Assembly (NCBI RefSeq): GCF_000223985.1
Contig: NZ_AFWV01000023.1
Span: 1 to 34,805 of the forward strand
Direction: 5' to 3'
From: Thiocapsa marina 5811
Lineage (GTDB): Bacteria; Pseudomonadota; Gammaproteobacteria; Chromatiales; Chromatiaceae
DNA: 34,805 nt
The notes beneath the pieces were generated by a model. That model was not told where the DNA came from. It saw only the letters and a list, made by a program, of their open reading frames with translations, and searched no databases. Positions 1 through 34,805 of this stretch are shown here, piece by piece. A program made the position numbers and the translations under genes. Positions within the stretch are counted from its first letter, which is position 1. Each line of letters opens with the position of its first letter.

Positions 1-405
1 CCGGACAAACAACCCGTGGCCGCGCTCGTGGAAGCCGCCGCGCGCCGCCACGGCGTGGATCCGGCGTTCGCGCTCGCCATCGCCCGGCGCGAGAGCGCAT
101 TCCGCCAGACGGCGGTCTCCCCGAAGGGCGCGACCGGCGTGATGCAGCTGATGCCGGCGACGGCCGCGCGCTACGGCGCGAATCCGCGCGACCTCGAACA
201 GAACATCGACGCCGGCGTGCGCTACCTGCGCGATCTGGCCGGGATGTTCGACGGCGATCCCGCGTTGGTCGCCGCCGGCTACAACGCGGGGGAGGGCGCC
301 GTGATCAAGCACGGCTATCGCATCCCGCCCTATCGCGAGACCCGCACCTACGTCCCCCGCGTTCTCGAATCCCGATCGGAGTATCTGCAATGCCGACAGC
401 CCTGA
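1..405 (+). CDS. slt: Lytic transglycosylase (SLT/GH23 type), 5' end beyond window
   Basis: The reading frame is open from base 1, so the gene starts upstream of the window; a GTG at 16 is only an internal candidate start. The visible 134 residues are a soluble lytic transglycosylase domain. The catalytic glutamate lies in RRESAF, followed by the substrate-groove motif GATGVMQLMPATAARYG and the YNAGEGAV motif near the C-terminus. The family cleaves the glycan strand of peptidoglycan, and in conjugation operons it opens the wall for assembly of the transfer machine. It overlaps the next gene by 16 bp, which places it in the transfer operon. Any signal peptide would be in the missing part. The gene name is positional, since slt genes occur beside FlhDC-type activators in IncA/C plasmids and SXT/R391-like elements. 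Confidence 0.88.
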   Translation, partial: PDKQPVAALVEAAARRHGVDPAFALAIARRESAFRQTAVSPKGATGVMQLMPATAARYGANPRDLEQNIDAGVRYLRDLAGMFDGDPALVAAGYNAGEGAVIKHGYRIPPYRETRTYVPRVLESRSEYLQCRQP

Positions 406-704
406 TGCCGCACCCCGGAATCCCCGACCTGCAGGACACCGTGCGACGCTGCAATCGCCTCTATTGGATCGGTGCTCGGGATGCCGCCCGGGTCTCGCCG
501 CAGGTGGCCGCAACCCTGTTCGGCGTGACCCCGGAGCTGGCCGAGTGGCTCGGCGGCGCCACGTTGGAGGCGGTGCTCGATCTGGCCGAGGCACCCGTGG
601 TGACCTTCCGCGCGAGTCTCGACGCACCGCTTGCCCGGGCGCAGGTGCCGCCGGCCTTGCGCAATCTGCATCTGGCGCTGCGGGCCGCCGGGGGTGCGGG
701 GTGA
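390..704 (+). CDS. FlhD-like subunit of a conjugation master activator (SetD/AcaD type)
   Basis: This 104-aa protein matches FlhD in size and pattern. The segment from NRLYWIGARDAARV through VAATLFGVTPELAEWL to LEAVLDLAEAPVVTFR parallels the FlhD helical core (LLLAQRLI, AMFRLGI, MVKLAE, CHFRFD). FlhD partners FlhC to form a hetero-oligomeric transcription activator of flagellar genes. Distant pairs (SetDC in SXT/R391, AcaDC in IncA/C plasmids) instead switch on conjugation genes. The partner gene follows directly, its GTG overlapping this stop codon by 4 bp. A GGAG at 378-381 suits the ATG at 390. Similarity was judged by eye and is moderate; the FlhC-like neighbour makes the call much stronger. 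Confidence 0.75.
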   Translation: MPTALMPHPGIPDLQDTVRRCNRLYWIGARDAARVSPQVAATLFGVTPELAEWLGGATLEAVLDLAEAPVVTFRASLDAPLARAQVPPALRNLHLALRAAGGAG

Positions 705-1309
705 GCGCCGATCCATTGAACCCCGGCCCGATCGCCCTCGGGCAAACTTCTGCACGCATGCCGGATCCACACCTCGCCCGGCACGACGCCGAGACCCTCG
801 CACTCGCCTTGCTGCGGCACGGCGCGCGGGTCGGGGTCGTGCATTGGGCCACGGGTCTGAAGAGCACGGTCCTCGCCGGCTGGTATCGGCAGCTGCACGG
901 GCGGGCACCGCCGCGCGGTCCTCTGCCGGACAGCGCCGGGTCGATGATCCGCACCCGCACCGAGCATGCCGCCGCTTCGCTTTTCGGCGTGGTCTATGCC
1001 GAGCACCGTCGCGACGGCGCCCTCGGACGCATGATCGACCCGCAGGGTCTGGTGCGCGCCTACGAGCTCTATCTGGCGCTGATCGACGGCCCGCATGCGG
1101 GTGTGCTGGGCATCAACCAAGCCTGGATCGTCGCGCGGGATCTTCGCGCCGGGCTTGCCGCGATCGCCTGGTGTCCGTCCTGCGAGGCCCCCTACATCGC
1201 CATGCGCGACGCGATCCTGATCGGCTGTCCGCTGTGCGCCCTGTATGCGCGGGCCGGCGGACGCGTCTCTCCTCGGCGAGCAGGGCACTCCGATGCGACC
1301 TCGCGCTGA
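701..1309 (+). CDS. FlhC-like subunit of a conjugation master activator (SetC/AcaC type)
   Basis: Reading from GTG 701, which overlaps the previous stop as GTGA, gives 202 residues against about 192 for FlhC. A later ATG at 758 is an alternative start. The hallmark is the C-terminal four-cysteine zinc site, C158-P-S-C161 and C176-P-L-C179, spaced as in FlhC. Before it is a helical region with GARVGVVHWATGLKSTVLAGWY, resembling the FlhC DNA-contacting segment. With the FlhD-like neighbour it should form an activator binding upstream of transfer promoters. Its position inside the mating-pair operon would create a positive feedback loop. A role in motility is unlikely given the context, but cannot be excluded from sequence alone. 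Confidence 0.85.
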   Translation: MSADPLNPGPIALGQTSARMPDPHLARHDAETLALALLRHGARVGVVHWATGLKSTVLAGWYRQLHGRAPPRGPLPDSAGSMIRTRTEHAAASLFGVVYAEHRRDGALGRMIDPQGLVRAYELYLALIDGPHAGVLGINQAWIVARDLRAGLAAIAWCPSCEAPYIAMRDAILIGCPLCALYARAGGRVSPRRAGHSDATSR

Positions 1310-2306
1310 AGCCCTCGCCGCGGGCCTCCTGATCGCACTGACGGCCGGGCCGACGCCGGCGGCACCCGGGGGCGGCTTCTACGCGCGCGATGCCGAAGGC
1401 TGGTTCTGGTATCGGGAGCCGCCGCTGCCGGTTGCTGTCGAGCCGCCGACAAGCGCGGAGCCACCGCGTGCGCCCATCGAGCCCGAGCCGTCCGAGCGGG
1501 CGCCGTCCGAGCCTGTCGCGGAAGTGCCCCCCGGACCGGCGCCGCTCTCCGCGCACTGGTTCCGCGAGCACCTGGACACCTACCGCGACCGCGCCATCGA
1601 CGATCCGTCCCCCGAGAACGTGGCGGTCTACCTGCACCTGCAGCGCATCGCGATGGACAAGTCCTCGCGGTTCGCGCGGGTGTCCGAGCGCGTGGTGCAG
1701 GGTGATCCCGTCCTCGACGAGATCACCCGCCGTCCCACCGCCAACTTCGGGGCCAACCTGGCCGACAAGCAGGCGAGCGCCGCCGGCGATGCGCTGCTCG
1801 AACGCCTCGCCGGGGAGACCGCACTCTGGTTCTTCTTCCGCTCGGACTGTCCCTATTGCGATGCGCAGGCCCCGCTCCTGGACGCCCTCGCGCAGCGCTA
1901 CGGCTTCGCGGTGCTGGCGGTCTCGCTGGACGGGGCGGGCCTTGCGGACGGGACGTTTCCCGCCTTCCAGATCGACCGCGGCCAGGCCGAGGCGTTGGGC
2001 GTGATCTCCACCCCGGCGATGTTCCTCGCCCGCCCGGATCAGGGCGCGGTGGCCCCGATCGCCCAGGGACTCCTCTCGCTCGCCCAACTGCGCGATCGCA
2101 TCGTCCTCGCCGCCGTCCAGGCCGGCTGGGTCAGCGAGGCGGAGGCGAGCCGTCTCCGATCGGGTCCGGCCGATGCGCGCAGCGCTGCCGCGACCCTCAC
2201 CGCACTCCCCGAGGACCCGACCGCCTTGCTCGAGGCACTGCGCGCCACCGTTCTTCCCGACACCCGACCCGACATCCGCCCCGACTCCAGCCAGGCCCCC
2301 CGATGA
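1293..2306 (+). CDS. traF: TraF, F-type conjugal pilus assembly protein
   Basis: The protein has 337 residues from ATG 1293 and overlaps the FlhC-like gene by 17 bp. It begins with a signal peptide (MRPRAEALAAGLLIALTAG, then small residues), so it is periplasmic. A proline/glutamate-rich linker (about residues 45-80) leads to the conserved GWFWY/LDTYRDRAIDDPSPENVAVYL region typical of TraF, then a thioredoxin-like domain. That domain carries C186-P-Y-C189, an active-site dithiol. F plasmid TraF lacks this motif, whereas many ICE-type TraF proteins keep it and may act as disulfide isomerases for cysteine-rich Tra proteins. The stop overlaps the traH start (ATGA), and traF-traH-traG is the standard F-type order. 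Confidence 0.9.
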   Translation: MRPRAEALAAGLLIALTAGPTPAAPGGGFYARDAEGWFWYREPPLPVAVEPPTSAEPPRAPIEPEPSERAPSEPVAEVPPGPAPLSAHWFREHLDTYRDRAIDDPSPENVAVYLHLQRIAMDKSSRFARVSERVVQGDPVLDEITRRPTANFGANLADKQASAAGDALLERLAGETALWFFFRSDCPYCDAQAPLLDALAQRYGFAVLAVSLDGAGLADGTFPAFQIDRGQAEALGVISTPAMFLARPDQGAVAPIAQGLLSLAQLRDRIVLAAVQAGWVSEAEASRLRSGPADARSAAATLTALPEDPTALLEALRATVLPDTRPDIRPDSSQAPR

Positions 2307-3745
2307 AGATTCGATTCGCACCGACCCTTGTCCTGATCGCCGCGACGGCGACCCCCGCCGCCGAGGCGGCCGGCATCGCCACCCAATCGAGCGTCATGTT
2401 CGACAGCATGGTCAATCTCACCAACCCGTCGGCGCACATGGGACAGCGCCGCGGCGCCTTCTCGGGCGGGTCGGTGGTGAACCGCAACCGCCTCATGAGC
2501 GAGTCGCTCTGGCACGTGGTGCCGCCGTCCTTCGAGGCCGGCTGCGGGGGCATCGACATGTTCGCCGGTTCCTTCAGCTTCATCTCCGCGGATCAGTTCC
2601 AACAATTGATGCGCTCGATTGCGGCGAACGCCACCGGCTACGCCTTCGAGGTCGCCCTGACCGCCATGTGTCCGACCTGTGTCGAGGTCATGGAGTCGCT
2701 GCAGCGCAAGCTCCAGGCGCTCAATCAGGGCTACGCCAATTCCTGTCAGCTCGCCAAGGGTCTGGTCAACGACGTGGCGAGCGCTTTGGACGTGCAGCAC
2801 AAGGACAACACCTCGCTGGTGGCGATGGTGAAGGGCTTCGGCGATGTCTTCGAGACCCGTAGCCTGACCTCCGGGGAAAGCCCGGTGAACCAGGTCGCGA
2901 ACAACTTGACCGACGAGCAGCGCGCCGAGGCCGATCTGCAGGGCAATCTGGTCTGGCAGGCGCTCAAACGCCAAGGCGCGGCCGGTTGGTTCGTCGGCGG
3001 CGACGATGCCCTGCTCGAAGCCATCATGAGCGTGACCGGCTCGGTGATCCTCGGTCCACCCGAGCCCGCACCCGACGGGGCCGGGGACAACTTCCGGGTC
3101 ACCCCGCTGCCGGGCAACCTCATGAGCGTGCGCGATCTGCTCTGGGGCAGCAGCGCGCACGAGGACACCGGGCCCGGTCAGAGCACCGTCAACCATGTCG
3201 TGCGCCGCTACAGCTGCAACGACACCGCGGTGAACGGCTGCATGGCGCCGAGCGTGATCGCCGATACCCAGACCGTGGGGTTGGTGCAGTACACCGATCA
3301 CCTGCTGCTGGGCGATCCGAACATCCCGGGCAGCGTCGGGTTGGTGCAGAAGTTTCGTCTGGGCGCAACCGCACCGACCGCCCGCGAGCAAGCCTTCATG
3401 GAGCTCGCCCCCAACGGCATCGGGGCGCAACTGCGCAACCTCGCCCGGCACGACGAAGGCCTGGCGCGGATCTTCGCCAAGCAGGCCGCGCCGGTGATCG
3501 CGCTGGAGATGGCTCAGCTCATCATGTCCGATCTGCTGCGTGCGGCGGAGAACGCGCTCGCGATGGGCGCCAATGCCTACACCGCCAAGGTCGCCGAGCA
3601 GATCAAGGGTGCGCGCGAGCAGGTGTATCGCGAATATGCCGTCCTTGCCGAGCGCTACGGCAACGCCCAGACCCTGCTTGCCTACTACCAGGACCTGTCC
3701 GCCCAAGTGAAGGGCCGGGCCGAGTCCACCCCAAACCAGCGCTGA
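2303..3745 (+). CDS. traH: TraH, conjugal transfer pilus assembly protein
   Basis: The protein has 480 residues. ATG 2303 overlaps the traF stop by 4 bp. A signal peptide (MKIRFAPTLVLIAATATPAA) is followed by the conserved TraH opening, with SVMFDSMVNLTNPSAH, RGAFSGGSVVNRN and PPSFEAGCGGIDMFAGSFSF. Cysteine motifs such as ALTAMCPTCVEVME fit a periplasmic, disulfide-bonded protein. TraH is an F-type specific type IV secretion component that works with TraF and TraW in pilus extension and retraction. The C-terminal half is predicted helical (IFAKQAAPVIALEMAQLI). It lies between traF and traG, with a 15-bp gap before traG. Confidence 0.93.
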   Translation: MKIRFAPTLVLIAATATPAAEAAGIATQSSVMFDSMVNLTNPSAHMGQRRGAFSGGSVVNRNRLMSESLWHVVPPSFEAGCGGIDMFAGSFSFISADQFQQLMRSIAANATGYAFEVALTAMCPTCVEVMESLQRKLQALNQGYANSCQLAKGLVNDVASALDVQHKDNTSLVAMVKGFGDVFETRSLTSGESPVNQVANNLTDEQRAEADLQGNLVWQALKRQGAAGWFVGGDDALLEAIMSVTGSVILGPPEPAPDGAGDNFRVTPLPGNLMSVRDLLWGSSAHEDTGPGQSTVNHVVRRYSCNDTAVNGCMAPSVIADTQTVGLVQYTDHLLLGDPNIPGSVGLVQKFRLGATAPTAREQAFMELAPNGIGAQLRNLARHDEGLARIFAKQAAPVIALEMAQLIMSDLLRAAENALAMGANAYTAKVAEQIKGAREQVYREYAVLAERYGNAQTLLAYYQDLSAQVKGRAESTPNQR

Positions 3746-3760
3746 GGCACGGCAACAGCC

Positions 3761-6700
3761 ATGTTCGAGATCTATTCCATCGGCGACGCCGCCTACCTCG
3801 CCGCCGTCCTCAACGCCGTGGCCATGCTCATGGGCACCGGCAACATGAGCCAGCTCGCCGGCGTGGGCTTCCTGATCGGCGTCATCCTGGTGACCTTCCA
3901 GGGCCTGGTGCAGGCGCGCGCACCCCAATACCAACAGATGCTGATCGCGCTGGTCATCTATCTGGGCATGTTCGGTCCGAGCGCGCGGGTGAGCGTGGAG
4001 GACCTCTACTCCGGGGCGGTGCACCGGGTCGACAACGTCCCCCTGGGCGTGGCCGCCGTCGGCTCGGCGCTCTCGCAGGTGGGCTACGGGGTCACCCGGC
4101 TCTTCGAGCAGGCGTTCTCCACCCCGGCCATGACCGATTACGGCTTCGCCGCACCCCTGCAGATCCTGCAGAGCGTGCGCGCGGGGACCCTCTCTCGCGC
4201 GCGGCTCGGCGCGGCCAACAGCCCGACACCGGGTGCGGACATCGAGCGCTCCTTCGTCAACTACATCGCCGAGTGCGTGCTCTACGACGTGGACACCGGA
4301 CAGCGCTCGCTGGACAGCGTGCTGCGCGATCCGAGCTGGACCGGCGCCCTGGCGGTCGCCAATCCGATGCCGACCACCGAGCTGTGGTTGGGCGGGGCCC
4401 CGGTCGTGAAGGAGTGCGACGACGCCTGGGCGGATCTGTCCGCCTACACGACGACCGAGTTCCTGCCGGCGCTGCGCGGCTCGCTCGCCGCCACCCTCGC
4501 CGTGCAGGCCGCGGAGGTGGACAACGCCGTGCAGACCGCTCTGGATGCCGTCGCCGGCGCCGGGGTGGACGCGCAGAACTACATGGTGATGTCGGTGGCG
4601 GCGAGCGTGCTGCCCAAGGGCGAGGCGCAGGTGTGGGAGGAGCTCGGGCGCTGGGAAACCGCCGCGACCATCACCCAGGCGGCCCAGCAGCGCAACACCC
4701 AATGGGCCGCCGAGGAGACCCTGTTCGCGCGCATCGTGCGCCCCATGATGACCTTCTTCGAGGCGTTCCTGTTTGCCGTCTCCCCGCTGATGGTCTTCGC
4801 CGTCGGGCTCGGCACGATCGGTATCCGCATGATCGGCAAGTACCTGCTGTTCGGTCTGTGGATCCAGCTCTGGCAGCCGATCCTCGCCGTGATCAACCTC
4901 TACATCATCCTGACGACCCAAGGCAAACTCGACGCCCTGCGCAATGCCGGCATGGGCAACCTGGAGCTGCCCTCGATCTTCGCGTTGTGGAAGCTCGACT
5001 TCATCCTCTCGGATTATCTCGGGGTCGGCGGCATGCTCGCGGCGAGCACGCCGGCAATCTCCCTGATGCTGATCTACGGCTCGGCGGTCACCGCGACCCA
5101 TTTGGCGGGACGCCTGCAAGGCGGCGACCACGTCAACGAGAAGATCGCGAGCCCCGATGCGGTGAATCCCGCAGCCGCCTTGTCGATGGGGTCGCTCAAG
5201 ACCCATGCCCCGCTCACCGGCACGACGACGCCGAACGCCAATTCCGTGCTCTGGTCGGCGGATGTCGGGCGCTCCATGCAGGACAGCGTGCGCTCCGGCG
5301 AGCAGGCCGTGCAGCAGGCCAGCGCCCGGTTTTCCTCCGCCTTGGGTGCGGCCGCGAGCGCGACGGCGTCCCGGTCGGGCGAGAGCTTCGATGCGCGCTC
5401 CAAGGGCTGGGAGTATGCGGCCACGGGCAGTGCGACGGATAAGACGCTCCTGGCCGAAGCCGAATCGATCGCCTCGGGGTACCGACAGGACGAGGTGTCG
5501 CGCTCGGGCATCGCGGCGACGCTGGCGGGCGGTCTGTCGGGCGGGAGAAACGATCAGGGACGCACCGGGAAGGCGTCGATTTCGGGCGAGCTTCACCGAA
5601 CCTACGGCGTGGAGAAGACGATCGCCGATTCCCTTGCCGGCGAGATTTCCCGACGCGTCACGGGTGACGCAGGGTTCGAGGCGCGCCTGGCCGAGTCGAT
5701 TAGGCTAGACGAACAGACCGGACGGCGAAACGTATTCTCGCAACGGCTCACCAACGAGGAGAGCGCGCGCCTGACCCGCTCCGCCGACGATGTCGTCACC
5801 ACCTCGCTTTCGCTGGAGCGTGCGCGGTCCATGGAGAGCCGCTACGGCGCGATGGGGCGCTTCGGCGCCTCGGAAATCGGTCATGCCATCGCCGAGAATC
5901 CGGCGATGATGACGCGGGTGATGCAGGAGATCGATCGGCGCAACCTCGCCGGGGATCACCAGACCCTGGCGGGTTCCTGGGCCTACGCGAAGAACATGAC
6001 GGCGGACTCCGCGCAGGCGGCGGCCGGGATCGCCCTCCTGATCGGTCATGCGGACGGTGCGACCACGCGGACGTTCAGCCCCGCCGAGGCGCAAAGCGCG
6101 AAGGAAGCGGGGTACGGCATTCTGGGGGATCTCTTCGGGACCCATCGTCCCGGACCCGACAGCGATCCGAACCGTCACGCCGGCCTTGCGGACGGAGCGC
6201 CAAGCTTCGGATCGGCACGGGAGACGTTCGAGCGGGCAGGGGTGAGCGATCCGAGCGCACGGGTGGCCGGGTTGCACGGCGAGATCGACGCGCACGGGCG
6301 CGTTGCGGGCGGTGCCGACGATCCGTCCGCCGTCTCGCAATTCCATGACCAAAGTCGCGACGCGGTTGCGAGCCGCCGAGAGGAGCACGAGGCGGATGTG
6401 CGTGCGCAGAACCGTGACCGGCTCGGTGCGCTCATCGATCGGCAGGCCATCCTGCCGCGTTCCGCGGCACGGACCCTTCACAACGAGGTCGGGGGGATCC
6501 TGATCAAAACGGCCGAGGTCGGGACTCTGACGGCGGCCGGCGCGGGCGGGAGTCTGAATCGGACGGTCGCGGCCGCGAAGGCGTTCGGATCCACCTTGGC
6601 AGGCGGGGGCGGTGTGGCGGACGCGCTCGCGGCCGGAAAGGCGGCTGCGGGCGGCGAAGCCGGCTGGACCAAGGCCGTCGACACCATCGTGGCGGCACGG

Positions 6701-7561
6701 ATGCAGGAGGTCGCCGGATTCGGGTTGACATCCGCCCAACATGAGCTGTTTCGGGAGTCCACCGGATCGGTGTTTGCGGACCTGCCCAGTCAAGCCCAGC
6801 AAGTCGCCAGAGCCGCGGTGGTCGCGGAAGCCGGGGGCGGGACTCGGGGTGAACACATCGCCGAGTTGATCGAGCGCGCGGCGGTGTCGCGCGAAGACAC
6901 CGACCTTCGCCTGATCGGAAACTACAACAGCCATGGGGCCGCGACGGAAAAAAAAACTGAACAATCCGGGTTAGAGTTGCATCGAGCGCCGACGCCGACC
7001 GAAACCCCGATCCAACTCTCGGCAAGCGCGGGCGCGGCGGCGACGACATCGACCGTCGGCGGTGCGGCCGGAGGGGTGTTGGACATCATCGCGAGCGCCG
7101 AGTCCGGCGGGAACTACAATGCCTGGTACGGCAACGCCGGCCAGAATACGGTGGATCTGTCGACGCTGACGCTCGATCGGATCCGCGATCTGCAAAAGGA
7201 CTTGGTGAAGACCCGCGGTGGCTCTCCGATCGGCCGCTACCAGATCATCGACGACACCCTGGATCGCCTCAGGCTGCGGATGGGTCTCTCGGGCAGCGAG
7301 CCGTTCACGCCCGAGCTTCAAGACCGGATGGGTCTGCTCTTGATGCGCGATGCAGGCTTCAACGCCTGGCAACGCGGGAGCATCGACGACGCGACGTTCA
7401 ATTATCGACTGTCCAAAGTCTGGGCCGGACTCCCGATGGACGCGTCGAACCAAAGCTACTACGAGGGCAAGGCGGGCAATCGCGCCACCGTGGATTACGA
7501 TGTGGTGATGGACGGGCTGCGACGGCTCAAAGGGTCGGGGGCAGTGGACAGAGGGTCTTGA
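3761..7561 (+). CDS. traG: TraG, mating-pair stabilization protein with a C-terminal endolysin-like domain
   Basis: The protein has 1266 residues. The N-terminus (IYSIGDAAYLAAVLNAVAML, then several hydrophobic segments near residues 30-75 and 320-460) matches the inner-membrane TraG_N domain of F-type systems, needed for pilus assembly and mating-pair stabilization. A long alanine/glycine-rich, probably periplasmic region follows. Residues about 1107-1260 look like a lambda R-type (GH104) transglycosylase: IIASAESGGNYN with candidate catalytic Glu1114, then SPIGRYQII, FTPELQDRMGLLLM and VWAGLP, in the order seen in phage R endolysin. The fusion would place a wall-cutting domain at the mating interface. 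In SXT/R391 elements TraG is the target of Eex surface exclusion, and the small gene that overlaps its end may be the counterpart. The TraG call is very firm; the lysozyme domain call is good. Confidence 0.93.
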   Translation: MFEIYSIGDAAYLAAVLNAVAMLMGTGNMSQLAGVGFLIGVILVTFQGLVQARAPQYQQMLIALVIYLGMFGPSARVSVEDLYSGAVHRVDNVPLGVAAVGSALSQVGYGVTRLFEQAFSTPAMTDYGFAAPLQILQSVRAGTLSRARLGAANSPTPGADIERSFVNYIAECVLYDVDTGQRSLDSVLRDPSWTGALAVANPMPTTELWLGGAPVVKECDDAWADLSAYTTTEFLPALRGSLAATLAVQAAEVDNAVQTALDAVAGAGVDAQNYMVMSVAASVLPKGEAQVWEELGRWETAATITQAAQQRNTQWAAEETLFARIVRPMMTFFEAFLFAVSPLMVFAVGLGTIGIRMIGKYLLFGLWIQLWQPILAVINLYIILTTQGKLDALRNAGMGNLELPSIFALWKLDFILSDYLGVGGMLAASTPAISLMLIYGSAVTATHLAGRLQGGDHVNEKIASPDAVNPAAALSMGSLKTHAPLTGTTTPNANSVLWSADVGRSMQDSVRSGEQAVQQASARFSSALGAAASATASRSGESFDARSKGWEYAATGSATDKTLLAEAESIASGYRQDEVSRSGIAATLAGGLSGGRNDQGRTGKASISGELHRTYGVEKTIADSLAGEISRRVTGDAGFEARLAESIRLDEQTGRRNVFSQRLTNEESARLTRSADDVVTTSLSLERARSMESRYGAMGRFGASEIGHAIAENPAMMTRVMQEIDRRNLAGDHQTLAGSWAYAKNMTADSAQAAAGIALLIGHADGATTRTFSPAEAQSAKEAGYGILGDLFGTHRPGPDSDPNRHAGLADGAPSFGSARETFERAGVSDPSARVAGLHGEIDAHGRVAGGADDPSAVSQFHDQSRDAVASRREEHEADVRAQNRDRLGALIDRQAILPRSAARTLHNEVGGILIKTAEVGTLTAAGAGGSLNRTVAAAKAFGSTLAGGGGVADALAAGKAAAGGEAGWTKAVDTIVAARMQEVAGFGLTSAQHELFRESTGSVFADLPSQAQQVARAAVVAEAGGGTRGEHIAELIERAAVSREDTDLRLIGNYNSHGAATEKKTEQSGLELHRAPTPTETPIQLSASAGAAATTSTVGGAAGGVLDIIASAESGGNYNAWYGNAGQNTVDLSTLTLDRIRDLQKDLVKTRGGSPIGRYQIIDDTLDRLRLRMGLSGSEPFTPELQDRMGLLLMRDAGFNAWQRGSIDDATFNYRLSKVWAGLPMDASNQSYYEGKAGNRATVDYDVVMDGLRRLKGSGAVDRGS

Positions 7562-7905
7562 TGATGGAACCGAAACACATCTTTCGCGCGTTGCGGGCCA
7601 TCCCGCGGCGCGTCCGGTGGATGCTCGCCGTGCCGGTGGTGATCGCGGCGGCGTTCGCGATCGACGCCGATGCGGGTTTTGCGTCGCTGATGGTGCTGAC
7701 AGCCGTCGGCGTCGTGTGGAATTTTTTCGATCGTGAATCTGCTCCGATTCTCGATGGAGACGAGTTCGATGAGGAGGACGATCCAACCTTTGACCATCTG
7801 AATCCGTTCGGTCTCGCCCGGAACCCCTACGATCCGAGCGACCCCTTTCTCCTGCGCCGGCACGATGATGCGGACATGCACCACAATCTCTTCGAAAGCG
7901 ACTGA
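7561..7905 (+). CDS. Small membrane protein after traG, possible entry-exclusion protein
   Basis: ATG 7561 shares its A with the TGA of traG (TGATG), indicating translational coupling; ATG 7564 or TTG 7558 are alternative starts. The product is about 114 residues. A basic N-terminus (RALRAIPRRVRW) precedes a hydrophobic stretch from MLAVPVVIAAAFAI to FASLMVLTAVGVVWNFF, enough for one or two membrane spans. An acidic, histidine-rich cytoplasmic-type tail (DGDEFDEEDDPTFDHL, RRHDDADMHHNLF) follows. I do not recognise the family. In SXT/R391 elements the gene directly after traG is eex, a small inner-membrane protein that blocks redundant transfer through TraG, so the position suggests that role. 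This is inference from position and topology only. Confidence 0.7.
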   Translation: MMEPKHIFRALRAIPRRVRWMLAVPVVIAAAFAIDADAGFASLMVLTAVGVVWNFFDRESAPILDGDEFDEEDDPTFDHLNPFGLARNPYDPSDPFLLRRHDDADMHHNLFESD

Positions 7906-8280
7906 TCCGGGCGGTTCGAAGACAGGGTCATTTCGCCGACGACCCGAAAACCGCTCGTCGGACGCAATCGCCATCATCCCGATCCGGTGGTGATGGCGTC
8001 CGTGATGACGATTTCGCCGCGATCGCCGAGGTGACGATCGCGGCGTTTCTGGACCTGGAGATCGGCAACCGCACGGAACACTTCATCATCGACGCACTCC
8101 GCGCAGCCGAGGCATGCGACCTCAGCGGCTGGTTCGGCGTCGATGGATTATCGTTGCCGGTGGAATGCGAAGGGTGTTCTCTACGAGATTGGGCCACGGA
8201 GACCGCGACCCTGTCACGACCCAGGGGGACCGGTTCAAGCTCGGCCGACGACCCGGTACGCGGACATTGCAGTCGATCTA
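7906..8280 (+). pseudogene. Probable remnant of a small gene at the end of the transfer operon
   Basis: One frame is open and reads like protein between the traG operon and about 8200. It passes through DGVRDDDFAAIAE and AAFLDLEIGNRTEHFIIDAL to LSGWFGVDGLSLPVECEGC. The only in-frame start is GTG 8031, yet plausible coding sequence lies upstream of it. After about 8200 the frame turns into arginine/serine-rich text typical of non-coding GC-rich DNA. A short stretch in another frame (GDRDPVTTQGDRFKLGRRPG, ending at 8281) may be the shifted continuation. I read this as a degraded gene but cannot name it. A short intact gene from GTG 8031 is the alternative. Confidence 0.3.
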
Positions 8281-8351
8281 GTTCGCGTGATCGGGCGAGG
8301 AAACGACTCGGATCTACCTCTTGGCGCCTCGACCCAGGTGACCGTTCCGGA

Positions 8352-8401
8352 CGCGTAGCGGACTGTCGCAGTGAACCCTATGAGCGCCACTGGACGGCCA
8401 T
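8352..8401 (-). repeat. Dispersed intergenic repeat A, copy 1
   Basis: On the minus strand this 50-nt segment aligns without gaps to 14234-14283 on the plus strand, with 39 of 50 positions identical by hand count. Identical blocks are ATGGCCGTCCAG (12 nt), CTGCGA and AGTCCGCT. The two copies are in opposite orientation and bracket the AT-richer block carrying the 65-aa, WHxH and helicase genes. Function is unknown; it may be a decayed intergenic mobile repeat. Confidence 0.6.
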
Positions 8402-8597
8402 GAGCGGACAAGGAACATCCCCAGCAGGCCGCCGCACGCGCTCTTTCACCCCCCTTGTGTCCGCGCGGGCCAAGCGCTGTAAGTCTCTTTCCCCGCGACG
8501 AATTCCGGCCAATTCCGACCGTCACCATGGCGCGACTTACTTGTGCAGTCGACACATTCAAGTAGGCTTAAGGGTGCTGAACGGACGCATAAGCCCC

Positions 8598-8603
8598 TAT
8601 AAT
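8598..8603 (+). promoter_or_regulatory. Candidate -10 box for the 8733-9452 gene pair
   Basis: A perfect TATAAT lies 130 bp upstream of the ATG at 8733 in otherwise GC-rich flanking sequence. At 17-bp spacing the -35 position reads TGCTGA, which is a poor match to TTGACA, so an activator or an extended element would be needed. No other hexamer nearby is as good. This is a motif match only. Confidence 0.3.
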
Positions 8604-8732
8604 CGGCCTCGCAGGTGCCGGGCAACCGAATGGACAACTGGAGATTTTATGCTCTGCTAAGCTATCGATCTCAACTTATTCAAACACTTGGTCCGTCCAA
8701 TATCTATTAGGCAACTCAGGAGATGTGGCTAC

Positions 8733-8930
8733 ATGGCGAAAATCTGTATCGAGATCGACGAAATCCCACATGGCCACGCCATGTCGTTCAAGAAAGGTTT
8801 GAGCGACGGAATCCTGGACATGTACGGGAAACAGCAAGATATTCACGCGACGAACAAAGCATCGTACCGAAAAGGCGTTGCTGCCGGTACTCAGCTAAAG
8901 GAACAGATCGCAAGTTTGGTTAAGAAGTAG
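8733..8930 (+). CDS. Hypothetical 65-aa protein
   Basis: ATG 8733 has an AGGAG about 10 nt upstream (8718-8722), a better start than the 5' GTG at 8688. The small, soluble product begins MAKICIEIDEIPHGHAMSFK and ends SYRKGVAAGTQLKEQIASLV with a lysine-rich tail. There is no signal peptide, membrane span or cysteine motif. A 45-bp gap with its own GGAG separates it from the next gene, so the two are probably co-transcribed. The family is not recognised. The base composition is much less GC-rich than the transfer operon, in line with separate acquisition. Confidence 0.7.
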   Translation: MAKICIEIDEIPHGHAMSFKKGLSDGILDMYGKQQDIHATNKASYRKGVAAGTQLKEQIASLVKK

Positions 8931-8975
8931 GATTTTTCCTATCCCTGAAGTTGTTGCATTACACCGGAGAATTAC

Positions 8976-9452
8976 ATGTTTAACAAGACAATCTCTGATT
9001 TGGACCTTGAGCCGATCATCGTGAAAATACTGGATCCAGAGGAAGGCATAGGCTGGGATGTCGAGTTCTCTAAGAGGGTAGCAAAGGAATACAGAAAGTA
9101 CCTCACGCTATGCCTGGAGAATCCTGACCGACCGGTTGTCCCGTCCGGAAGCGTGGATGACTTCTGGCACTTCCACATTCTCGACACATTGAAATATCAT
9201 GAAGATTGTGAGGCAATATTTGGTTTCTATTTGCATCACTTCCCCTACTTCGGAATGCGGGGCCCCGAAGACGAAGCAAATCTCAAGGAAGCCTGGACAT
9301 CCAGTTTAGGTTTGTACCAATCCCGGTTTGGATCCCCGCCTACTGACATCTGGAATGAAAGTAAGCGCTGCCCGAACTGTGGCCGTCGCTGTCGTGCAGC
9401 GGATAAGTTCTTTTCCTCGGAACGCCCACGACTTCCGATAGAGCTCCGGTAA
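8976..9452 (+). CDS. WHxH/CxxC protein resembling the glycine-rich domain-containing (DUF1399-like) family
   Basis: The product has 158 residues; ATG 8976 has GGAG at 8966-8969. The core VDDFWHFHILDTLKYHEDCE followed by FGFYLHHFPYFG resembles the conserved histidine/tryptophan motif (W-H-x-H-x-L, Y-x-x-D-C, H-x-P) of the GRDP/DUF1399 family known from plants, fungi and bacteria. Its biochemical activity is not established. A C-terminal CPNCGRRC suggests a zinc ribbon or metal site. The glycine-rich tail of the eukaryotic members is absent, so this is the minimal domain. It is paired with the 65-aa gene upstream and sits before the large helicase, so a shared role is possible but unproven. The family call is from memory of the motif. 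Confidence 0.65.
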   Translation: MFNKTISDLDLEPIIVKILDPEEGIGWDVEFSKRVAKEYRKYLTLCLENPDRPVVPSGSVDDFWHFHILDTLKYHEDCEAIFGFYLHHFPYFGMRGPEDEANLKEAWTSSLGLYQSRFGSPPTDIWNESKRCPNCGRRCRAADKFFSSERPRLPIELR

Positions 9453-9470
9453 GGTTCATCTTGCCGGAGC
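9443..9470. repeat. Strong hairpin overlapping the stop codon at 9450
   Basis: GCTCCGGTAAG (9443-9453) and CTTGCCGGAGC (9460-9470) pair over 11 bp with a single G-T wobble and a 6-nt loop. The stem includes the TAA of the preceding gene. No T-run follows, so it is not a classic intrinsic terminator. It could stabilise the upstream transcript 3' end or hinder readthrough into the helicase. Confidence 0.5.
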
Positions 9471-9588
9471 ATCGGCTCGGCCGCGACCGTCGCTGCAGGT
9501 CTGTGCTGCGCTCCGGCGCGGAAAGGGAAGAAACTCGGGCCTTATCGTTATACGCGAGATGGTGCTGCAACAATCAGGGGATGAAGGG

Positions 9589-12500
9589 ATGGCTACTTTC
9601 TATGTTTACATCACCGATCAGTGCAAGGATGACGCTGCTAGACACAGTGTCACTAAGGATATTGAGAGGCTTGCGGAAAAGATAGAAGAGGAACAGAGCG
9701 ATCGCGGCCTAGACCATTACCCCCCACCTTATCGAAAAAAGGTCATGGGGAGACCAGGGCGATTAGTCATAGAGGAGCATCGTGTCGAGGATGATACCGT
9801 TTTGTGCTTCGCTCGGTATTTCACACGTGGCAGTTCCGAATATGAGGCATTCTATAATAATACGGAAAGTTACTATGAACGTAATAACGTGCCACATGCC
9901 GAGATTGACGTCTTTCTCAAAGAGCGAAAGAAAACGCCTATCAAGAAGAAGCCACCTCTAACAGAAGCCGATCTAGCCTACCTCCAGTCCAGCAAGGCAC
10001 ATCATTACACCGATGATGGAGCGTTTCTCGAGAGCTACGATTGGTTCGATCGCATTTCTAAGGGGTGGGCAAAGGATTATTTATCTCGGTATTACGACCT
10101 GATTTGTCAAATTGAAAACAGCCTACCCTCAGGAATAGACAAGATTGTCCATGAAAAAAATAGCGACATCCAGATTCTTTTTCGGTGCTATCCCGAGCAT
10201 AAACGTGTCTTTCTGGTCGCCCCTATTGATTGTCGGAACGAGGGCGACGAACAAGAATTGCGCGAAAAATATTCAGATTTACTGACGGGTAGTTCGACGG
10301 AGATGGAGGTTCTTGTCCGCCGCAGCCGAAGAGCCTACCCAACAATCATAACCTATGACGAAAACATCTGGATTTTGGTCGAGAAGAGCGTCGAGGCAAA
10401 CTTGGCTCTATCACCTGAAGAGGAGTCCATTCTTGAGTCTTTAATGTACCCAACGAACGACGGCGCAAAATATCCTTTATTCATCAACGGGCGACCAGGT
10501 AGTGGAAAATCGACCATCCTCCAGTATTTATTCGCCGATCACCTTGCCCGATTTATTGAACTTAATCAGGGAGCAAAAGCTAACCAGGCCCCACTTTATC
10601 TCACTTATAGCACGCCGTTGCTGGAACAAGCGCGTGCTGCGGTTGATAATATCCTGACTTGTGGCGCGCGCAATATTGAAGATGGAAACGTGCTAACCAC
10701 CAGTGCTGAACTGGAAGAGATCCTTCAAACATGTTTCCGAAATTTTCGTGAGTTCCTCCGTTCGCTGCTACCACCTGACATCAAGGAAGAGTTTGCGCAT
10801 GCCAGCTACATAGACTTCGGCAGGTTCAGAAAGCTTTGGGATGAAAAGCGCAGCAAACACCCAGTTAAGGAAGTGCGGAGCATTGGTGCCGAACTCGGCT
10901 GGCATGCGGTGCGAACATTTATCAAGGGTATGCAACATGAGTCAGGTTCGGTGATAGATCCCGATTACTATCAAATTGAGCTTGCACGCGATGTAAAGTC
11001 CATCTCCGATCAGACTTTCGAGAGAATATACGAACATGTCTGGGAAACGTGGTATGAGCCTCTTTGCAGAGAGCATGGCTATTGGGATGATCAAGATCTG
11101 GCACGAGCCGTACTCACCCATGCGGGCGATAAATTGTCCCATTATCCAGCAGTATTCTGCGACGAAGCCCAAGACTTTACAACGATAGAGCTTGAGCTGA
11201 TTCAGCAGCTTTCTATCTACTCAGAGCGGGAGGTTCCCAGTTATTTGGTGAAACATGTACCCTTTGCATTTGCGGGAGACCCATTTCAAACCCTTAACCC
11301 AACTGGTTTTAACTGGAACGCGATGCAATCAAGTTTCCATGACAACATTGTTCAGCAACTTGATCCCAACGGTGCTGCGAAACTGGAATTCAATTTCCAA
11401 GAGTTGGCCTTTAACTATCGCTCGTCGGAGCACATCGTCAAACTCGCCAACCTTGTACAACTGTTACGAGCTGTATTGCTGCGCCTTAAAGGGTTGCGAC
11501 CCCAGAAAAGCTGGACACTCAAGGCTACAGTGAGCCCCGTTTGGTTCCGAAGGGATGATGTCAGTTGCCAAGCGACCCTGCGTGAGCAGGAAGAGTTAGT
11601 CATTATCGTCCCGTGCCAAGAAAACGGCGAGTTCGAGTATGTCGAAAACGACCGGTTTCTCAAATCGATGGCAGTCCAGAATGGGGAGATTACAAGAAAC
11701 ATATTGAGTCCGGCCCGAGCAAAAGGTCTGGAATATGACCGTGTGCTACTCTACGGATTCGGGGATGACGCGGTCCAACGTTTACCGAGCCTACTTGATC
11801 ACATTGATAACCCCAACAAAGATGCACCGGCAATCGAGCGACGGCTGGCATGGGAGTACTTTTTAAATCAGTTTTACGTGGCTATTACTCGCGCTCGAAA
11901 GCGTCTGTTTGTTGTCGACTCTGGTGATGCGCTGGGCCGTTTTTGGGCGTTCACGGAAGCGAACAACCAAAAAGAGTTGCTTGACCTCTATGACCACTCC
12001 GATGACTGGAGCTCTGAGGAGCTAGGTGGCCTGATGAAGGGCGATAGCTTAAGTTGGTCCGACGACAGAGACGACCCGCTGGTGCTGGCTCGTCAATGGC
12101 AGGAGCAAGGCCGTGCACAACGAGATCCATACCTGCTACTGCTCGCCAAAGGAAACTTCGAACGCGCGGGCCGGCCAGAAGAGGCACGCCTTTGCGAAGC
12201 TGAGCAGTACGAATTCGAGGGGGAATTCGACAAGGCGGCTAAGCTCTATACTACGCTTAAGCAATCAGACAACGCATGTCGGTGTTATTGGGCGAATAAA
12301 GACACAACGTCGGTCATGCGCATGGTCGAGGAGTTCGCTGAGGTCGCGGCTGATCCTCGATTTATCGCTGCAAGCGCCATCAACCGGGATCGGAACACTG
12401 CCCGCCAGATCGATACGGTCTTGACTGCGCTTCAACAGGTAACGCCTACCCCTTTCCCGGACATGCCCGGCGAAATTGATGCATGGCGGTGGTTCTTCAC

Positions 12501-14028
12501 CCGAATTGCGAGCAAAACTGGGGATGCAATCGAAGCATCCGACCGTGAAAAGGAGGTTTGGAGACCCTATATTGATCGCCTAATAAATACGATCACACGA
12601 TTCGAGCTTCCCCTTAGCACCTATCCGGAAATAGCAAAACTGCTTTTCCTTACGGGAGACCGAGAGTCTGCGCTCAATTACTGGAACACTCACTGTCTAG
12701 ATCAAAAACCAGATCCCGAGCGCGACAAGTGGCTTGTTAGGGCGCGGGCAGAGACTGAGCCTTATCCCGCGAATATCCGCTCTTTCCACGAACTTGGAGA
12801 CCATAATGCGGCTATCGATCAATGGGTAGGAACTGGCAGAGCTATTGATAACGATACCCCGGTAAAGCTGCTGCTTGATTGCGCGATATCAATCGGTGAT
12901 ATCGCGGCGATTCGAGCATTGTTCCCCGCAAATAACGATCTCGCACAAGTGTCAGCAGCGCTCAGTCGCATCGATGAAAAAGCCATCCGCTCTTTGGTCG
13001 GCGCATTGCCTGTTGCCATTTCTCATTCGCTTGAGTCTCATGGTGATTGGGGGCAACTCATTGCTTTTGTTTCGAATCAATCAACTCCGGATCGAAATTT
13101 GAATTCAATGATTAAGGAGTCGGGCATAGAGTGGCCGGCGGGAGTATTGGAGGCATCTGCGGTTCGAGCAATGGCACGCTCTGAGCGGCTCGTGCGGGCT
13201 GTGTCTAAGGTCCAAAAGGAAGTCTCAAGTTTCCTAAAGCAACATCTTGTTATTGACAAGGATGCAGTTCGTGATAAGCAAGGATCCGTCAAGTCGATAC
13301 TCAAGTTGGTGGATATTGCAGAGGCTGGAGCAGCGTTTGAGCGAGCGTTCCGTTTAACTTATGCGCTGGAGTTCTATGAGCAGTTCTTCGTAAAGAGTTT
13401 TCTCGCCTATCGGGTATTGCAACCTACCGCCGATCAAGCCGAGTTCGCGAAACGACGTTGGATTTTGTGCAAACGCCGATTGGCTAGAATGCAAGAAGGC
13501 AGTGGGAAAGAGAAGCACGATGCCGAAGCTAGAGAGTTGGAGCGTGAGTGGAATATTTCTGTCGATCAGGAGCCAGAGTATCCGGCGCTTGCGCCAATAA
13601 GCGAGCTGGAGGTTTTGGTTGTTGGGACGCCCTCAGATACCAACAGCATTACTTCTGATAACGAGAAACAAATTGCGATCGTGTCGCCTATAGAATCCAA
13701 GGCATCAGACAAGCAGCAGATTTCGGCAACGACCACGCTTAAATTGGGAAATCATGAACTGGCCGCGAAAGTTCTGACCCGAAAAAAGCGGATTATTCTT
13801 ACAGATGTAGAAACAGAAGACCAAGTGACATGTGGCCCAACCATTGTCGCCAGTGACGATTTAAAGATCGGCAGTGTTAAGGACACCGAACGCAGTCATA
13901 CATGGCAGGTCACAGATTGGGGAATCCAGTGTGAAATTGAAACTATGGATGACCGATCGGTGATTCGCTTTTGTTTTTCCGACGGCGACCCAATACTCGG
14001 GTTTGAATTTATTTCAGAGTGGAAATGA
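9589..14028 (+). CDS. Large UvrD-like SF1 helicase/ATPase with long repeat-like C-terminal half
   Basis: ATG 9589 is chosen because AGGGG lies 8 nt upstream; it gives 1479 residues. Residues 1-115 form a small basic alpha/beta domain (FYVYITDQCKDDAARH, then PYRKKVMGRPGRLVIEEHRV and VLCFARYF) whose pattern recalls a RelE/ParE-like fold. The SF1 motor follows: Walker A G301-RPGSGKST with Lys307, Walker B FCDEAQD (D525/E526), motif III GDPFQT (about 564), NYRSS, and motif VI VAITRARKR (about 763-772). Beyond residue 790 the protein is helical with TPR-like text (FEGEFDKAAKLYTTLKQSDNACRC), and it closes with a small beta-rich domain. The architecture recalls TRANK1-type and stand-alone defence helicases. 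No partner nuclease is adjacent, so it may be a single-gene system. Helicase identity is firm; the defence role is inferred. Confidence 0.88.
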   Translation: MATFYVYITDQCKDDAARHSVTKDIERLAEKIEEEQSDRGLDHYPPPYRKKVMGRPGRLVIEEHRVEDDTVLCFARYFTRGSSEYEAFYNNTESYYERNNVPHAEIDVFLKERKKTPIKKKPPLTEADLAYLQSSKAHHYTDDGAFLESYDWFDRISKGWAKDYLSRYYDLICQIENSLPSGIDKIVHEKNSDIQILFRCYPEHKRVFLVAPIDCRNEGDEQELREKYSDLLTGSSTEMEVLVRRSRRAYPTIITYDENIWILVEKSVEANLALSPEEESILESLMYPTNDGAKYPLFINGRPGSGKSTILQYLFADHLARFIELNQGAKANQAPLYLTYSTPLLEQARAAVDNILTCGARNIEDGNVLTTSAELEEILQTCFRNFREFLRSLLPPDIKEEFAHASYIDFGRFRKLWDEKRSKHPVKEVRSIGAELGWHAVRTFIKGMQHESGSVIDPDYYQIELARDVKSISDQTFERIYEHVWETWYEPLCREHGYWDDQDLARAVLTHAGDKLSHYPAVFCDEAQDFTTIELELIQQLSIYSEREVPSYLVKHVPFAFAGDPFQTLNPTGFNWNAMQSSFHDNIVQQLDPNGAAKLEFNFQELAFNYRSSEHIVKLANLVQLLRAVLLRLKGLRPQKSWTLKATVSPVWFRRDDVSCQATLREQEELVIIVPCQENGEFEYVENDRFLKSMAVQNGEITRNILSPARAKGLEYDRVLLYGFGDDAVQRLPSLLDHIDNPNKDAPAIERRLAWEYFLNQFYVAITRARKRLFVVDSGDALGRFWAFTEANNQKELLDLYDHSDDWSSEELGGLMKGDSLSWSDDRDDPLVLARQWQEQGRAQRDPYLLLLAKGNFERAGRPEEARLCEAEQYEFEGEFDKAAKLYTTLKQSDNACRCYWANKDTTSVMRMVEEFAEVAADPRFIAASAINRDRNTARQIDTVLTALQQVTPTPFPDMPGEIDAWRWFFTRIASKTGDAIEASDREKEVWRPYIDRLINTITRFELPLSTYPEIAKLLFLTGDRESALNYWNTHCLDQKPDPERDKWLVRARAETEPYPANIRSFHELGDHNAAIDQWVGTGRAIDNDTPVKLLLDCAISIGDIAAIRALFPANNDLAQVSAALSRIDEKAIRSLVGALPVAISHSLESHGDWGQLIAFVSNQSTPDRNLNSMIKESGIEWPAGVLEASAVRAMARSERLVRAVSKVQKEVSSFLKQHLVIDKDAVRDKQGSVKSILKLVDIAEAGAAFERAFRLTYALEFYEQFFVKSFLAYRVLQPTADQAEFAKRRWILCKRRLARMQEGSGKEKHDAEARELEREWNISVDQEPEYPALAPISELEVLVVGTPSDTNSITSDNEKQIAIVSPIESKASDKQQISATTTLKLGNHELAAKVLTRKKRIILTDVETEDQVTCGPTIVASDDLKIGSVKDTERSHTWQVTDWGIQCEIETMDDRSVIRFCFSDGDPILGFEFISEWK

Positions 14029-14150
14029 AGATCAGTTCATAGTCAAGTTTTCCGGTATGCTAGTGAATGACAACGAGATCCAGTCGATGCGCTATAGGCG
14101 CGCGCGGCTGATTTGCAGCGTTATGGCCGGCTCTGATGTCTCCTTCCGGT

Positions 14151-14189
14151 CGTAACCGGCCTATCTGGAGCGTGAGCGCCAGCGTCCGC
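14151..14189 (+). repeat. Dispersed intergenic repeat B, copy 1
   Basis: This 39-nt segment aligns without gaps to 24332-24370, same strand, with 31 of 39 positions identical by hand count. Shared blocks are TAAC, GGCCTA, CGTGA and CGCCAG. Both copies lie in non-coding DNA next to cargo genes. Function is unknown. Confidence 0.5.
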
Positions 14190-14233
14190 AAAGCACGTCG
14201 TCACGCGACAGGATAGGGTCGAGCGGCGGCATT

Positions 14234-14283
14234 ATGGCCGTCCAGAGTCTCTCACACGCTTGGCTGCGATAGTCCGCTCTGCG
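14234..14283 (+). repeat. Dispersed intergenic repeat A, copy 2
   Basis: This is the partner of 8352-8401 in opposite orientation, with 39 of 50 identical positions by hand count. Further right, both loci also share AACGGTCAC and a CTGGGTCGAGG motif at different spacing, so the homologous region may be longer but interrupted. The pair frames the block at 8.4-14.2 kb. Confidence 0.6.
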
Positions 14284-14524
14284 CGTTTTGCTGTCATTCG
14301 AATTGCCGGGGTCAGCGGTCGCTGGGCCCGAGCAACGGTCACTCGGTTCGGATATGGCGACAGCATGGAGGCATCCAGGACCAGACAACTGGGTCGAGGG
14401 CGCCCACGTCTGGCTATCTTCTATCACCAGACATGGCATTCTCTCTTGCCGCACGATGCCCTGCGATTGTCGAGATCCGATAAGAAGGCATTCAAATACA
14501 ATTCAACACCTGGATTGCAGGGAT

Positions 14525-15121
14525 ATGTTATCACCGGACGCCATCGAAGATCGCATTGCTCAGTTCAAACTTGATCTGACGAAATACTCTACCCTTAATA
14601 TGGCTAGGCGCCACATCATCTTTGGTGAATGCGCAACAATAAGCGCTGACGAATATTTCGATCTTAGATCCCGTATCGCCAAACTATACAGCGTTCATCC
14701 AAACGAAGTGATCGCCGTCGGTTCCGGAAAGTTGGGCTTTAGCATATCACCAAGAAAACGTTATAGACATTTCTCAAACGATTCAGACCTCGATGTTGTT
14801 ATCATTTCGGAGGAGCTTTTTGATAGGTGCTGGAGAGAACTCTTCAGATACGAGAATCAAGGTGGTTATTGGGAGAAGGCGCCTAAGCTCAAGGAATACC
14901 TTTTTCGTGGCTGGATCAGACCGGACATGATGCCGCCAGATGGTAATTTCGATTTTGGTAAGCGTTGGTGGGAGTTCTTTAATGGGCTTTCTGCGTCTCG
15001 AGATTATTCCATTTCGAGGATTAGGGGAGCCATCTACAAGAACTGGAGTTTTCTTGAGGCGTATCAATCCGTAGCAGTAGATCAATGTTCGAAGCATAGT
15101 GCGGTTGAGAGGGAAAAATGA
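14525..15121 (+). CDS. DNA polymerase beta-type nucleotidyltransferase fold protein
   Basis: The product has 198 residues from ATG 14525; longer 5' extensions of the frame do not look coding. The nucleotidyltransferase signature is clear: G66-S67-G68-K69-LGFSISP, then S87-D88-L89-D90-VVII, the GS...DxD metal and nucleotide site. The third acidic residue cannot be placed by eye. The C-terminal half is aromatic-rich (LFRGWIRPDMMP, GKRWWEFFNGLS) and could be a small helical partner domain. The fold transfers a nucleotide to RNA, protein, antibiotic or another nucleotide. The substrate here is unknown, and neither a MNT/HEPN antitoxin nor a CD-NTase can be claimed. The stop overlaps the ATG of the DUF262 gene by 4 bp, so the two are translated together and probably form one system. 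Confidence 0.82.
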   Translation: MLSPDAIEDRIAQFKLDLTKYSTLNMARRHIIFGECATISADEYFDLRSRIAKLYSVHPNEVIAVGSGKLGFSISPRKRYRHFSNDSDLDVVIISEELFDRCWRELFRYENQGGYWEKAPKLKEYLFRGWIRPDMMPPDGNFDFGKRWWEFFNGLSASRDYSISRIRGAIYKNWSFLEAYQSVAVDQCSKHSAVEREK

Positions 15122-16128
15122 AAACAAGCGCCACCAACAGACGGCTAAGGGTTCTGCTGACTGATATAAGAGAGGAAAAACTCATTCCCCGACCCGAATT
15201 TCAAAGGCGCCTTGTATGGACGAACAGGCACAAGGAATCGTTCATCCAAACAGTCTTATTGGGGTTGCCTTTCCCAGAAATATACATTGCCTCCGGAGAG
15301 GTTGATACAACTACAGGGGAGGGGAAAGAAATGTTAGTCGATGGTCAGCAGAGGATAACCACGCTTTCGCAATTTTTCACTGGCTCAGAAGATCTGAAAC
15401 TGAAGGAAATTGCTCCTTACGTCGATTTGCCTGTCGATGCGAAAAAATCATTCTTAGAATATGAGGTCGTAATCAGAGATCTTGGCTCGAAGAACATTGA
15501 AGAAATTAAAGACGTATTTCGAAGGATTAATTCTACCAAATACTCGCTCAACGCGATGGAAATTCATAATGCGAGATTTGATGGAGCGCTAAAGCAATTC
15601 GTAGATGAACTGTCAAGGAGCGCCTTCTTCGACAACAACCGCGTTTTTGGTACCACAGAAATACGTCGAATGGGTGATGTTACCTTCTGTCTCACAGTTG
15701 TCATAACCACTCTTGCGGGCTATTTTAACCGTGACTCTCTTTTCGAGGAGTTCCTGGAAAAGTACAATGATGAATTCGAGCATTCCGTTGACTTAAAAGA
15801 AGAGCTGCAGTCCGTGTTCGATCTGATCGAACACGCGCGCTTGGGCCCAAACTCCCGAGCTTGGAGAAAGGCAGACCTCTTGACGTTAATTGTTGAGTTA
15901 TACCATTTCACAGTCCGCAGATCGCACGCAATTTCACCTGAACAGTTGAAAGCTTGCTTAGAGAGCTTCTACCAGGATGTGGGCAAAGCTGCTGAAGGAG
16001 ACACTGAAGATGCAGATGCGGCGTCGTATCACAAAGCGACATTGCAAGCGACCGCCGATAAATCGAGCAGAGTGCGGCGGGGGGAAGCATTGCAAGCGCA
16101 GTTTAATAAGCTTCTAGCAATTGACTGA
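15118..16128 (+). CDS. DUF262 (GmrS/ParB-like NTPase) protein
   Basis: The product has 336 residues from ATG 15118 (ATGA overlap with the previous gene). The DUF262 signature is complete: R25-PEFQRRLVW, then D75-GQQRITTL, the nucleotide-binding loop shared with the ParB/sulfiredoxin-like fold, then VFRRINSTKYSLNAMEIHNA. In GmrSD-type restriction enzymes this domain binds and hydrolyses NTP to drive a DUF1524 HNH nuclease. No HNH motif is visible here, and the C-terminus ends in a helical stretch, so this is a DUF262-only protein. The effector activity, if there is one, must come from the nucleotidyltransferase partner or an unseen protein. Family confidence is high; function in defence is inference. 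Confidence 0.9.
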   Translation: MKTSATNRRLRVLLTDIREEKLIPRPEFQRRLVWTNRHKESFIQTVLLGLPFPEIYIASGEVDTTTGEGKEMLVDGQQRITTLSQFFTGSEDLKLKEIAPYVDLPVDAKKSFLEYEVVIRDLGSKNIEEIKDVFRRINSTKYSLNAMEIHNARFDGALKQFVDELSRSAFFDNNRVFGTTEIRRMGDVTFCLTVVITTLAGYFNRDSLFEEFLEKYNDEFEHSVDLKEELQSVFDLIEHARLGPNSRAWRKADLLTLIVELYHFTVRRSHAISPEQLKACLESFYQDVGKAAEGDTEDADAASYHKATLQATADKSSRVRRGEALQAQFNKLLAID

Positions 16129-16637
16129 ATGCTGGGATAACCGACAAGTTGGAGCTCGTCTTCGACGTTCCGTTGCCAAGACCGTCAACGACCTGAAATG
16201 GCTCCGAAGCGACATATCGGGAGGGTTACCATCAGCGTCTGCAATGCGCGTGTTCCCGCCGCCGCCCCGAACGGCCGGCAGCGGCTTCGGACGCATTGGA
16301 GACGCAGGTAGGCTACGCTGACAGTGCCTCTCCTCAGCAAAAAAGCGGACTGCTACGCCGCCGATTCTGGATCCGTTGCGCGCTTTGAGGTTGCAGGGTG
16401 CGGCTGACCCCGAAGGGCACCCCCGAGCGTGGACGTCTCAGAAAAGGTCCGTTTCGGAACGGTATCGGGATGTTGTCAGGAGTTGGGTGTTGCGGAATGG
16501 CATCTCGGTTGTTTAGCGTTAGGAAAAAAGAATGGGGGAAGGGTCGGACTGACGTGCGCCTTGGCCAGACCGTCAAACCTCTCGCGATGATAGCCGAATC
16601 GCCTTCGGCCTCGCTAATGATGTAACGCTAAGGTGCA
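16129..16637. other. Intergenic region between convergent operons
   Basis: The DUF262 gene ends at 16128 (+) and the Hsp90-like gene ends at 16638 (-), so this 509-bp gap should hold terminators. GCCGAA/TTCGGC (16593-16609, 5-nt loop) is a short hairpin without a T-run. TTAGCGTTA (16513-16521) and TAACGCTAA (16623-16631) are a perfect 9-bp inverted pair about 100 bp apart. No coding sequence is convincing on either strand. Confidence 0.5.
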
Positions 16638-18917
16638 TCACCGAGGACCGATGTCAGTGCTGTCGCTCTCCTTCGGCATCCAGTGCTTTGCCGTGCGCAT
16701 ATCTATCCAGTCGCAATGAAGTTCGAGCCTGAGTTCAACGTTACCCTTCGGCACCAGATATGGCTCTAGCTGTTCCGGGATCGGAAAATAAAGGCCGCCA
16801 TACATCTCCTGCAATGGTCGGTCGAAAGGCTGTGCGCCCTCTGCGCGCGGTGCGCCTTCAACCGTGGTGGTCACGATCTCGTCCAAGCGGATTTCATACT
16901 GGAACGAGGCGCTCACTGTGTCCGACGCCACGTATAGAATCTTGTTACCGGCCCAAACGATGCCGCGGCTTTCACACTCCGGAAGGATGTCTCCATAAGC
17001 CTTGTATGCCGACTCAGGCAGCCGGATATAGAATCCGGCCCGGCCCGTCTGACCTGTCTCATCTATGATTTGAAGGATGCGGGGATTCTTTCTTTCGGGC
17101 TGGGCGTCAGCTTGAACCTGTGCGCCGCCACCCCCAACATTGATTACCTGTACGTCCGAGCGGGTCACGACTTGCCGCCTCCCTCCCTTCCGTACGGTTC
17201 CGATATCATCCTTCAAAAGTATCCAGAGTTCGGAACGCCGCTTGGCGAGCATTTCAAGATTAAGCGCACCGTCGCCGAAGAAGCGTGGACTCCATTTCTT
17301 CAGTGAAGGGCCAAGATATTCCCGGCAGAATGAAGCGATCAGCGAGTACAGTAGTTGGCTGAACCCGAGGTCCTCCAATTTGGCAATCTCCTGGTGGCGC
17401 ACATCGACGAAGATGTCAATCGCTTGGCCGCCGCCATGCTCCTTGACGAAGACCGGAATGTCCTCCGTCAGTTTGCCGGAGACGAGGCGGAAATTGTGCA
17501 CCTCGTATGACTTTGCAATCGTCATCTCCAATTCGCTCAGGAACACACGTTCGAAGCGCGTCAGCCTCTCATAGTGCTCAATACAATCGATGATGCCGTC
17601 GAATGGCTTGGCACCACAAAACTGTTGTAGGTAACTCTTTTCGGCATTGCGCCGGTGCTGATCTGATGACAGCAGGACGACAATATGCCCCTGCGCCTGC
17701 ATGATCTGGTTGAGGGCCTGCTTCTGCGTTGTCCCGAAATAGACGCCGACGCCCCCCTGCGTCGCGCGGCGCTTGATGCTTTCAAGTGCGATTTCCGTCG
17801 CATCGGCCAAGCGTACGCGGACATTATCGAGCTTTCCTATCATCCCGCGCTTCACTACATACCGAAAAATCCGCGTGTGCTGCGCAATCCGTTCGGGCGA
17901 GTCGAGCACGGCATCAACAGCCACCCGCTCCAACAAGGCTAAAATTTGTCCGAGCAGGCTTGTCGTCGTCCCGTCCAACGAGTCGCGTCCGGCTGTCGGC
18001 ACAAAGCGATCGCCGTCCAAGCGGCCGGAAACACCGATGGTTGTTCCTATCTGGGTGGCGCAAAGCTTAAAGCCTCGCTTGAATACGTCAATCGCTCCGT
18101 TCTCAAACCGGATTTGCCCTGTGAGATTGATTGCCTCATCGCCAATGGCTAGGCCGTGAATTCCGGCAATTAGAGTATGTCCCCGGTCCTCGAATAATCG
18201 GCCTGTAATTGTGAGATTCCCCTCGCGCCACGTCTTTATGCCTACTCCAATCTCCATAAGGTTTTCACGATCATCCAGGTCCGACAAACAAGTTTGCGAA
18301 ATCTTCTTACCGTTGAAGGCGATCATAATCGGCACGAAGCGGACAAAGTCTTTCAGATAACGCTGGAGTTGCTCCACGTCCGGCGGCTCGCGCAAGTGCC
18401 CGACCACAATCGTGCCCCGTGGCGCTGCCTCGTCACTAGGACGCACTGTGACAGAGGGAATAGCGATTCCGGCAGCCTTGATATCATCCTGCGAAAGGCT
18501 CGTGTATGTGCCGTGCTCTGCTTCCTGAACCTGTGAGATGACCTCTAACCTGTCGCAGACACCAAAATTGGCAAAACCGCCGATACCGAACATGCCTACG
18601 CAACCGGCCTGCACCGCTTCTCCGGTGCGCTTTCCACTTGCTCCGATGGTCCAGAAAAAGTTCTGAAGGTCTGTTTCCGACATGCCAATCCCGTTGTCGC
18701 ACACGATGAGCTTTCGATCGTCGACGGTAACATCTATGCGGTAACGGTTGTCGCGGGGATCTACATCTTCGCGGAGCGCCTGGATGCGGATTGCATCTAC
18801 CGCGTTCTGAACATTTTCCCGTATAAACGCCATAGGCGTTTCATAGATTTGCTTCGAGATCGCCCGCAGAACACTCTCGAACTCGATTCCTACCTTAAAT
18901 GAGGATCCGCCGGTCAC
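16638..18917 (-). CDS. Hsp90-like (GHKL) ATPase
   Basis: The product has 759 residues from GTG 18917, whose GTGA overlaps the stop of the metallophosphoesterase gene. The N-terminal ATPase has every Bergerat-fold box: N box E34-NVQNAVDA with Asn38 for Mg, G1 D74-NGIGM, ATP-lid residues around GASGKRTGE, and G2 GMFGIGGFANF (108-118). The order and the WTIGASGK segment are as in Hsp90/HtpG. Beyond about residue 220 it does not look like HtpG: there is no clear client-binding middle domain or MEEVD-type end, so it is an Hsp90-related switch ATPase rather than a chaperone. Proteins of this kind recur beside nucleases in defence islands. Its obligate-looking pairing with a phosphoesterase suggests that ATP binding gates that enzyme. 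Confidence 0.88.
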   Translation of the reverse strand: MTGGSSFKVGIEFESVLRAISKQIYETPMAFIRENVQNAVDAIRIQALREDVDPRDNRYRIDVTVDDRKLIVCDNGIGMSETDLQNFFWTIGASGKRTGEAVQAGCVGMFGIGGFANFGVCDRLEVISQVQEAEHGTYTSLSQDDIKAAGIAIPSVTVRPSDEAAPRGTIVVGHLREPPDVEQLQRYLKDFVRFVPIMIAFNGKKISQTCLSDLDDRENLMEIGVGIKTWREGNLTITGRLFEDRGHTLIAGIHGLAIGDEAINLTGQIRFENGAIDVFKRGFKLCATQIGTTIGVSGRLDGDRFVPTAGRDSLDGTTTSLLGQILALLERVAVDAVLDSPERIAQHTRIFRYVVKRGMIGKLDNVRVRLADATEIALESIKRRATQGGVGVYFGTTQKQALNQIMQAQGHIVVLLSSDQHRRNAEKSYLQQFCGAKPFDGIIDCIEHYERLTRFERVFLSELEMTIAKSYEVHNFRLVSGKLTEDIPVFVKEHGGGQAIDIFVDVRHQEIAKLEDLGFSQLLYSLIASFCREYLGPSLKKWSPRFFGDGALNLEMLAKRRSELWILLKDDIGTVRKGGRRQVVTRSDVQVINVGGGGAQVQADAQPERKNPRILQIIDETGQTGRAGFYIRLPESAYKAYGDILPECESRGIVWAGNKILYVASDTVSASFQYEIRLDEIVTTTVEGAPRAEGAQPFDRPLQEMYGGLYFPIPEQLEPYLVPKGNVELRLELHCDWIDMRTAKHWMPKESDSTDIGPR

Positions 18918-20695
18918 GCCGTCCTCCTTTCCGCCCGCTTGGCACTTAACTTATCCCGAAAGGCTCGGTCGCCCGTAGCCTCAACAATTTTCTGACCAAC
19001 AGCTGCAAACCCTTCCACAGCTTCCGGAAACCGGTTCATGCCAGTCAGCACAGCTTTCTTGGCCGCCTCATGGTCCTCCGCGTCTGCCTGCAAGGAAGCC
19101 AGTGCCGCGAAGTCGGCAGCAGCCGCCAACTCATCGGCGGTGATCTCGTTGTATAACTCGATTGCCCGGAATTTTTCAGTAGCCTCGGTCGATTGGCGGA
19201 GGCACAGCGCCAGCATCCGCTGTGCCTCAATCGCCACTGTCCTTTCAGGCGAATCGAGAAGACGTTCTGCCTGGGCGCGGAGCGACTCCCAGTCTTGATA
19301 GGTGGCCAAGTCTTGCAATAGCGCAAGCGAGTGAGCAAACGGCTGAAGAGGCTCAACCCCTGCAAGCACACGCATCTCAGCTTCGCGCTCGCCCAGTTTC
19401 TGGCGCAAGCCAGGATCGGTTGTGCAGAGTTCGTTCAGCAGAATCCCGTACCGCTCAACAGCTGCGCCATAGCGGGCGAAAAAATCGTCCAATATCATTT
19501 GCCCACCAAATAACCTGAGCGGATTCCGGATCGCCATGAATGCCACAGTTGCGGCCTTCAAATCGCCGTGAGCCTGACCGAGGAGAAAGTCGAGGGTCCC
19601 GAAGACATGGCCGTTCCCCACGGCAATAGGCATCTCGGCCTGCGCTTCTATTAACAAGGCGGAGAGGTAGTGCGCGAGCGACGCAAGCGGCGTGCAGAAT
19701 TTAGCGATCGCACGGGCGAGTTCATCGAGCGAGTACGGCCGGACTGCATTAATGACGAACGTTGACTGCTTATTGTTCTCGTACGAAAATGCGCCGTCGG
19801 TCGGCTTGTATTGTATCGTTTTGACAGTCTGTCGCGCTTGCATCACGTCTAGGCTAATTATGCTATAGGCGTTATGTGCATGCCGGGATTCAAAAGACGA
19901 TCCTGCGGCAATTGTCAGGCAATGTGTACCGGAATGCACGACATGGTGCGACTCAGGGTCGTGAAGGTGGCCGCAGTGGTAAAAATGACACACTTCCTCT
20001 ATGCGGCGCTGGACCGGACGACGGTCGAACTCGTTTAGAAGATGAAACGGATGATGTCCCATCGCAATGACGAGATTGGCATCGGCTTCGCCCGCGATGC
20101 TAAGCGCGTCGATCACTTGACGTTCCCCCGCCAGGAGCTTGCCGTGGTCGGACGAGCCGCCTTCCGAGAGCCAAGCGGTGTTGATCCCGACGATTGCGAT
20201 GCTGATGTCTTCCACAACGATAGCCGAGACGTAGCCAAGTCCGTCATGGGTCCATTTCTTCTCCTGTCGCGAAAAGTAGGTCTCCTGGAACCGGCGGAAG
20301 TTTGCCTGCCGTTGCAGCAACGTTTCTAGTTCCTCAGGTGATCCCAGAAATGAGTCAATGTCATTCTGACTCTGAAGGACGTAACGCGCACCGGAGAAGC
20401 ACGTCCTTTGCCGATCTCGTTCCACATCATGGTTGCCGGGAATGCAGAAAATTCGCTCACGGGCTACGCCCGCCACCCTCGTCACTTCCTCAAAGAAAGC
20501 AGCGGCGAGAGCGTATTCATCCGCCTTGCCAGCATAGGCGAGGTCGCCGGTTGCAAGCACGAAATCGATCACGCCAGCATCTGCCCGGCGTCGCTCGATA
20601 TCAGCGCACATTGCCGAAAGCACAATGTCCTGCGCCCAAGCCCGGCTGTCGTGCAAATGGAAGTCAGACATGTGGAGCCAAGTAACCGGACGCAT
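18914..20695 (-). CDS. Calcineurin-like metallophosphoesterase with helical C-terminal domain
   Basis: ATG 20695 is preferred over a TTG at 20704; it gives 593 residues. All metal-binding motifs of the MPP superfamily are present in order: D11-x-H13 in HMSDFHLHD, GD51 in LATGDLAYAG, GNH89D, then AMGHHPFHLL and CGHLHD. These fit a dinuclear-metal phosphodiesterase or nuclease such as the SbcD/Mre11 and cyclic-nucleotide phosphodiesterase groups. Residues after about 320 are helical and alanine-rich with TPR-like spacing (LRAQAERLLDSPERTVAIEAQRM), probably for binding a partner. It is first in a two-gene operon with the Hsp90-like ATPase (4-bp overlap). Superfamily membership is firm; whether the substrate is DNA, RNA or a nucleotide signal is open. 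Confidence 0.88.
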   Translation of the reverse strand: MRPVTWLHMSDFHLHDSRAWAQDIVLSAMCADIERRRADAGVIDFVLATGDLAYAGKADEYALAAAFFEEVTRVAGVARERIFCIPGNHDVERDRQRTCFSGARYVLQSQNDIDSFLGSPEELETLLQRQANFRRFQETYFSRQEKKWTHDGLGYVSAIVVEDISIAIVGINTAWLSEGGSSDHGKLLAGERQVIDALSIAGEADANLVIAMGHHPFHLLNEFDRRPVQRRIEEVCHFYHCGHLHDPESHHVVHSGTHCLTIAAGSSFESRHAHNAYSIISLDVMQARQTVKTIQYKPTDGAFSYENNKQSTFVINAVRPYSLDELARAIAKFCTPLASLAHYLSALLIEAQAEMPIAVGNGHVFGTLDFLLGQAHGDLKAATVAFMAIRNPLRLFGGQMILDDFFARYGAAVERYGILLNELCTTDPGLRQKLGEREAEMRVLAGVEPLQPFAHSLALLQDLATYQDWESLRAQAERLLDSPERTVAIEAQRMLALCLRQSTEATEKFRAIELYNEITADELAAAADFAALASLQADAEDHEAAKKAVLTGMNRFPEAVEGFAAVGQKIVEATGDRAFRDKLSAKRAERRTA

Positions 20696-21122
20696 TTCTA
20701 GCAACCACCTTCCAGCGAGGTATTTCGCGGCACTTTAGCGTCGCATTTTCTACTGCCGGCTGGCGGAAGAATCGTGCGGGTAGTGCCTCGACAGGAGGCG
20801 ATAGTGGATGGATGTGGCATGCAGTGGGCTATAAATCCAGCATCGATGAATTCGCCGCAGTCAGTACCGACACGTCTGCGGCCGGTCCGGAGATTTCCTA
20901 TAAAAACATTCGCCATCACTGTCCTTTCTTTAGAGTTCGGCGGACGAACGATCCTTCTATCTTGGAGCCGAAGGAAGACTTGAGCAAGAGTTTCGGTCGC
21001 TGTCGATAAGTTGGGCACTCATCCATGGCATAGTTGGCGGGATAGGCGGCCAACTAGTAGCTCTTTCCGCCTAATCTTGCGTAAGCATGATCGTAGGCGT
21101 ATTTCTTAAGGTTGGTTATCAA
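20696..21122. other. Upstream region of the phosphoesterase operon and left edge of an IS remnant
   Basis: The right part leads into the truncated IS630-type transposase. The left part should hold the minus-strand promoter of the phosphoesterase operon, but no good -35/-10 pair is obvious. A minus-strand frame (about 20698-20911, MANVFIGNLRTG...) has an AAAGGA before its ATG and stops just before the phosphoesterase start. It could be a leader peptide, but its composition is unconvincing. Confidence 0.45.
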
Positions 21123-21596
21123 GAGCCCTTGGCCGGCTGGCGCAAGGTCAACGTCCGCGCCACCAACACCGCGCTTGATCTCGCGCATGAGATCAAGGAG
21201 CTGCTGGACGTCGATTATCGCAAGGCTGAAAAGGTCGTTCTGGTTTGGGACAATCTCAACACCCATGTACCGGCGTCGCTGTACAAAGCCTTTGCGCCGC
21301 AGGAGGCGCGTCGACACTTGGACCGCTTGGAGATTCACTACACCCCCAAACACAGCAGCTGGCTCGACATCGCCGAGATCGAACTGGGCGTCTTCACCAA
21401 GCAGTGTCTCGATCGGCGCATCGACGACATCGACACCCTGCGCAGCGAGGCCAAGGCCTGGGCGGATCGCCGCAATGCTTCCGCGGCCGTTGTCGACTGG
21501 CAGTTCACGACCGACAATCCACGCATCAAGCTCAAACGCTTAAATCCGCAGCTTAAGGAGGAAGGAGGTACTAGCCGCGTAAGACACAAATGCTAG
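21123..21596 (+). pseudogene. 5'-truncated IS630-family transposase
   Basis: The fragment starts abruptly at EPLAGWRKVNV and runs to the normal C-terminal KLKRLNPQ. It retains the second catalytic Asp in VLVWDNLNTH and the Glu region in HYTPKHSSWLDIAEIELGVF, both diagnostic of IS630 DDE transposases. The N-terminal helix-turn-helix and first catalytic Asp, more than half the protein, are absent. It therefore cannot be active and marks an old insertion truncated on its left side. It has no start codon of its own; ATG 21087 lies in unrelated DNA fused in frame. It lies between the phosphoesterase operon and the IS91-type element, in a hotspot of successive insertions. Confidence 0.88.
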
Positions 21597-21828
21597 TCGA
21601 GGTGTGCTGGTCTTGATACGGTTCCTCGCCTGTGCTGTCAATGGGACATAAAGGAGGTTGAACTAATCCGCTCCGCGGGGCTTATTGGAGTCCATTCGCG
21701 GCGGCAGTTGAAGTCCGAATGACGCGGCAGTAAACGGGCGCGCATGGCGGCCCCGTTCCCCGCCTGCATGTCCCCGTCGTCCACACTCGAAGGCGACCCA
21801 ATCCGGGTCGTAACCCGAGGATCGGACG

Positions 21829-22677
21829 ATGACGCCCTTACGCCAACGCATGATCGCCGCCATGCAGATGCGTGGCTTCTCCCCGCGGACCCACGCCAGT
21901 TATCTCGCCGCGGTGCGGGATCTCGCCAGATTCACCCACCGTTCCCCCGACACGCTCGGGCGGGCCGATCTCCAGGGCTATTTCGAGCACCTGGTCATCG
22001 AGCGCAGGCTCGCCCCGGCGAGCGTGCGCCTGTCCTACAACGGCATCCGCTTCCTCTATATCCAGGTGCTCGCCTGGCCCGCGGTCGACCTCGATGTAGC
22101 CCTGCCCAAGCGCCCCCAGCGTATTCCGGGGTTGCTGACCCGCGCGGAGGTCGCCGCGATCTTGGGCGCGTGCGCCAATCCCCGGTATCGGGCCATGCTC
22201 ACCGTGTGCTACGGCTGCGGACTGCGTCTGAGCGAGGTGTTGGCGCTGCGGGTGAGCGACATCGACGGTGAACGTCGGCTCCTGCGCATCGAGCAGGGCA
22301 AAGGGGCCAAGGACCGGCTGGTCCCGCTCTCCCCGACCTTGCTGGAGGCGCTGCGCGCCTACTGGCGCCTGTACCGCCCCGAGGATTGGCTGTTCGCCGG
22401 GCGCACCGGCGGCCCGCTCTCGCCGACCGTCCTGCAGAAGGCCTATACCCGGGCCAAGCACCAGGCCGGGGTCACCAAGGACGGCGGCATCCATGCGCTG
22501 CGCCATGCCTACGCCACCCATCAACTGGCGGCCGGACTGCAGGTCGAGCGGCTGCAGCGCCTGATGGGGCATCGCAGCATCCAGACCACGCTGCGCTATG
22601 TCCATTGGGTGCCCGGGGCCGGGGACGGCGACGGCCCGTTGGATCTCATCGCCCGGTTGGAGGTGAGCCATGGCTGA
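21829..22677 (+). CDS. Tyrosine recombinase (phage-integrase family) of an IS91-type element
   Basis: The product has 282 residues and an intact catalytic domain: Arg133 in YGCGLRLSEVLALR, a Lys in the beta-hairpin GKGAKDRLVPL, H222-ALR225-HAYATH, GH248-R, and nucleophile Tyr257 in TTLRYVH. The N-terminal SAM-like domain (MRGFSPRTHASYLAAVRDL) binds the core site. The length and sequence style resemble XerC/D-like and integron-type integrases. Its stop lies 8 bp inside the transposase gene, so the two are coupled. In IS91-type elements such recombinases are thought to act as accessory resolution or integration enzymes; the exact role is not established. It is unlikely to be the integrase of the whole conjugative element. 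Confidence 0.92.
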   Translation: MTPLRQRMIAAMQMRGFSPRTHASYLAAVRDLARFTHRSPDTLGRADLQGYFEHLVIERRLAPASVRLSYNGIRFLYIQVLAWPAVDLDVALPKRPQRIPGLLTRAEVAAILGACANPRYRAMLTVCYGCGLRLSEVLALRVSDIDGERRLLRIEQGKGAKDRLVPLSPTLLEALRAYWRLYRPEDWLFAGRTGGPLSPTVLQKAYTRAKHQAGVTKDGGIHALRHAYATHQLAAGLQVERLQRLMGHRSIQTTLRYVHWVPGAGDGDGPLDLIARLEVSHG

Positions 22678-23818
22678 GGCCTCCCTGCAGGCGATCATTC
22701 ACGCCTGTCTCGCCGATTATGCCGCCGACCATCCCTTGAGCCCCCGCCAGTGGCAGGTCTGCCATCACCTTCGGGACTGCCGCACCGCCGCCTTGGGCGG
22801 CTTTGCGCTGGAATGCGACGGCTGCGGGGATCGCCCGCTGCTCTATCACGCCTGCCGCGACCGGCATTGCCCGCGCTGTCAGCAGCGGGCCTCCGCGGCG
22901 TGGTGCGACCGCCAGCGCGCGGCGGTGTTGCCGGTGACGTATCACCACCTGGTCTTCACCCTGCCCGCGTCCCTCAACGGTTGGGTGGAGATCCATCCGG
23001 AGGTGATCTATGGTCTGCTGTTCGAGACGGCATGGGCGACCCTCTCGACCTTCGGCGCGGACCCCAAGCGCCTGGACGGTCAACTGGGGATGACGGCGAT
23101 GCTGCACACCTGGGGCCAGACCCTGGTGCGCCATGTCCACCTGCATTGTCTGGTGCCGGGCGGGGCACTCGGCAGCGACGGCACCTGGCATCCGGCCAAG
23201 AGCACCTATCTGTTCCCGGTCCGAGCCCTCTCCCGGCATTTCCGCGGCGGCTTTGTCGGGCGTCTACGCCGCGCTCGCGAGGACGGCAAGCTCTCCCGGA
23301 TCCAAGACGATGCGCAGGTGGATCGGATCCTCGAGACCCTGATGGCGACCGATTGGGTGGTCTATTCCAAGCCCTGCCTGGCGCGGACCGACACCGTGGT
23401 CGATTATCTGGGGCGCTACAGCCATCGCATCGCGCTGTCGGACCGCCGTCTGTTGGACTTCCACGGGGCGTCGGTGCAGCTGAGCTATAAGGACTACCGC
23501 GACGGCGATCGGCGCAAGGTGATGACCCTCACCGCGGAGGAGTTGCTCCGTCGCTTTCTGCTGCATGTCCTGCCGAAAGGGTTCATGCGGGTGCGCCACT
23601 TCGGCTTTCTGGCCAACCGCTGTCGGGCGCGGCGCTTGGCCGCGATCCGCACGGCGCTGAGCGCACCGCCGCCCGAGGCCTGCGTGCCGGAAACGCCGGC
23701 GGCGCGGTTCGACGGCTATCCCTGCCCCAAGTGCAGAACCGGGAAGCTGCAGGTGCGCGCGCACCTCGCCCCGACGGAGCATGCAGAAGGAGGACGAACG
23801 CCCCTACGCACGCTTTGA
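22670..23818 (+). CDS. IS91-family HUH (Y2-type) transposase
   Basis: The product has 382 residues from ATG 22670. The N-terminal zinc-binding region has CDGCGDRPLLYHACRDRHCP with CPRC (residues 49-70), as in IS91/IS801/ISCR transposases. The HUH metal site is H157-L-H159 in VRHVHLHCLVPGG. The catalytic tyrosine region VDYLGRYSHRIALS (Tyr246 and Tyr250) follows. This enzyme nicks one strand at oriIS and drives rolling-circle replication to terIS, sometimes dragging neighbouring DNA along, which is one way defence genes could be mobilised. The C-terminus has a CPKC pair. No frameshift or stop is visible, so the enzyme is probably functional. Confidence 0.93.
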   Translation: MAEASLQAIIHACLADYAADHPLSPRQWQVCHHLRDCRTAALGGFALECDGCGDRPLLYHACRDRHCPRCQQRASAAWCDRQRAAVLPVTYHHLVFTLPASLNGWVEIHPEVIYGLLFETAWATLSTFGADPKRLDGQLGMTAMLHTWGQTLVRHVHLHCLVPGGALGSDGTWHPAKSTYLFPVRALSRHFRGGFVGRLRRAREDGKLSRIQDDAQVDRILETLMATDWVVYSKPCLARTDTVVDYLGRYSHRIALSDRRLLDFHGASVQLSYKDYRDGDRRKVMTLTAEELLRRFLLHVLPKGFMRVRHFGFLANRCRARRLAAIRTALSAPPPEACVPETPAARFDGYPCPKCRTGKLQVRAHLAPTEHAEGGRTPLRTL

Positions 23819-24096
23819 GTTGATCGTCATCCATTGGATTGCGGACAGGCCGCATGCGGCCTGCGATCGCGCTCGTCCCGGCGGTGGAAAATCGCCTAAA
23901 CTCTCCCTTGGAGCGCGGCTGCAGAGCCTGATCGGATCCCTCTTCGGAACCTGCCGACGATCGCACAGGGCCAGGCGTCGGGGCCGGGAGGCAGCGCGCG
24001 GCGACAGCACCCTGGGCCTAGCCGATACAATTTCCTATCTATAGGGTGAGGCGCGCATCCCTCGCCGTCGTACCGGGATCGGATCAGTCCAACGCA

Positions 24097-24168
24097 CATT
24101 TATCCGCCGTGCGCGACGCGCGTCTTCCCAACATCAGGGATCACTGCCACGCGCACGACGGATAAATG
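24097..24168. repeat. Imperfect inverted repeat, 19-bp arms
   Basis: CATTTATCCGCCGTGCGCG at 24097-24115 is matched by the reverse complement of 24150-24168 with one mismatch (18 of 19). The 34-bp spacer makes a large loop. It is AT-rich at the outer edge and GC-rich inside, and no T-run follows. It could be a miniature element, an operator pair or part of the IS91-type terminus. Confidence 0.6.
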
Positions 24169-24331
24169 CTTATTCGTTATGTACTATTTCTCAGTTAGTG
24201 GGCGCACACGGGTTTCACCAGCCGCGTGACCCGGTCGCCCCGCGTTCGGTCCGCTGATCCAAATTCGGGGGACATTGGGGGGCGGAGGAGAGCCGCGAAC
24301 CCGAAGACGTATGGCAACGACTGCTTTGGGT

Positions 24332-24370
24332 CATAACGGGCCTACCCTGAACGTGACCGCCAGTGTCCGC
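24332..24370 (+). repeat. Dispersed intergenic repeat B, copy 2
   Basis: Ungapped partner of 14151-14189, with 31 of 39 positions identical by hand count, in non-coding DNA between the IS91-type element and recD2. Confidence 0.5.
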
Positions 24371-24533
24371 GACGCGCGTCTTCCTGCCCTTGGAGCGTAT
24401 TGGCCGGGCGTAAGGTTTTTGCCGAATGCAGCTGCCCCGCAGTCCTGGACCGGATCGTCGCGCCTGATCGCTCGATCGTCCAGGAGACGCACAGGTGATC
24501 GCATCTCGGGGTTCCTCGATCTGGTCAACCTCT

Positions 24534-26717
24534 TCACCCCTCCGCCAACCGCTCCCGCAACCGCGTCAACCGCCCGGCGCCGGTCTGTTTGACCGCCATG
24601 GCGAGCGCCTTGGGCTGGGCGATCAAGACAACCAAGTGCTTGCCGCGGGTCACCGCGGTGTAGAGCAGGTTGCGCTGCAGCAGGGTGTAATGCTGGGTCG
24701 CCAGCGGGATGACCACGGCTGGGTACTCCGAGCCCTGGGCCTTGTGCACGCTGGTGGCGTAGGCAAGTGCGAGGGCATCGAGCTCGCCGGTCTCGTAGGC
24801 AACGGGGCGCCCGTCGAAGTCGATGGTCAGGAGCCCTTCTTCCAGATCGATCGTGCGGATCCGTCCGATGTCGCCGTTGAAGACCTCCTTGTCGTAGTCG
24901 TTCACCAGCTGGATGACCTTGTCGCCCGGGGCGTAGGTCCAGCCGAAGCGCTCGATGCGCGGCTGGGCTTCCGGGTTCAGCGCGGCCTGCAAGGCGACGT
25001 TGAGCGCCCGCGCCCCGAGACCGCCGCGGTTCATCGGGGTCAGCACCTGGATGTCGCGCACCGGATCCAGGCCGAAGCGCGCCGGGATGCGCTCGGTCAC
25101 CACCCGCAGGAGCCGCTCGTGAATCGCCTCCGGGGTGTCGACCCGGATCAGATGAAAGTCGGTGTCCGGACCGTCCGGAGCCGCCGGTTCGGGCAGCTGT
25201 CCGGCGTTGATGCGGTGCGCGTTGACGATGATCCGCGAGGCGGCGGCCTGGCGAAAGATCTCGGTCAGACGCAGGGTCGGCAGCGTGCCGGCCGAGATCA
25301 GGTCGGCGAGCACCGCGCCGGGCCCGACCGAAGGGAGCTGATCGACATCCCCGACCAGGAGCAGCGCCGCAAAGCTCGGCACGGCACGCAGCAACTGGTT
25401 CATCAGCACGATGTCGACCATCGAGGTCTCGTCGACCACCACAAGATCGGCCTCCAGCGGATGCTCGGCATCGCGCTTGAAGCCCATCGCCTGCGGGTCG
25501 AATTCGAGCAGCCGGTGGATGGTCTTGGCCTCCCGGCCGGTCGACTCGGAGAGCCGCTTGGCCGCGCGCCCGGTCGGCGCGCAGAGCAAAACCTCCACAC
25601 CCTTCGCCGCGAGGATCCGCAACAGGCTGTTGACCACCGTGGTCTTGCCCACGCCCGGACCGCCCGTAATGATGGCGACCTTGGCCTCGAGCACCGTTGC
25701 GACCGCGGACCGCTGCGAGGCCGAGAGCACCTGTCCGGTGCGTGTCTCCACCCACGGCAGCGCCTTCTCGGCGTCGATCCGAGCCCAGGGCGGCGGATCC
25801 TGCGCAAGCCGGCGCAGATGACCGGCGACCCCGCGCTCGGCGCGCTGCAGGGGCGCGAGGAAGAGGGCAGGGCGCTCGGCGATCGTCTCGGCGACCAGGC
25901 GTTCCTCGGCCAGCTCGCTGTCGATCGCCGCCGCGATGATCGGGGCGGGGATCTCCAAGAGACGCGTGGCCTGCGTGCTCAGCTCATCCCGCCAAGCGGC
26001 GCAGTGGCCTTCGGTGGAGCGCTCCTGGAGCACATGCCGCACCCCCGCCTGCGCCCGGATCGGCGCATCGCGCGCGATCCCGAGGCGCTCCGCGATCGCA
26101 TCCGCGGTCTTGAAGCCGATGCCCCAGATGTCCAAGGCCAGGCGATAGGGATTCTCGCGGACCTTCTCGACCGCGGCGTCCCCGTAGGTCTTGTAGATGC
26201 GCACTGCGCGCGCCGTGCCGACCCCGTGGGACTGCAGAAACACCATGATCTCGCGGATCACCTTCTGCTCGGCCCAGGCCGAGGTCACCCGCTGTTGGCG
26301 CTTCGGACCGATCCCCGGCAATGCGAGCAACCGCTCCGGGGTCTCCTCGATGACGGTGAAGACGTCCTCGCCGAAGGCCGCAACCAGGGTGCGGGCGAAG
26401 TGCGGTCCGATGCCCTTGACCATCCCCGAGCCGAGATAACGCTCGATCCCCTCCAGGCTGCGCGGCGGGACGATCCGCAAGCTGGTGGCCTTGTACTGCA
26501 AACCGTGCTGCCGATCGTTGACCCAATGCCCCTCGGCTTCGAGATGCTCGCCGGGCGAGACGCTGGCGGCGGAGCCGATGAGGGTGACCAGGTCCCGCTG
26601 ACCGCGCACCTGCACCCGCAGCACGCAGAAGCCGCTCTCGGGGCTGTGGTAGGTGACGCGCTCGACGGCGCCGCTGAGCGGTTCGGTCGGGGTGCCTGTC
26701 GACAACGGCGCGGTCAC
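24534..26717 (-). CDS. recD2: RecD2-type SF1B DNA helicase
   Basis: GTG 26717 gives 728 residues, the usual RecD2 length (about 715-740); the frame continues upstream without family-like sequence, so the start is uncertain. An N-terminal OB-like region ([20 protein letters not shown]) is typical of RecD2. It is followed by tandem helix-hairpin-helix motifs ([26 protein letters not shown]) and the helicase core: Walker [10 protein letters not shown] with Lys358, Walker B VVDETS (D429/E430), [12 protein letters not shown], and the C-terminal motifs [14 protein letters not shown] and [10 protein letters not shown]. RecD2 unwinds 5' to 3' and acts in repair of stalled or damaged DNA outside RecBCD. 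It is divergent from drmD across 243 bp. It may be a resident chromosomal gene or DISARM-associated cargo; context alone does not decide. Confidence 0.92.
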
Positions 26718-26960
26718 GATGCTGCGGACCTGTTTTGACTGGGGGCGGTGTCGGTGTGTCCCGCACGATGCCGATGGTTTTCTCGATACCGGATCCGGGC
26801 CGGATCGGGATACCCTCATTCGACAATGCCGATTGAAGTGGAGGAGGGCGCAGCATAGGCCGAGATCGGCGAATGGCCAAGGACCTGCGCATTCGTTCTG
26901 ATTTAAACTTGATGGTATGTTAATGGAAAACGCGCCATGTACTTGGCAAAGGGAGAGACA

Positions 26961-29900
26961 ATGTTGCCGGTACCCGTCGTCGGTCAGCTCGCCATCGTCC
27001 GCAAGCGACCTTTTGTTGTCACCGAGATCGTCCCCGCCGCGCCCGGCATCGGCGGCGACACCGTCAGGCGCACGAACCTGATTCGACTGTCTTCGGTCGA
27101 GGACGACGGTCTCGGCGAGGAGCTTCAGGTCATCTGGGAGCTGGAGCCGGGGACCGCGGTGCACGAGAAATCCACGCTCCCCGATCCCGACACCTTCGAT
27201 CACCCCAAGCGCCTCCAGGCGTTTCTCGACGCCGTGCGCTGGGGCGCGGTCTCGCAGGCCGACGACAAGGCCCTGCAATCCCCTTTTCGCAGCGGTATCG
27301 AGGTGGACGAGTACCAGCTCGATCCGGTCGTGCGCGCCTTATCCATGCCGCGGGTCAACCTGCTGATCGCCGACGACGTCGGGCTCGGCAAGACCATCGA
27401 GGCCGGCCTGGTGGTCCAGGAGATGATCCTTCGCCACCGCGTCCGCTCGGTGCTGATCGTCTGCCCGTCCTCGCTGCAAGTGCAGTGGCAAGAGGAGATG
27501 CGCGACAAGTTCGGCTTGGAGTTCCGCATCGTCGACAGCGAGAGCATCGGCCAGCTCCGCCGCAAGCGCGGCATCCACGTCAACCCCTGGTCCCACTTTC
27601 CGCGCCTGATCACCTCCATCGACTACCTCAAACGCGAGCGCCCCCTGCGCGCCTTCCGCGAGACCCTGCCGGCAGGCGAGCAGTCCGCTTACCCGCGGGC
27701 CTATGATCTGCTGATCGTCGACGAGGCCCACAACGTGGCTCCCTCCGGGCGCGGTAAATACGCCACCGACTCGATGCGCACCCTGGCCATTCGCCTGCTG
27801 GCCCCGCATTTCGAGCACAAGCTGTTCCTCTCCGCCACGCCGCACAACGGTTACAGCGAGAGCTTTGCCGCCCTGCTGGAGCTGCTCGACAGCCAGCGGT
27901 TCGCCCGTGCCGTCACACCCGACCGCAATCAATTGGATGCCGTCATGGTCCGGCGGATGAAGTCGGAGCTGAAACTGCGCTGGGACGGCAGCCGGCGCTT
28001 TGCCGAACGGGTCGTCAAACACCTGGAGGTGCCCTACACCGAGGAGGAACGCCAAGCCCACCGCGCCTTGCAGACCTATTCCGCGCTGCGTCTCAAACAG
28101 GCCACCTCCGACGGCGAGCGCATGGCCGCCGAGTTCGTCCTCAAGCTGCTCAAGAAGCGCCTCTTCTCCTCGCCCGCCGCCTTCGGGATCACGCTGGAAA
28201 AGCACATCGCCAGCGTCGGCCGCCGAGCAGCCGCCAGCACGGCCGCGGTCGCCCGCGACATCGAGGATTTCTCCGACGATTACGCCGACGACGAGGCGTA
28301 CGAGCTGGAAACCGGCGAGGTTGTCGGTTCCGTCAGTCAGGCCCTCTCGCCGATCTCCGCCGAAGAACAGGCACTGCTGCGACAGCTCAGCGCCTACGCC
28401 GCCAAAACCAGTCTGCGCCCCGACAGCAAGGCCCGGACCCTGATCGATTGGCTGAAGCAGACCCTGCGCCCCGGCGGCCAGTGGAACCAAGCGCGCGTCA
28501 TCATCTTCACCGAGTATCGCGCCACCCAGAACTGGTTGTATGACCTGCTGGCCCGCGAAGGCTTTGCGGAAGAGGGTCGGCTGGAGATGATCTTCGGCGG
28601 TATGCCCAACGATCGGCGCGAACCGATCAAGGCCGCCTTCCAGGCCCACCCGAAGGAATCGGCCGTGCGCATCCTGCTCGCCACCGATGCCGCCTCCGAG
28701 GGTGTCAATCTGCAGAACCACTGCTCGCGGCTGATCCACTTCGAGATCCCCTGGAATCCCAACCGCATGGAGCAACGCAACGGCCGGGTGGATCGGCACG
28801 GCCAGAAGGCCGCCGAGGTGCAGATCCACCACTTCGTCGGCCGCGGCTTCGAGACCGCGCAGATCTCGGACAAGCCCGCGGAGCTGGAAGATGATCTCGA
28901 ATTCCTGATGCGCGCGGCGCTCAAGGTCGAGACGATTCGCGAGGATCTCGGCAAGGTCGGCCCCGTGATCGCGCGCCAGGTCGAAGAGGCCATGCTCGGC
29001 CGTCGTCTCCATCTCGACACCTCGCGGGCCGAGCAGGAGGCCGAGCCGGTGCGCCGCATGCTCAAGTTCGAGCGCAAGCTGCGCGAGCAACTGGAAAAGC
29101 TCGCCGCCCAGCTCCACGACACCCAGCACGAGCTGAACCTCACCCCCGAGCACATCGAGAACGTGGTTCGCGTCGGCCTGGACCTGGCCGGTCAACCCGC
29201 CCTGATCCCGGCCGAAGTCCCCGGCCTCTGGCCCGACCCCACCGGTCTGCGCAAGACCTGCCCGGTCTTCCGGCTACCGGCGCTCGCCAACAGTTGGGCG
29301 CAGTGCGCCGACGGGCTCGCACACCCGCACACCAAGAAGATGCGCCCCATTGTTTTCGACGCCGCACTGGCCACGGGCCGCGACGATGTCGTCCTGGCGC
29401 ATCTCAACCACCGTCTGGTCCAGATGTGTCTGCGTCTGCTGCGTGCCGAGATTTGGTCTTTGGGAGGGGACGCACGTGCCAAGCGCCTGTCCCGCGTCTC
29501 GGCCTGCGTGGTGGACGACTCGGCGCTGACTCACCCCGTGGTCATCGCACACGGGCGTATCATCGTGCTGGGCGGCGACAACCACAGGTTGCACGAGGAG
29601 ATCATCCATGCCGGCGGCACCCTCATCGAAGGGCGCTTGAGCCGTCTCAACGTGGGTGACACCAAGGCTGCGCTCGCCGCAGCGACCGATATCCCCGCGC
29701 CGCCGGCCATCGAGGAACGCTTCCAGTCCCTTTGGCCCAAACACCGCGACGCCCTGCTGGCCGCGCTGGAAGCTCGCCGGGTCGAGCGCACCAAGAACCT
29801 GGAAAAGAACCTCGACGATCTGGCCGAGAAGGAAGCGAACAAGCTCAAGGCCGTGATGACCGAGCTGCACCGCGCCATCCAGGCCGAGCTGGACCGCAAG

Positions 29901-30134
29901 GACGGCCCCCAGCTCCTGCTCGATCTGGGCGGCGACGAGCCCGGCCAGCAGCAGCGCGAGCGCGATCTGGCAGCGCTGCGCCGCCGTCTCAAAGAGATCC
30001 CGGACGAGATCCAGCGCGAATCCGACCATATCCGCGCCCGCTTCGCGAACCCCAGTGCACGCCTCTTTCCGGTCGCCGTCACCTGGCTCATCCCGCGCAA
30101 GGCGGTATTCGCCATCACCGGAGGTCGGCCATGA
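26961..30134 (+). CDS. drmD: DISARM class 1 SNF2-like helicase DrmD
   Basis: ATG 26961 is preferred because GGGAGAG lies at 26951-26957; it gives 1057 residues (ATG 26937 would add eight). SNF2/SF2 motifs are intact: Walker A D139-VGLGKT145, D254-EAH257, LSATPHNG, and the helicase C-terminal motifs [12 protein letters not shown] and [11 protein letters not shown] (about 605-615). The C-terminal 400 residues are helical with charged coiled coil near the end ([20 protein letters not shown]). In class 1 DISARM, DrmD acts with the DrmMI methyltransferase and the core DrmA, DrmB and DrmC proteins to block phage DNA. It is translationally coupled (4-bp overlap) to a giant Eco57I-type methyltransferase, which supports the assignment. 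Confidence 0.88.
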
Positions 30135-33100
30135 GCGTCACCCGCCACCACGCCGAATGGCTGTCTCTGGTTGAAGTCTCCGGCCCCTTCGTCTCCCTGC
30201 CGGTGCTGTTGCGCACCTTCCCGCAGGGGCTGGAGCCGCGCGACCCGGTCCAGGCCAAGGCCCTGCGCGCCGCTTACGAAACTTGGCAGGACCACCCGAG
30301 CGCCCCCGGCCAGCAACGCGCATGGGTGCTGCACGTCATCACCCAGCTACTCGGCTATCCGGCTGGCCAGCTCGCGGAGGGCCAGACCCTGCCCGCGGGT
30401 CTGGAAGCCAACATGCCCGAGTTGGGCGAGACCCTACGTCCGGACTACGCGCTCCTCGGTTCCGCGGGCAGCGACACGGCCGGCCAGGCGCAGCTCCTCA
30501 TCGCCAGCTACCCCGCCGAACAGGGCCTGGATCGCCCCGTCACCGGCAGGCACTGGAAGGCCACGCCCGCCACCCGGATGATGGAATTGCTCCACGGGGC
30601 CAACGTCCCTGTGGGGCTGGTCACCAACGGCGAGCAGTGGATGCTGATCTATGCCCCGCGCGGCGAGACCACCGGCTACGCCTCCTGGTACGCAGCCCTC
30701 TGGCTGGACGAGCCCCTGACGCTGCGTGCCTTCCATTCCCTGCTCGGCGTGCGACGCCTGCTCGGGGTTGCCGCGGACAGCACCCTTTCGGCCCTGCTCA
30801 AGGCGAGCGCCGAGGATCAGCAGGAGGTCACCGACCAGCTCGGCTATCAGGTGCGCGAGGCGGTCGAGGTGCTGGTGCAGTCCTTCGATGCACTGGACAA
30901 AGACAGCGGCCGGACGCTGCTCAAAGGTGTCGACCCCGGCGACCAATACGACGCCGCCCTGACCATCATGATGCGGCTGGTCTTCCTCTTCTCCGCCGAA
31001 GAGCGCGGGCTGCTCCATCTGGGCAAGCCGCTGTACGACGACAACTACGCCGTCTCCACCCTGCAGGAACAGTTGCAGGAGGTCGCCGACCGTTCCGGGG
31101 AGGAGGTGCTGGAACGCCGCACCGATGCCTGGGTACGGCTGCTCGCCACCTTCCGTGCCGTGCACGGCGGTCTCCAGCACCAGGATCTGCTGATGCCGGC
31201 CTATGGCGGTTCGCTGTTCGATCCCGACCGCTACCCTTTCCTCGAAGGACGCGCCGCGGGCACGCGCTGGCACCATACCGCCGCCGACCCGCTGGCGATC
31301 AACAACCGCGTCGTGCTGCATCTGCTGAACTCGCTGCAACGGCTGCGCACTCGGGTCGGTGGGGCGGGGCAGGGCGCTTACGAGACCCGTCGCGTCTCCT
31401 TCCGGGCGCTCGGCGTGGAGCAGATCGGCCATGTCTACGAGGGTCTGCTCGACCATGCGGCGGTGCGCGCCGCCGAGCCCGTGCTCGGCATCAAGGGCAC
31501 GCGCAAGAAGGAACCGGAGATCGCGCTGGCCGAGCTGGAGTCCCGGCTGGCCAAGGGCGAAGACAAGCTCATCGACTTTCTCAAGGACGAGACCGGCCGC
31601 TCCGTTGCGGCCCTGCGCCGTGAGCTGGGCGAAGGCGGCCTGCTCGACGCCCATCGGCTGCACCTGGCCTGCGATCAGGACGAGACCCTGGTCGCCCGCC
31701 TGCAACCCTTCGCCGGCCTGATCCGCGATGACTCCTTCGAGCGCCCGTTCGTGGTGCTGCCCGGCAGCGTTTATGTCACCGCGGGCACCAACCGCCGCAG
31801 TACCGGCACCCACTACACCCCGCCCTCGCTGACCGAGCCCATCGTCCAGCACACCCTGGAGCCGTTGGTCTACGAAGGCCCCGCCGAGGGCTGGCCGCGG
31901 GAGCAGTGGCGGCTCAAGTCGCCCAAGGAGATCCTGGCGCTCAAGGTCTGCGACATGGCCATGGGCTCCGGTGCCTTCCTGGTGCAAGCCTGCCGCTATC
32001 TGGCCGAACGCTTGGTGGAAGCCTGGGAGAACGCGGAACGACAACATCCCGGCCAGATCCTCGTCAGCCCGGACGGCCAGTTCTCCGAGGGCTCTCCGAG
32101 CGAGCGCTTGGTCCCGACGGATGCCGCCGAGCGCATCGCCATCGCCCGCCGCGTGGTGGCCGACCGCTGTCTCTATGGGGTGGACATCAACCCGATGGCG
32201 GTGGAGATGGCCAAGCTCTCGCTGTGGCTCATCACCATGGACAAGAACCGGCCCTTTACCTTTCTTGATCATGCGTTCAAGTGCGGGGATTCGTTGCTGG
32301 GCATCACCTCCCTGGAGCAATTGGAGAACTTTAGTTTACGGCCCGATGGTGGCAGGCAACAAGCTTTCGCCACACTCAACCTGTGGCGGCATATCGAGGA
32401 GGCGAAGAAGAAACGCGAGGCGCTAGAGGCGATGGCATCGGATACACCGGAGCAGATTGCGGCTAAGGCGGCGCTGTATGCCGAGTCGGAGGACATTGTA
32501 GCCAAGCTCAGCGCTGTGGCGGACGTGCTGATTGCTGTCGAACTGAAAGGTCTTAAGGGCAAGACCTACAACGCCGAACGTGAGGTATCGGCCGATTTCA
32601 CGATGGCTTGTTGGGCAAAGGGACTTAATCATTTACAGGCTTTTGCGGATCAGTATCGCGCCAACAGACGGTTCTTTCATTGGTCGCTCGTCTTTCCTGA
32701 GGTCATTGCACGAGGAGGATTTGATGCTTTCATAGGAAATCCACCATTTCTTGGCAATAAGAAGATATCCGGCACACTTGGTTTGGACTACCGAGGTTAT
32801 CTGACAACTTTTTCAGCCCGGGAATGTACCGGCTTGGCTGACTTATGCGCCTATTTTTTCTTGAGGGCATTTGATCTTCTGTCCAAGCAGCGTGGACTTT
32901 TTGGATTGATTGCAACCAACACAATTGCTCAGGGCGATACTCGGGAAGTTGGACTCGATCAGTTGGTGAACGCGGGTGGCACGACTATACGTGCGATACC
33001 ATCAGTCGCTTGGCCGGGAACTGCAAATGTTGTTATTGCTGAAGTGTGGATTTCCAAAGGTCCTTGGCGAGGTGATTTGATACTTGATGGCAGAAATGTT

Positions 33101-34216
33101 CGAGGTATTTCCACGCTATTGAGTGATTCGATAAGCAACCAGAGGATCCCTCATGGGTTGGCCGAATCAGCGCAAAGAGCGTTTGTCGGTAGTTACGTAC
33201 TTGGCAAGGGCTTCATCCTCGACGACTCTGGAATGAAACAGTTGGTAGATATGGACAAGCGGAATCGAGATGTCATCTACCCTTTCCTAGGCGGTGAAGA
33301 TTTGAACTCATCGCCTAGTTGCGAAGCTAAGCGATATGTAATCCAGTTCTGGGATTGGCCATTATCTGTTGCAACTGCTCCCAAAGGATATGAGGGGCCA
33401 GTTGCTGAAGACTACCCGGACTGTTTGAGAGTTGTAATTGAGAAAGTAAAGCCTGAACGTGACTTAAAAAATAGAAAGGCTTATCGGGAGTATTGGTGGC
33501 AGTTTGCTGAGCTTCAGAAGAATGTCTATAAAGCAATAACAAAAAAAGAAAATGTATTGGTTAAAGCCCGGGTAAGCCCGATACATGCATTAACATTTGT
33601 AACCGTTAATCAGGTATTTAATGAGAAATTAGTAGTCTATTCAGGAGGGAATATTGAGTTTGCAATATTTCAATCGAGCATCCATGAGGCGTGGGCGATT
33701 GAATACTCTTCAACTATGGGTAGTACGGGCCTGAGCTATTCCCCGTCTGCGTGTGTCGCCACATTCCCTTTTCCCGCGAGCACTGAAACAATACATGATG
33801 CAGGCGCGAAGTACTATGCGTATAGAAAATCAAACATGTTGCAAAGGAATCAAGGTTTAACTGCAATATATAACGCATTGCACGACCCATTGATCTCCAC
33901 TGACGATATTTCGGCCTTACGTAGGCTCCATGTTGAATTGGACCGATCTGTATCTGCTGCCTACGGCTGGCAAGACCTTGACCTCTGTCACGGCTTCCAC
34001 GACACCAAACAGGGCATCCGCTTCACCATTTCCGAGGCTGCTCGCCGCGAAGTCCTCGACCGCCTGCTCGAACTGAACCACCAACGTTACGCCGAAGAGG
34101 TCGCCGCCGGGTTGCACGACAAGACCGCCAAGAAGCCGACCGGCGCCAAGCGGGGCCGCAAGGCCAAAGCTGCAGGAGCCGAGCCGGGGACACCCGTCCA
34201 GACGGAACTCTTCTGA
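30131..34216 (+). CDS. drmMI: DISARM class 1 adenine methyltransferase DrmMI (Eco57I type)
   Basis: The product has 1361 residues from ATG 30131, overlapping the drmD stop. An N-terminal region of about 550 residues resembles a type IIG/Eco57I N-terminal module but shows no clear PD-ExK site. The N6-adenine methyltransferase follows: the YTPPSLTEPIV segment, SAM motif I D608-MAMGSGAFLVQ, VDINPMAVEMAKLSL, and catalytic motif IV N870-PPF in FDAFIGNPPFLG. The C-terminal half should hold the target recognition domain. From about 32.3 kb to 33.96 kb the DNA becomes clearly AT-rich and loses the host-like codon use, then returns to GC-rich for the last 80 codons, as if a specificity module were exchanged. 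The product marks host DNA as self for DISARM. The frame is continuous and appears functional. Confidence 0.9.
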   Translation: MSVTRHHAEWLSLVEVSGPFVSLPVLLRTFPQGLEPRDPVQAKALRAAYETWQDHPSAPGQQRAWVLHVITQLLGYPAGQLAEGQTLPAGLEANMPELGETLRPDYALLGSAGSDTAGQAQLLIASYPAEQGLDRPVTGRHWKATPATRMMELLHGANVPVGLVTNGEQWMLIYAPRGETTGYASWYAALWLDEPLTLRAFHSLLGVRRLLGVAADSTLSALLKASAEDQQEVTDQLGYQVREAVEVLVQSFDALDKDSGRTLLKGVDPGDQYDAALTIMMRLVFLFSAEERGLLHLGKPLYDDNYAVSTLQEQLQEVADRSGEEVLERRTDAWVRLLATFRAVHGGLQHQDLLMPAYGGSLFDPDRYPFLEGRAAGTRWHHTAADPLAINNRVVLHLLNSLQRLRTRVGGAGQGAYETRRVSFRALGVEQIGHVYEGLLDHAAVRAAEPVLGIKGTRKKEPEIALAELESRLAKGEDKLIDFLKDETGRSVAALRRELGEGGLLDAHRLHLACDQDETLVARLQPFAGLIRDDSFERPFVVLPGSVYVTAGTNRRSTGTHYTPPSLTEPIVQHTLEPLVYEGPAEGWPREQWRLKSPKEILALKVCDMAMGSGAFLVQACRYLAERLVEAWENAERQHPGQILVSPDGQFSEGSPSERLVPTDAAERIAIARRVVADRCLYGVDINPMAVEMAKLSLWLITMDKNRPFTFLDHAFKCGDSLLGITSLEQLENFSLRPDGGRQQAFATLNLWRHIEEAKKKREALEAMASDTPEQIAAKAALYAESEDIVAKLSAVADVLIAVELKGLKGKTYNAEREVSADFTMACWAKGLNHLQAFADQYRANRRFFHWSLVFPEVIARGGFDAFIGNPPFLGNKKISGTLGLDYRGYLTTFSARECTGLADLCAYFFLRAFDLLSKQRGLFGLIATNTIAQGDTREVGLDQLVNAGGTTIRAIPSVAWPGTANVVIAEVWISKGPWRGDLILDGRNVRGISTLLSDSISNQRIPHGLAESAQRAFVGSYVLGKGFILDDSGMKQLVDMDKRNRDVIYPFLGGEDLNSSPSCEAKRYVIQFWDWPLSVATAPKGYEGPVAEDYPDCLRVVIEKVKPERDLKNRKAYREYWWQFAELQKNVYKAITKKENVLVKARVSPIHALTFVTVNQVFNEKLVVYSGGNIEFAIFQSSIHEAWAIEYSSTMGSTGLSYSPSACVATFPFPASTETIHDAGAKYYAYRKSNMLQRNQGLTAIYNALHDPLISTDDISALRRLHVELDRSVSAAYGWQDLDLCHGFHDTKQGIRFTISEAARREVLDRLLELNHQRYAEEVAAGLHDKTAKKPTGAKRGRKAKAAGAEPGTPVQTELF

Positions 34217-34507
34217 TGGCGGCCGCCCCCTTCGATCGCAACCGCCCCTTCAATGATCTGCCACCCCTGCCTCTCGCGGTGGACCTGGAGACGCCGCGGA
34301 TTCTGAAGCAGGCCATCGCCGCCCATCGAGTACTGGCGGAGTTGAAGGGTCTTGCGAAGCTGATCCCCAACCAGGCGATGCTGGTCGACGGCCTCGTTCT
34401 GCAGGAGGCGCGGCTGTCCTCCGAGATCGAAAACGTCCTGACCACCAACGATGCCCTCTACCGGGCCGCGGCGGACGATCGGCCGGCGACCGATCCGCAC
34501 ACCAACC
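34216..34507 (+). pseudogene. Fic-family protein, N-terminal part, cut by an insertion sequence
   Basis: ATG 34216 shares a base with the drmMI stop (TGATG), so the gene belongs to the DISARM operon. The visible sequence is the Fic_N domain: FNDLPPLPLAVDLETPRILK, KLIPNQAMLVDGLVLQEA, SSEIENVLTTNDALYRA. Near 34500, at ATDPHTN, similarity stops and unrelated hairpin-rich DNA begins, followed by a transposase start. The catalytic Fic core (HPFxxGNGR) is not in the window and is probably displaced to the far side of the insertion. Fic proteins transfer AMP or related groups to target proteins. Here the enzyme is presumably inactivated, although the frame runs open into the transposase. Confidence 0.75.
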
Positions 34508-34584
34508 CCAGGTGTCAGGATAGATGTCGCCTCCCTTTGGGAGGATGTGTGGGAGGATGGGGCATCACCGACCCGGGGCTTTGC

Positions 34585-34645
34585 GCCCTCCGGGGTCAGC
34601 CGTTCAGTCGCCCTACGGGCTCCTTCCCGGCTGACCCCGGAGGGC
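34585..34645. repeat. 18-bp perfect inverted repeat in the IS leader
   Basis: GCCCTCCGGGGTCAGCCG (34585-34602) pairs perfectly with 34628-34645 across a 25-nt loop, a very stable stem between the IS left end and its transposase gene. It resembles REP-like palindromes. It may be a nested palindromic element, or a structure that limits transposase expression from outside promoters. Confidence 0.7.
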
Positions 34646-34683
34646 GCGGCGCAAGCGCCCCGAGGCATGACAAGGCGGCCGAC

Positions 34684-34805
34684 ATGACGACCTATTCGAG
34701 TGAGCTGAAAGACAGCATCCTGACGAAGCTGCTGGCGCCCAACAACGTCGGCGTGCCGCAGTTGGCCGCGCAAACCGGCATCCCGCGCGACACCCTCTAC
34801 GGCTG
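34684..34805 (+). CDS. Transposase N-terminus (IS3/IS911 OrfA-like helix-turn-helix), partial
   Basis: ATG 34684 opens MTTYSSELKDSILTKLLAPN followed by VPQLAAQTGIPRDTLYG, running off the window. The pattern (YS-x-E-x-K, KLL-P-N, LA-x-x-x-GI-x-x-x-TLY-x-W) is the N-terminal helix-turn-helix of IS3-type and related transposases, which binds the terminal repeats. Only 40 residues are visible, so the IS family is provisional. The frame is contiguous with the interrupted fic frame, so readthrough would give a fusion protein. Confidence 0.75.
   Translation, partial: MTTYSSELKDSILTKLLAPNNVGVPQLAAQTGIPRDTLYG

Follow-up and report, generated by a model that had tools for sequence, protein, structure and literature searches.

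Two validated anti-phage systems, DS-8 and DS-9A, carry metallophosphoesterases (MPPs) whose catalytic residues are required for defence, according to the DefensePredictor report (PMC13092281). As described there, DS-8 (MPP-NACHT) joins its MPP domain to a P-loop NACHT ATPase in a single chain, and DS-9 consists of two genes, the MPP gene coming first and its partner encoding a HAD phosphatase. Calcineurin-type phosphoesterases have likewise been predicted to act in NTPase conflict systems as effectors that target nucleotides (PMC7159879, PMC8195603), and the GTPase/GASH systems outlined there combine an MPP effector with a GTPase and a helical GASH protein (Kaur et al., 2020, PMC7159879). Among GHKL ATPases, VcSduA (GHKL-Shedu) is fused to a PD-(D/E)xK nuclease, and its authors hypothesized that the ATPase controls this linked effector (PMC12137116).

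Here we describe a stretch of 34,805 nucleotides from Thiocapsa marina 5811 (contig NZ_AFWV01000023.1, hereafter the window), in which an MPP gene directly precedes the gene of an Hsp90-type GHKL ATPase (Table 1). Both reading frames are open on the minus strand and share 4 bp, as a first-pass annotation made from the sequence had reported. As start of the MPP gene, ATG 20695 is preferred to the alternative TTG 20704 (ORF 18914-20704) because it fits the homologue at locus L003 and the spacing from a GGTGG, and on reading the sequence a ribosome-binding-like AAAGGAGG ends five bases 5' of the GTG start of the ATPase gene. The annotation had also given the pair a promoter region of its own, a claim that found no support: a scan of positions 15900-21700 returned a single promoter-like site, on the opposite strand, against an average of 2.7 in shuffled sequences. 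Its placement of the pair in cargo DNA agrees with the low-GC island in which the genes sit (56% vs 67-69%), and with the homologues found on plasmids and viral contigs. A DUF262 gene is a defence-type neighbour of the pair within the window.

Table 1. Features of the MPP-GHKL gene pair (positions in the window).
Feature	Position	Strand	Remarks
GHKL/Hsp90-type ATPase gene	16638..18917	-	759 aa, GTG start; HATPase_c_3; HSP90 family PRK14083
Hsp90-type N-terminal ATPase domain, residues ~1-210	18288..18917	-	TRAP1/Hsp82 profile matches; invariant motif columns
Hsp90-like middle region with PTAGR loop (R311), residues ~211-543	17289..18287	-	Foldseek; loop alignment
C-terminal region of the ATPase, residues 544-759, no recognised domain	16641..17288	-	kept across the pair family
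MPP gene	18914..20695	-	593 aa from ATG 20695; Metallophos; PDC-S60; DS8_antiphage
MPP catalytic domain, residues ~1-313 (D11 H13 D51 N88 H89 D90 H214 H215 H243 H245)	19757..20695	-	identical in 9/9 pairs
Helical tail of the MPP protein, last ~140 residues putatively TPR-like	18917..19756	-	AlphaFold2 helices, pLDDT mostly 70-91
Gene overlap GTGA	18914..18917	-	4 bp; exactly 4 bp in 6/9 homologous pairs
Ribosome-binding-like AAAGGAGG for the GHKL gene, within the MPP gene	18923..18930	-	sequence reading

The upstream protein is assigned by its profile matches to the calcineurin-like metallophosphoesterases (Pfam Metallophos, E 1.7e-8), and its metal motifs are complete, as annotated: the 11 positions checked, namely G242 and the ten residues listed in Table 1, are all invariant in the nine pairs described below. 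It matches the PADLOC candidate system PDC-S60 with an E-value of 8.5e-44 over 307 residues, a similarity restricted to positions 4-309 of a model of length 1027, the rest of which is unmatched. The NCBIfam model DS8_antiphage aligns with residues 11-313 (E 7.5e-39) at 133 bits for a cut-off of 790, DS9_1 scores 56.5 for a cut-off of 420, and no NACHT match was found in the protein. Weak matches to SbcD-type exonucleases and to the small subunit of DNA polymerase II were also obtained with the MPP profile (E 0.0002-0.005), although scores were better with the DS-8 and DS-9A models than with SbcD chains, the comparison being made between different libraries. Since exonuclease-like MPPs match as well, any substrate assignment is weak and amounts to a guess. 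Structurally, the model comes close to Rv0805 (E 5.9e-4) and to a glycerophosphodiesterase (E 2.4e-3), its top Foldseek match being 9a6c_B (YydB, an integrative model). For both proteins the AlphaFold models, built from 5-6 sequences, are moderate in quality with a mean pLDDT of 64, and the MPP core is poorly modelled. The helical tail noticed at first was recovered as helices, and its match to consensus TPR proteins (Foldseek, 7obi, TMt 0.74, E 0.06) suggests a TPR-like tail, an assignment made on fold alone, as Pfam returned no significant TPR match for this region.

The partner protein bears the Pfam domain HATPase_c_3 (E 3.9e-9). Its match to the HSP90 family PRK14083 (E 1.4e-24) is confined to residues 12-206 and reaches 86.5 bits for a cut-off of 455. 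Its profile finds the N domains of TRAP1 and Hsp82 with E-values down to 5.8e-20 (among the best 60 of 151 matches). By profile and fold comparison the ATPase is nearest to HSP90-family proteins, not to MutL or topoisomerase VI. The ATP-site boxes are as complete as first claimed, the 20 positions checked, including E34, N38, D74, G76, G78, K96, G108, G111, G113, T169 and R311, being identical in the nine pairs. The annotation had denied the protein an Hsp90 client domain, which is only partly correct. Indeed, the model resembles Hsp90 structures comprising N and middle domains (Foldseek, 4ivg, TMt 0.62, 504 columns, rmsd 6.7), and its PTAGR can be aligned with the PTAxRE of Hsp90-like proteins, although at low bit scores, all of which points to a retained Hsp90-like middle region. 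On the other hand, the last ~215 residues have no Pfam match and a model pLDDT mostly below 50, PF00183 is not matched by Pfam anywhere in the protein, and the C-terminal dimerisation domain of Hsp90 and HtpG is not recognised. W655, G657, Y674, I676, P712 and P714 of this region are nevertheless invariant in the eight sequences aligned (8/8). The C termini of the nine GHKL proteins lack a tail resembling MEEVD, the C-terminal tail motif of Hsp90.

The two genes are strictly paired. At all nine distinct loci found with a full-length GHKL gene (the window and eight others) an MPP gene lies directly upstream, compared with none of 12 control loci carrying HtpG or partial Hsp90-like genes (flanks of ~4 kb or more on each side). 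No full-length homologue without an MPP gene was present among those found, the one MPP-less case, L004, being a fragment; homologues standing singly in housekeeping loci, which would have spoken against a system, were thus not encountered. Gene order and near-zero spacing are kept while identity drops to 22% for GHKL and 17% for MPP. Between the window and L002, differences per synonymous site reach 0.84 (GHKL) and 0.79 (MPP), far above those per nonsynonymous site (0.13 and 0.22), the MPP rates being taken from the first ORF piece of L002 only; the ORF pair therefore exceeds chance, and both genes are under purifying selection. Their divergences correlate (r 0.97, 36 pairs), mostly owing to two deep groups, and still do so within one of these, group B (0.82, 15 pairs). 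The pairing relative to controls, the selection and this co-divergence rule out a chance neighbourhood. A housekeeping HtpG is ruled out by a survey of the class, in which 16 of 369 genomes matched, 15 of them over ~180-230 N-terminal positions only; the single full-length match is the window's own genome, which marks the pair as rare and patchily spread. Among 20,395 E. coli genome records none matched the DNA of the Pseudomonas pair, the L018 ATPase had no match in phage records at 1e-12, and the 27 partial matches of P0001 in phage records never exceeded 80% of its length, the best 20 of the 27 covering the N domain only.

In trees, the GHKL proteins of all nine loci cluster together (100/100 support), whereas their MPPs divide in two, group A with the window, L002 and L003 and group B with the remaining six loci. 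With 18 rows the data reject a single MPP clade (AU p 0.00056), as they do with 15 rows (p 0.00012), the latter set leaving out the long branches L045, L047 and L049, but no longer so once the Nostoc row L051 is also removed (14 rows, p 0.12). L043, an 88-aa piece, was excluded from every MPP tree and L002 was represented by its first ORF piece. Because the MPPs split while the GHKL proteins do not, more than one uptake of an MPP by a single GHKL lineage is suggested, an effector swapping that hinges on one sequence, L051.

The pairs occur on plasmids, on three viral contigs, in islands and on chromosomal contigs. Several have defence genes nearby: SacI-type restriction-modification and SIR2 genes at L002, AbiEi/AbiEii and a STAND-like protein at L003, an nSTAND3-like protein with a match under cut-off at L018, three-component ABC genes (by annotation) at L007, and a type I restriction-modification system at L040, where the pair lies just behind hsdM/S/R. 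Restriction-modification genes were thus recognised near 2/9 pairs, and no defence gene was recognised near three (L008, L017, L019). The search for co-occurrence proposed at the outset succeeded for the pair itself; the neighbourhoods, however, did not discriminate, with 68 redundant PADLOC families around the pairs vs 60 around nine HtpG-type control loci hand-picked from the 15 of the class survey, and type I restriction-modification genes also appeared around controls among the families listed (25 for each set). Neighbouring ORFs were taken at 150-1800 aa, within 6 kb and with little overlap; because they were chosen by length, the set includes spurious frames and misses a few real genes (9559-14028 in the window; hsdM and hsdS of L040). 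Related MPPs also adjoin GASH genes at L041, L042 and L044, with a GTPase-annotated gene in two of the three, and at L048 and L049 a single chain combines such an MPP with what reads by eye as a STAND-like part.

No name for an MPP and Hsp90-like pair was found in PADLOC, NCBIfam, Pfam or the papers listed by searches of one literature library (main texts of open papers). The initial failure to match a named system therefore stands for the whole proteins; the MPP is not wholly without kin, because its domain has named anti-phage relatives, DS-8 and DS-9A, under their cut-offs. The pair shares with DS-8 a homologous MPP domain and an ATPase partner, with DS-9 the two-gene layout and with the GTPase/GASH systems a related MPP, but the partner here is a separate Hsp90-type GHKL protein in 9/9 loci. 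Similarly, it recalls VcSduA by its GHKL ATPase, the effector candidate being a separate MPP rather than a fused nuclease. A predicted DefensePredictor system may overlap with the pair, HATPase and TPR being among those in the legend of Fig. 6F of that report (PMC13092281).

We consider it probable (about 0.6) that the genes form a mobile two-gene module against phages or mobile elements, in which the GHKL protein would be an Hsp90-type, probably dimeric ATP clamp serving as sensor or switch, and the MPP its effector. The latter is probably a nucleotide phosphodiesterase, whose metal site would cleave phosphodiester bonds, those of nucleotides or nucleotide signals being the likeliest targets. 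The TPR-like tail may bind the clamp or the trigger and so hold the enzyme off, until infection alters the state of the ATPase and releases it; the ATP-gated nuclease or phosphodiesterase of the first-pass annotation is likewise a hypothesis. Alternatively, a paraMORC- or MutL-like DNA clamp with an Mre11/SbcD-like MPP might cut invading DNA directly, as a restriction-type nuclease. The position of the L040 pair and the weak SbcD and polymerase matches agree with this, as do the paraMORC GHKL ATPases of restriction-modification operons (PMC2292703); we find it unlikely given an ATPase closest to the HSP90 family, the higher DS-8/DS-9A scores and the absence of any helicase or methylase kept with the pair, the MPP gene being the only constant neighbour at the nine loci.

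Were the pair instead a passenger of mobile elements with an accessory part in stress, repair or addiction, this would account for the three viral contigs and for neighbours that cannot be separated from controls, and pairs of Hsp90-like and TPR-like genes do exist in other settings (L009, L010, L052). The kinship of the MPP with validated anti-phage proteins, the rare and patchy spread and the several defence neighbours make such a role quite unlikely. Still less credible is a phage counter-defence in which the MPP would destroy host immune nucleotide signals with the assistance of the GHKL protein: a portal gene at L017 and Mu-type transposition genes at L018 accompany viral pairs, but further pairs sit on chromosomal contigs and plasmids, two proteins as big as ~500-600 and ~770 aa are more than one would expect of an anti-signal enzyme, and the relatives of this MPP are defence effectors.

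The defence module that we favour may be compared with PP5, a TPR metallophosphatase held by Hsp90 like a co-chaperone; the MPP type of the window differs from that of PP5. This TPR and metallophosphatase partner on Hsp90 (title of PDB 8gae) is reminiscent of the window pair, whose ATPase shares the conserved motifs of the N-terminal GHKL domain of Hsp90, TRAP1 and HtpG and, judging from the model, may have a similar middle domain. More speculatively, and with rather less than even chances, the Hsp90 clamp may have become an immune switch in bacteria and phages, a TPR-tailed MPP being held as PP5 is, freed on infection and destroying a nucleotide pool or signal, with MPP effectors taken up more than once by the same ATPase lineage. 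The MPP defence proteins and predicted systems compared here have P-loop NTPases, GTPases or, in DS-9, a HAD phosphatase as partners; a strictly paired Hsp90-type ATPase would, if the proposal is true, add a chaperone-like clamp to the known immune switches. It would also offer a bacterial parallel of the control of PP5 by Hsp90 and a compact system of simple genetics for following Hsp90-type ATP cycles beyond protein folding, and the pair bears on the question of what MPPs of the DS-8 and DS-9 type hydrolyse.

The two overlapping minus-strand genes read by the first-pass annotation as a metallophosphoesterase (MPP) and a GHKL ATPase are both real. The MPP gene runs into the GHKL gene over GTGA, and a good ribosome site, AAAGGAGG, lies five bases ahead of the GTG of the latter. 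The pair has a GC content of 56%, against 67-69% in the measured flanks, and the window is an entire contig of its genome.

Coordinates of the pair in the window, of neighbouring features and of related loci
Locus	Feature	Positions	Strand	Observation
Window	MPP gene	18914-20695	minus	from ATG; TTG at 20704 a possible alternative start; Pfam Metallophos
Window	GHKL ATPase gene	16638-18917	minus	GTG start; Pfam HATPase_c_3
Window	1489-aa protein	9559-14028	plus	SF1 helicase motifs; UvrD_C E 2.8e-8; weak PADLOC GajB matches; possibly a separate defence gene
Window	DUF262 gene	14288-16128	plus	GmrSD_N E 4.8e-23; PADLOC NsnA E 3.8e-33; overlaps upstream ORF by 4 bp; ORF part 14522-15121 without Pfam match
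Window	IS630-like transposase piece, tyrosine recombinase, IS91 transposase	21087-23818	plus	adjoining the pair
Window	RecD-like helicase region	24534-27467		DNA 82% identical over ~520 bases to Allochromatium vinosum plasmid
Window	drmD-like stretch	27219-27467		similar to the DISARM gene drmD on a Nocardia plasmid
L002, Bradyrhizobium sp. LHD-71	MPP frame	6216-8004		two pieces (decay or sequencing error)
L004, Acidobacteriaceae MAG	GHKL fragment	3814-4935		without MPP
L008, Rhizobium sp. 007 plasmid	MPP gene	6496-7968		unannotated as such; record has small hypothetical proteins, two on opposite strand
L009	Hsp90-like and TPR-like genes	5977-10124		setting unrelated to the next two
L010	Hsp90-like and TPR-like genes	7968-12946		unrelated setting
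L052, wider stretch around L006	Hsp90-like and TPR-like genes	3612-6597		unrelated setting
L048, viral contig	STAND-like MPP chain	717-3689		~990 aa, by eye; DS-8-type in appearance
L049, viral contig	STAND-like MPP chain	5986-8973		~990 aa, by eye; DS-8-type in appearance

A peptide-pattern scan of an 84,980-species collection, whose reach is close relatives only, gave three relatives, in Bradyrhizobium sp. LHD-71 (79% identity), a Chromatiales MAG (71%) and the Acidobacteriaceae MAG fragment L004. Three P. aeruginosa plasmids, with an ATPase common to all (100% mutually), and one Rhizobium plasmid were recovered by tblastn against plasmids, three further full-length relatives came from IMG/VR (viral contigs L017, L018 and L019), and the survey of one order contributed L038/L040. 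The first-pass annotation had proposed looking for co-occurring homologues of both genes with a conserved overlap in other defence islands. Co-occurrence held throughout, an MPP gene lying directly upstream on the same strand in 9/9 full-length GHKL loci found, each place counted once. The overlap was exactly 4 bp in six pairs (window, L002, L008, L018, L019, L038), 1 bp in L007, some 8 bp in L003, whose start is in doubt, and absent from L017. By the same profile, no MPP was found in 12 control loci with Hsp90-like or partial GHKL genes (L009, L010, L020, L052-L060; flanked on both sides by at least ~4 kb), nor in other, shorter non-pair loci within flanks of only 0.2-1.5 kb.

The nine pairs agree fully at the active-site positions checked, 11 in the MPP and 20 in the GHKL protein. 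Between the window and L002, of which the first MPP piece was used, synonymous differences per site amount to 0.84 for GHKL and 0.79 for MPP, and nonsynonymous ones to 0.13 and 0.22. Identities of the two proteins correlate (r 0.97, 36 pairs), largely owing to two deep groups; inside MPP group B, which holds six pair loci, r is 0.82 (15 pairs).

Full-length relatives are rare, being found in 1/190 genomes of near relatives, 1/398 of the phylum and 1/369 of the class, each time the window's own genome; matches confined to the N domain came from one second genome among the near relatives and from 15 more genomes of the class. The same-genus genomes listed gave 0/10, the Bradyrhizobium order 2/377 (one being the Bradyrhizobium itself) and the class of the Chromatiales MAG 1/350 (that MAG itself). 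Some relatives may have been missed in these surveys because E-value limits varied (1e-15 to 1e-35) and scoring was limited to the few best candidates of each genome.

Six of the nine pairs have defence-type genes nearby: a UvrD-like helicase and DUF262 in the window, a SacI-type endonuclease, a cytosine methylase and SIR2/PDC-S65 in L002, AbiEi/AbiEii and a STAND-like protein in L003, three-component ABC genes (by annotation) in L007, an nSTAND3-like protein (under cut-off) in L018, and type I R-M in L040. No defence gene was recognised near L008, L017 or L019, the last two neighbouring a portal protein and a recombinase, respectively; L018 also carries Mu-type transposition genes. Nine HtpG-type control loci, which themselves hold type I methyltransferase and specificity genes, did not separate from the pairs, either by neighbour ORFs (71 for pairs vs 64) or by redundant PADLOC families (68 vs 60, pooled over loci, 25 shown of each); we therefore make no claim of defence enrichment.

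At its N terminus the ATPase carries an Hsp90-type domain, matching TRAP1 and Hsp82 (E to 5.8e-20), and its first ~200 residues group with HSP90-family proteins far below the NCBIfam family cut-off. Its model, built from six sequences (mean pLDDT 64), matches Hsp90 N and middle domains in Foldseek, and a PTAGR motif (R311) aligns, with low scores, with PTAxRE of Hsp90-like proteins. The final ~215 residues, without a Pfam match, carry invariant residues in 8/8 aligned proteins. In a tree with 17 other Hsp90-like rows, the nine pair ATPases group together (support 100/100, long branches flagged). Nearest to them in this tree, and closer than canonical HtpG, are the Hsp90-like proteins of L006/L052, L009 and L010, each followed by a TPR-like gene (Pfam TPR_12 E 0.0073, under cut-off, in L009; by eye only in L010 and L052).

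The MPP protein comprises a ~313-residue catalytic domain and a helical tail; in its model (five sequences, mean pLDDT 64) the core is poor in parts and the tail better, mostly 70-91. The last ~140 tail residues resemble TPR repeats, Foldseek matching them to designed-consensus-type entries of TPR proteins (7obi, TMt 0.74, E 0.06), with no significant TPR match in Pfam. Group B MPPs are shorter by ~100-115 residues, and their tails align poorly with that of the window. Outside the pair, MPP relatives adjoin GASH genes in L041, L042 and L044 (with a GTPase-annotated gene too in two of the three), lie within long proteins or at their start in L045, L046 and L047, stand as a short piece just upstream of a long protein in L043, form a single chain with a STAND-like part in L048 and L049 (read by eye), and occur inside a long Nostoc ORF adjoining a NACHT gene in L051. 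A single clade for the nine paired MPPs was rejected (AU p 0.00056 with 18 rows, 0.00012 with 15) and no longer so after also dropping the Nostoc row (p 0.12); a swap of MPP partner by the ATPase lineage is therefore suggestive only.

The absence of a match to a named anti-phage system, noted earlier, was borne out, as neither protein was covered whole by a model in the scans with Pfam, NCBIfam (2026) and PADLOC 2.0.0 (2023), and an MPP plus Hsp90-like pair was not found among the matches listed in the literature searched. The MPP domain matches DS8_antiphage and DS9_1_antiphage of NCBIfam, both under cut-off. Tested for membership, the pair did not qualify as DS-8, DS-9, HtpG or paraMORC. Overlap with a DefensePredictor system is possible, a figure of that source mentioning HATPase and TPR.

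By fold, the MPP core resembles Rv0805 at E 5.9e-4 and a glycerophosphodiesterase at E 2.4e-3, the top match, 9a6c_B, being itself a model; by sequence, its matches to SbcD-type exonucleases, the small subunit of DNA polymerase II and the Listeria protein 2xmo are weak. As substrate, a nucleotide or signal is more likely than a nucleic acid, the main rival. Defence by DS-8 (MPP-NACHT) and DS-9A is reported to need MPP catalytic residues, with substrates unknown (PMC13092281), phosphoesterases of the calcineurin type are predicted to target nucleotides as effectors of NTPase conflict systems (PMC7159879, PMC8195603), and for VcSduA the hypothesis is that its GHKL domain controls a fused nuclease (PMC12137116). 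Because of these analogies, the MPP would be the effector and the GHKL protein its switch, which may either hold the MPP off or turn it on, the TPR-like tail being a likely docking or sensing part. The pair is taken to work like the wider class of MPP effector plus NTPase switch.
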